This document shows, piece after piece, positions 1 to 39,906 of a DNA stretch of 39,906 nucleotides. Where the stretch lies: positions 1 through 39,906 of IMG/VR virus record IMGVR_UViG_3300035670_000546, one strand, 5' to 3'. Position 1 is the first letter of the stretch. Every line of letters begins with the position of its first letter. The stretch comes from a virus. Below the pieces are notes generated by a model. The model did no database searches. It worked only from the letters and a program-made list of their open reading frames with translations, and was not told the DNA's origin. Both the position numbers and the translations under genes were made by a program.

Positions 1-2
1 CG

Positions 3-41
3 TTTGGCACAGCGTTTGCATACAGCAATTCTCGTGCCAAA
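3..41. repeat. TTTGGCAC/GTGCCAAA inverted repeat, copy 1
   Basis: TTTGGCAC (3-10) and GTGCCAAA (34-41) flank a second inner pairing TTGC/GCAA, giving a 39-bp imperfect inverted repeat. Each half resembles a sigma54 -24/-12 site (TGGCAC-N5-TTGC). A run of eight T follows at 46-53. It lies just upstream of the first promoter. Confidence 0.6.
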
Positions 42-71
42 GAAATTTTTTTTCGCACTCAATTTTTCCGC

Positions 72-100
72 TTGACATGGCCGATACCAAAGTGTACAAT
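72..100 (+). promoter_or_regulatory. sigma70-type promoter
   Basis: TTGACA-17-TACAAT; the spacer carries GCCGATACC. Drives the gene at 142. Confidence 0.8.
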
Positions 101-141
101 CAGAGCATACAAGAACGACAACCCCAGAAGGAACCCGAACC

Positions 142-564
142 ATGCGTACCCTCATCACCCCCGACATGTGTGACCGTGAGATTCTCGCCGTGAGCGACGA
201 AGCCCTCATTGCCAACGCCCGTCAAGCCGTTCGCGGAGTCAAGCGAGCCGCACGAGCCATGTTCTACGGCATTGCGAGCGGTGCCGAACTGGTCGAAGTC
301 ACCGATCCCGTCGAGGGTGTCGAATACTTCACGGGTGAGGACGGTGTGCCTTGCCTGTGGGTCGAGAAGGTCACGAAGTTCCCCAAGTCACGCGGAAGCA
401 AGAGCAAGTACAAGCACCATCGCAACTACAATCCAGCCGCCCATGATAACATGATTGTCAAGGTCGGAACCCCCGGTAGTCGGGAGCGTCTCGATGCTCT
501 CCGCGACCAGTACGCCGCAATCGAAGCAGGAAAGCACGACGTGTCACCGTTCAGGGACGAGTGA
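142..564 (+). CDS. Small hypothetical protein (140 aa), paralogue of the gene at 7217
   Basis: Not recognised. The start follows an AGAAGGA ribosome site and the promoter at 72-100. The C-terminal half (YNPA..D..MIV.VG.PGS.ERLDAL..QYAAI, ending SPFRDE) matches the end of the 128-aa product at 7217, so the two are paralogues. The N-terminal part is helical and Ala/Arg-rich. Lysine/arginine-rich patch around residues 80-95 (SRGSKSKYKHHR) could bind nucleic acid. Monocistronic; likely an early phage gene. Confidence 0.8.
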   Translation: MRTLITPDMCDREILAVSDEALIANARQAVRGVKRAARAMFYGIASGAELVEVTDPVEGVEYFTGEDGVPCLWVEKVTKFPKSRGSKSKYKHHRNYNPAAHDNMIVKVGTPGSRERLDALRDQYAAIEAGKHDVSPFRDE

Positions 565-718
565 TAGTCAAACAAACAGATGACCATAAGCCTCGAATGG
601 TATCTTACAAAATCGCAGCCCTATAATTCGGGACAACCGCACCCCGAGCGTTTAGTGTTGGGCTAGTGGCACCATACAATAGTCAACAAATAGTAACATC
701 CCAACAAAGGATAGTAAC

Positions 719-835
719 ATGAAAAAGCAACCCACCGAACGCGAGATATTCGAGCGACAAGAGAGTATCGCCGGGTATACTATGCTGTTCATCGTAGTAT
801 TACTATTTGCTATTCCGTTCACAGTGTTTTTGTAA
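719..835 (+). CDS. Single-span membrane microprotein (38 aa)
   Basis: ATG at 719 after an AAAGGA site. About 18 charged/polar residues (MKKQPTEREIFERQE) precede one hydrophobic segment ending FAIPFTVFL. No convincing -35 hexamer upstream. TAGTAAC recurs four times around the gene (690-857). Function unknown; typical of phage membrane microproteins. Confidence 0.55.
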   Translation: MKKQPTEREIFERQESIAGYTMLFIVVLLFAIPFTVFL

Positions 836-861
836 CACAATAGTAACACAATAGTAACAAC

Positions 862-905
862 CTGCCATTATGGCAGGCCCGCTACCCTGTCTGCCAAAAA
901 GGCAG
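862..905. repeat. Paired palindrome element 1
   Basis: CTGCCATTATGGCAG, 14-bp gap with central CTAC, CTGCCAAAAAGGCAG. First complete copy of the 44-bp family. Confidence 0.9.
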
Positions 906-933
906 CATACACTTCGTTGAACAATTCTTCTCG

Positions 934-951
934 AATGGCACAGTATTTGCA
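934..951 (+). repeat. TGGCAC-N5-TTGCA half element
   Basis: AATGGCACAGTATTTGCA: left half of the inverted-repeat family, sigma54-like spacing. The right half is absent here. Confidence 0.5.
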
Positions 952-987
952 CACGAAAGATTTTTGAGAAGGATTCAATTTCTCCCC

Positions 988-1016
988 TTGACATTGCCGA
1001 TACCATACAGTATCAT
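988..1016 (+). promoter_or_regulatory. sigma70-type promoter
   Basis: TTGACA-17-TATCAT with GCCGATACC in the spacer; drives the gene at 1051. Confidence 0.75.
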
Positions 1017-1050
1017 TGAAGCATCAAAGGAACGATACCCCAAAGGAACC

Positions 1051-1320
1051 ATGATCATGAACACCGATTCACTCCGCAAGCCCAACACTCCTGCCAAGCC
1101 CCTGATCTCTCCTCCACTCTATGTCTACAAAGACCTTTGCTTGTGCATGCAACAGCGTAAGCATGTGAACCTTGTTGATCGTAGCGGCCATCAATTCCAA
1201 GGAATGATCAATGGCATCCAGATCGAAGATGGAAGCGGAAACAATTGGATCGTGACACTCTCCACTGGCTTGCGTGTATACGTCAAGACCACCACCTCCG
1301 ATGTTGTTCGTCTTGCGTGA
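1051..1320 (+). CDS. Hypothetical protein (89 aa)
   Basis: The start MIMNTDS is chosen because the ATG follows AAAGGAACC, downstream of the promoter at 988-1016; longer upstream readings would begin inside or before the promoter. Proline-rich start, then a beta-rich body (NLVDRSGHQFQGMINGIQIEDGSGNNWIVTL) that reads like a small barrel or Sm/SH3-like fold, but that is only an impression. Monocistronic. Confidence 0.75.
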   Translation: MIMNTDSLRKPNTPAKPLISPPLYVYKDLCLCMQQRKHVNLVDRSGHQFQGMINGIQIEDGSGNNWIVTLSTGLRVYVKTTTSDVVRLA

Positions 1321-1406
1321 TCGGGGTTGACAGTTGAGCGGGGCGATCCTTTGTGTTGTAAGGGGTTGCCGTACAAGGGGTTGCCCTGCTCCTGTCCTAT
1401 TGTATC

Positions 1407-1462
1407 AGCCGATCCTATCGGCTAGGCAAGGTGGGCTATAGCCAGCGAGTTGAGGACTCTTA
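1407..1462 (+). repeat. Dispersed double-hairpin element, copy A
   Basis: AGCCGATCCTATCGGCT hairpin, then GGCTATAGCC and AGCGAGTTGAGGACTCTTA. Member of a family found about ten times between genes. Two direct copies of GGGGTTGCC precede it (1365-1386). Confidence 0.6.
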
Positions 1463-1479
1463 TCGGAATTGTAAGTTAA

Positions 1480-1523
1480 CTGCCATTATGGCAGCCACCC
1501 TCCCCGGCCTGCCATTTTGGCAG
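1480..1523. repeat. Paired palindrome element 2
   Basis: Two CTGCCA-N3-TGGCAG palindromes, 14-bp gap. Confidence 0.9.
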
Positions 1524-1532
1524 ACGCCTCCA

Positions 1533-1570
1533 TTTGGCACGGTATTTGCATAGTGCAACTCTCATACCAA
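1533..1570. repeat. TTTGGCAC inverted repeat, copy
   Basis: TTTGGCACGGTATTTGCA followed by a degenerate right half ending ATACCAA. Confidence 0.5.
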
Positions 1571-1611
1571 TTCGCTCAAAAATTTTTTCGAGACAGGCTC
1601 AATTTTTTTGT

Positions 1612-1640
1612 TTGACATAGCCGATACCTATTGGTACAAC
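1612..1640 (+). promoter_or_regulatory. sigma70-type promoter
   Basis: TTGACA-17-TACAAC, GCCGATACC in the spacer; drives the gene at 1686. Confidence 0.75.
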
Positions 1641-1685
1641 ATACGCATGACCATCAACCCCCTCATCACACGCGGAGCCGATACC

Positions 1686-1925
1686 ATGTCGCGCGAACTT
1701 CACACTGTTTCCACTTTTGCCGATCTCGTGGATTCTGTCCACCTTGCCCACGACCGCGTAGACGATGCGACTGGTACGCTCGCCGTTCGCGGTATACTGC
1801 TGCGAGTCGCCAATACCAATAACGGTATCATTTTTGTTTATCCAGATAGGCTTCGCTCCGATCTAGGCTGGGTTCGCGTAGATTCTACTGGCGTCTTGGT
1901 CGATTACTCATGGCGAGACAATTGA
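1686..1925 (+). CDS. Hypothetical protein (79 aa)
   Basis: The ATG at 1686 has a GCGGAG ribosome site nine bases upstream. An in-frame ATG at 1647 sits at the expected transcript start and would add 13 residues (leaderless alternative). N-terminal helix, then a beta-rich end (GIIFVYPDRLR, GWVRVDSTGVLVDYSW). No family recognised. Confidence 0.7.
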   Translation: MSRELHTVSTFADLVDSVHLAHDRVDDATGTLAVRGILLRVANTNNGIIFVYPDRLRSDLGWVRVDSTGVLVDYSWRDN

Positions 1926-1971
1926 GCTAGCAATCCGCGTACCAAATAACATATCTAACAACAAAACGAGA

Positions 1972-2015
1972 CTGCCATTTTGGCAGACCCGCTCCCGCGC
2001 CTGCCATTTTGGCAG
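1972..2015. repeat. Paired palindrome element 3
   Basis: Both arms are CTGCCATTTTGGCAG, 14-bp gap. Confidence 0.9.
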
Positions 2016-2024
2016 ACACCGAGG

Positions 2025-2063
2025 TTTGGCACAGCGTTTGCACCCAGCAATTTCTATGCCAAA
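2025..2063. repeat. TTTGGCAC inverted repeat, full copy
   Basis: TTTGGCACAGCGTTTGC and a right half ending ATGCCAAA, 39 bp overall, with the same layout as copy 1. Confidence 0.6.
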
Positions 2064-2091
2064 GAAAATTTTTTCGCCCTAATTTTTTTAC

Positions 2092-2120
2092 TTGCAATTG
2101 CCGATACCAAAATGTAGACT
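2092..2120 (+). promoter_or_regulatory. sigma70-type promoter
   Basis: TTGCAA-17-TAGACT with GCCGATACC in the spacer; drives the gene at 2155. Confidence 0.65.
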
Positions 2121-2154
2121 GATAGCATACAACAACCCTCCCGGAAACCGAACG

Positions 2155-2340
2155 ATGCGTCACGCGTGCGAAACATACCTCGAAGTTGCCTGCTACGATT
2201 ACTGGGCGACCTGCCAGAAACTTAATGTTCCTATGAACGACGACTTGGTCGCTCTAGGGACGGCCAAGCAACTGTATGCCGAAATCGACAGGTTGTTGTC
2301 GGATGAAATCGACAGGTTGATGCTAGAACATTCCGCTTGA
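2155..2340 (+). CDS. Hypothetical protein (61 aa)
   Basis: Predicted all-helical, with a repeated EIDRL (residues 43-47 and 51-55). Start after CCGGAAACCG. Its TGA stop lies inside the -35 hexamer of the next promoter. Unknown function. Confidence 0.7.
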   Translation: MRHACETYLEVACYDYWATCQKLNVPMNDDLVALGTAKQLYAEIDRLLSDEIDRLMLEHSA

Positions 2341-2364
2341 CATTACCAAAACATCTTGTAGACT
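2337..2364 (+). promoter_or_regulatory. sigma70-type promoter overlapping a stop codon
   Basis: TTGACA-16-TAGACT; the TGA stop of the upstream gene is bases 2338-2340 of the -35. Drives 2393. Confidence 0.7.
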
Positions 2365-2392
2365 TAGAACACAACCCCAAAGGAACCTAAAA

Positions 2393-2584
2393 ATGAACAC
2401 CGAAGCTATCCTCGCCGCCATCGCCGCTTGCGCAACCGACCTTGAAGTTAACGCCCTCTGGACGAAAACTTACCTTGCTCACCGAGATGTCGCTTGGTCG
2501 ATATATGACGCCTTCCAGGCTCGTAAGCGAGAGCTGCCACACACCCCCAACGACTTCAAGGATAATGGCTGGGGCTGGGATTAA
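2393..2584 (+). CDS. Hypothetical protein (63 aa)
   Basis: Clear AAAGGAACC ribosome site. Helical N-terminus (TEAILAAIAACATDLEVNALW) and an aromatic tail ending NGWGWD. Cotranscription from the gene before is possible because no terminator separates them. Not recognised. Confidence 0.75.
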   Translation: MNTEAILAAIAACATDLEVNALWTKTYLAHRDVAWSIYDAFQARKRELPHTPNDFKDNGWGWD

Positions 2585-2586
2585 CC

Positions 2587-2604
2587 AGCAATTACTGTGC
2601 CAAA
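2587..2604 (-). repeat. Inverted TTTGGCAC half element
   Basis: AGCAATTACTGTGCCAAA, right-half orientation, lying before rather than after a palindrome pair. Confidence 0.45.
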
Positions 2605-2614
2605 CCAAAAGCGA

Positions 2615-2658
2615 CTGCCAATTTGGCAGGCGCGGCACCCTCCCTGCCATTTTGGCAG
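2615..2658. repeat. Paired palindrome element 4
   Basis: Two palindromes, gap centred on GCAC. Confidence 0.9.
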
Positions 2659-2718
2659 CATACACACCACAGCAAATCTCATGCCAAAGATTTCACAATT
2701 TCTTCTCAATTTCTCAGC

Positions 2719-2747
2719 TTGACAAAGCCGATACCTAATGGTACAAC
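2719..2747 (+). promoter_or_regulatory. sigma70-type promoter
   Basis: TTGACA-17-TACAAC with GCCGATACC; drives 2776. Confidence 0.8.
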
Positions 2748-2775
2748 TAGAGCACACCCCAAAGGAACCCAAGCA

Positions 2776-2946
2776 ATGCAGACCGTTTTCCTAATTCAAA
2801 TGAAGTTTGTGAACGAAAACTATCCTCGCACTCTTTTTGTGTGTAAGACACGAACGATTGCCGAACGAATGATGTCTCGCATGAGTCAAGAACCTGGATA
2901 TTTCGATATCTATATCGATGAATTCCGATTGGAGACATACGATTGA
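2776..2946 (+). CDS. Hypothetical protein (56 aa)
   Basis: ATG after AAAGGAACCC. Alternating beta/alpha/beta pattern (VFLIQMKFVN, TIAERMMSRMSQE, YFDIYIDEFRLE) suggests a compact mixed fold. The TGA stop overlaps the -35 of the next promoter. Not recognised. Confidence 0.75.
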   Translation: MQTVFLIQMKFVNENYPRTLFVCKTRTIAERMMSRMSQEPGYFDIYIDEFRLETYD

Positions 2947-2971
2947 CAAATCGCGTCTAGTCTGGTATGTT
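2943..2971 (+). promoter_or_regulatory. sigma70-type promoter overlapping a stop codon
   Basis: TTGACA-17-TATGTT; the stop TGA of the previous gene lies inside the -35. Drives 2999. Confidence 0.65.
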
Positions 2972-2998
2972 TCACAAATAACCCTAAGGAACCTAGCA

Positions 2999-3178
2999 AT
3001 GTCCATCCAAGCTATTCTTAATTCGGAAAAAGTCAAGCCAGTAGTTAGGTCAACTCCTCATGGCAACCTTTATATTTTTCTGTATGCTCTAAGTCATCGT
3101 GTTTATGTGGTCAAGGATAATGTAGCAACCTTTTTGTATGATCGACCAAACGCAAACCTTGCAGCTTATAGCTGTTAG
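2999..3178 (+). CDS. Hypothetical protein (59 aa)
   Basis: Start after TAAGGAACC. Two-stranded beta core (NLYIFLYALSHRVYVVKDNVATFLYD). First gene of a two-gene unit with 3188. Function unknown. Confidence 0.7.
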   Translation: MSIQAILNSEKVKPVVRSTPHGNLYIFLYALSHRVYVVKDNVATFLYDRPNANLAAYSC

Positions 3179-3187
3179 GAGGAACCT

Positions 3188-3349
3188 ATGCGAACAACTA
3201 TGTGGACCCTCTACCAGACCGGACAAATAACTGAGGCTGGATGGCTCAACTTCTGTAACTGGTACATGTGGCATTGCATCATGACCAATCCAGAGGTTAT
3301 TACTATCATGCAACGGATGAAGCATGATACTAGCTTCTATGCTTGCTAA
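3188..3349 (+). CDS. Trp/Met-rich microprotein (53 aa)
   Basis: Strong AGGAGG site eight bases after the previous stop. Sequence begins MRTTMWTLYQTGQ and is rich in Trp (4), Met (6) and Cys (3). No obvious membrane span. Translationally coupled to the 59-aa gene. Unknown. Confidence 0.6.
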   Translation: MRTTMWTLYQTGQITEAGWLNFCNWYMWHCIMTNPEVITIMQRMKHDTSFYAC

Positions 3350-3379
3350 AAAGGCAGTTCTGCTCATAACCTGGGCAGA

Positions 3380-3423
3380 CTGCCAATTTGGCAGGCGGGG
3401 TACGGTTTCTGTCAATTTGGCAG
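3380..3423. repeat. Paired palindrome element 5
   Basis: Gap GCGGGGTACGGTTT; second arm CTGTCA. The whole neighbourhood to 3498 is duplicated at 4903-5024. Confidence 0.9.
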
Positions 3424-3494
3424 TTTTGCAGGAGAGCAAATAGTGTGCCAAAGAGTTGTATTTGGGCGAAAAATAATTTTGTGGATTTTGGGTC

Positions 3495-3522
3495 TTGACA
3501 CGGACGATATTCATGATAGAAT
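3495..3522 (+). promoter_or_regulatory. sigma70-type promoter
   Basis: TTGACA-16-TAGAAT; drives 3549. Confidence 0.75.
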
Positions 3523-3548
3523 CATATGAAAGAGAAAAGGAGAGAAAA

Positions 3549-3770
3549 ATGAGAATGTTTGATGTGTTTATGGGTGCTAAGGCTCAAATCTGGGGCTATG
3601 AATCACAACATTGTACGATTGTTCAGGATGTTTCATCTGGCAAATTTTATGCCGAATGCGACGAAATCCTTTCTCGTCGAGCTTTGAATTCTGACAATTA
3701 TGTTCAGGTTTTGAATGATATGTTTTGTGATTATTGTACCGAAAAGGCAGCTTGGATGGGTATGGGCTGA
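3549..3770 (+). CDS. Hypothetical protein (73 aa)
   Basis: MRMFDVFMGAKAQIWGYE; AGGAGAG site upstream. A second ATG two codons later would serve equally well. Cys/Tyr/Met-containing C-terminus (FCDYCTEKAAWMGMG). No family recognised. Confidence 0.7.
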   Translation: MRMFDVFMGAKAQIWGYESQHCTIVQDVSSGKFYAECDEILSRRALNSDNYVQVLNDMFCDYCTEKAAWMGMG

Positions 3771-3791
3771 TAGGCTCGTTTGTCTTGTTCT

Positions 3792-3830
3792 AGCCGATCC
3801 TGTCGGCTCGCCAAAATCGCTATAGCCAGC
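3792..3830 (+). repeat. Dispersed double-hairpin element, copy B
   Basis: AGCCGATCCTGTCGGCT followed by GCTATAGCCAGC, between a stop codon and palindrome element 6. Confidence 0.6.
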
Positions 3831-3834
3831 CAGC

Positions 3835-3878
3835 CTGCCATTTTGGCAGGAACCCTAGCGCGACTGCCAATTTGGCAG
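3835..3878. repeat. Paired palindrome element 6
   Basis: Two palindromes, gap centred on CTAG. Confidence 0.9.
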
Positions 3879-3896
3879 TTTCAAACGCCAACAGGC

Positions 3897-3934
3897 TTTT
3901 GGCACAGCAATTGCTATATAGCAAACGGTATGCC
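3897..3934. repeat. TTTGGCAC inverted repeat, copy
   Basis: TTTTGGCACAGCAATTGC with a degenerate right half ending GGTATGCC. Preceded by TTTCAAACGCCAACAGGC, the inverted form of the AAGGCCGTCGCC module. Confidence 0.55.
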
Positions 3935-3967
3935 GTTCGCCCAAGAATTTTGTCTTGATTTTTCCGC

Positions 3968-3996
3968 TTGACAATGCCGATACCATACAGTAGAAT
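3968..3996 (+). promoter_or_regulatory. sigma70-type promoter
   Basis: TTGACA-17-TAGAAT with GCCGATACC; drives 4026. Confidence 0.8.
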
Positions 3997-4025
3997 GATG
4001 ACATAACCCCAAAGGAAACTCAACC

Positions 4026-4235
4026 ATGATTAGTGCAAACGAACTCTGCTCTGCCCTTCACAACCACTCAAGCGAATTGTATCGCAAGATGGAAAGTCTT
4101 CGTGCGAAAATCGGCCAGAAGGAAAGCCGCGAATTCAAAAAGGCTTTTACCGCGTGGAACAAAGCTCACATGGCCTCGATGGCGGCGAGCGATATGCTCA
4201 TCGCCCTGCGACAAAAAACCGGATCGTTCGCTTGA
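4026..4235 (+). CDS. Hypothetical helical protein (69 aa)
   Basis: Predicted to be almost entirely helical, with heptad-like spacing (SELYRKMESLRAKIGQKES), so a small coiled coil is possible. AAAGGAAA site. Stop TGA embedded in the next -35. Unknown. Confidence 0.75.
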   Translation: MISANELCSALHNHSSELYRKMESLRAKIGQKESREFKKAFTAWNKAHMASMAASDMLIALRQKTGSFA

Positions 4236-4260
4236 CAATCTGCCTCCAATCTGTTACACT
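4232..4260 (+). promoter_or_regulatory. sigma70-type promoter overlapping a stop codon
   Basis: TTGACA-17-TACACT; drives 4290. Confidence 0.7.
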
Positions 4261-4289
4261 TCATCCATCAACCCAAAGGAAACCCAACC

Positions 4290-4463
4290 ATGAGCCATCC
4301 TGACCCTACCCGCGATTACGACGACGACTTCGACTGCGACAACACCGATGATGGTTATGATCGAGCGAAAGATGCTTGGTGGAACGGTGGCCCCGCCGTC
4401 ACCGATTGGCAACGGGAAGAGGATCGTGCATGGGACGAAGAGTGCCGCCGAAACGGTTGGTAA
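4290..4463 (+). CDS. Acidic microprotein (57 aa)
   Basis: AAAGGAAACC site, own promoter. Very acidic, with four Trp (DYDDDFDCDNTDDGYD; residues around 44-57 contain two further Trp). Could mimic DNA or bind a basic protein; that is a guess from composition. Confidence 0.65.
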   Translation: MSHPDPTRDYDDDFDCDNTDDGYDRAKDAWWNGGPAVTDWQREEDRAWDEECRRNGW

Positions 4464-4508
4464 GCTCTGCCCGCCAATGAGGCAGCAACTGCTCACAAGA
4501 TGAGCTGC

Positions 4509-4552
4509 CTGCCATTTTGGCAGGCTCGCCACCGGGGCTGCCATTTTGACAG
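4509..4552. repeat. Paired palindrome element 7
   Basis: Second arm CTGCCATTTTGACAG; gap centred on CCAC. Confidence 0.9.
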
Positions 4553-4607
4553 ATACTTTGGGAAAGTATCGCAAATGCTATGCCAAAGGCCATCGCCGTT
4601 TGAGATA
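4552..4607. repeat. GATACTTT hairpin plus AAGGCCATCGCC module
   Basis: GATACTTT-GGG-AAAGTATC hairpin, then GCAAATGCTATGCCAAAGG (right half of the TTTGGCAC family) running into AAGGCCATCGCCGTTTGAGA. The same composite occurs at 9985-10040 and, rearranged, at 38757-38822. Confidence 0.6.
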
Positions 4608-4627
4608 GATTTTCTCAATTCCTTCCA

Positions 4628-4656
4628 TTGACAGGACCGATACCTAATGGTACAAC
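4628..4656 (+). promoter_or_regulatory. sigma70-type promoter
   Basis: TTGACA-17-TACAAC, spacer GACCGATACC; drives 4689. Confidence 0.75.
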
Positions 4657-4688
4657 TGACGCATCATCACCACCCCAGGAATTATACG

Positions 4689-4853
4689 ATGAACGCTGTT
4701 ATTGATCTTGACGCCGTGAACGCTGAACTCGCCTGCTGCGAGTGCGAATCCCCAGCCGATTCAGACCTTCACCCGATGGAATTCGCGGAAATCGCGGGAA
4801 TTCTCGACGAAATCATCGACGAAATCTACCCGGAACCAGCTTGGTTCGAGTGA
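4689..4853 (+). CDS. Acidic microprotein (54 aa)
   Basis: MNAVIDLDAVNAELACCECE; about a quarter Asp/Glu with a CCEC cluster at residues 16-19. The upstream in-frame ATG (4647) falls in the -10 region, so 4689 is preferred. Unknown. Confidence 0.65.
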   Translation: MNAVIDLDAVNAELACCECESPADSDLHPMEFAEIAGILDEIIDEIYPEPAWFE

Positions 4854-4904
4854 CGGAAAGCCGGGGCGGGCGTAATGGGTGCGTCCGCCCTGGCTGGAAG
4901 CCGA

Positions 4905-4948
4905 CTGCCATTTTGGCAGGCGGGGTACGGTTTCTGTCAATTTGGCAG
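4905..4948. repeat. Paired palindrome element 8
   Basis: Gap GCGGGGTACGGTTT, identical to element 5. Confidence 0.9.
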
Positions 4949-5019
4949 TTTTGCAGGAGAGCAAATATCATACCAGAGATTGTAATTGGGCGAAAAATTA
5001 TTTTGTGGATTTTGACCCA

Positions 5020-5047
5020 TTGACAGGTCGATTATATATGGTATCAT
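5020..5047 (+). promoter_or_regulatory. sigma70-type promoter
   Basis: TTGACA-16-TATCAT; drives 5074. Confidence 0.65.
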
Positions 5048-5073
5048 CAGTGCATAACTCAAAGGAATCAATC

Positions 5074-5310
5074 ATGTCTGGTAAATATCGGAAAGTTGTA
5101 GAGTTTGATAACGGCTATGGTGCTAGTATTGTTAGTGGGCCGAATTCGTATGGTGGAGAAAAAGGACTGTTTGAAGTTGCTGTCTTGGATAGTAATGGCG
5201 AACTCTGCTACACTACGCCGGTCACCAATGACGTAATCGGCTGGCTGGACTTCGCGGGAGTTGCCGAGGTTCTGGAAAAAATCAAAAATCTGGCACCACT
5301 TAGGGCTTGA
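5074..5310 (+). CDS. Hypothetical protein (78 aa)
   Basis: MSGKYRKVVEFDNGYGASIV: beta-strand/turn pattern, then a helix ending VAEVLEKIKNL. The form of small phage proteins whose core reads 'fdNGygaSvv...yElAvl...g.lcYdTpit.dViG.L' (from memory). Stop overlaps the next -35. Function unknown. Confidence 0.75.
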   Translation: MSGKYRKVVEFDNGYGASIVSGPNSYGGEKGLFEVAVLDSNGELCYTTPVTNDVIGWLDFAGVAEVLEKIKNLAPLRA

Positions 5311-5334
5311 CAAAAAATCTGCCCATGATATAAT
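5307..5334 (+). promoter_or_regulatory. sigma70-type promoter overlapping a stop codon
   Basis: TTGACA-16-TATAAT; drives 5364. Confidence 0.8.
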
Positions 5335-5363
5335 CGAAACATAACCCAAAAGGAAACCCGAAA

Positions 5364-5678
5364 ATGACATACGCTGAACTTCACTCTCTGATTCGTGGCA
5401 AGAACAACAAGAGCCGTCGCAAGATTGCTGGTAATACGTGGGGTGAAATCGACCCAGTGACAGGTATGATAACCGTCACTTTTCACAAGACCCATATCAT
5501 TCGGGCTTTCCCGTCTGGTTCTTTCGTTTTGAATAATGGTGGATACCAGACCGTGACCACAAAGCGGCGACTCAATCAGTTTACGCCATTTTCCGTCTGG
5601 CAACGTAACTTCACATGGTTCACCCGTGAAAACGGTCGTGATGTCGAATTCCAAAACGGGATGTTGTTGGTGTGGTGA
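5364..5678 (+). CDS. Conserved-looking phage hypothetical (104 aa)
   Basis: Contains ITVTFHKTHIIRAFPSGSFV followed by NNGGYQTVTTKRRLNQF and an aromatic end (NFTWFTRENG...FQNGMLLVW). This 'h.T.ii..~p~G...l~~gGy.TvTTk.RiN.f' layout is familiar from a widespread uncharacterised phage family, recalled rather than searched. Beta-rich. AAAGGAAACC site. Confidence 0.8.
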   Translation: MTYAELHSLIRGKNNKSRRKIAGNTWGEIDPVTGMITVTFHKTHIIRAFPSGSFVLNNGGYQTVTTKRRLNQFTPFSVWQRNFTWFTRENGRDVEFQNGMLLVW

Positions 5679-5734
5679 GGGTTGCGGGTCGAGAGCAGGG
5701 CGAGGCTAAGGGGTTGGTTTTCGCTCTGCTCTCC

Positions 5735-5778
5735 CTGCCATTCTGGCAGGCCAAGTACCCTTTCTGCCAAAATGACAG
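5735..5778. repeat. Paired palindrome element 9
   Basis: Arms CTGCCATTCTGGCAG and CTGCCAAAATGACAG, gap centred on GTAC. Confidence 0.9.
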
Positions 5779-5821
5779 ATTATGCAGAGAAGGAATTTGG
5801 GCGATTTTCAATATGAGCCTA

Positions 5822-5849
5822 TTGACACGAGGAAATTTTGTCGTATAAT
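5822..5849 (+). promoter_or_regulatory. sigma70-type promoter
   Basis: TTGACA-16-TATAAT; drives 5895. Confidence 0.8.
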
Positions 5850-5894
5850 TCATTCATGTGATTTGGAACCCTTACCCTTCTGAGGAATTTTTTG

Positions 5895-6365
5895 ATGGCT
5901 ACTATCAATCAGAGTTCGTTTGATCTGGCAGTTTTGGAAATGAATAGTGTGAAAAAGGCGAAGCCAAAGTTTTCGCCCAAAAAGCACTATCTTGCGTGGC
6001 GTCTTTCGAGGATGAAGGGCAATCCACGCGGCAATGCTGTGGAGCGTATGATTCGTCATTACTTCGAGCAAAAGGGTCGTGCAGTACAGGTGTTCGGTAA
6101 GAATTTCACGTTTGACCTTTTGGTGAACGGCAAGCGGGTCGAAATCAAATCGGCTCTCGCCACATTTGCTGGAAATAAACTTTACTACAGGTTTCAGCAT
6201 GTCGGCCTTGACTGTTTCGATACGATTGTGCTGGTCGGGATCGCTCCTCATGGTATCAATGTGAAAATCGTCAGCAAGAAGCGTCTTGAGCGAGACTTTT
6301 TCCCGCGTTCCTTTGAGGAATATAAGGTTTTGGCAATTTCTCACGAAAAATTCATGTCGCTCTAA
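5895..6365 (+). CDS. PD-(D/E)xK superfamily nuclease-like protein (156 aa)
   Basis: Likely metal-dependent DNA endonuclease. Seen: Glu50 in a helix (GNAVERMIRHYFEQKG), then Asp74 in FTFDLLVNGKR and Glu83-x-Lys85 in VEIKSAL, the E...D...ExK arrangement of the fold, followed by a beta strand FDTIVLVGI. Length fits small restriction-type or Holliday-resolvase-like members. TTG at 5892 directly abuts the chosen ATG at 5895; GAGGA lies upstream. Target unknown: host DNA breakdown, exclusion or recombination are all possible. Confidence 0.7.
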   Translation: MATINQSSFDLAVLEMNSVKKAKPKFSPKKHYLAWRLSRMKGNPRGNAVERMIRHYFEQKGRAVQVFGKNFTFDLLVNGKRVEIKSALATFAGNKLYYRFQHVGLDCFDTIVLVGIAPHGINVKIVSKKRLERDFFPRSFEEYKVLAISHEKFMSL

Positions 6366-6395
6366 GAAGGGTGGGTTGCCAAGTGGTGGAGAAAT

Positions 6396-6439
6396 CCGCC
6401 ATTTTGGCAGCTTCCCTACGCGATCTGCCAATTTGACAG
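6396..6439. repeat. Paired palindrome element 10
   Basis: First arm CCGCCATTTTGGCAG, second CTGCCAATTTGACAG; gap centred on CTAC. Confidence 0.85.
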
Positions 6440-6463
6440 CTAATAATTCCTCAATTTCTGGTA

Positions 6464-6492
6464 TTGACAAAGCCGATACCTAATGGTAGACT
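6464..6492 (+). promoter_or_regulatory. sigma70-type promoter
   Basis: TTGACA-17-TAGACT with GCCGATACC; drives 6525. Confidence 0.8.
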
Positions 6493-6524
6493 CAGGCATA
6501 CCCAAAAAGAAAAGGAAACTAACA

Positions 6525-6716
6525 ATGGCACGAGATGGCGACTGCGTTTGTGTGATGCTTGACAATGTGACGCAAACCTTTGTTGTAACTGTTCGATCTC
6601 TGAATGGCGTTCATATTGACGCTCTGAAGCGATTGCTGCAAACAAAGCACGAGGTTATCGACATTCAACAAGTGAAAGTGACACAAAATGTAACCGATCC
6701 GAGTCGTCGCTTCTGA
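6525..6716 (+). CDS. Hypothetical protein (63 aa)
   Basis: MARDGDCVCVMLDNVTQTFV; beta-rich first half, helix HIDALKRLLQTK, then a strand. AAAGGAAACT site. Not recognised. Confidence 0.7.
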   Translation: MARDGDCVCVMLDNVTQTFVVTVRSLNGVHIDALKRLLQTKHEVIDIQQVKVTQNVTDPSRRF

Positions 6717-6741
6717 AAAAGCATGCCATACTGTCAGTTTC

Positions 6742-6780
6742 AGCCGATCCAATCGGCTCGGCCAAATGGGTATAGCCAGC
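6742..6780 (+). repeat. Dispersed double-hairpin element, copy C
   Basis: AGCCGATCCAATCGGCT, then TATAGCCAGC. Confidence 0.6.
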
Positions 6781-6784
6781 AAGA

Positions 6785-6828
6785 CTGCCATATTGGCAGC
6801 TTGGCTAGGGCGACTGCCAAAATGGCAG
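6785..6828. repeat. Paired palindrome element 11
   Basis: Arms CTGCCATATTGGCAG and CTGCCAAAATGGCAG, gap centred on CTAG. Confidence 0.9.
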
Positions 6829-6898
6829 ATGGTGCCGCTAGAGCAAAACCTGTGCCAATCGCCCAAAAACTTTTCCGAAACAGACTCAATTTTTCCGC

Positions 6899-6927
6899 TT
6901 GACAAAGCCGATACCTAATGATAGAAT
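6899..6927 (+). promoter_or_regulatory. sigma70-type promoter
   Basis: TTGACA-17-TAGAAT with GCCGATACC; drives 6956. Confidence 0.8.
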
Positions 6928-6955
6928 CACAACATACCCCAAAGGAACCCAAACA

Positions 6956-7159
6956 ATGTCGAATCTCTCTGATTGCTGTGATGCTCCGGTCGTTCACGAG
7001 GACATTTGTTCACGATGCGGTGAACACTGTGAGCCTATTTGTGGCGAGTGTCACAACAGCGGCATCGTGCGAATTGAAAACGAATGGGAAGATTGCGATT
7101 GCGGCTGCCCGTTCAATCGGTATACTGCCGAACACGTCTATGCGGACTGGATTCGGTAG
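6956..7159 (+). CDS. Cysteine-rich zinc-ribbon-like protein (67 aa)
   Basis: Begins MSNLSDCCDAPVV and carries CSRCGEHCEPICGEC and DCDCGC: ten or so Cys in paired spacing, so one or two zinc-binding knuckles are likely. The CCxAP...CsxCxEHC pattern is common in small phage zinc-ribbon proteins. Ends FNRYTAEHVYADWIR. TAG stop abuts the next -35. Probably binds nucleic acid or protein; exact role unknown. Confidence 0.75.
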   Translation: MSNLSDCCDAPVVHEDICSRCGEHCEPICGECHNSGIVRIENEWEDCDCGCPFNRYTAEHVYADWIR

Positions 7160-7188
7160 TTGACAAGTCTGGACAAGTCTGGTACACT
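7160..7188 (+). promoter_or_regulatory. sigma70-type promoter
   Basis: TTGACA-17-TACACT; an 11-bp direct repeat GACAAGTCTGG covers -35 and spacer. Drives 7217. Confidence 0.7.
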
Positions 7189-7216
7189 TCATCTCACAAC
7201 CCCCAGGAACCCCACC

Positions 7217-7603
7217 ATGTCCAGCGAAATCACCAAGCGAATCAAGCGAGAACTCCGAGAGATGGCCGAGTCCTTTTTTGAGGGAATCGCCATCCCGTCA
7301 CTCGTTGCTGTGGCCGACGAGCAAATGATCGAAGATGAGCAGTACGTTTTTGGCACAGGACTGTTCGACACGATCAAGGGCCAGCGTTACGCCGTCTGCG
7401 AAAAGCTCCTGAAGTTTGCGGGTCGTCGCCGCAAGAAGCGGGTGAGTCGATTCAAACACGACAAGAAGTATAACCCGGCTTGTGACGACCTTATGATCGT
7501 CGTAGTTGGCAAACCCGGAAGCAAGGAGCGAATCGACGCCCTTTGCGAGCAATACGCCGCAATCGGAGCAAGCGGCCACGAAGTGAGTCCGTTCAGAAAC
7601 TAG
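7217..7603 (+). CDS. Hypothetical protein (128 aa), paralogue of the gene at 142
   Basis: The ATG at 7217 follows CCCAGGAACC. An upstream TTG in the same frame lies in the promoter and is rejected. The C-terminal 60 residues (KYNPACDDLMIV, GKPGSKERIDAL, SPFRN) align with the 140-aa product at 142. The N-terminus here is a charged helix (SEITKRIKRELREMAESFFE). Basic patch GRRRKKRVSRFKH. Function unknown. Confidence 0.8.
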   Translation: MSSEITKRIKRELREMAESFFEGIAIPSLVAVADEQMIEDEQYVFGTGLFDTIKGQRYAVCEKLLKFAGRRRKKRVSRFKHDKKYNPACDDLMIVVVGKPGSKERIDALCEQYAAIGASGHEVSPFRN

Positions 7604-7628
7604 GCACCGCTGCCTAAAAAAAGGGTAT

Positions 7629-7672
7629 CTGCCAAAATGGCAGAGCCGCCACCCCGACTGCCAAAACGGCAG
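7629..7672. repeat. Paired palindrome element 12
   Basis: Arms CTGCCAAAATGGCAG and CTGCCAAAACGGCAG, gap centred on CCAC. Confidence 0.9.
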
Positions 7673-7682
7673 ACAAATTTAG

Positions 7683-7700
7683 TTTGGCACAGGATTTGCA
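7683..7700 (+). repeat. TTTGGCAC half element
   Basis: TTTGGCACAGGATTTGCA, sigma54-like half site upstream of a promoter with no coding gene after it. Confidence 0.5.
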
Positions 7701-7727
7701 CACAAAAAATTTTTTCAAGCCAACCCC

Positions 7728-7755
7728 TTGACATGACCGATACTGAGTGTAGAAT
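7728..7755 (+). promoter_or_regulatory. Promoter of a non-coding transcript
   Basis: TTGACA-16-TAGAAT with ACCGATAC in the spacer. No ORF above six codons follows. Confidence 0.7.
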
Positions 7756-7761
7756 GATGCT

Positions 7762-7907
7762 ATATCCAACCGAGTAGCTTCCAGAAAATTCAAGCATCAC
7801 GGCAGAAGCAACCTGCCATCTGAGCAAAAAGTTGGTTGTCATCTAGGCCGAGTGACGTAAAAATATTGGGTGCGTTAATTCGCGGAAACCTTATCGGCCC
7901 AATACAC
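7762..7907 (+). ncRNA. Candidate non-coding RNA, segment 1
   Basis: Region after the promoter at 7728, without coding potential. It folds: GCAACC...GGTTGT (about 7807-7838), GTCA...TGAC, and TATTGGG (7864-7870) with CCCAATA (7898-7904) enclosing GCG/CGC. May be a separate short RNA or the 5' part of the larger RNA below. Confidence 0.45.
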
Positions 7908-7935
7908 TTGACAATCAATCATAGTCTGATACAAT
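7908..7935 (+). promoter_or_regulatory. Promoter of a structured RNA
   Basis: TTGACA-16-TACAAT, start expected near 7942. Confidence 0.7.
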
Positions 7936-7941
7936 CACGAA

Positions 7942-8305
7942 ACACGCAGAGCCATCTATCGCAAGCCAAACAAGATAGCCCGTATCGAATACTGAAAAAG
8001 CCTCGCTTATAGAGGATGACGGTTGACACCCCGGCTATGGGAGTCTAAGGTACGCTTGTTTGTGAGTGGAGTAGCGACCCTCCTGCGTCATGCACAACAC
8101 GGCTAGGTTTCATCGAGGGCATAGCGTTGTGGTAGCGAGGTGAGGCTTCGTGCCGCTTGTAACTGAGCAGGATCAACAAAGTGAGCGACCTGGAAAACTC
8201 TGCCACCTTATTCCTGCAAGGCGATTCGTGCCATCGACTAGATGACCTAGGCTCTCATGCTAGATCGGTTCCTGGGTAACGTCCAGTTTGCGGGACCGCA
8301 CATTC
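7942..8305 (+). ncRNA. Candidate structured non-coding RNA (~360 nt)
   Basis: No ORF in any frame fits. Many short helices can be drawn: a long-range closing stem GCAGAG (7946-7951)/CTCTGC (8198-8203); CTATC/GATAG (7956/7974); GTAT/ATAC (7982/7989); CCTC/GAGG (8001/8012); ACGC/GCGT (8052/8085) around GGAG/CTCC; CACAAC/GTTGTG (8093/8126) stacked on GCTA/TAGC (8102/8122); CATC/GATG (8232/8241); ACCTAGG/CCTGGGT (8245/8271); GTCC/GGAC (8281/8293). I do not recognise RNase P, tmRNA, 6S or a group I intron core. Ends at palindrome element 13. Confidence 0.55.
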
Positions 8306-8349
8306 CTGCCAATTTGGCAGGCTCCCTACCGGCTATGCCAAAATGGCAG
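8306..8349. repeat. Paired palindrome element 13
   Basis: Second arm begins ATGCCA; gap centred on CTAC. Lies at the 3' end of the candidate RNA. Confidence 0.9.
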
Positions 8350-8392
8350 TTGAGCAGAGAGAAACTTGGGGCGATTTTGTAGATTTTGGGTC

Positions 8393-8421
8393 TTGACATA
8401 GCCGATATCTATTGGTAGAAT
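8393..8421 (+). promoter_or_regulatory. Promoter of a leaderless gene
   Basis: TTGACA-17-TAGAAT, spacer GCCGATATC; ATG six bases after the -10. Confidence 0.8.
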
Positions 8422-8427
8422 GAAACT

Positions 8428-8640
8428 ATGAAAATCACAAAAAAGAGCGATCTCGAATCAGGCAAACGCTGGCGACTCCTGGCAAGTGAAGCCTATTGTA
8501 CTATCCTTCGTGTTGAAAATTGGGTAAATTACCATAATCGACTAGATAAGGGTACAACTATATATTATATGATCGAAGGTGAACGTAATATCAAACAAAA
8601 GAGCCTTGAAGATTTCCTTTATATGTACGAGCCTACTTGA
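8428..8640 (+). CDS. Hypothetical protein (70 aa), leaderless mRNA
   Basis: The ATG lies exactly six bases after the -10, so the transcript should begin at or next to the start codon, and no ribosome site exists. MKITKKSDLESGKRWRLLAS, beta-rich, ends EDFLYMYEPT. The TGA stop lies in a further TTGACA (8637-8642). Not recognised. Confidence 0.75.
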   Translation: MKITKKSDLESGKRWRLLASEAYCTILRVENWVNYHNRLDKGTTIYYMIEGERNIKQKSLEDFLYMYEPT

Positions 8641-8665
8641 CAAACCAAAAACGGAGTGTATCATC

Positions 8666-8767
8666 ATGGAATGGATTTTCCACAACCCTTTCAATACTGC
8701 CGGTTTCATTACTGTTGTATTTTGTTTGGTTTATACCTTTATGGACTTCATTTCGCCACCAAAATAA
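8666..8767 (+). CDS. Single-span membrane microprotein (33 aa)
   Basis: MEWIFHNPF then a hydrophobic stretch TAGFITVVFCLVYTFMDF. Start after CGGAG nine bases upstream; the 9203 gene has the same CGGAGTxTxATCATGG context. Probably cotranscribed with 8428. Confidence 0.55.
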   Translation: MEWIFHNPFNTAGFITVVFCLVYTFMDFISPPK

Positions 8768-8772
8768 ACCAC

Positions 8773-8800
8773 TTGACAATTCGGTTTTTTCAGTTACACT
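8773..8800 (+). promoter_or_regulatory. sigma70-type promoter
   Basis: TTGACA-16-TACACT; drives 8855. Confidence 0.7.
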
Positions 8801-8819
8801 TCACCTATACGACTGCCAC

Positions 8820-8841
8820 AAGGCCGTCGCCGTTTGAGACA
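8820..8841 (+). repeat. AAGGCCGTCGCC module
   Basis: AAGGCCGTCGCCGTTTGAGA plus CA, here inside the 5' leader, just before the AGGAG ribosome site of the next gene. Confidence 0.6.
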
Positions 8842-8854
8842 GGAGAAAACTAAG

Positions 8855-9016
8855 ATGATTCGTGATGAAGATGAGATGCTTGAGGACGAGTTTGATTTTG
8901 GTACTGGTTATTCGGACGAGCCAGACTTTTCCGATTTTGAAGAAGATGACGAGTTTGACGAAGATGATTGGGAAGATGACGAGTACGAAGATTGGGGAGA
9001 CAACGAAGACTCCTGA
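8855..9016 (+). CDS. Extremely acidic microprotein (53 aa)
   Basis: About 55% Asp/Glu (e.g. EEDDEFDEDDWEDDEYEDW). AGGAGA site precedes the ATG. A DNA-mimic role, as in Ocr- or Arn-type phage anti-defence proteins, is conceivable, but there is no homology to support it. Confidence 0.65.
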   Translation: MIRDEDEMLEDEFDFGTGYSDEPDFSDFEEDDEFDEDDWEDDEYEDWGDNEDS

Positions 9017-9024
9017 CAACAAGC

Positions 9025-9068
9025 CTGCCTTTATGGCAGGCTCCCTACCCGCTCTGCCAAAATGACAG
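9025..9068. repeat. Paired palindrome element 14
   Basis: Arms CTGCCTTTATGGCAG and CTGCCAAAATGACAG, gap centred on CTAC. Confidence 0.9.
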
Positions 9069-9126
9069 ATTGTGTAGGAGAGCAAATATCGTGCCAAAGA
9101 AAATGTTTTTGGGCGAATTTTTGCTA

Positions 9127-9155
9127 TTGTGGCGGGTGGAATTGGTCGATATACT
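9127..9155 (+). promoter_or_regulatory. Variant promoter
   Basis: TTGTGG-17-TATACT, with CGGGTGG at the spacer start as in the promoter at 24215; drives 9203. Confidence 0.5.
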
Positions 9156-9202
9156 AAGTATGGCCGAAGGATCGGCTAGTAACCAACAAACGGAGTATTA
9201 TC

Positions 9203-9463
9203 ATGGTACAATGGATTGGTGTGATTCTGGCTGTATGTGGTTTTATTTATGGTGGAATTCGTGATTATCAGAACGGAACGATAAAGATTCCTTATACTTC
9301 TCAAGTTTCCCAAACTGCCGAAACTCCTCAACCTCCCCGATTTATGTATCAGTATTGTTTGATGTGCTACGACCCCAACGTCGAGAAAGTTTACTACCAA
9401 CACGCCGATGGTTCATGGAGGGATTATCCGCCACAACAGCAGAAGATTCCGATATATAACTAG
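9203..9463 (+). CDS. Membrane-anchored hypothetical protein (86 aa)
   Basis: N-terminal hydrophobic segment (QWIGVILAVCGFIYGGI, residues 3-19), then a polar, Pro/Gln/Tyr-rich domain with YCLMCYDP. Probably an inner-membrane anchor with a soluble tail. CGGAG ribosome site. Confidence 0.65.
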   Translation: MVQWIGVILAVCGFIYGGIRDYQNGTIKIPYTSQVSQTAETPQPPRFMYQYCLMCYDPNVEKVYYQHADGSWRDYPPQQQKIPIYN

Positions 9464-9465
9464 GC

Positions 9466-9493
9466 TTGACAATCTAAAATCGTATGGTACAAT
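9466..9493 (+). promoter_or_regulatory. sigma70-type promoter
   Basis: TTGACA-16-TACAAT; drives 9519. Confidence 0.8.
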
Positions 9494-9518
9494 CCACCTA
9501 TACCTAAAGGAACCAATC

Positions 9519-9710
9519 ATGTACTACGACAAGCCCAGAGTTTGCCCATGCGGATCAGGCGAAATGAGTTGGTGGGAGACGGATGCTCGTGGGATTCCAC
9601 TTGCTCGCGTTTGCCCTGAGTGCCGCGAAAAGCAACTCGCCAAGTATCGCCCAGAGGTTCTGACGAATCCGCAATATGAAACGGATGAACCGATTGAGGA
9701 ATATATCTGA
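9519..9710 (+). CDS. Small zinc-finger-like protein (63 aa)
   Basis: VCPCGSGEMSWWETDARGIP...VCPEC.EKQLAKYRPEVL.NPQY..DEPIEEY. The CxCGSGe...DARGIPL..VC..C...KL.KyRPEvL layout matches a common uncharacterised phage/bacterial family I know by sight; paired Cys suggest zinc binding. AAAGGAACC site. Confidence 0.8.
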   Translation: MYYDKPRVCPCGSGEMSWWETDARGIPLARVCPECREKQLAKYRPEVLTNPQYETDEPIEEYI

Positions 9711-9715
9711 TTCGC

Positions 9716-9743
9716 TTGACAAACTCGACCAAACTGGTACAAT
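9716..9743 (+). promoter_or_regulatory. Promoter of a leaderless gene
   Basis: TTGACA-16-TACAAT; ATG six bases later. Confidence 0.8.
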
Positions 9744-9749
9744 ACCATC

Positions 9750-9941
9750 ATGGAATACGAAGACTCAAAAGCCGCATGGCGTGGTGATCGCTCTAAGAAG
9801 TTCAAGAGTAAGCGACCCAAGAAAACCTATGGGCGTAAGGGTTGCAACTGTGGACGCTGCCGGGGTGATCGTGTGTATTGTGATACGCGTGATCGCAGCG
9901 AGGCAGATCGGCAAATTTTTGACAATCGATTTGAGGACTGA
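9750..9941 (+). CDS. Basic small protein (63 aa), leaderless mRNA
   Basis: ATG six bases after the -10. Lys/Arg-rich middle (DRSKKFKSKRPKKTYGRKG) and CNCGRCRGDRVYC with four Cys, so a nucleic-acid-binding zinc knuckle is plausible. A longer overlapping frame (from 9676) is rejected. Confidence 0.65.
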   Translation: MEYEDSKAAWRGDRSKKFKSKRPKKTYGRKGCNCGRCRGDRVYCDTRDRSEADRQIFDNRFED

Positions 9942-9985
9942 CTGCCATTATGGCAGCTTCCCTACCGCGCCTGCCAATTTGACAG
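9942..9985. repeat. Paired palindrome element 15
   Basis: Arms CTGCCATTATGGCAG and CTGCCAATTTGACAG, gap centred on CTAC. Confidence 0.9.
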
Positions 9986-10040
9986 ATACTTTGGGAAAGT
10001 ATCGCAAATACTGTGCCAAAGGCCGTCGCCGTTTGAGACA
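9985..10040. repeat. GATACTTT hairpin plus AAGGCCGTCGCC module
   Basis: Near copy of 4552-4607: hairpin, GCAAATACTGTGCCAAAGG, then AAGGCCGTCGCCGTTTGAGA. Confidence 0.6.
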
Positions 10041-10060
10041 AATTATTCAAGCAAGAGGTA

Positions 10061-10088
10061 TTGACACGCCGATAGTGTATGGTACAAT
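10061..10088 (+). promoter_or_regulatory. sigma70-type promoter
   Basis: TTGACA-16-TACAAT, spacer CGCCGATA; drives 10119. Confidence 0.8.
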
Positions 10089-10118
10089 ACCAAAACACAA
10101 CAACTCCAAGGTGATACG

Positions 10119-10286
10119 ATGGCTAAGAACAAGTATGGCAAAGTTAAGATCGAGACGAAAGCCCCCTGGAAAATTGGGACGGGCCACAAGGATTTTCGTT
10201 CCGCTGCTTGCACGATCATGGGCGACAAGCGAACCAAACGTCAACGCACGAGAAGCGCCCAAAAGAAGGGTTGGCAGGACGAATAG
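10119..10286 (+). CDS. Very basic small protein (55 aa)
   Basis: MAKNKYGKVKIETKAPWKIG, then a KRTKRQRTRSAQKK cluster. AAGGTGATACG ribosome site and own promoter support it over longer overlapping frames on both strands. Likely binds nucleic acid; no family assigned. Confidence 0.7.
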   Translation: MAKNKYGKVKIETKAPWKIGTGHKDFRSAACTIMGDKRTKRQRTRSAQKKGWQDE

Positions 10287-10292
10287 CTCTGT

Positions 10293-10338
10293 CCGAGCCA
10301 ATCCTTCGGATTCGGGTTGGATGGGTGTAGTCAGCCAA
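10293..10338 (+). repeat. Dispersed double-hairpin element, copy D
   Basis: GAGCCAATCCTTCGGATTCG then GTGTAGTCAGCC; hairpin AATCC-TTC-GGATT. Confidence 0.6.
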
Positions 10339-10343
10339 ATGGC

Positions 10344-10371
10344 TTGACATTTGAAATGTGTCTGATATAAT
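10344..10371 (+). promoter_or_regulatory. sigma70-type promoter
   Basis: TTGACA-16-TATAAT; drives 10411. Confidence 0.8.
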
Positions 10372-10410
10372 GGTGCAGAAGAGGGGTTTGGGCGATTTTG
10401 GAGAAAAATC

Positions 10411-10599
10411 ATGTGTAAGGCGTCATGGAGCTATTGTTGTGAGGACTCTATTGTAGAGGATGGGGGTCATCTGTACTGTGATATTTGTGGTGAGGAATTG
10501 GATGAGAATGGGGTTCCTTTGTTTGAGGATGATGGGGAAATTTCTGAGGATGATATCGATTATCATTACCGAAAATATTATGGTTTTGGAGCAAAGTGA
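10411..10599 (+). CDS. Acidic zinc-ribbon-like protein (62 aa)
   Basis: MCKASWSYCCEDSIVEDGGH LYCDICGEEL: CC plus CxxC, then an acidic tail (FEDDGEISEDDIDYHYRKYY). TGA overlaps the next ATG (TGATG), so the two genes are coupled. Unknown role. Confidence 0.7.
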   Translation: MCKASWSYCCEDSIVEDGGHLYCDICGEELDENGVPLFEDDGEISEDDIDYHYRKYYGFGAK

Positions 10600-10757
10600 T
10601 GCTAAAAGCCGACCAAGAATGGATGGATCTTGATACTGGTAGTATTGCTCATATTACTTATGTTGATAGTGATCATGTGATTTTTTATGTGGGTAATGAG
10701 TTTTATGATTGGGATTTTATGGATTTTTGTATGATCTATACGAGAAAACTGCCATAA
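10599..10757 (+). CDS. Microprotein ending inside a palindrome (52 aa)
   Basis: MLKADQEWMDLDTGSIAHIT, acidic/aromatic, ends YTRKLP. Last codons CTG CCA TAA are the left arm and loop of palindrome element 16, so the element supplies the stop codon. Confidence 0.6.
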   Translation: MLKADQEWMDLDTGSIAHITYVDSDHVIFYVGNEFYDWDFMDFCMIYTRKLP

Positions 10758-10792
10758 TGGCAGCTTCCCTACCACAACTGCCAAATTGACAG
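10749..10792. repeat. Paired palindrome element 16
   Basis: Arms CTGCCATAATGGCAG and CTGCCAAATTGACAG; followed by TTTCAAACGCCAACCGGC, an inverted AAGGCCGTCGCC-like module. Confidence 0.9.
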
Positions 10793-10843
10793 TTTCAAAC
10801 GCCAACCGGCTCGACTGACTCGATTTTGATTGGATTCCATCGC

Positions 10844-10871
10844 TTGACATTGCCGATACTAGTGATACAAT
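10844..10871 (+). promoter_or_regulatory. Promoter of a leaderless gene
   Basis: TTGACA-16-TACAAT with GCCGATAC; ATG six bases later. Confidence 0.8.
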
Positions 10872-10877
10872 AACTGT

Positions 10878-11267
10878 ATGATGAATAAACTTCACGTAAG
10901 ATTCCATCTCGCAGCCGGAATCAACTACAAGCAATGGCAGATTCGTGATAAGAATTCTGGGGGCGTATCCTACTACGATCCAACAGAAAACTGTCTCGTT
11001 CTTTCAAACTGTACGCTGCGAAATATGCCAGGAACGGCCAAACGAGTTTTTGAAAGCCAAGTTCGTGACGTTTCCGGCTGGATTGAGTGCGATTCGGTAA
11101 CGATTGTTCCGGCACACACACCTATGACTCAGGAGTTGATTGAAGCAACCTACGATCCCAAGATTCGCCCATACTGGTATTGTCCATCCACCGACAATAT
11201 ACTTGACAACGCAAGATTTGCACGTATAATCACGCAAGGTAGAAGAGTTTTCATTCACAAGAGGTAA
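10878..11267 (+). CDS. Hypothetical protein (129 aa), leaderless mRNA
   Basis: ATG six bases after the -10 (a second ATG follows directly). The N-terminal half reads WQIRDKNSGGVSYYDPTENC, then LVLSNCTLRNMPGTAKRVFE, resembling small phage proteins with 'W.ir......~Y~~P....~.l.nc.l.n....A.kI~' (recalled). Its 3' end contains the promoter for 11272. Confidence 0.75.
   Translation: MMNKLHVRFHLAAGINYKQWQIRDKNSGGVSYYDPTENCLVLSNCTLRNMPGTAKRVFESQVRDVSGWIECDSVTIVPAHTPMTQELIEATYDPKIRPYWYCPSTDNILDNARFARIITQGRRVFIHKR
11203..11230 (+). promoter_or_regulatory. Promoter inside the preceding gene
   Basis: TTGACA-16-TATAAT within the 3' end of the 129-aa gene; drives 11272. Confidence 0.75.
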
Positions 11268-11271
11268 AACG

Positions 11272-11484
11272 ATGATTGCACAATTTCGCAAAATGGTTGA
11301 CCGGGAAGTTTCCAACATTGCTGGCGTTGGTATTGACGATCTGCCAGATTTTGATTTGTGGAACTATTTTGACGAGGGGATGAGCCAAGAAGAGCTTCTT
11401 GAGTCTGCTCGTTGTGCTGCACGCGATCTGCTCGAAGAAGAGGGCTTTCCTTTCGATGAGGACGGGTTTGAGGATTACGAATAA
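11272..11484 (+). CDS. Acidic hypothetical protein (70 aa)
   Basis: MIAQFRKMVDREVSNIAGVG, helical then acidic (EELLESARCAARDLLEEEG, tail DEDGFEDYE). GAGGT site. Unknown. Confidence 0.75.
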   Translation: MIAQFRKMVDREVSNIAGVGIDDLPDFDLWNYFDEGMSQEELLESARCAARDLLEEEGFPFDEDGFEDYE

Positions 11485-11493
11485 GTGATCCGG

Positions 11494-11537
11494 CTGCCAT
11501 TATGGCAGCTACGCCAGCGAGACTGCCAAATTGGCAT
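11494..11537. repeat. Paired palindrome element 17
   Basis: Second arm ends CAT; gap centred on CCAG. Confidence 0.85.
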
Positions 11538-11572
11538 CGTATACTTCTCTCAAAAAACTCAAGAGCAGAGTA

Positions 11573-11600
11573 TTGACACGCCGATATTATATGATAGAAT
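11573..11600 (+). promoter_or_regulatory. sigma70-type promoter
   Basis: TTGACA-16-TAGAAT, spacer CGCCGATAT; drives 11643. Confidence 0.75.
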
Positions 11601-11619
11601 GAAGCAATCACCCACTAGG

Positions 11620-11641
11620 AAGGCCGTCGCCGCCTGAGACA
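11620..11641 (+). repeat. AAGGCCGTCGCC module
   Basis: AAGGCCGTCGCCGCCTGAGA plus CA: forms most of the leader of the next gene, ending two bases before its ATG. Confidence 0.6.
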
Positions 11642-11642
11642 T

Positions 11643-11852
11643 ATGGAAACCCTACTTGCTGAAATCTTGCTCGAATACGCCAAGACGATGATTCATATTG
11701 AGACACTTCCACACAAAACTACTGAAGAGTTTCAACTCAAAGTAGAAGCAATGCGCAGACTCACCATCGCTGAAGCTAAAAGTATTTGTGAAGCGATACG
11801 ATCAATCAAACAAAATGGGCGTTTTCTAGCTGTTGCCCCTAGTACAAACTAG
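11643..11852 (+). CDS. Helical hypothetical protein (69 aa)
   Basis: METLLAEILLEYAKTMIHIE; two amphipathic helices. The ATG directly follows the AAGGCC repeat, whose GAGA is the only ribosome-site-like sequence. Unknown. Confidence 0.7.
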   Translation: METLLAEILLEYAKTMIHIETLPHKTTEEFQLKVEAMRRLTIAEAKSICEAIRSIKQNGRFLAVAPSTN

Positions 11853-11864
11853 AACTTCTCAGTC

Positions 11865-11892
11865 TTGACAAACCCAAAACCTAGTGTATGAT
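11865..11892 (+). promoter_or_regulatory. sigma70-type promoter
   Basis: TTGACA-16-TATGAT; drives 11923. Confidence 0.7.
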
Positions 11893-11922
11893 AGAAGAAA
11901 CCAAACCCAAACGAGGTGTACG

Positions 11923-12306
11923 ATGTTGATTGCTTTGATTGTTTGTTCTGCTGCTTGCTTTCTTGCTGCTCTTGCTGTCTATAACGGTATGTTTTTGGGC
12001 GTTCACGATACGCTCTCAAATGCCCAAAAGGGTGGAGTATACTCTTTCGATTACTTGCAACCAAATAGTGGAGAGCATCATCGGCACATAGTAAAGGTGC
12101 TTGAGGTACAAAAGTTGGACGACAACACTATTAGGCGATTGAACCGCACCAGCAATTATCGTGCCAGTGATTCGATTTTCAAGCGTACTGGTACTTTGAT
12201 TCGTGCTGTTGATCCAACTGGCGAATATCGACAGTTTTATGCCGAGCGATGCGTGAGCGTTCACCGTCTTCCGCTGGGTGGGTTGCGATTTCTTGTAGGG
12301 GTGTGA
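11923..12306 (+). CDS. Membrane-anchored protein (127 aa), paralogue of 14868
   Basis: N-terminal membrane segment (MLIALIVCSAACFLAALAVY), then a basic beta-rich domain. YLQPN, RRLNRTSNYRASDSIFKRTG and YAERCVSVHRLP match YLQPT, GRIHRDSEYRANDPNFIRTR and YAERTANTRRLP in the 121-aa product at 14868. Topology suggests an inner-membrane anchor with a soluble domain; function unknown. Confidence 0.75.
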   Translation: MLIALIVCSAACFLAALAVYNGMFLGVHDTLSNAQKGGVYSFDYLQPNSGEHHRHIVKVLEVQKLDDNTIRRLNRTSNYRASDSIFKRTGTLIRAVDPTGEYRQFYAERCVSVHRLPLGGLRFLVGV

Positions 12307-12359
12307 TGGTTGAGTCGCCAGAAAAGTGTAGTTAGGATTGTAAGGGGTTGCGATCCTAG

Positions 12360-12403
12360 CTGCCATTCTGGCAGACTCCCTACCGCTACTGCCAAAATGG
12401 CAG
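12360..12403. repeat. Paired palindrome element 18
   Basis: Arms CTGCCATTCTGGCAG and CTGCCAAAATGGCAG, gap centred on CTAC. Preceded by TTGTAAGGGGTTGC, also seen near 1358. Confidence 0.9.
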
Positions 12404-12408
12404 AGAGC

Positions 12409-12436
12409 TTGACATTACGGATTCTTCTGGTATAAT
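12409..12436 (+). promoter_or_regulatory. sigma70-type promoter
   Basis: TTGACA-16-TATAAT; drives 12462. Confidence 0.75.
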
Positions 12437-12461
12437 CTATCTTATCAACCAGGGTATCGAT

Positions 12462-12542
12462 ATGCTTTTAGCTAATGCTTTTGTGGGCTACTCGTGTGTA
12501 GCTTGGGTAGTTTATACCATTTGGCTGAAATCGAAAGATTAA
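12462..12542 (+). CDS. Membrane microprotein (26 aa)
   Basis: MLLANAFVGYSCVAWVVYTI then WLKSKD: one span with a positive tail. Own promoter; weak AGGG site 10 bases upstream. Confidence 0.5.
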   Translation: MLLANAFVGYSCVAWVVYTIWLKSKD

Positions 12543-12556
12543 GACTTTGTTATAGT

Positions 12557-12615
12557 CTCTCCCAATCCTTCGGATTCGATTTTCGTGGTATAGTCAGCTA
12601 AGTCAGCGAGTCTTT
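12557..12615 (+). repeat. Dispersed double-hairpin element, copy E
   Basis: CCAATCCTTCGGATTCG, then TATAGTCAGC and a second GTCAGCGAGTC. Confidence 0.6.
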
Positions 12616-12651
12616 GGGGTCTATTGTGCAGGAAAGAAGATTGTGGGCGAC

Positions 12652-12679
12652 TTGACAATTTGATCTGGTGTGATACAAT
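12652..12679 (+). promoter_or_regulatory. sigma70-type promoter
   Basis: TTGACA-16-TACAAT; drives 12722. Confidence 0.8.
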
Positions 12680-12721
12680 ACTGGAACGAAACTGACCGAT
12701 AATGAAATAAAGGAGACGATA

Positions 12722-12997
12722 ATGGCCCATTCTAAGACTTTTACTGTGCCTGCTTTTACCCTTGTGCAATATAAGAGGGATAAGAATAGGAATCCTGTGG
12801 GTGTGGTTGTGGCGAGGATGGTTGATGGACAAGTTCGATACGGCTTTAGCCTTTGTCGTAAGGGTGATCGCTTCAATAAGGCTCGGGCTTTGGAGATTGC
12901 TCTTGGTCGTGTAGATGCAGAAGTAACAATCTGCCCAAATTCTCTCGAACAAACTTTCGATATTGTTGTTGATCGTGCCAAACGATACTTCAAGTGA
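12722..12997 (+). CDS. Conserved-looking phage hypothetical (91 aa)
   Basis: KRDKNRNPVGVVVARMVDGQ, then YGFSLCRKGDRFNKARALEI and ALGRVD, ending ICPNSLEQTF...RAKRYFK. The 'GwSlC~k~DrFnK~~Al~iA~GR~' signature is familiar from small proteins in many phages (from memory). AAGGAGACG site. Confidence 0.8.
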   Translation: MAHSKTFTVPAFTLVQYKRDKNRNPVGVVVARMVDGQVRYGFSLCRKGDRFNKARALEIALGRVDAEVTICPNSLEQTFDIVVDRAKRYFK

Positions 12998-13025
12998 ACA
13001 TTATGCTGGGTTGGTAGGCTTCGGC

Positions 13026-13069
13026 CTGCCAATCTGGCAGTTCCTGTAGCCCGCCTGCCAATTTGGCAG
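13026..13069. repeat. Paired palindrome element 19
   Basis: Arms CTGCCAATCTGGCAG and CTGCCAATTTGGCAG, gap centred on GTAG. Confidence 0.9.
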
Positions 13070-13092
13070 ACGAATCTTTTTCGCCCAAGCTC

Positions 13093-13120
13093 TTGACGGG
13101 AACGAATGGTATGGTACAAT
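13093..13120 (+). promoter_or_regulatory. Tandem promoter 1
   Basis: TTGACG-16-TACAAT, 120 bp upstream of 13239; counterpart at 17680. Confidence 0.7.
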
Positions 13121-13161
13121 ACTGACATAAGAGACAAGCGAGAAACAATAGAAACGAAGGC

Positions 13162-13189
13162 TTGACAAGTAGAAAACTACTGGTACAAT
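13162..13189 (+). promoter_or_regulatory. Tandem promoter 2
   Basis: TTGACA-16-TACAAT; counterpart at 17768. Confidence 0.8.
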
Positions 13190-13238
13190 AGGTGTATCAG
13201 TGAACGATTGGAACGGTAAACCTTTTGAGGAGTGAATA

Positions 13239-13514
13239 ATGCAGAAGTACAAGTTCGTAGTGTCGGTTATGGCTGAATCGCTGGATACGGAAGTCGTTGC
13301 GACTTCGATCAAGGAGTGTCTGACGGATGCTCTGCCCGAGGGTGTTCTTGCGACGGTCAAGGACGAGGGTGGTAAGCCGATGACACATCAGGGCTATCTG
13401 GTTGCTCGCAAGCGAGTTTTCGGTATTGGAGTTGATCAGGCTGGCGACGGTGCGAATCCAAAACCGGTCAAGGCTCCGAACCTTGAGACTCATACGGAAT
13501 CCACTGCGGAGTGA
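13239..13514 (+). CDS. Hypothetical protein (91 aa), paralogue of 17846
   Basis: MQKYKFVVSVMAESLDTEVV: beta/alpha pattern, then YLVARKRV and a conserved tail GDGANPKPVKAPNLE shared with the 96-aa product at 17846 (GDSANPKKVKAPNLE). Tandem promoters, GAGGAG site. Expected to be strongly expressed. Possibly a small abundant binding protein; no family recognised. Confidence 0.8.
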   Translation: MQKYKFVVSVMAESLDTEVVATSIKECLTDALPEGVLATVKDEGGKPMTHQGYLVARKRVFGIGVDQAGDGANPKPVKAPNLETHTESTAE

Positions 13515-13515
13515 G

Positions 13516-13543
13516 TTGACAAACTCGTTTGGGCGAGTATAAA
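13516..13543 (+). promoter_or_regulatory. Promoter with a dyad spacer
   Basis: TTGACA-16-TATAAA; the spacer contains CTCG-TTTGGG-CGAG. Drives 13607. The equivalent site at 18137-18170 has lost the -35. Confidence 0.6.
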
Positions 13544-13588
13544 TAGATCATTAAGCCCAAAGCGGGGGACGGAACCAACCGCCCCCAT
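13522..13588 (+). other. Conserved 3' structure, copy 1
   Basis: ACTCG-TTTGGG-CGAGT hairpin whose loop can pair with CCCAAA downstream (possible pseudoknot in read-through RNA), then GGGGG...CCCCC hairpin. Similar sequence follows the paralogue at 17846. Confidence 0.45.
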
Positions 13589-13606
13589 TGATATAAAAGG
13601 TGAAAT

Positions 13607-13819
13607 ATGGCAAACGACAAACTTAATGTAGGATTGATCCAACTCTCGATTGATCGTCTCGAAAGGATCGTTCAAAACTTCGACTACCTACTTCCGACAC
13701 TTGACCATGAGAATGTAGCTACTGCGGAACTGGTGGACGATATAGAAGCAATCCGAGACCATATCGAATATCATAAAGAGTTGAACCGGGATATTCCGCG
13801 TATCCCCAAGACTTTCTAA
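13607..13819 (+). CDS. Helical hypothetical protein (70 aa)
   Basis: MANDKLNVGLIQLSIDRLER; mainly helical, acidic/basic mix, ends DIPRIPKTF. AAGGTG site. No equivalent gene follows the second copy of the locus. Confidence 0.75.
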   Translation: MANDKLNVGLIQLSIDRLERIVQNFDYLLPTLDHENVATAELVDDIEAIRDHIEYHKELNRDIPRIPKTF

Positions 13820-13823
13820 AACC

Positions 13824-13891
13824 AAGGCCGACGCCGTTTGAGACAGACTGCCAAATTGGCAGCTTCTCCACCGGGCCTGCCAAAATGGCAG
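13824..13891. repeat. AAGGCCGACGCC module joined to paired palindrome element 20
   Basis: AAGGCCGACGCCGTTTGAGA module at 13824-13845, palindromes at 13848-13862 and 13877-13891 (gap centred on CCAC), then an inverted module TTTCAAACGCCAACGGGC. Together they form one large inverted repeat holding two hairpins. Confidence 0.8.
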
Positions 13892-13909
13892 TTTCAAACG
13901 CCAACGGGC

Positions 13910-13930
13910 TTTTGGCACAGCATTTGCACA
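13910..13930 (+). repeat. TTTGGCAC half element
   Basis: TTTTGGCACAGCATTTGCAC. Confidence 0.5.
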
Positions 13931-13955
13931 CTACAGAAAATCTTTTAGTAGGCTC

Positions 13956-13983
13956 TTGACATAGTGGAATTGCGTGATATAAT
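13956..13983 (+). promoter_or_regulatory. sigma70-type promoter
   Basis: TTGACA-16-TATAAT; drives 14011. Confidence 0.8.
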
Positions 13984-14010
13984 TCACCTATCACCCGAAG
14001 GATAACGACG

Positions 14011-14712
14011 ATGAAAACTGCTGTTGGTAATGACAAGCTCGGAAAGAATTGTATTGTAGTGTCGCGTCCGGTTGGCGACACTTGCCCTTCAAGCTGTGCG
14101 TTTCTTGGAAACGGATGCTATGCGGAAGCGACGGAGCGACAGTACCAAAATGCTCGCGTTGCAGGCTTCGCCAATATCATTACGGAAAAGGGTCGTATTC
14201 GCTCCATGATTATTGACGCCCACAAAAAGGGTAAGTCTATTCGATGGCATGAACGTGGCGATTGGTTTCTCAACGGTAAACTCGATACCGATTATCTCAA
14301 CAATGTGATATGGGCATGTGAGTCTATCGTCAAGGATGGTGGCGAGTTGCCCGAAATGTGGTTCTACACTCATATTTACGATAGTCGGCTTGTTGCTCTG
14401 GACAAGTATATGGCGGTCTATGCGAGCGTACATAATGCCGAACAAATGAACGAAGCAAAGTCTGTAGGTTTCAAACTGTTCGCATGGTGCGACGACACTT
14501 CCATCGCTCCAAAGCGGCCAAAGTCTAAGGCTAAGGCCGACCAGTGGCGGGCATCGCTCCCTAAGCTAGTCGTGCTGAACGGTGAAAAGTTTGTGACATG
14601 CCCGGAAATTAGGCGGGGTCGTGCTACTATTACTTGCACCGGGACAAAGGATAGTCTGGCTTGCGATATGTGTCCGCGAGGATTAGCGAACGTGCTTTTC
14701 CCGTGCCACTAA
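14011..14712 (+). CDS. GP88-like cysteine-rich phage protein (233 aa)
   Basis: Resembles the mycobacteriophage 'gene product 88' type: N-terminal NDKLGKNCIVVSRPVGDTCP with Cys25, Cys29 and Cys36 (TCPSSC...GCYAE), a central conserved RWHERGDWF, and a C-terminal Cys cluster (CPEI, CTGT, ACDMCPRG) closing with LFPCH. The spaced Cys/His could hold a metal or Fe-S centre. Function of the family is unknown to me. Monocistronic; GAAGGA site. Assignment is from motif memory. Confidence 0.75.
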   Translation: MKTAVGNDKLGKNCIVVSRPVGDTCPSSCAFLGNGCYAEATERQYQNARVAGFANIITEKGRIRSMIIDAHKKGKSIRWHERGDWFLNGKLDTDYLNNVIWACESIVKDGGELPEMWFYTHIYDSRLVALDKYMAVYASVHNAEQMNEAKSVGFKLFAWCDDTSIAPKRPKSKAKADQWRASLPKLVVLNGEKFVTCPEIRRGRATITCTGTKDSLACDMCPRGLANVLFPCH

Positions 14713-14729
14713 AATAGGCAACAGGGCAA

Positions 14730-14773
14730 CTGCCAAAATGGCAGACCCGCCACCATAACTGCCAAAATGGCAG
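14730..14773. repeat. Paired palindrome element 21
   Basis: Both arms CTGCCAAAATGGCAG, gap centred on CCAC. Confidence 0.9.
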
Positions 14774-14796
14774 CCACAAAAATTACAATCGCCCAC

Positions 14797-14824
14797 TTGA
14801 CTTACTCTATTCTTGGGTTACAAT
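14797..14824 (+). promoter_or_regulatory. sigma70-type promoter
   Basis: TTGACT-16-TACAAT; drives 14868. Confidence 0.7.
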
Positions 14825-14867
14825 ACGCTCTATCACTTGGAAACATACTACTAAAAGGAAAAATGAA

Positions 14868-15233
14868 ATGGAATCGATCCTGTTCTACTCTGCTGCTTGT
14901 CTCTCTGCTTCTGTCGCCCTCGCCTATATCGTATTCGCACTAGTTTACGGTATCGACAATACGCTTGTCAAGGCTCAAGTCGGCAAGTATTACCGATTCA
15001 CTTATCTTCAGCCTACGGCGACTATGCCAACGGTAATCGAAGGAAAGGTTCTTTCGGTACGTCGTCTGTCTGACAAGTCTATTGGTAGGATTCATCGTGA
15101 TAGCGAATATCGTGCCAATGATCCCAACTTCATCCGAACTAGGCATCTGGTTACGATTCACACGCTTGATCGAAAACTGATGAATGTTTACGCGGAGCGT
15201 ACAGCCAACACGCGGCGGCTGCCGTCCGCATAG
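14868..15233 (+). CDS. Membrane-anchored protein (121 aa), paralogue of 11923
   Basis: N-terminal span (FYSAACLSASVALAYIVFAL), then GKYYRFTYLQP and a basic beta-rich domain with GRIHRDSEYRANDPNFIRTR and YAERTAN. Same layout as the 127-aa product at 11923. AAAAGGA site. Unknown role at the membrane. Confidence 0.75.
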   Translation: MESILFYSAACLSASVALAYIVFALVYGIDNTLVKAQVGKYYRFTYLQPTATMPTVIEGKVLSVRRLSDKSIGRIHRDSEYRANDPNFIRTRHLVTIHTLDRKLMNVYAERTANTRRLPSA

Positions 15234-15271
15234 TAAAATCCGACTCCAGATCGGTGGTGAGCTACGGCTTA

Positions 15272-15315
15272 CTGCCAATCTGGCAGTTTCGGTCGAGGCA
15301 CTGCCAAAATGGCAT
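15272..15315. repeat. Paired palindrome element 22
   Basis: Second arm ends CAT; gap centred on GTCG. Confidence 0.85.
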
Positions 15316-15320
15316 AGAGC

Positions 15321-15348
15321 TTGACATGGTGTATCCATATGGTATAAT
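15321..15348 (+). promoter_or_regulatory. sigma70-type promoter
   Basis: TTGACA-16-TATAAT; drives 15381. Confidence 0.8.
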
Positions 15349-15380
15349 TCCGTTACTGCTAAACAACATGAGGTGCTACG

Positions 15381-15659
15381 ATGCTTGTCACTAATTGCAA
15401 ACGTAAGTGCTATGGTCTAAGTGAATATGTGCATGTGTACGAATGTGATAATTCTGGGGATGTTACATTCATGGGCAGTAGTCGGGATGGCGTGCCGTTC
15501 ACTATGGTAGTCAATAAGGAAGATTTTGTAGATTTTTGTAATGGAGAAAAGGCTATACAGCACTGTTTTCCATATTTAACAGCAGACGAACGAGAGCTAC
15601 TACTAACAGGATTTTCTGTGTCTGATTGGGATGAGTTATTTGGTGACGTTTCTGAGTAG
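15381..15659 (+). CDS. Conserved-looking phage hypothetical (92 aa)
   Basis: C-terminal IQHCFPYLTADERELLLTGF SVSDWDELFG resembles a common small phage family with 'iQ~~fPyl~~~dREfl~sG~c~~CWd~~f' (from memory). N-terminal half is a beta hairpin region. GAGGTG site. Confidence 0.75.
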   Translation: MLVTNCKRKCYGLSEYVHVYECDNSGDVTFMGSSRDGVPFTMVVNKEDFVDFCNGEKAIQHCFPYLTADERELLLTGFSVSDWDELFGDVSE

Positions 15660-15705
15660 AATACATATAAATAATAAATAAAAAAAAGAAAGGCGATTTA
15701 GTATA

Positions 15706-15852
15706 ATGGAAGTATTAGGTGCGATTTTGGTGTTTGGCTTTATTTGGTATATTATCTTTAAGCCAGCAGATCAGCAATCTACGAGCTACAGACTTGGCAA
15801 GGGACTTGGCAGAAAAACACAAAAACTTGGAAAATGGATAATGGATGAATAA
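15706..15852 (+). CDS. Single-span membrane protein (48 aa)
   Basis: MEVLGAILVFGFIWYIIFKP, then a basic tail (YRLGKGLGRKTQKLGKW). Start after AAAGGCG. Likely cotranscribed with 15381. Confidence 0.6.
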   Translation: MEVLGAILVFGFIWYIIFKPADQQSTSYRLGKGLGRKTQKLGKWIMDE

Positions 15853-15857
15853 GCCTA

Positions 15858-15885
15858 TTGACAACTCCAACCATTATGATATAAT
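15858..15885 (+). promoter_or_regulatory. Promoter of a leaderless gene
   Basis: TTGACA-16-TATAAT; ATG six bases later. Confidence 0.8.
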
Positions 15886-15891
15886 CCTATT

Positions 15892-16029
15892 ATGCTAGAA
15901 ATCACTTACAGAGTTGTGCAGGAAGGTCGTTTTGTCGGTTATGTTTTGGCGTTTTGTCAACAAGCTGCCGAAACTGACGCAATAAAGAAGTTTGGGGCGA
16001 ATTGCCTAGTCAATAAACTATTGGTATAA
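15892..16029 (+). CDS. Microprotein (45 aa), leaderless mRNA
   Basis: MLEITYRVVQEGRFVGYVLA FCQQAAETDAIKKFG; beta-turn-beta then helix. ATG six bases after the -10. First gene of a four-gene run to 16551. Confidence 0.65.
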   Translation: MLEITYRVVQEGRFVGYVLAFCQQAAETDAIKKFGANCLVNKLLV

Positions 16030-16038
16030 AGGACAAAT

Positions 16039-16203
16039 ATGAATACAAAAATGCTTCGATATGTGTGTTTCGTTGTCACTTCTCTCATTGCTATTTTTTC
16101 TATGAATAGTCCTAGTTATCAATATTTGATTGGTAATACGATGATTTGTGGAATGAATTGCTTAATTTGTACTGTGTGTTTCAACGACTGGAATGAAAAA
16201 TGA
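16039..16203 (+). CDS. Two-span membrane microprotein (54 aa)
   Basis: Hydrophobic segments near residues 7-21 and 30-47, Cys-rich second span (CGMNCLICTVC). AAAGGA site; ATGA overlap with the next gene. Confidence 0.6.
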   Translation: MNTKMLRYVCFVVTSLIAIFSMNSPSYQYLIGNTMICGMNCLICTVCFNDWNEK

Positions 16204-16367
16204 TTACATTTAGCATTAGCTCGCTTGTCGCTATGAATATCGGGTGGATTGTTGGGCAACTACTGATATTTACTATCAGTCCTAAAGAGGCTAAATATCC
16301 GGCACTTGATATGATAATGTCTGTGATGATTTTTTCATTTGGCTTATATCTTTTCCACGGACAATAA
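16200..16367 (+). CDS. Two-span membrane protein (55 aa)
   Basis: ATGA overlap with 16039. Spans approximately residues 6-25 and 36-52. TAAG/ATG spacing couples it to the next gene. Confidence 0.6.
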   Translation: MITFSISSLVAMNIGWIVGQLLIFTISPKEAKYPALDMIMSVMIFSFGLYLFHGQ

Positions 16368-16368
16368 G

Positions 16369-16551
16369 ATGCAATTACGAAAACTACAGATTTTTGCCGA
16401 ACAGTACGGCTACCACGTTGAGAAAGTTGGGCGGATTTACCAATGGTGGAATGATAGGGATCATAGTATAATTGGGGAATGTAAAACTATTAGGGAATGT
16501 TATAGTGAAATTTCCTCAGACATTCTATCTAAAGTAGAAGTAATTGTGTAA
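16369..16551 (+). CDS. Hypothetical protein (60 aa)
   Basis: MQLRKLQIFAEQYGYHVEKV, helix then beta (GRIYQWWNDRDHSII), then helix. The ATG is one base after the previous stop. Soluble; unknown. Confidence 0.65.
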   Translation: MQLRKLQIFAEQYGYHVEKVGRIYQWWNDRDHSIIGECKTIRECYSEISSDILSKVEVIV

Positions 16552-16595
16552 CTGCCAAAATGGCAGACACTCTGCCCTCGCTGCCAAAAAGGCAG
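16552..16595. repeat. Paired palindrome element 23
   Basis: Gap centred on CTGC, the most divergent core. Confidence 0.85.
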
Positions 16596-16625
16596 ACCCA
16601 ACGTAACCCTAGATATCTCAAACAC

Positions 16626-16653
16626 TTGTGGACAACCGCCCTTCTGGTATAAT
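16626..16653 (+). promoter_or_regulatory. Variant promoter
   Basis: TTGTGG-16-TATAAT, upstream of the microprotein at 16688. Confidence 0.6.
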
Positions 16654-16668
16654 GTGGTTTTGGGCCAC

Positions 16669-16697
16669 TTGACACTAGGAGAAAAGTATGGTATATT
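16669..16697 (+). promoter_or_regulatory. Second promoter overlapping a microORF start
   Basis: TTGACA-17-TATATT; the -10 covers codons 2-4 of the microORF at 16688. Same arrangement at 25306-25333. Confidence 0.5.
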
Positions 16698-16747
16698 GTA
16701 TTTTCACTCTATGCGTAGTTTGCGGTCTATGTGGGTGTTGTCGATAA
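16688..16747 (+). CDS. Cys-rich hydrophobic microprotein (19 aa)
   Basis: MVYCIFTLCVVCGLCGCCR, six Cys. Similar to the 21-aa MVYLIFGLCVICGYCQCCVGK at 25324, including position relative to two promoters. AGGAGA site eight bases upstream. Likely membrane-inserted peptide; could bind metal. Confidence 0.5.
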   Translation: MVYCIFTLCVVCGLCGCCR

Positions 16748-16852
16748 CGAATAGGTAATATTTGGTCGAGAACAGGGAATCAGAAAACCCGCCCTTATTG
16801 CAACCTTCGAAAGACTCCAAATCTTTTGATGAAGGGCTATGGCTTCCCCTTG

Positions 16853-16900
16853 TCTCGGCCAATCCTTCGGATTCGGTTTTAGTGGTCGTAGTCAGCCAAA
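16853..16900 (+). repeat. Dispersed double-hairpin element, copy F
   Basis: CGGCCAATCCTTCGGATTCG then GTCGTAGTCAGCC. Confidence 0.6.
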
Positions 16901-16911
16901 ATAAGGAGCAC

Positions 16912-16939
16912 TTGACAAACGATTTCCTTGTGGTATAAT
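16912..16939 (+). promoter_or_regulatory. Promoter of a leaderless gene
   Basis: TTGACA-16-TATAAT; ATG six bases later. Confidence 0.8.
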
Positions 16940-16945
16940 ACCAAT

Positions 16946-17173
16946 ATGAAAAAGATTATGGATCACGCCGCTTATATGCGGAAAGTAAAGAAGATGTCGG
17001 AAAGTGAACTGGAATACACTATCCAAGATTGCCGCGAGGTTATTGCTGCAATGCCTGATGGCGAGAACGTGGGTTATTACACGGACGAAATCCTGTATTG
17101 CCACGGTGAACTCAAAAGGCGAGATATGCAGGCATCAAAACGAATCCACAAATACGTATACGGAAATAAATGA
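16946..17173 (+). CDS. Conserved-looking phage hypothetical (75 aa), leaderless
   Basis: MSESELEYTIQDCREVIAAM PDGENVGYYTDEILYCHGEL: the 'L~~~i~da~~ai~a~Pd~~~~gyY~DEi~yc~~El~rR' pattern is frequent in small phage proteins (recalled). Helical. ATG six bases after the -10; ATGA overlap with 17170. Confidence 0.75.
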   Translation: MKKIMDHAAYMRKVKKMSESELEYTIQDCREVIAAMPDGENVGYYTDEILYCHGELKRRDMQASKRIHKYVYGNK

Positions 17174-17343
17174 TGTGTAGCGAACGCAACAAAGCAATTC
17201 TCAAAGTAATTATTTCGATTAGGAACAGAATGGCTCTTATGAGCCAAAAAACTCAAGAAGAAATTGCTAACACAATCAAAGAGCACAATATTACTGCTCA
17301 AGAGATTATTGATATGTGTGTGGAGATGAATTTCTCGGTATAA
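17170..17343 (+). CDS. Helical hypothetical protein (57 aa)
   Basis: MMCSERNKAILKVIISIRNR..., a helical protein with TQEEIANTIKEHNITAQEII, reading like a small helix-turn-helix, although no DNA-binding family is recognised. Overlaps the previous stop. Confidence 0.6.
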   Translation: MMCSERNKAILKVIISIRNRMALMSQKTQEEIANTIKEHNITAQEIIDMCVEMNFSV

Positions 17344-17347
17344 TATC

Positions 17348-17560
17348 ATGATAAGATTAACAATAGAACAAGAAGAAGTACTCAGTAAGATAGCTGTGGA
17401 AGACCGTGCTGTATTAGCTGACATGATTCGCAATACAGAAGTAGAACGTACCTGGGATCGATGTGGTGACGAATCTTTTTGTGGCGAAAACGCAACAGAG
17501 ACACTAAATAATATAGCTAGTATTATTGAAAACTTTGATCCAGAATCAATAGATTACTAG
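17348..17560 (+). CDS. Acidic helical protein (70 aa)
   Basis: MIRLTIEQEEVLSKIAVEDR; ATG four bases after the previous stop and directly after a TATAAT, without a matching -35. Unknown. Confidence 0.65.
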   Translation: MIRLTIEQEEVLSKIAVEDRAVLADMIRNTEVERTWDRCGDESFCGENATETLNNIASIIENFDPESIDY

Positions 17561-17561
17561 G

Positions 17562-17605
17562 CTGCCAAAATGGCAGCTTCGCTACCAGGCCTGCCAAAAT
17601 GGCAG
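17562..17605. repeat. Paired palindrome element 24
   Basis: Both arms CTGCCAAAATGGCAG, gap centred on CTAC. Confidence 0.9.
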
Positions 17606-17617
17606 CATACACCGCGA

Positions 17618-17658
17618 CAGCAAACGCTGTGCCAAAAAGGCCGTCGCCGTTTGAGACA
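17618..17658. repeat. GTGCCAAA half element joined to AAGGCCGTCGCC module
   Basis: CAGCAAACGCTGTGCCAAAA runs into AAGGCCGTCGCCGTTTGAGA. Confidence 0.55.
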
Positions 17659-17679
17659 AAAGATTTTTGACCTACCCTC

Positions 17680-17707
17680 TTGACTAACACGAAGTGTATG
17701 GTATAAT
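17680..17707 (+). promoter_or_regulatory. Tandem promoter 1
   Basis: TTGACT-16-TATAAT, paralogous to 13093. Confidence 0.75.
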
Positions 17708-17767
17708 CCATGTATCACAAGACAAGACGCTGACGAGAGCACAAATAACAAAACTCGCTCATGTGAC

Positions 17768-17795
17768 TTGACAAGTGGTAAAACGCTGCTATAAT
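17768..17795 (+). promoter_or_regulatory. Tandem promoter 2
   Basis: TTGACA-16-TATAAT, paralogous to 13162. Confidence 0.8.
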
Positions 17796-17845
17796 GGTTG
17801 TAGTAGTGAGTGATTGGAAACGATAGTCTTTTGGAGTAAATAGCA

Positions 17846-18136
17846 ATGGTGCGTGAAAAGTGTGCGTTTGATGTGAGTCTGGTTGCTGCCGCTGGTAGCG
17901 TTGATCGTGAAGCGGTTGCTCAGGCGATTGCGGATTTTCTGGACGAGCGGTTTGGTGATTCGGTTGAGAACATTGGCGTCAAGGCTGGTGCAGTCAAGAC
18001 GTTTACGGAGCAGGGCTACAAGGTGTGGCGTGCTCGTGTGACGGGTGAGACTGCGGAGCAGGCTGGCGATTCGGCCAATCCGAAGAAGGTCAAGGCTCCG
18101 AACCTTGAAGCTCCTGCGGAAGCTGCGGCTGAGTGA
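17846..18136 (+). CDS. Hypothetical protein (96 aa), paralogue of 13239
   Basis: VREKCAFDVSLVAAAGSVDR, EGYK-like EQGYKVWRARV, tail GDSANPKKVKAPNLE then an Ala/Glu end. Leader (GAACGATTGG-like sequence, TTTTGGAG) matches the other copy. Codons are G-rich and regular, suggesting high expression. Function unknown. Confidence 0.8.
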   Translation: MVREKCAFDVSLVAAAGSVDREAVAQAIADFLDERFGDSVENIGVKAGAVKTFTEQGYKVWRARVTGETAEQAGDSANPKKVKAPNLEAPAEAAAE

Positions 18137-18146
18137 ATCAGCGGCT

Positions 18147-18220
18147 CGTTTGGGCGAGAATAAACAGACTTTAGGCCCAAAGCGGCAGGACGGTATCCAT
18201 TCCGTCTTGCGTAGAAAATG
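18147..18220 (+). other. Conserved 3' structure, copy 2
   Basis: CTCG-TTTGGG-CGAG hairpin, CCCAAA able to pair with its loop, then GGACGG...CCGTCT hairpin. Parallels 13522-13588. Confidence 0.45.
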
Positions 18221-18269
18221 CAAAGGATGCGCAACTTTGCCTAAGCTAGTCTAGTCAACAATCTTACGT

Positions 18270-18371
18270 CTTGACCGACTGCGGAATAGCGGTTAGCTTA
18301 GTATAAAATAGAGACTCATTACCGCTATTGAGGCGAGAAGCCCGTGGGACTTTGAATCCTGCGGGTTTTTT
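18270..18371 (+). terminator. Structured 3' region ending in an intrinsic terminator
   Basis: AATAGCGGT and ACCGCTATT form a nine-bp stem around a 27-nt loop. Then CCCGTGGGA-CTTTGAA-TCCTGCGGG is followed by six T (18341-18371), a standard rho-independent terminator. A short RNA ending here is possible. Confidence 0.75.
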
Positions 18372-18387
18372 CGTAGACTTTTCTAAA

Positions 18388-18431
18388 CTGCCAAAATGGC
18401 AGGGCGGGTAGCGAGACTGCCATAATGGCAG
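18388..18431. repeat. Paired palindrome element 25
   Basis: Gap GGCGGGTAGCGAGA: core in the opposite sense (GTAG). Confidence 0.9.
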
Positions 18432-18481
18432 AAATATTAGACGACTTTTATAATAATGGTGTAAGGAAAGAAACGGACCAC

Positions 18482-18510
18482 TTGACAACGGGTGTCGGGT
18501 CGGCTATAAT
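18482..18510 (+). promoter_or_regulatory. sigma70-type promoter
   Basis: TTGACA-17-TATAAT; transcript runs toward the tRNA array. Confidence 0.75.
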
Positions 18511-18553
18511 GGTAGAGGTCAGGAAAAACAACATTAAGGGTAACGAATTTCAA

Positions 18554-18658
18554 ATGTCCAGAATTAACTACAACACGATTGATACCACGAAAACATCGTG
18601 GAACGTCCGTAGTCATTCAGGCTTTGGATATCGCCAAAATCCAGCCTGCGAAGGCTAA
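18554..18658 (+). CDS. Possible microprotein (34 aa)
   Basis: MSRINYNTIDTTKTSWNVRS HSGFGYRQNP. Weak, distant AAGGG site. May instead be untranslated leader of the tRNA operon; GGGG/CCCC hairpins follow at 18675-18711. Confidence 0.4.
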   Translation: MSRINYNTIDTTKTSWNVRSHSGFGYRQNPACEG

Positions 18659-18766
18659 TTCTTGCCCCTTTGTGCTCGGGGTGAGAACCCCTTGAGCCTT
18701 CTCTTGGGGAATATCAGAGAGTACAAATAGTTTCGCTCTTTGACAATTCGGGTTTCATAAAAAACA

Positions 18767-18839
18767 CATACTCATGGTGTAACGGTAGCATCACTGTCTC
18801 CAAAACAGTTGGTCAAGGCTCGAATCCTTGTGAGTATGC
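18767..18839 (+). tRNA. tRNA-Trp (CCA)
   Basis: Acceptor CATACTC/GAGTATG, anticodon loop CTCCAAA, T arm CAAGG/CCTTG. No encoded CCA end. Confidence 0.85.
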
Positions 18840-18843
18840 TTTC

Positions 18844-18914
18844 GCCTCTTTAGGATAGTGGTAATCTAACTTTTTCATACGAAGTTGACGCTTGTTCAAT
18901 TCAAGCAAGAGGCA
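18844..18914 (+). tRNA. tRNA-Met (CAT)
   Basis: Acceptor GCCTCTT/AAGAGGC, loop TTCATAC. Elongator Met or a lysidine-type Ile tRNA; not separable by eye. Confidence 0.8.
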
Positions 18915-18915
18915 T

Positions 18916-18998
18916 TTCGGCGTAGAGGAGTCTGGTCGTCCTCGCAAGTCTCATAAACTTGAAATCGCATTAAAGTGGTTCAAATCCCGCCGCCGACA
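18916..18998 (+). tRNA. Initiator-like tRNA (CAT), irregular
   Basis: Loop CTCATAA and a D arm like initiator tRNAs; acceptor TTCGGCG/CGCCGAC leaves position 1-72 mismatched, an initiator feature. But the anticodon stem lacks the three G-C pairs, the variable loop is long and the T stem needs a bulged C. Confidence 0.6.
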
Positions 18999-19003
18999 TA
19001 ATA

Positions 19004-24725: not shown

Positions 24726-24959
24726 ATGTATACCTTTGTTGTAGTAAGAGACAATTCTGTGGAAGACTGTAAGTCATTTATTGATTATTGGGCGGCTGAA
24801 GATTATGCTAATGATTTTATACAAAAAATAGATCACGAAATTGGCCCCATAGACTTTCGTAAGGGAGTCTTTTATCAACAAAGGGGGTTGAGTGTTGGAG
24901 TTTATCATTCTCCTGTGTATAATAATACATTAAAATCTTTTTGTGAGTATTCTCTATAA
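24726..24959 (+). CDS. Hypothetical protein (77 aa)
   Basis: MYTFVVVRDNSVEDCKSFID; AGGAGA site. The opening strand then DCKSFIDYWAAEDYANDFIQ helix resembles a small alpha/beta protein. Unknown. Confidence 0.7.
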   Translation: MYTFVVVRDNSVEDCKSFIDYWAAEDYANDFIQKIDHEIGPIDFRKGVFYQQRGLSVGVYHSPVYNNTLKSFCEYSL

Positions 24960-24976
24960 TTTTTGAAAGGGACATA

Positions 24977-25231
24977 ATGCAAACTGTAATCGCCCAATAT
25001 CAATTCGACACTATTCATTATGAGGTAATTGCCCTTCACGAAGGAGCATTAGACCCGTACTCGCTTGATAATGTAACTAATTTTCTGTTAAAAAGAAATG
25101 GTGAAGTAGTATTGAGGGACTGCGATCTTTATTTTGGACAGCTAACTGTGCCTACTTATAGAGAAGTTGTCCAGTTTGAAAGGAATGAGGGGCAGTTTCA
25201 TCAAACCTCCAAGAAGAATGACCTAACCTAA
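24977..25231 (+). CDS. Hypothetical protein (84 aa)
   Basis: MQTVIAQYQFDTIHYEVIAL; GAAAGGGA site. Mixed beta/alpha, C-terminus polar. Last gene of the 24490-25231 unit. Confidence 0.7.
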   Translation: MQTVIAQYQFDTIHYEVIALHEGALDPYSLDNVTNFLLKRNGEVVLRDCDLYFGQLTVPTYREVVQFERNEGQFHQTSKKNDLT

Positions 25232-25250
25232 GTCTAGTAATGCCAACGAC

Positions 25251-25279
25251 TTGCGACTAGCAGGCGTCTGTGGTACAAT
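25251..25279 (+). promoter_or_regulatory. Variant promoter
   Basis: TTGCGA-17-TACAAT; drives the microprotein at 25324. Confidence 0.55.
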
Positions 25280-25305
25280 GGTGGCTTCTGGCCCTGTTAC
25301 ATTAC

Positions 25306-25333
25306 TTGACAAAGGAGGCGTCTATGGTATACT
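25306..25333 (+). promoter_or_regulatory. Promoter overlapping a microORF start
   Basis: TTGACA-16-TATACT; covers the AAGGAGG site and the ATG of 25324; may drive 25402. Confidence 0.55.
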
Positions 25334-25389
25334 TGATTTTTGGTCTATGTGTGATTTGTGGATATTGTCAATGTTGCGTAGGAAAGTAA
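25324..25389 (+). CDS. Cys-rich hydrophobic microprotein (21 aa)
   Basis: MVYLIFGLCVICGYCQCCVG K, five Cys, strong AAAGGAGG site. Homologous to the 19-aa product at 16688. Confidence 0.6.
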   Translation: MVYLIFGLCVICGYCQCCVGK

Positions 25390-25401
25390 GGGAGTTGTGA
25401 C

Positions 25402-25602
25402 TTGAAAAAAATCTGTGTAGTTACGCTCAATATCGAATTTGATGACACTTATACTAATCCAAAAGATTGGCAGTGGGATTCTATTATTAATGATTCTATT
25501 GAACATATGTCTAGAATAGAATACGATAGATACTATTGTCATACCCAATTAGTGAATTGTCAATATTTCGATACTAATAAGCCCACTATTGACAATCCTT
25601 AG
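25402..25602 (+). CDS. Hypothetical protein (66 aa), TTG start
   Basis: TTG start nine bases after GGGAG: (M)KKICVVTLNIEFDDTYTNP; no ATG fits. Beta-rich then helix. Its 3' end contains the next promoter. Confidence 0.65.
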   Translation: MKKICVVTLNIEFDDTYTNPKDWQWDSIINDSIEHMSRIEYDRYYCHTQLVNCQYFDTNKPTIDNP

Positions 25603-25616
25603 TAGGGTGGTAGAAT
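25589..25616 (+). promoter_or_regulatory. sigma70-type promoter
   Basis: TTGACA-16-TAGAAT; drives the operon 25647-26679. Confidence 0.8.
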
Positions 25617-25646
25617 AGGATTCGTACAGTACACACGGAGCAAAAA

Positions 25647-25850
25647 ATGTTGATAAACGCAGAAAATCGTGATAAGATTCAAGATGAATATATCCAACAG
25701 ATGATTGATGGTATGGATATAGATACTCTAGCTTCATTAGCTTATGATTATTTAAGTAAAGATAAAGATGAATATACGCACAAACAACTTGAAACAGAGA
25801 TTTTAGAGTATTATCCAGAAATACTTGGAGTAGAAGAAGATGATGAATGA
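25647..25850 (+). CDS. Conserved-looking phage hypothetical (67 aa)
   Basis: YIQQMIDGMDIDTLASLAYD YLSKDKDEYT..QLETEILEYYPEIL. The '~iDgMd~~tL~~la~d~L~~~~~~~~~~~L~~Ei~ey~PeiL' form is common in T4-like and cyanophage genomes (recalled). A looser relative is at 35379. CGGAG site. Confidence 0.8.
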   Translation: MLINAENRDKIQDEYIQQMIDGMDIDTLASLAYDYLSKDKDEYTHKQLETEILEYYPEILGVEEDDE

Positions 25851-26109
25851 ACTTCTTGAAGAGTTTATGGATCAAGAAAAGATTCATAATTTTGAGGGCG
25901 ATAGCGGCCTTAAAAACTTGGAAAGAATCATTGAAGCTCTCGGCTATAAGCCTCATGGGTTTCGTTTTGGAAGTCTGGTCGAAGTATTTCTGTCAGACAA
26001 CTCGGCGGCGTGTGATGCCCTTATTGATTTTATACGCGATTCTAATGTTAGAGATTGGGCGGAATCATTAGAGAGTAATCTTTATGAAAAGGAAGAAGAT
26101 GATGAGTAA
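25840..26109 (+). CDS. Conserved-looking phage hypothetical (89 aa)
   Basis: NFEGDSGLKNLERIIEALGY and FRFGSLVEVFLSDNSAACDA LIDFI...: resembles a widespread family with 'f~~~~G~~~L~~l~~aiGY~~~~fr~G~~lE~FL~DN~GA~e~ii~Wi'. Overlaps the previous gene by 11 bp. Unknown function. Confidence 0.8.
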   Translation: MMNELLEEFMDQEKIHNFEGDSGLKNLERIIEALGYKPHGFRFGSLVEVFLSDNSAACDALIDFIRDSNVRDWAESLESNLYEKEEDDE

Positions 26110-26278
26110 AAGTATTAGAGAAATTAGTGAACAGATTCAGGAAGACTTAATTGTTTTACTTGAGTCACAATTTGGTGAAGTAGAATATCTTGAAGATGTA
26201 AAAGATATGGCTTGTCAAATTGTTGTTGATCATATGAAAGAATTTGAAGAAAATCACGGAATTTATAGGTTAAGATAA
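26102..26278 (+). CDS. Helical hypothetical protein (58 aa)
   Basis: MSKSIREISEQIQEDLIVLL; overlaps neighbours on both sides (TAATG to the next). GGAAGAAG site. Confidence 0.7.
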   Translation: MSKSIREISEQIQEDLIVLLESQFGEVEYLEDVKDMACQIVVDHMKEFEENHGIYRLR

Positions 26279-26460
26279 TGCGATATATGGCCGAGGTTTA
26301 TGTTCTATTCCACAACAACACATGGGAGTTTCACCATATTGAAATTCCTAAGTGGATGTTTGAATCTCTAGACGCAGAAATGGTAGACACAGAATTGTTT
26401 GACCAAATTTATAAAGAGAATATCTGTTCTCTTAAAGTTCGCCGCAAGTATATAGTATAA
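26278..26460 (+). CDS. Hypothetical protein (60 aa)
   Basis: MRYMAEVYVLFHNNTWEFHH IEIPKWMFESL, strand pair then helix, basic end. Coupled to 26102. Confidence 0.7.
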   Translation: MRYMAEVYVLFHNNTWEFHHIEIPKWMFESLDAEMVDTELFDQIYKENICSLKVRRKYIV

Positions 26461-26469
26461 GGAGCTAAA

Positions 26470-26679
26470 ATGTTGATTAGTGCTGTTGATTTGGTTTCAA
26501 AGATGAAAGACCCAAAAGTTCTTATTGTAACAAAAGGCGGTGGGCGAAAAATTTATGACTCGCCCTCAGAAGGATGTCAGAATCCTAATTTGATTATGGT
26601 TATTGATGGTGGTTCTGTTGTTTATATTCCCATTAAGACTATCGAAAAGATGGAAATATTTGACAGCGCCAGACAATAA
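26470..26679 (+). CDS. Hypothetical protein (69 aa)
   Basis: MLISAVDLVSKMKDPKVLIV TKGGG...VYIPIKTIEKMEIF: beta-rich; AAGGAG site. Last gene of the operon; hairpin element H follows. Confidence 0.7.
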   Translation: MLISAVDLVSKMKDPKVLIVTKGGGRKIYDSPSEGCQNPNLIMVIDGGSVVYIPIKTIEKMEIFDSARQ

Positions 26680-26686
26680 TGGGCGT

Positions 26687-26757
26687 GTCTGAGCCAATCC
26701 TTCGGATTCGGAATGTTGGCGGTAGTCAGCCAAAATATGATAGTCAGCGAGATTTGA
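26687..26757 (+). repeat. Dispersed double-hairpin element, copy H
   Basis: GAGCCAATCCTTCGGATTCG, GTAGTCAGCC, a second TAGTCAGCGAG. Sits between convergent genes. Confidence 0.65.
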
Positions 26758-26768
26758 GGATCACTTGA

Positions 26769-26957
26769 TTAGTCGCCCAAATAATTCTTGGCTAGTTTAT
26801 CAAGTACTTCCTTATCTTCCTGCATAACTTTTCTAGCAACTTCTATTTGGTCCCCTTCTACTCTGGGAACCGCATGCCAGACTTCTCTACTATTATTCTT
26901 ATCGTCAACTTCTATTGTAGAATATTGAAGAATATTTTGTAACCAACGAAGTTGCAT
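26769..26957 (-). CDS. Hypothetical protein (62 aa)
   Basis: MQLRWLQNILQYSTIEVDDK; ends LDKLAKNYLGD. GGGAGAAAC site on the minus strand. Second gene of the transcript from 27365. Confidence 0.7.
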   Translation of the reverse strand: MQLRWLQNILQYSTIEVDDKNNSREVWHAVPRVEGDQIEVARKVMQEDKEVLDKLAKNYLGD

Positions 26958-26968
26958 AATTTGTTTCT

Positions 26969-27030
26969 CCCTATCCTTCGGATTTGCCCCAGTTGCTCGT
27001 AGTCAGCGAGTTATTGAGGACTCTTATAGG
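26969..27030 (+). repeat. Dispersed double-hairpin element, copy I
   Basis: CTATCCTTCGGATTTG, CGTAGTCAGCGAG, GAGGACTCTTATAGG; between two minus-strand genes but in the usual plus orientation. Confidence 0.65.
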
Positions 27031-27242
27031 AATCCTATCTTTTTCTTATCTTTAACTTCAGGATTAATCTCCAGAGATTCTAACCACTGAGTTTTCTTTT
27101 CGCCCTTATCAAAATAACTAACTTCATACAAGACATAATTGTTATGTCTGATTTGAATACCAATAATAGTACCTTCCATTGTTGACATAAGAACTTGAGT
27201 GCCTATTGGATAAACTTCTAATTCGTCATGATTTTTCTTCAT
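27024..27242 (-). CDS. SH3/KOW-like small protein (72 aa)
   Basis: YPIGTQVLMSTMEGTIIGIQ IRHNNYVLYEVSYFDKGEKK: 'G~~V~~~~~G~I~gI~iR~~nyv~YeVsy' reads as a small five-stranded barrel, seen in many phage proteins. AGGA site. First gene of a two-gene minus unit. Confidence 0.75.
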   Translation of the reverse strand: MKKNHDELEVYPIGTQVLMSTMEGTIIGIQIRHNNYVLYEVSYFDKGEKKTQWLESLEINPEVKDKKKIGFL

Positions 27243-27266
27243 AAAAATTCCTATAGTCAGATGTTC

Positions 27267-27327
27267 CAGCCGATCCTTCGGATTTGCTTTAGTTGCTCAT
27301 AGTCAGCCAAATGTTTAGGACTCTTAG
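27267..27327 (+). repeat. Dispersed double-hairpin element, copy J
   Basis: AGCCGATCCTTCGGATTTG, CATAGTCAGCCAAATG, TAGGACTCTTAGC. Lies in the leader of the minus-strand transcript. Confidence 0.65.
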
Positions 27328-27337
27328 CTGTCATCCT

Positions 27338-27365
27338 ATTATATCTAAAAAATCCGGCCTGTCAA
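27338..27365 (-). promoter_or_regulatory. Minus-strand promoter
   Basis: TTGACA-16-TATAAT on the minus strand; drives 27242 and 26957. Confidence 0.8.
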
Positions 27366-27390
27366 GGGGTTGGTTACGCAGAAAAGAGTT

Positions 27391-27606
27391 CTATGGGCGA
27401 TTTTCAATAGAAATAATAGCTAACCATACAATCCATTTCACTAAGGAAACCCAGAATCCTATGTTTGCTATGATTGCTCCTAGTATGAAAGAGGCGATCA
27501 TTAAGTCTTCTGATAATTTTTTGAAGATTAAAAGATATATAATGGGCCACACACATAAAAATAATCCGCCCAAAAACAACCACTCTGAATATTGTATTAG
27601 TGTCAT
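27391..27606 (-). CDS. Two- or three-span membrane protein (71 aa)
   Basis: Hydrophobic segments: LFLGGLFLCVWPIIYLLIF, LMIASFILGAIIANIGFWV and LVKWIVWLAIISI. ATGA overlap with the gene before it. Last gene of the minus operon starting at 28143. Confidence 0.75.
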   Translation of the reverse strand: MTLIQYSEWLFLGGLFLCVWPIIYLLIFKKLSEDLMIASFILGAIIANIGFWVSLVKWIVWLAIISIENRP

Positions 27607-27782
27607 ACTATAGTTTTCTCAGTTTTTGGCAGTTTGGGAAATTCATCTTTTCGTCCAATCCATTTTTGGGTGAAATATATATTTTCAAATGATTTGGCGG
27701 GTAGTCCATAGAATTCAAAAATATGATAAAATAGATCTAGTTCATCATCCCAATAAGTATCGGGTGGAATACCTTCTATCAT
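27603..27782 (-). CDS. Small repeated-family protein (59 aa)
   Basis: MIEGIPPDTYWDDELDLFYH, KWIGRKDEFPKLPKTEKTIV end. Shares 'KWIGRK(D/E)EFP.L..TEKT(I/L)' with the next gene upstream. ATGA overlap on both sides; start chosen by that overlap. Confidence 0.7.
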   Translation of the reverse strand: MIEGIPPDTYWDDELDLFYHIFEFYGLPAKSFENIYFTQKWIGRKDEFPKLPKTEKTIV

Positions 27783-27967
27783 ATTAATGTTTTTTCTGTT
27801 ATTTGTAGGGGAGGAAATTCTTCTTTTCGCCCAATCCATTTCTTATGAAAGTCTGTATATTTTGGGTAAGGATAAAATGCTGGCTTTCCTATGGAATGAA
27901 TAAATTTCCAGCAAAAAATGTCTCTATCTGCGCAATAATAGACACTTATAGGAATCGCTTCTTTCAT
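27779..27967 (-). CDS. Small repeated-family protein (62 aa)
   Basis: MKEAIPISVYYCADRDIFCW; end KKWIGRKEEFPPLQITEKTL parallels 27603. ATGA overlaps. Confidence 0.7.
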   Translation of the reverse strand: MKEAIPISVYYCADRDIFCWKFIHSIGKPAFYPYPKYTDFHKKWIGRKEEFPPLQITEKTLI

Positions 27968-28143
27968 GACAATGTTTTTAAAGTAATCTTAACTTCATTA
28001 TTTGGAATAATTTTAACATCAGGAATAACAAAATATACTGAATATAGTAGTATAGCTTCTTGAGCTTTTTCTTGTGTTGGAAATGAGCGATCTAGAAAAA
28101 CGGAATTGCTATCTTTATTAACAACCGCCCATTCTTGTTCCAT
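27964..28143 (-). CDS. Small repeated-family protein (59 aa), leaderless
   Basis: MEQEWAVVNKDSNSVFLDRS; helix EKAQEAILLY, end VKITLKTLS. First gene of the four-gene minus operon. Its ATG is six bases after the -10, so the mRNA is probably leaderless. Confidence 0.65.
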   Translation of the reverse strand: MEQEWAVVNKDSNSVFLDRSFPTQEKAQEAILLYSVYFVIPDVKIIPNNEVKITLKTLS

Positions 28144-28149
28144 CCACCC

Positions 28150-28177
28150 ATTGTACCATAAGAAAAACGTGTGTCAA
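28150..28177 (-). promoter_or_regulatory. Minus-strand promoter of a leaderless operon
   Basis: TTGACA-16-TACAAT; its -35 contains the TGA stop of the HNH gene upstream. Confidence 0.8.
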
Positions 28178-28506
28178 GGGCGATTTTTGATATTTTCTTG
28201 CATCTTTTTACAGTCTTCAATAACATTACTATTATAGGATTTATAATTCATTAGATGGCCAAATAACAAATGACATTTTTGAGCACACAAAGTTATTAGA
28301 TTTGCTGGATCTAGTTCTAAGTCTGGCCTTAAATGAAAAGGAATTATATGATGTACTTCTAAATTATCTTTAGTCAAACAAGCTTGGCACAAATTTTCTT
28401 TTTTAAGATGTTGCTTACGAACCCCATCCCATTGAGGGTCGCGTCCGCCAAAAAGTTCTTCTGACGATTTTTTGGTAAGTCCCCAATTAAATCCAAATAG
28501 TTTCAT
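28174..28506 (-). CDS. HNH endonuclease (110 aa)
   Basis: Homing-type or packaging-associated HNH nuclease. Cys40-xx-Cys43, LEVHHIIPFHLRPDLELDPA (His52/His53), Asn69, ITLCAQKCHLLFGH (Cys74, Cys78, His79, His84): the ββα-metal motif framed by two zinc Cys pairs. Last gene of a three-gene minus operon (29046 to 28174), overlapping 28503 by four bases. Free-standing mobile or accessory nuclease; target unknown. Confidence 0.85.
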   Translation of the reverse strand: MKLFGFNWGLTKKSSEELFGGRDPQWDGVRKQHLKKENLCQACLTKDNLEVHHIIPFHLRPDLELDPANLITLCAQKCHLLFGHLMNYKSYNSNVIEDCKKMQENIKNRP

Positions 28507-28715
28507 GTATTTTTTGTTTCATCTAGTAGTTGTTCAACATTAGCAATGTTCTGCTTAATACAATTACATTTACTTTCTGTATCTTCTAATGGATTATTAT
28601 TCTTAATTAAGGCACATTCATTATTTAAAACATTAGCTACACACTCAGACAACTTATGAATCTGAGAAATGTTATGTTCTATTTCTAGAATATGTTTTTT
28701 AATTTTTTCATCCAT
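28503..28715 (-). CDS. Helical coiled-coil-like protein (70 aa)
   Basis: MDEKIKKHILEIEHNISQIH; helical throughout with three Cys and heptad-like leucine/isoleucine spacing. One base from the preceding gene; ATGA overlap with the HNH gene. Unknown. Confidence 0.7.
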   Translation of the reverse strand: MDEKIKKHILEIEHNISQIHKLSECVANVLNNECALIKNNNPLEDTESKCNCIKQNIANVEQLLDETKNT

Positions 28716-28716
28716 T

Positions 28717-29046
28717 TTAGCCTGTTGGTTCCGGAGTCATTACTAGTTCGGCATTAAAATCAAGATTGAAGATGTTAGTATAAGTATGACGAATAGTAGC
28801 AGGAGTTGGAAAAGTTTTAGCGAGTCTGATTGTCATTTCGTCAGGCTTATCTGCCGTTGCTAAACCAGAATATCCATTATACATTCCTTGATTAAAAGCA
28901 TAAGCTAATTGGCGTATATCTCCAGAAGTAGAAGTATCAAAAGCTTCTAAGTCTGACCAAGGAATAAAGACACCTGTTACTCCTCCTACAACTTCTCCTA
29001 CATTAATATTTGGAAAATAACCAGATGGTGCAGAGTTGAAGGCCAT
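28717..29046 (-). CDS. Possible virion-associated protein (109 aa)
   Basis: MAFNSAPSGYFPNINVGEVV, then IPWSDLEAFDTSTSGDIRQL AYAFN..., ending RHTYTNIFNLDFNAELV. The 'DvR~l~~~~~~~~y~~~~~l~~~~kP~~mti~~~~~~~~~~~r~tYt~~F~~~~~~~~v' layout recalls small proteins next to phage structural genes. AGGAG site but no TTGACA promoter; TACTATATT lies upstream, perhaps a late-type signal. Assignment uncertain. Confidence 0.6.
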   Translation of the reverse strand: MAFNSAPSGYFPNINVGEVVGGVTGVFIPWSDLEAFDTSTSGDIRQLAYAFNQGMYNGYSGLATADKPDEMTIRLAKTFPTPATIRHTYTNIFNLDFNAELVMTPEPTG

Positions 29047-29147
29047 AAGGGGGTGCTCCTAATTGGTAGATATTGATTCACTAATATAGTACACCAAAAA
29101 GACGGGTGGGCGTGTTCCTCCTAAACTAATAAGTTCGGAACATGCGC

Positions 29148-29163
29148 GATAGTCAGCGAGTTT
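29148..29163 (+). repeat. Partial hairpin element, copy K
   Basis: CGATAGTCAGCGAGTT, the 3' part of the dispersed element, just before a promoter. Confidence 0.4.
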
Positions 29164-29190
29164 GACAACCCATTGGGTTTATGGTAGAAT
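29162..29190 (+). promoter_or_regulatory. sigma70-type promoter
   Basis: TTGACA-17-TAGAAT; drives the operon 29199-30301. Confidence 0.8.
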
Positions 29191-29198
29191 GGATGGAT

Positions 29199-29483
29199 AT
29201 GTTTATAAGAGTTCAATTTAGAGATTTTGAAATAACTTCTGGTAGACCTCCTATTGACTCTATTAATGATTTTAGAACTTTATACTGGGCAACTATTTAT
29301 TTTTATGGAACTCCTTCTACTTATTTTTACAAGCACTTATCTAAGGAAGGGTCACTAGATACCGCATTTAATGCAGAGATACATAGGTTCTATTCTCTGG
29401 AAGAAGTAGAGTCAGCTCTTTCTCTTTATTATAATTCGCCCATCAAATTAGATATTCCTAGAACCCACAAAGAATTAGTATGA
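29199..29483 (+). CDS. Tandem-family protein 1 (94 aa)
   Basis: MFIRVQFRDFEITSGRPPID, TLYWATIYFYG, then LEEVESALSLYYNSPIKLDI and THKELV. Start near the transcript start (leaderless or nearly so; ATG at 29193 is the alternative). First of four head-to-tail paralogues sharing 'Y/FrDF~i', 'eeal~~yY~sp', 'i~~t~KELi'. Function unknown. Confidence 0.75.
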   Translation: MFIRVQFRDFEITSGRPPIDSINDFRTLYWATIYFYGTPSTYFYKHLSKEGSLDTAFNAEIHRFYSLEEVESALSLYYNSPIKLDIPRTHKELV

Positions 29484-29722
29484 ACATATTACGATATAAA
29501 GACTTTTGGGTGGGAGTATCAATATTCAATTTAGGAAAAACAAATAGTGTCACATTATACTGGGCGACAACAAATCAATCTAACACTTATCTAGATGAGG
29601 AAGGAAAACTTATAATAGGTATTAGAACATATTTTCCTTCTATTGAAGCAGTAGAAGAGACTTTGGCTAAATATTATGGATCGCCCACCCATATACAAAG
29701 AACCAAAAAGGAGTTAATATGA
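29480..29722 (+). CDS. Tandem-family protein 2 (80 aa)
   Basis: MNILRYKDFWVGVSIFNLGK, TLYWATTN, LDEEGKLIIGI, EAVEETLAKYYGSPTHIQRT KKELI. ATGA overlap both sides. Confidence 0.8.
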   Translation: MNILRYKDFWVGVSIFNLGKTNSVTLYWATTNQSNTYLDEEGKLIIGIRTYFPSIEAVEETLAKYYGSPTHIQRTKKELI

Positions 29723-29979
29723 TTGGGAGATATAAAGATTTTGAGATATACACAGGCCCATATAATTCTGAGGGAGAGACCACTAATGAATATTATTTTT
29801 GTTGGTGTGAAATGGGTTATTTAAGTAAAGCGGGAGAAGTAACTAATCCTAGAATTATTATTGATGCAGCGACACATACCTTTCATGAATTTTTTGAAAT
29901 AGAAGCGGCCCTCTCTTTATTTTATAAGAGTAATGTGGTGCTAGATATACCTATTACTAAAAAAGAAATTTATGTTTGA
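29719..29979 (+). CDS. Tandem-family protein 3 (86 aa)
   Basis: MIGRYKDFEIYTGPYNSEGE, YYFCWCEMGYLSKAGEV, EIEAALSLFYKSNVVLDIPI TKKEI. ATGA overlap with 29480. Confidence 0.8.
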   Translation: MIGRYKDFEIYTGPYNSEGETTNEYYFCWCEMGYLSKAGEVTNPRIIIDAATHTFHEFFEIEAALSLFYKSNVVLDIPITKKEIYV

Positions 29980-30301
29980 CGGAACTACTATGTATTTTCG
30001 GGAATTTTATATTTCCGTATATCCATATATTTTTGGTACAAACGGAAAACTTATCCATACAGAAAAAGAATTTAAGTATGTTTTTTGTACAACTACAGAA
30101 GACTCGCTCTTTTATTTAAGACCAAGTGGCAAGCTCAAATTAGCAATAAATTCTAATAATGCTGATGGGAAATTTATAGACCCAGACGTAGGATTATTTG
30201 AAGATTTGGCGACTCTAAAAAAAGCTCTTAGGATTTTCTATAACCTATCCCAAGATTCGCCCGTTCACCTGGGCGTCACTGAGAAGAAACTTATTACATA
30301 A
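29972..30301 (+). CDS. Tandem-family protein 4 (109 aa)
   Basis: MYFREFYISVYPYIFGTNGK, LYFLRPSGKLKLAI-like core, LATLKKALRIFYNLSQDSPV, VTEKKLI. Most diverged member, overlaps 29719 by eight bases. Ends the operon. Confidence 0.75.
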   Translation: MFDGTTMYFREFYISVYPYIFGTNGKLIHTEKEFKYVFCTTTEDSLFYLRPSGKLKLAINSNNADGKFIDPDVGLFEDLATLKKALRIFYNLSQDSPVHLGVTEKKLIT

Positions 30302-31219
30302 CATGAGTTTCCTAAATTCTTCTCTATACTAGATTCTATTAGTTTCTATTCTTACTCTTCCTAAGTTCCGTTTGGCTTCTGATTTCCTTACTATTCAGGA
30401 AATCTTCAGCCTGCACTACTCTTCATCTCCCAATTACCTTTTCGCCCCATTCTTCTCAAAACCTTTTCTTCACACGATGATTTCTCTTAGAGCTAGCGTT
30501 CTAGAATACTCCCTTCCAAAATTAGGAAGAAAGTATTAAGATCAAGCGACTTCTCTTGAGAGTGAGCGACTGAGCTTTACTGATGGTCTTTTACACAGAT
30601 GACCAACTAATCCCTATCTGTTCTGCTGACATTTTCTATGTTTGTAACCAGGGCAGTAGACAACATCGTTACAAATCATTGCGGGTTTTCACCGCCAACA
30701 GACCAATTACTAAAGTGACAAATTGTTCGCCAAAAAGAGGCTGGATGGATTTGTTGATGGCAGATCGCGGCCCATCTTTAGGTTCATCTTAGACCTTGTG
30801 GCAGTCAGAGCCTATAAATCATTATAAGAGAGGCCCAGTTTTTGGCAAGTGTCATTTTTCAAAAAACTCATTTTTCCCGAGAGTTAATACACTTTTTCAC
30901 TGAGGAATATACCATACACTTCGCACTTACTTTCGGGGAATTTGAACGATTATTTTTTGATGAAAATTTCGTCTAATTTCGCCCAAGAACCTTTGAATCT
31001 TTGTGACTTTTGATTCAAAAAGCATCAAAATTGCCGAGAAATTGTATGTTTTTAATTAGAAATGTATGAAAATGCCGTGATTTTCCCTATTAAAATTCCT
31101 ATCTGCATCAAAAACATGCATTTTTGCCGTGAAAACAATGTTTTTCAAATCAATATTGACAGATTTTTTTTAGTATATTTTGCCGAGGAGGAAATAGAGG
31201 GTTTTCTTACTTATAATAA
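30302..31219. other. Gene-poor stretch with iteron-like motifs
   Basis: The first 180 bases are strikingly pyrimidine-rich on the plus strand. A 69-codon frame (30583-30792) lacks a ribosome site and family features and is not accepted. From about 30900 the DNA is very A/T-rich and carries TGCCGWG at 31032, 31073, 31125 and 31181, two of them after GCATCAAAA. Could be a replication or regulatory region. Confidence 0.45.
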
Positions 31220-31327
31220 ATGACATTTCTTCTAACTTTAAAAGGTTATCTTGGTATAGGTATACTAGGTATGTTTATGGTGGGTATTATACTATATTTA
31301 TGTTGTTTTTGTCTTGTTTTGAAATAA
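31220..31327 (+). CDS. Possible hydrophobic microprotein (35 aa)
   Basis: MTFLLTLKGYLGIGILGMFM then VGIILYLCCFCLVLK: one or two spans. GAGGAGG lies 25 bases upstream, too far to be sure. Confidence 0.35.
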   Translation: MTFLLTLKGYLGIGILGMFMVGIILYLCCFCLVLK

Positions 31328-31350
31328 TTAATGGAAGGAAATACTCCCTC

Positions 31351-31378
31351 TTGACAGACCAAAAATTGGTCATACAAT
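31351..31378 (+). promoter_or_regulatory. Promoter with palindromic spacer
   Basis: TTGACA-16-TACAAT; the spacer is a perfect palindrome GACCAA-AAA-TTGGTC (31357-31371), a possible operator. Drives the operon from 31545. Confidence 0.75.
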
Positions 31379-31424
31379 AGCCCTAATAGGCCCATACTCT
31401 CGATCTAAGACCAATATATAAATT

Positions 31425-31475
31425 ATGGTGAATTCCCCACAAGAAACCCAATTAGACCTATTTGGCATGGAATAG
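31425..31475 (+). CDS. Possible microprotein with clamp-binding motif (16 aa)
   Basis: MVNSPQETQLDLFGME in the leader of the 31545 operon. QLDLF is the consensus bacterial sliding-clamp-binding pentapeptide. No clear ribosome site, so it may be untranslated. Confidence 0.3.
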   Translation: MVNSPQETQLDLFGME

Positions 31476-31544
31476 AACCCACAAAAGGACTAATTACTTA
31501 CCTAATTTAGACAAAATAGGAATTGAGCAGGAAAAGCGAGTATT

Positions 31545-31772
31545 ATGGGCGAAAATCAAAAGTTCCAAATAGGACAGAAAGTTAAAATTAACTCGCCACA
31601 TTTTTTGATAGAATACGTTATAGGGGAAGATCATGGTGATGGTACATATCATATAGTTCAGAATGTATATGATTCGTTTTTCTTTTATAGTAAGATTTCT
31701 GGTGATGATCTTGTGTTACTTTATGATGGAAAAATAACAAATAAAATTATAGAAGAAGATAATCTGTATTGA
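31545..31772 (+). CDS. Hypothetical protein (75 aa), paralogue of 32083
   Basis: FQIGQKVKINSPHFLIEYVI, GDDLVLLYDGKITNKIIEED. The KOW/SH3-like 'f~iGqkV~l' opening and the 'GD.L.LL.DGKITNK.I' end are shared with 32083. AGGAAAAG site. Confidence 0.8.
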   Translation: MGENQKFQIGQKVKINSPHFLIEYVIGEDHGDGTYHIVQNVYDSFFFYSKISGDDLVLLYDGKITNKIIEEDNLY

Positions 31773-31802
31773 TGATCTGATAAAAGAATTTGGGCAAATT
31801 AA

Positions 31803-32096
31803 ATGACACAACTTAATCCTGCCGCCAAACAAACACTTAGGGTACAAGAAAGATTAAGAAAAATTAAAAGGTCGATAGACAACCAAATAGAACAAGTACC
31901 AAATATAAAGGGAATAATTAGGAAATGTTTAAAGATAAACCTTAATGAGAGTTTTTATCTTTGTTATTGTGATCTAATGTTGGATTTCTATGAGTATTGC
32001 AAAATGCCACACTATTATGCAGAAAACTTTTTAGATATTCTTGAAGAGAAATTGGGCGAACTGGAAAGAAAGTTGGGCGAAAATGACACAAACTAA
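31803..32096 (+). CDS. Hypothetical helical protein (97 aa), paralogue of 32782
   Basis: MTQLNPAAKQTLRVQERLRK; C-terminus FLDILEEKLGELERKLGEND. Shares the 'MTQ...ERiRri', central hydrophobic strand and 'LDIiEE.L.E.E..L' with 32782 and more weakly 39441. Confidence 0.75.
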   Translation: MTQLNPAAKQTLRVQERLRKIKRSIDNQIEQVPNIKGIIRKCLKINLNESFYLCYCDLMLDFYEYCKMPHYYAENFLDILEEKLGELERKLGENDTN

Positions 32097-32286
32097 TTTT
32101 CAAATCGGACAAAAAGTTCATTTGAAGCATACTAGCTATGACGTAATTTATGAGATAGAAAAGAAATATTATGGGATTAATGTATATAAAATAATCGATG
32201 AAAGATATAAGTGGATTGATATGGTTCCCGGCGATGGACTTGAATTACTTAATGACGGCAAAATAACAAATAAAGAAATAAAATGA
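32083..32286 (+). CDS. Hypothetical protein (67 aa), paralogue of 31545
   Basis: MTQTNFQIGQKVHLKHTSYD, GDGLELLNDGKITNKEIK. Overlaps the previous gene by 14 bases; upstream readings in the same frame run inside that gene. Confidence 0.75.
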   Translation: MTQTNFQIGQKVHLKHTSYDVIYEIEKKYYGINVYKIIDERYKWIDMVPGDGLELLNDGKITNKEIK

Positions 32287-32543
32287 TTTTAATATTTTTC
32301 AGAGATTTCGATATTATGTCTGCTGTTGTATCGAATCTTGATGACTATTCTTATAAAGACACACATAAATATGGATATACTTGTATGATGGGTGTTTATT
32401 ATTTGGAAAAAACCGGAAATCTTTGTACTCAATTTCATAAAGAACTAGCTTTTTATGAATCTATCGAAGAAATAGAGGAGGCTTTGAGTCTATATTATTG
32501 TGAGCAAATATTTATTCCCAGAATTAAAAAAGAGATTATATAA
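32283..32543 (+). CDS. Tandem-family protein 5 (86 aa)
   Basis: MILIFFRDFDIMSAVVSNLD, YYLEKTGNLCTQFHKELAFY, IEEIEEALSLYYCEQIFIPR IKKEII. Detached member of the 29199-30301 family. ATGA overlap with 32083. Confidence 0.8.
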   Translation: MILIFFRDFDIMSAVVSNLDDYSYKDTHKYGYTCMMGVYYLEKTGNLCTQFHKELAFYESIEEIEEALSLYYCEQIFIPRIKKEII

Positions 32544-32776
32544 TGATCAAAAACTATTTAGAAAAACGCAAAAATGATCGAGAGCAAATCTATAAGTTTT
32601 ATTTGTCTCATAAAGAAGGAGTAGATAATTTAGAATATGGAAGAATATTGAGATTTTACGATATAGAATTTTATAGATTTGTTGATTGGACTTATTGTGC
32701 TTTATTTGATGGAATAACTGGTTTTATCATTACTGATTGTCGTCTAACTGATCTAATTGAAGAATTTGGGAGCTAA
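32543..32776 (+). CDS. Hypothetical protein (77 aa)
   Basis: MIKNYLEKRKNDREQIYKFY, basic N-terminus, aromatic middle, TDCRLTDLIEEFGS end. TAATG overlap with 32283. Unknown. Confidence 0.7.
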   Translation: MIKNYLEKRKNDREQIYKFYLSHKEGVDNLEYGRILRFYDIEFYRFVDWTYCALFDGITGFIITDCRLTDLIEEFGS

Positions 32777-32781
32777 TCTAA

Positions 32782-33231
32782 ATGACACAACAAAAACGAA
32801 TCGAATCAATCTCTGAAAGAATTAGGCGGCTCCATATAGATATTCAAGTTTTGAATTGGCCTAGACTAAATCTTCCACAAAAATCAACAGGGGTAATATC
32901 TAAGTACTTAAGACAAAAATTATACGACAATAATAAAGATAAAATTCACCGAACTGCTATAGCACTTGACCTATTTACCCAATATAAGTTCAGGAAAATG
33001 AAGGCTGACAGACATATTTCATCTATTATAGTAAATAATACTATTAAACGGATAGAATTTATTCTTTTTGGTTCTTTTTATGTGTGTCTTGATATGGAGT
33101 TAGATGATAGTCGAAAATATGTAGATGTTTCATATACTTGGTTTAGAAAATCGCCCAGACTCAAATTCAAGAAAAATATCTTAGACATTATTGAAGAAGA
33201 ATTGGCCGAAATTGAACAGTCGCTTGCTTGA
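32782..33231 (+). CDS. Hypothetical protein (149 aa), paralogue of 31803
   Basis: MTQQKRIESISERIRRLHID; C-terminus ILDIIEEELAEIEQSLA. Longer version of the 31803 family with a basic middle (LRQKLYDNNKDKIHR). Stop TGA lies in the next -35. Confidence 0.75.
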   Translation: MTQQKRIESISERIRRLHIDIQVLNWPRLNLPQKSTGVISKYLRQKLYDNNKDKIHRTAIALDLFTQYKFRKMKADRHISSIIVNNTIKRIEFILFGSFYVCLDMELDDSRKYVDVSYTWFRKSPRLKFKKNILDIIEEELAEIEQSLA

Positions 33232-33255
33232 CACTTCTACTCTTTGTGGTATACT
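33228..33255 (+). promoter_or_regulatory. sigma70-type promoter overlapping a stop codon
   Basis: TTGACA-16-TATACT; drives 33315-34174. Confidence 0.8.
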
Positions 33256-33314
33256 TGGTCTTGTAACGAACATTACTTGGAGCATATATTGAGGTGATAC
33301 GATACAGAGACAAT

Positions 33315-33482
33315 ATGACCGATGAAGAAATGGCTCAATTAATGAGTGAATGTGAAGCATGGGATAAGTGCTATGCAGATTGTGCCGAAGCAGAAGCAAA
33401 TGCTCAAGTCCAATCAGAAGAATCAGAGGAGTCTTTTGATTCTGCCCAAATGGGATGGATTGATAAAAGAGGGAGGCCATAA
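33315..33482 (+). CDS. Acidic hypothetical protein (55 aa)
   Basis: MTDEEMAQLMSECEAWDKCY, Glu/Ser-rich, ends WIDKRGRP. A GTG at 33294 in frame is an alternative start. TAATG overlap with the next gene. Confidence 0.65.
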   Translation: MTDEEMAQLMSECEAWDKCYADCAEAEANAQVQSEESEESFDSAQMGWIDKRGRP

Positions 33483-33670
33483 TGGATTACACAGTTAGTT
33501 TGACTCACAAAGACCTTGAGTTAATTATCAAAGCATTAGCAAGAGAACGAATGTATATGGGCGACCTAATTAATAGTTATATTGCTACTAAAGAGGATTT
33601 TGGGGGCGATTTTGACTATATTCAAGAATTGAGTGAATATCTTGAAGAAAGGACTGAATATGTCTCATAA
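33482..33670 (+). CDS. Hypothetical protein (62 aa)
   Basis: MDYTVSLTHKDLELIIKALA RER..., helical, common phage style 'l~~~eL~~i~~AL~~~~' with a C-terminal acidic helix. Unknown. Confidence 0.7.
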   Translation: MDYTVSLTHKDLELIIKALARERMYMGDLINSYIATKEDFGGDFDYIQELSEYLEERTEYVS

Positions 33671-33860
33671 TAATGATCCTTATGTAGTATATGATAATAA
33701 TGGTATTGAACTTTATTCTGGACCCGATATAGAAGAAGCCAAAAAGATTGCCCGAGATTCTGATTGGCCTTGGGTTTACCATAATGGAGGTCGAAGAAAA
33801 GTTCATTGGGGAAGTGATGAAGGAAATATAACACTAGGAAAAGAGGTTGTCATTCTGTGA
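33660..33860 (+). CDS. Hypothetical protein (66 aa)
   Basis: MSHNNDPYVVYDNNGIELYS, DIEEAKKIARDSDWPWVYHN GG. The 'YVVYD~nG~el~sG~~~EA~~~A' pattern suits a small beta-hairpin/helix protein. Overlaps 33482. Confidence 0.7.
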   Translation: MSHNNDPYVVYDNNGIELYSGPDIEEAKKIARDSDWPWVYHNGGRRKVHWGSDEGNITLGKEVVIL

Positions 33861-34174
33861 AAACTATTTCTGAAAAACTCTATAATCGTAGCGGTCAAAG
33901 ATGGGACTATTCTTTGATAGTAGACGATATTGGTACAAAGCTCAAGATTGAAATTAGTAGAGGATATACTGATGACAATAGTGGATTGAGTGGATATATT
34001 TTTAACACAAACACTCAGAACTGGAATCAGTTAGTTTTTAGTCCAATGGAAAAAGATAAGAATACATTTACTGTATTTTATCAAGAAAGTAGTTATGGTA
34101 CAAAACCAGCAATAGAACTATTTAGAAAAGACGCCGAAGCTATTATAGACGAACTTAAACAAATAGTATATTGA
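33857..34174 (+). CDS. Hypothetical protein (105 aa), GTG start
   Basis: GTGA overlap with the previous stop. YSLIVDDIGTKLKIEISRGY, beta-rich, ends AEAIIDELKQIVY. Last gene of the 33315 operon. Confidence 0.7.
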   Translation: MKTISEKLYNRSGQRWDYSLIVDDIGTKLKIEISRGYTDDNSGLSGYIFNTNTQNWNQLVFSPMEKDKNTFTVFYQESSYGTKPAIELFRKDAEAIIDELKQIVY

Positions 34175-34180
34175 GACAGC

Positions 34181-34208
34181 TTGACAAACCGAACAACTTT
34201 GGTACTAT
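34181..34208 (+). promoter_or_regulatory. sigma70-type promoter
   Basis: TTGACA-16-TACTAT; drives the envelope operon 34246-34986. Confidence 0.75.
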
Positions 34209-34245
34209 GCTTGTATTGGAATAGGAATCTACAGGAAAAAAGATT

Positions 34246-34509
34246 ATGAAGAAACACATGAGATACTTTGTACTATGCTTGATTCTTTTTGTTGGAGCTG
34301 GATGTACCGACGCTTATCGTTCTCAGTTTGATGCTTATGGAGCGAAACATCGTGTGGAGTTTTGGTCGGGAGGTCAAAAGGTTCACGAATGGATTTCTAC
34401 TGGTAAAGTTTTGAGTGAGAGAGAAAGTGATGGATACTTTTTCATGGATTCTGAGACTAAGAAATTGGTTCGTATTACTGGTGATCTAGTTATTACACCT
34501 ATTGAATAA
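34246..34509 (+). CDS. Small lipoprotein (87 aa)
   Basis: [20 protein letters not shown]: basic start, hydrophobic core, plausible lipobox with Cys20 (VGAGC). Mature part about 67 residues, beta-rich ([36 protein letters not shown]). Expected to be lipid-anchored. Could be a superinfection-exclusion or lysis-timing lipoprotein; inference only. Start after AGGAAAAAAG. Confidence 0.7.
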
Positions 34510-34510
34510 A

Positions 34511-34780
34511 ATGAGAAAAGCTTTTACTCTTGTCGAACTCTTAGTAGTTATAGCGATTATTGGAACATTAGCCGCTCTATTGATTCCAGCTATTAATCAA
34601 GCACGGGAAGGGGTTAAAGCCAAACAATCTAATCCTACACAAGTTGAAAACGAGCAATATGTTCACGGATATACTATCAAGGTAATAAATTATGAAAACC
34701 ATAAATGGATAGCTTATAGAGAATCTTTAACTCACCATCCAGATTGTCCGTGCCTAACCAGAAAGGTCGAACAAGAATGA
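34511..34780 (+). CDS. Type IV prepilin-like protein (89 aa)
   Basis: MRKA then [29 protein letters not shown]: a class III signal with cleavage expected after Ala4, Glu at mature position 5, and a planctomycete-style pseudopilin helix. The C-terminal domain is short ([28 protein letters not shown]). One base after the lipoprotein stop. Possibly acquired from the host; in a phage it may act on pili or secretion. Confidence 0.8.
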
Positions 34781-34986
34781 TACCGTTTTTAATTTGGTAT
34801 ACTATTGGTTTTATTTTGCTTGTACTTTTTCAGACACAGATGCAAAGTAAAATAACAATACAGGGTATTATAATTGGGCTTCTTTGTGGTCTTGTTCTCG
34901 GTCCTCTTTTATTGATACCTATGTTTATCTTTTTTGTCGGAGATTCAAAAGAAGTTATTTTGTGGGAAAGAAAAGACCTTAGTTGA
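34777..34986 (+). CDS. Two-span membrane protein (69 aa)
   Basis: [20 protein letters not shown] and [24 protein letters not shown] spans, charged tail. ATGA overlap with the prepilin gene, so the two are coupled. Stop TGA lies in the next -35. Confidence 0.75.
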
Positions 34987-35010
34987 CAAATGCTACACCT
35001 ATAGTACAAT
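34983..35010 (+). promoter_or_regulatory. sigma70-type promoter overlapping a stop codon
   Basis: TTGACA-16-TACAAT; drives 35059 onward. Confidence 0.8.
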
Positions 35011-35058
35011 ACCATCCATAGGCAAGACAAGAACAACACAATAAAGGAGAAGTGTCTG

Positions 35059-35268
35059 ATGCAAGTCACAACTAAACAACTCGCCCAAAAGCTCAAGATG
35101 GATTACCTACTGGTTTCCAATCTGCTAAAGCTGGCTCTCCATATGGGTCTGGTAACAGAAGTAGGAAAAGTTAAGACTTCTCTTACGGGCAAGGGAAAGC
35201 CCGCCACTGTTTTTGAGGTTCCAGATAGTCTGACATTCAATCTTTGCTCTACGGAAAATGTCGAATGA
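35059..35268 (+). CDS. Winged-helix-like putative DNA-binding protein (69 aa)
   Basis: MQVTTKQLAQKLKMDYLLVS NLLKLALHMGLVTEVGK, then GKGKPATVFEVP: helix-turn-helix followed by a wing-like hairpin. May regulate phage or host genes. Strong AAAGGAGAAG site. Family not named. Confidence 0.7.
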   Translation: MQVTTKQLAQKLKMDYLLVSNLLKLALHMGLVTEVGKVKTSLTGKGKPATVFEVPDSLTFNLCSTENVE

Positions 35269-35375
35269 AAAACGACATAGAACCTGTTGACACTAGCGAA
35301 GTTATCTTTACTATTAGTGCTGCTATTGGATTTATATTCGGGTGGTTTTTTGTTGGACCTTGGATTTTTGGATAA
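35265..35375 (+). CDS. Membrane microprotein (36 aa)
   Basis: MKNDIEPVDTSEVIFTISAA then IGFIFGWFFVGPWIFG; ATGA overlap with 35059. One span rich in Phe/Trp. Confidence 0.6.
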   Translation: MKNDIEPVDTSEVIFTISAAIGFIFGWFFVGPWIFG

Positions 35376-35378
35376 AAG

Positions 35379-35597
35379 ATGAAAATAAATCTTAGAAATA
35401 GACATGATGCTATAGATAATCTAGTCAATAGGCTCTATGTTTCTGGTTTTGAGGAACTACAGAACATAATTGATTCTATGGATATAGAAGAGATAAGAGA
35501 TATGGTTTCTAGTTATGTTTATGAAGATTTGGAAGATACATCTAACGAAAACCTATCCGATAAAATTGACCAATATACAGACCTACTAAATAGTTAA
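35379..35597 (+). CDS. Hypothetical helical protein (72 aa)
   Basis: IIDSMDIEEIRDMVSSYVYE DLEDTSNENLSDKIDQYTDL: same helical layout as the 67-aa product at 25647. The ATG is three bases after the previous stop. Confidence 0.7.
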   Translation: MKINLRNRHDAIDNLVNRLYVSGFEELQNIIDSMDIEEIRDMVSSYVYEDLEDTSNENLSDKIDQYTDLLNS

Positions 35598-35614
35598 AAA
35601 TAAGGAATATAAAT

Positions 35615-36007
35615 ATGTTTGAAGAACTAAAAGAAAAATATCTTGACACAGTGATGGATTGGATTGGAGATAAAAAATATAGAAGTGCTAGGTATGATTT
35701 GATCCGCCAACACATCAAAGCCTCGCTTGACCAGATGACTTGGCGAGAATTTATCGAAGATATTAAGTGTAACGGTATGCTTAATATTCTGTCCTCTTCT
35801 GATATTATCAGACTTTATCAAGACCAAAAAGATTCAAACAGAACCTATGCAGAAACATGGTATTCTATTGGTTTGCCTTATGAGTCTATAGATGATCCCG
35901 AATTTGTTATCTATAAGGTTGCTGATAGATTTTTCAGACTTGAATTTTCTAATATTTGTGAAGTTAAACCTATTACTAAAACCATTACCACTTGGGAGTC
36001 TGTATAA
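35615..36007 (+). CDS. Hypothetical protein (130 aa)
   Basis: MFEELKEKYLDTVMDWIGDK, ILSSSDIIRLYQDQKDSNRT. Helical N-terminal half, beta-rich end. AAGGAA site; TAATG overlap with the next gene. Not recognised. Confidence 0.75.
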   Translation: MFEELKEKYLDTVMDWIGDKKYRSARYDLIRQHIKASLDQMTWREFIEDIKCNGMLNILSSSDIIRLYQDQKDSNRTYAETWYSIGLPYESIDDPEFVIYKVADRFFRLEFSNICEVKPITKTITTWESV

Positions 36008-36258
36008 TGTCAAGTCAGTTGCCGAATCTATGGATCGTTACCGAAGCAGTTGGTTATAATCCTATAACTACTAATTCTTTTGTGTGTGAGTCAGAAGATT
36101 CAGCTATTGAATTGTTTTGTAAATTGGTTTCTGAATATGGAGTTGAACCATACGAAGAAATGATTGACCAACATGAATTTGTTGCAGAGGATTATTGTGT
36201 GTTTTTCAATCCTGCTACATTCTATAAGAATGGTGAAGTAACATATAGCTGTAGTTGA
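36007..36258 (+). CDS. Hypothetical protein (83 aa)
   Basis: MSSQLPNLWIVTEAVGYNPI; helix EDSAIELFCKLVSEYG, ends GEVTYSCS. Coupled to 35615. Stop TGA in the next -35. Confidence 0.7.
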   Translation: MSSQLPNLWIVTEAVGYNPITTNSFVCESEDSAIELFCKLVSEYGVEPYEEMIDQHEFVAEDYCVFFNPATFYKNGEVTYSCS

Positions 36259-36282
36259 CAGTCCAGTATAGTCTGGTATACT
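36255..36282 (+). promoter_or_regulatory. sigma70-type promoter overlapping a stop codon
   Basis: TTGACA-16-TATACT; drives 36319-37659. Confidence 0.8.
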
Positions 36283-36318
36283 AGAGACATAACACCGACT
36301 GAAACGAAAGGATTTTAA

Positions 36319-37023
36319 GTGATAGTCTCTAACACAACTTGTCTCACTCAGCCAATTATTGACACAAAGAAAGCCGACGCATTTTTCAAAGCCTTTCCAA
36401 TGGAAAAGGTAAAAGATTATGTCCAATATTGGGAGTCGGTTCGTCCAACTTCCAATGACGATATTTTTCGACGGTATCTTTTTAGTTTCGCTAGCGTACA
36501 TACTTCATGGCAAGGAAATGTGCGTGGATATATGGCTATGCGCGATTTTAACGAATGGATTGATGACAAGGAACTTCTGAGGGAAAAGCTCAAAAATTCT
36601 GGAGTGGGACTTCATAATAACCGCACCGAATATATCTGGGATTTTAGTCAGAAGTTTTGGGCGAATCCCAAAGATTTCTATTTTACCACAAAAAGATATC
36701 ATGTAAAAAAGCGTGATGCTATTGTTAGTAAGATTAAGGGAATTGCTCAAGCTAAAGTTAGTTTTAGTCTTGAAATGATTCATCCAAATGAGTGTCGAGT
36801 TCTTTGTTCAGATGTTCATATCTTAAGATTGTATGGAGCGGAAGATTTGAAGTATAAAACTGGCACAGGATTGCAACTTTACAAAAAACTAGAACGGCAT
36901 TGGCAAGTAAATTGTGGGCGACTAAAGGTTCCGTCCTATATAGCAAGGTCGATCTATTGGGATGGTATTCAAGACAAACCCGATAGTCGTTATTGGTCAT
37001 ACGTATTTGAGGAGGCAATTTAA
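36319..37023 (+). CDS. HhH-GPD DNA-glycosylase-like protein (234 aa), GTG start
   Basis: The middle reads IVSKIKGIAQAKVSFSLEMI, then CRVLCSDVHILRLYG: the 'GIa~aKaSF' hairpin region (Gly141-Lys146) and Asp165 in 'D(V/T)H~lR' match the helix-hairpin-helix glycosylase core (the usual 'DTHv~R' Asp is catalytic). Such proteins occur in phages, possibly excising modified bases or acting in recombination. GTG start after AAAGGA. TAATG overlap with the next gene. Confidence 0.65.
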   Translation: MIVSNTTCLTQPIIDTKKADAFFKAFPMEKVKDYVQYWESVRPTSNDDIFRRYLFSFASVHTSWQGNVRGYMAMRDFNEWIDDKELLREKLKNSGVGLHNNRTEYIWDFSQKFWANPKDFYFTTKRYHVKKRDAIVSKIKGIAQAKVSFSLEMIHPNECRVLCSDVHILRLYGAEDLKYKTGTGLQLYKKLERHWQVNCGRLKVPSYIARSIYWDGIQDKPDSRYWSYVFEEAI

Positions 37024-37385
37024 TGACAGCACCTTTACCAAAACTAAACGAAGCGGAACAAAAAATTGTGGATCAAATTCAAGGGTTGCCACAAGAAAGT
37101 TTTATGGCTATTATGTCGCATATGAACTTAATTTCTTGGGAATACGATCTTGAAGATGAAGAAGTATCTATTCCAACAAGAGAAACAGAACCTCTTTTTC
37201 TCAAACAAGGTAGACATAAAGCTATGTATTATGCTCGTATGGAATTACTACACGCCGAACTAGCCAAAGAAGAGGCTATGAAGAAGGTACGAGAAATTTA
37301 TGCTAATTGGGATAAAATGGAGAAAGATTCACCTATTAGTTGGAATCGTGGTAAATTACGAGGAGATATTTTAAATGACAAATGA
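37023..37385 (+). CDS. Hypothetical protein (120 aa)
   Basis: MTAPLPKLNEAEQKIVDQIQ, long charged helix (RMELLHAELAKEEAMKKVRE IYAN). Coupled to the glycosylase-like gene on one side and overlaps 37375 on the other. Unknown. Confidence 0.75.
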   Translation: MTAPLPKLNEAEQKIVDQIQGLPQESFMAIMSHMNLISWEYDLEDEEVSIPTRETEPLFLKQGRHKAMYYARMELLHAELAKEEAMKKVREIYANWDKMEKDSPISWNRGKLRGDILNDK

Positions 37386-37659
37386 ACCAAACTGGAAAAA
37401 GGGAGATATAATTGCTTCTTTGCATGATTATACTGGTAATGTTGTATGTATTTCTGAGGCAGAACATGATCCCGTTTATGCAGAGGGTTGGTTTGGATCA
37501 AAAGATTGGTACTATGGATTACGACCATGCAAATATATCCGTTTAGCAACTCAAGAAGATTTGGATAATAGAATAAAATGGCAAAGAAAAAGAACAGATA
37601 TAGAACAAAAACATTTAGATAAATTACTTGATTTTCGTGAGCGTTTGACAAACCAATAA
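37375..37659 (+). CDS. Hypothetical protein (94 aa)
   Basis: NWKKGDIIASLHDYTGNVVC, KDWYYGLRPCKYIRLATQED LDNRI: 'GD~i~s~~d~tGnV~~', an SH3-like barrel pattern, then a basic helix. Overlaps 37023 by 11 bp. Confidence 0.7.
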   Translation: MTNEPNWKKGDIIASLHDYTGNVVCISEAEHDPVYAEGWFGSKDWYYGLRPCKYIRLATQEDLDNRIKWQRKRTDIEQKHLDKLLDFRERLTNQ

Positions 37660-37672
37660 GGTGTGGTACGAT
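37645..37672 (+). promoter_or_regulatory. sigma70-type promoter
   Basis: TTGACA-16-TACGAT inside the end of the previous gene; drives 37695. Confidence 0.7.
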
Positions 37673-37694
37673 AGAGGGAACAACGGAGACAACT

Positions 37695-38036
37695 ATGAAG
37701 CTGTTAGATCAATACTTTGAAATTCAACAAAAAATTTACGAGTATTTTGGATATGTAGAAGATTGGGTAGTTATTCCTTTGGATGATTGCCGCGAAATGT
37801 ATTGGAGATTGGACGGAGAGGGTCGAGGAGGAGAATTACATTACGCTAAAACCAAAGAAGAATTAGTAAACGAAACAGGCGATTACTATAGTGATAGCAT
37901 TTATACACAACGATTCCTACCAAAATGGGTTTATAGAGGAGAAGATTTTACTATGGTTTGTTGTGATCCTCATACTGATGGTAATAAATTTCTGAGAATA
38001 TTGAACAATACAAAAGAAGTTGTTGTAGAAAACTGA
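37695..38036 (+). CDS. Hypothetical protein (113 aa)
   Basis: MKLLDQYFEIQQKIYEYFGY VEDWVVIPLDDCREMYWRLD; beta-rich C-terminal half (FTMVCCDPHTDGNKFLRIL). The 'YWrl~gegrgg~~hya~tkeel' stretch resembles phage proteins of unknown function. CGGAGAC site. Confidence 0.75.
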   Translation: MKLLDQYFEIQQKIYEYFGYVEDWVVIPLDDCREMYWRLDGEGRGGELHYAKTKEELVNETGDYYSDSIYTQRFLPKWVYRGEDFTMVCCDPHTDGNKFLRILNNTKEVVVEN

Positions 38037-38063
38037 ATCGTTCAAGAAACACAGGAGAAAATA

Positions 38064-38402
38064 ATGGCTCAGATTTATTCGCCGCCGCAAGAACTAAGAG
38101 AAACGCCCGACCTTTTTCCAATCGAAAATTGGAAGCAACGTGAAGAAGCATGGCTTGATAAGATGCGAGAATGGTGTCTCGCAAATGGTTCTGGCGATCT
38201 TTGCGGAGAAATAGTCCGCGAGGGAGTGGCAGATGGATACGCTCAATATATGGTATTTAAGTCTAAGCCTTTAACTTTGATTCATCTTCCCCTTGGTGAT
38301 GCGTGGCATTTTCAGTGGGCTAATAAGTGGAATCTAAAAGATATTAAGGGGATGGTTGAGCGAAACAGAAATCGTAAGAGACTTTTTGGAGGTGCTTTGT
38401 GA
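38064..38402 (+). CDS. Conserved-looking phage hypothetical (112 aa)
   Basis: EEAWLDKMREWCLANGSGDL CGEIVREGVADGYAQYMVFK, LIHLPLGDAWHFQ. The 'GE~ir~gvADGYAqYmV~~~~P~~L~HlplGDaw' core is familiar from several phage genomes (recalled). AGGAGAAA site; GTGA overlap with the next gene. Confidence 0.8.
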   Translation: MAQIYSPPQELRETPDLFPIENWKQREEAWLDKMREWCLANGSGDLCGEIVREGVADGYAQYMVFKSKPLTLIHLPLGDAWHFQWANKWNLKDIKGMVERNRNRKRLFGGAL

Positions 38403-38749
38403 GCAAAGAGGAACGTAAACCGGGATATTATTGGGCGAGATTCAGGGGAGATAAAACTAATGTAATTATTAGATTTGATGGTACTTGGTATTTTCATTGC
38501 GGTGTTGGATTTTATCTTTCAGAAATTGATTGGATTGATTCAAACCCAATTCCAGAACCTAAGCCTAAATTGATTCCTGGGAAGTATTATGTCGTAGAAT
38601 TTCGAGCCAGTAAAGCAAAAGATATCATACAATGTCAAAATGACAATATGTTTATTGCACCAGGATCACATCAAAGATATAGTTTTGAAATCGTTGATGT
38701 TTTAAGCGAAGGATTTTCTCCAGAACAAGTAATAGAGAAACTAAAATAG
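38399..38749 (+). CDS. KPGYYWA-type protein (116 aa), GTG start
   Basis: EERKPGYYWARFRGDKTNVI, then a second beta region (KYYVVEFRASKAKDIIQCQN). The GYYWA...W repeat-like domain is shared with the 71-aa product at 39024. GTG start coupled to 38064. Unknown. Confidence 0.75.
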   Translation: MSKEERKPGYYWARFRGDKTNVIIRFDGTWYFHCGVGFYLSEIDWIDSNPIPEPKPKLIPGKYYVVEFRASKAKDIIQCQNDNMFIAPGSHQRYSFEIVDVLSEGFSPEQVIEKLK

Positions 38750-38756
38750 GAGCAGC

Positions 38757-38822
38757 AGGCCGTCGCCGTTTGAGAGATACTTTAGAAAAGTATCGCAAAA
38801 AAGGCCATCGCCAATTGAGATA
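38757..38822. repeat. AAGGCC modules flanking a GATACTTT hairpin
   Basis: AGGCCGTCGCCGTTTGAGA (38757), GATACTTT-AGA-AAAGTATC (38776-38794), AAGGCCATCGCCAATTGAGA (38801-38820). Same modules as in the left region, here in the A/T-rich region without a promoter. Confidence 0.65.
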
Positions 38823-39031
38823 TGATACTTTGTAAAATTACTCACGCAACCGCAACTAAACAAGAAACAACTGATTGGGTAGTCGGCCCAAGTCTAAATG
38901 CTATAGCTGATTACTATACGAATGAGTTGGATTGGAGAATCAAACAGATAGAGATTCTGGCCGATAATGACGATTACGATTTTGGGAGCGATAGAAACTT
39001 AATTATTGTGGAAGGCAATAATAATGACTAA
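38822..39031 (+). CDS. Hypothetical protein (69 aa)
   Basis: MILCKITHATATKQETTDWV VGPSLNAIADYY; strand, then helix. Its ATG overlaps the end of the AAGGCC repeat (as at 11643), whose GAGA is the only ribosome-site-like sequence. Confidence 0.7.
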   Translation: MILCKITHATATKQETTDWVVGPSLNAIADYYTNELDWRIKQIEILADNDDYDFGSDRNLIIVEGNNND

Positions 39032-39239
39032 AACTAGAAAGCCTGGATATTATTGGGCAAAAAGACATTCGTGTGCTGGATCAGAGATAATTCTGGTTAG
39101 AGATATGATGCCTGGAGAACCAGGAAAACACGTACAAATATACAGACATAATGAAATCTTTCCTTATAGTTTTGATGACTTTGTATGGATTTCTAAAGGC
39201 CCGCTAACTTTAGTTTCAGGGAAAAAAGAAGGTGTCTGA
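39024..39239 (+). CDS. KPGYYWA-type protein (71 aa)
   Basis: MTKTRKPGYYWAKRHSCAGS, IFPYSFDDFVWISKGPLTL. Single-domain paralogue of 38399. Overlaps the previous gene by eight bases. Confidence 0.75.
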   Translation: MTKTRKPGYYWAKRHSCAGSEIILVRDMMPGEPGKHVQIYRHNEIFPYSFDDFVWISKGPLTLVSGKKEGV

Positions 39240-39466
39240 TGAAAACTTTTAATCAATTTGTCTCGGGATTTTTTCTAAATGATTTTCTAGGAATCTGCAA
39301 AAAAGAGCGAGTCAAAGTAGATCAGTGCGGTATTGATCCAGAAGATTTGTCTTATTTATTGGGTTTGAATTATATTGGGGTTATCAATAAAGATCAAACC
39401 AAACAGATTATATCTAACAGAATCAAGAGAAAGAAAATGTATGACTATCAAAGAGCTTCTCCATAA
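39239..39466 (+). CDS. Hypothetical protein (75 aa)
   Basis: MKTFNQFVSGFFLNDFLGIC; helical then basic (IISNRIKRKKMYDYQ). TGATG overlap with 39024. Confidence 0.7.
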   Translation: MKTFNQFVSGFFLNDFLGICKKERVKVDQCGIDPEDLSYLLGLNYIGVINKDQTKQIISNRIKRKKMYDYQRASP

Positions 39467-39866
39467 AATTCATCAAACTAGAAATTCTCTTGTTGGTGGT
39501 GATTATTCTAAGCTTGGAATGATTAAAAAACATTTCGAGACAATAAAAAGAAGAAGTGTATTTGATAAACTAAATGAGTTTAAATCCGTATTAACTCTTT
39601 TTGATATGTATGGAGAAGAAAATCTTAATAGATATTGTACTACTATATCTCAATATTGTTCTTATGAAGAATGTGGCGTAACTACAGAACTTAGTTTCGT
39701 AATATATAATTACGATACATACGAAACATTTAATATGATTATATCAGATAAATATATTGACATAGGACATTATTGCAATCAATTTGGTCAATCGTTACTT
39801 CCAGATATGTACTTTAAGCCAAATGTATTAGACCTTATCGAGAAAGAACTAGATAAAATGATATGA
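39441..39866 (+). CDS. Hypothetical protein (141 aa), distant paralogue of 31803/32782
   Basis: MTIKELLHKIHQTRNSLVGG, SFVIYNYDTYETFNMII, end VLDLIEKELDKMI. Same plan as 32782: N-terminal helices, Tyr/Cys-rich middle, closing 'lDlIEkEL'. Overlaps the previous gene by 26 bases. Confidence 0.7.
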   Translation: MTIKELLHKIHQTRNSLVGGDYSKLGMIKKHFETIKRRSVFDKLNEFKSVLTLFDMYGEENLNRYCTTISQYCSYEECGVTTELSFVIYNYDTYETFNMIISDKYIDIGHYCNQFGQSLLPDMYFKPNVLDLIEKELDKMI

Positions 39867-39906
39867 TAGCAATATACGATAAGATCACCGAACTTAAATA
39901 TCTAAT
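39863..39906 (+). CDS. Start of a further gene (partial)
   Basis: ATGA overlap with the previous stop: MIAIYDKITELKYL, cut by the window end. Confidence 0.55.
   Translation, partial: MIAIYDKITELKYL

Follow-up and report, generated by a model that had tools for sequence, protein, structure and literature searches.

The window is an entire viral record from IMG/VR, 39,906 bases long, and its locus at positions 7728-8306 is very probably a structured RNA gene belonging to a modular RNA family of large uncultured phages. The RNA of the relatives consists of successive covarying beads, each closed on its own, with AAUACAA-type linkers between them. One of these, bead A, is found in the window as a very divergent member, with the fold retained and the sequence almost entirely different. 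The initial annotation had proposed a candidate novel structured RNA at this locus, which is now supported by the absence of any Rfam or protein match, by covarying homologues and by a covariance model that recognises the window. The bead-and-linker modularity and the pseudoknots had been overlooked.

The locus lies in a gap of 824 bp (7604-8427), bounded by one gene ending at 7603 and another starting at 8428, and no ORF in any frame of this gap scores as coding. The sole ORF of at least 60 aa is a reverse-strand chance ORF (7600-7842), which scores as non-coding (-5.5 nats); the genes flanking the gap score +8 to +13. ORF scoring was used instead of a coding-potential HMM, which was dropped because, in phages with genes this small, it called too much noncoding sequence as coding. 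A protein gene at the locus was therefore rejected, in agreement with the gene-free locus of 820 bp that had been described initially, and the conserved protein in a dismissed frame that the same description had allowed for was found in no frame by ORF scoring. The proteins flanking the locus match no Pfam family above the cut-off. Paralogous, weakly DUF5788-like proteins are encoded at 142-564 and 7217-7603, the latter gene adjoining the RNA gene directly upstream. The Rfam search proposed in the initial annotation was run: Rfam 15 gives no match at the locus, and the locus searched alone gives just two sub-threshold chance hits at E<10. Group I introns, RNase P, tmRNA and 6S RNA were rejected on this basis, and the earlier failure to match the locus to these four, to GOLLD or to ROOL is thus consistent with Rfam.

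Folding stability does not distinguish the locus from shuffled sequence. The 607-nt fold has a z of -0.23, with 8 of 20 shuffles equally or more stable, and the z of single beads ranges from -0.45 to +0.53. Minimum free energy was consequently discarded as evidence for a structured RNA, and the evidence for structure had to come from relatives; in these data, selection on structure is visible through comparative evidence only. The complementary segments pointed out initially, namely CACAAC (8093-8098)/GTTGTG (8126-8131), GCTA/TAGC and GCAGAG/CTCTGC, are present.

A DNA search with the locus in cultured phages and 50 related viral records gave nothing above chance, and the RNA-flanking proteins, used as queries, led only to two contigs of identical sequence from the same phage. 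The three contigs carrying the exact window sequence show 100% identity, and the window lineage therefore shows no variation. With the DUF7227/GP88 protein (14011-14712, 6 kb downstream of the RNA) as the query, 78 further related viral contigs were obtained from IMG/VR. An ORF-based gap scan showed that most relatives exhibit a gene-free gap of about 600-1,100 bases, usually about 4 kb upstream of the GP88 gene. These gaps are alike in DNA, and the likeness of the window to them lies mainly across the promoter. The window genes at 4876, 5334 and 5862, upstream of the RNA, mostly keep this position relative to bead A in the relatives, and the genes at 10866 and 13236 and the GP88 gene mostly lie downstream of it, all on the same strand and with some rearrangements. 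Model R2 detects bead A in 26 of 33 related large-phage records, with a single locus in nearly all cases. The phage of the window is continued by IMGVR_UViG_3300034073_003542, a 209,847-base contig with 99.98% identity over window positions 14940-33790, and together with a 21-kb contig from the same sample it puts the genome size at no less than about 230 kb. The remainder of the 209,847-base contig contains no bead A, so the window copy is the only one of this phage as far as the contigs reach.

In the family, the beads are 80-200 nt long, differ from each other and vary in number and order. A rough split gives 33 architectures in 57 relatives; as single-linkage clustering merged beads A and B, this figure is approximate and the number of bead types can be given just as many. 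Bead A, of about 145 nt, has a cloverleaf-like fold: P1 is the stem that closes the bead, P2 is a hairpin, P3 is a further stem and P6 is a T-arm-like hairpin. The P3 arm is capped by a pseudoknot, P4, in which the loop of hairpin P5 takes part. Across 30 sequences, 97.7% of the cells of its 35 pairs, those of the pseudoknot included, are paired. Double-sided changes are observed in 15 of the 35 pairs and amount to 61 cells, compared with 14.3 in shuffles and at most 11 when the pairing partners are slid. GU/UG cells number 76 against 2 AC/CA cells, which indicates that selection acts on the RNA of the + strand. Homologues, for which the initial annotation had suggested a search, therefore exist, and they covary strongly.

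The 3' bead, bead B (ACCAG...CUGGU), exhibits a median identity of 91% in its constant parts, against 29% and 23% in its two arms. The correlation between the arms is 0.02; in 16 pairs of sequences only arm 1 is shared, and in 14 only arm 2. The arms are exchanged whole and independently, as cassettes. The 5' bead of the relatives has its own covarying pseudoknot, and some relatives carry further beads, tRNAs among them. Some tRNA-like beads, for example in L128 and L156, contain long extra segments between the D-arm and the T-arm and could be expanded or intron-bearing tRNAs. None of the relatives' beads matches an Rfam family. The spaced bead A pattern is present in 48 viral stretches; an exact-pattern scan of 84,980 bacterial and archaeal genomes gave no occurrence, and bead A was not found in cultured phages.

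In the window, sequence profiles miss the copies: with nhmmer, the bead A profile does not find the locus (best score 0.8 bits, elsewhere), and the sequence profile of the 5' bead, bead 0, gives no hit. Covariance models were adopted for this reason. Model R1 matches over its full length at 7945-8097 with 15.0 bits (E=3.7e-4 in the locus); in 1.13 Mb searched with default filters, nothing outside the family exceeds 14.1 bits, and the window hit itself is absent from that listing. Model R2, which comprises R1 and divergent relatives with the window left out, scores 21.0 bits (E=9.4e-6 in the locus and 4.5e-4 in the whole window, filters off), the next-best place in the window reaching 13.3 bits.

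The bead A of the window spans about 145 nt on the + strand (7944-8088) and is supported by both models, a check of the pairs and a shuffle test. Its stem P1, ACGCAG/CTGCGT (7944-7949/8083-8088), retains 5 of 5 model pairs, and stem P3, CAAACAAG/CTTGTTTG (7967-7974/8055-8062), retains 8 of 8, mostly changed on both sides. P5, GACaCCC/GGGaGTC (8025-8031/8039-8045), has 5 of 6 pairs, and P6, the T-arm-like hairpin at about 8064-8082, is imperfect, with 4 of 6. The pseudoknot P4, ATAGCC/GGCTAT (7975-7980/8033-8038), is intact (6/6), although it is absent from both R1 and R2. Between P1 and P3 there is an insert of 16-17 nt without a clear stem, and P2 is not recognisable. As the closing stem includes GCAG (7946-7949), the GCAGAG/CTCTGC helix over 250 nt put forward in the initial annotation is superseded and very likely wrong.

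A descriptor of P3, P4 and P5 alone was too loose, with ten matches in the locus, and was dropped. In the final descriptor, built from the relatives, P1 was added and the requirement for P6 was removed, the window having failed a strict P6. This descriptor finds 24 Watson-Crick pairs in the window, a number that none of 5,281 shuffles reaches. When the bead is folded in isolation, P1, P3 and P5 appear unprompted in the minimum free energy structure. The nearest subtype is that of L084, L092, L189 and L211, and L084 has GATAGCCC and GGCTATGGGA in common with the window. The context usual in the family is also observed: a phage promoter in front, AAUACAA-type linkers (degenerate), a gene-free stretch and a similar neighbourhood.

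Upstream of bead A, the segment 7832-7904 (+ strand) is probably homologous to the 5' bead of the family. It exhibits a GTCA (7838-7841)/TGAC (7853-7856) helix and a pseudoknotted helix GGCCGA (7846-7851)/TCGGCC (7894-7899), and it aligns with the relatives through GGCCGAG, GUAAAA, GGAAAC, UCGGCC and CAAUACA in the same order. Model R3 matches this bead 0 over its full length with 11.9 bits; the E value is 0.73 over the whole window, which is not significant, and would be about 0.015 on the scale of the locus. A CAATACA linker follows, within CCAATACA (7899-7906, + strand; family consensus AAUACAA).

The two promoters reported in the initial annotation are confirmed, each with 11 of 12 consensus positions on the + strand. 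Promoter P1 (7728-7755), TTGACA-16-TAGAAT with a CCGATA motif in the spacer, has an expected start at about 7762. The type TTGACA-CCGATA-TAGAAT is the common one of the window's phage, and of 57 dereplicated relatives, 51 have a matching promoter 5' of the RNA. The promoter-like P2 (7908-7935), TTGACA-16-TACAAT, would start transcription approximately where bead A begins. Its -10 box (7930-7935) overlaps the linker-like TGATACAATC just upstream of bead A, and the site may be a linker, a genuine internal promoter, or both; a promoter directly 5' of bead A is also present in some relatives. In the region 7000-9200, nine promoters are found against 2.6 expected.

On the 3' side of bead A, a linker-like ATGCACAAC (8090-8098, + strand; CCAAUACAAC in the family) overlaps the 5' arm of the CACAAC/GTTGTG plus GCTA/TAGC hairpin (8093-8131, + strand). 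This hairpin is possibly a small third bead, and no homologues of it were found. The 3' part of the RNA (8132-8304, + strand), which includes CGGTTCC/GGGACCG, is delimited, like the hairpin, from the sequence only, and blastn gives no match between it and the RNAs of the relatives; it is assigned to none of the known types of bead. The locus is closed by a palindromic repeat at 8305-8349, of the same class as CTGCCAAAATGGCAG...CTGCCAAAACGGCAG at 7629-7672, upstream of the RNA gene. These belong to an intergenic double palindrome, TGCCAAAATGGCA...TGCCAAAATGGCA, of which the window contains more than 10 copies on both strands (other examples are 9024-9085, 12360-12403, 13848-13893, 17562-17605 and 22664-22707). 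The same double palindrome occurs in the relatives L032, L033 and L036, and the copies are possibly terminators or a mobile repeat.

Other RNA elements are present elsewhere in the window. An array at 18768-21466 comprises 24 tRNA genes, which together serve most amino acids, and two Pistol ribozymes, of 61 bits each, are found near genes and this tRNA island (13523-13592 and 18144-18216). In two scanned relatives (L023 and L024), a Pistol ribozyme lies just 5' of the GP88 gene. A second short gene-free stretch (16669-16905) exhibits a strong promoter (TTGACA at 16669, TATATT at 16697) and the hairpin CCAATCCTTCGGATTCGG, and its 3' element recurs near 10300, 11551, 26696 and 27273, as well as in the relative L161; it is possibly a second small RNA.

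With regard to function, 7728-8306 would be a stand-alone noncoding RNA gene, promoter P1 driving an RNA of about 545 nt. The single-stranded linkers would be cut as in tRNA operons, which would release tRNA-like pseudoknotted RNAs able to act in trans. The released beads could bind a host defence factor that recognises RNA, or titrate it; a nuclease that cleaves tRNA or other RNA would be an example. This decoy or antidote role is, tentatively, the mechanism that we rate as the most likely, and it would account for closing stems and T-arm-like hairpins that hardly vary next to arms that are rapidly exchanged. The modularity points to an RNA weapon or decoy in the conflict between phage and host, and the exchange of arms while the closing stems stay constant resembles an arms race. 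The T-arm-like loops of P6 and the ACCA or GCCA after P1 suggest tRNA mimicry. More speculatively, the transcript could be a combinatorial armoury of shared tRNA-like pseudoknotted beads with cassette-swapped arms, each RNA neutralising a different host RNA-targeting defence.

It is rather unlikely that the RNA is instead a scaffold resembling GOLLD or ROOL, which would form a multimeric cage or particle during infection with the beads as structural arms. The similar size, the presence in phages, the own promoter, the pseudoknots and the tRNA-rich phages would fit such a role, as would the tRNAs within the 5' part in some relatives, which are also reported for GOLLD (PMC12286853). However, a variable number and order of beads, with roughly 33 architectures in 57 relatives, fits poorly with a fixed symmetric cage, and neither Rfam model matches. 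The GOLLD (RF01998) and ROOL (RF03087) models give no hit in the window or the relatives at the gathering score, nor at E<10 in the RNA regions tested. That the RNA acts in cis, as a leader or attenuator controlling the gene at 8428-8640 (70 aa), which is the next gene downstream on the same strand, is very improbable. This reading was rejected since the promoter scan gives that gene a separate promoter (8393-8421, + strand); moreover, the gene 3' of the RNA differs among the relatives and often has its own promoter.

We also give very little credence to a degenerate tRNA or tRNA-like operon, or a spacer without current function, with the window copy decaying. Although the T-arm-like hairpins and the extreme sequence divergence of this copy could be read in this way, compensatory changes keep P1, P3, P4 and P5 despite the sequence turnover, which indicates ongoing selection, and the Rfam tRNA model does not match. 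That the locus is an unrelated noncoding spacer resembling bead A by chance is likewise hardly plausible. Scores of 15-21 bits are modest, and another place in the window reached 13-14 bits; nevertheless, the match is full-length, on the right strand, in the right place and at the right distance from the shared promoter, and it is accompanied by an independent pseudoknot and a pair count absent from all 5,281 shuffles.

The preferred reading, a modular RNA gene with a decoy or antidote role, can be compared with several known systems. Bead A resembles tRNA in the order of its elements, with an acceptor-like P1, a D-arm-like P2, a third arm and a T-arm-like P6, in the loops UUUGAUU and UUGGAUU of some members, and in the ACCA or GCCA found 3' of P1 in 17 of 42 aligned copies. 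In contrast to tRNA, its third arm is a pseudoknotted domain and there is no anticodon loop; the window locus is matched neither by the Rfam tRNA model nor by ARAGORN. A precedent for the decoy idea is provided by type III ToxI and its phage mimics, in which a host ribonuclease can be neutralised by pseudoknotted RNA units arranged in tandem (PMC3475682). The units of ToxI are short, almost the same in sequence and located next to a toxin gene, whereas the beads of the new family are 80-200 nt long and mutually different. A type III antitoxin RNA was rejected, as no tandem repeats were seen in the locus sequence and the flanking proteins have no Pfam match above the cut-off; no toxin gene was identified next to the beads.

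The RNA class is new and falls loosely within the large phage noncoding RNAs; the literature, in the part covered, gave no description of it, and one may exist. It adds a structured RNA class that is missing from Rfam, from cultured phages and from the bacterial and archaeal genomes searched. As the fold in the window outlasts sequence similarity, such RNAs have probably been widely missed. The swapping of beads and arms with kept closing stems and pseudoknot makes the function of a large phage RNA directly testable bead by bead. GOLLD and ROOL are large ornate RNAs of phages and prophages, both in Rfam and with published structures, and in GOLLD the 5' part is variable and may include tRNAs (PMC12286853). 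Like them, the new family is large, pseudoknotted, phage-encoded and noncoding, and occurs in tRNA-rich settings. In contrast to them, the new family exhibits separately closed beads, AAUACAA linkers and cassette-swapped arms.
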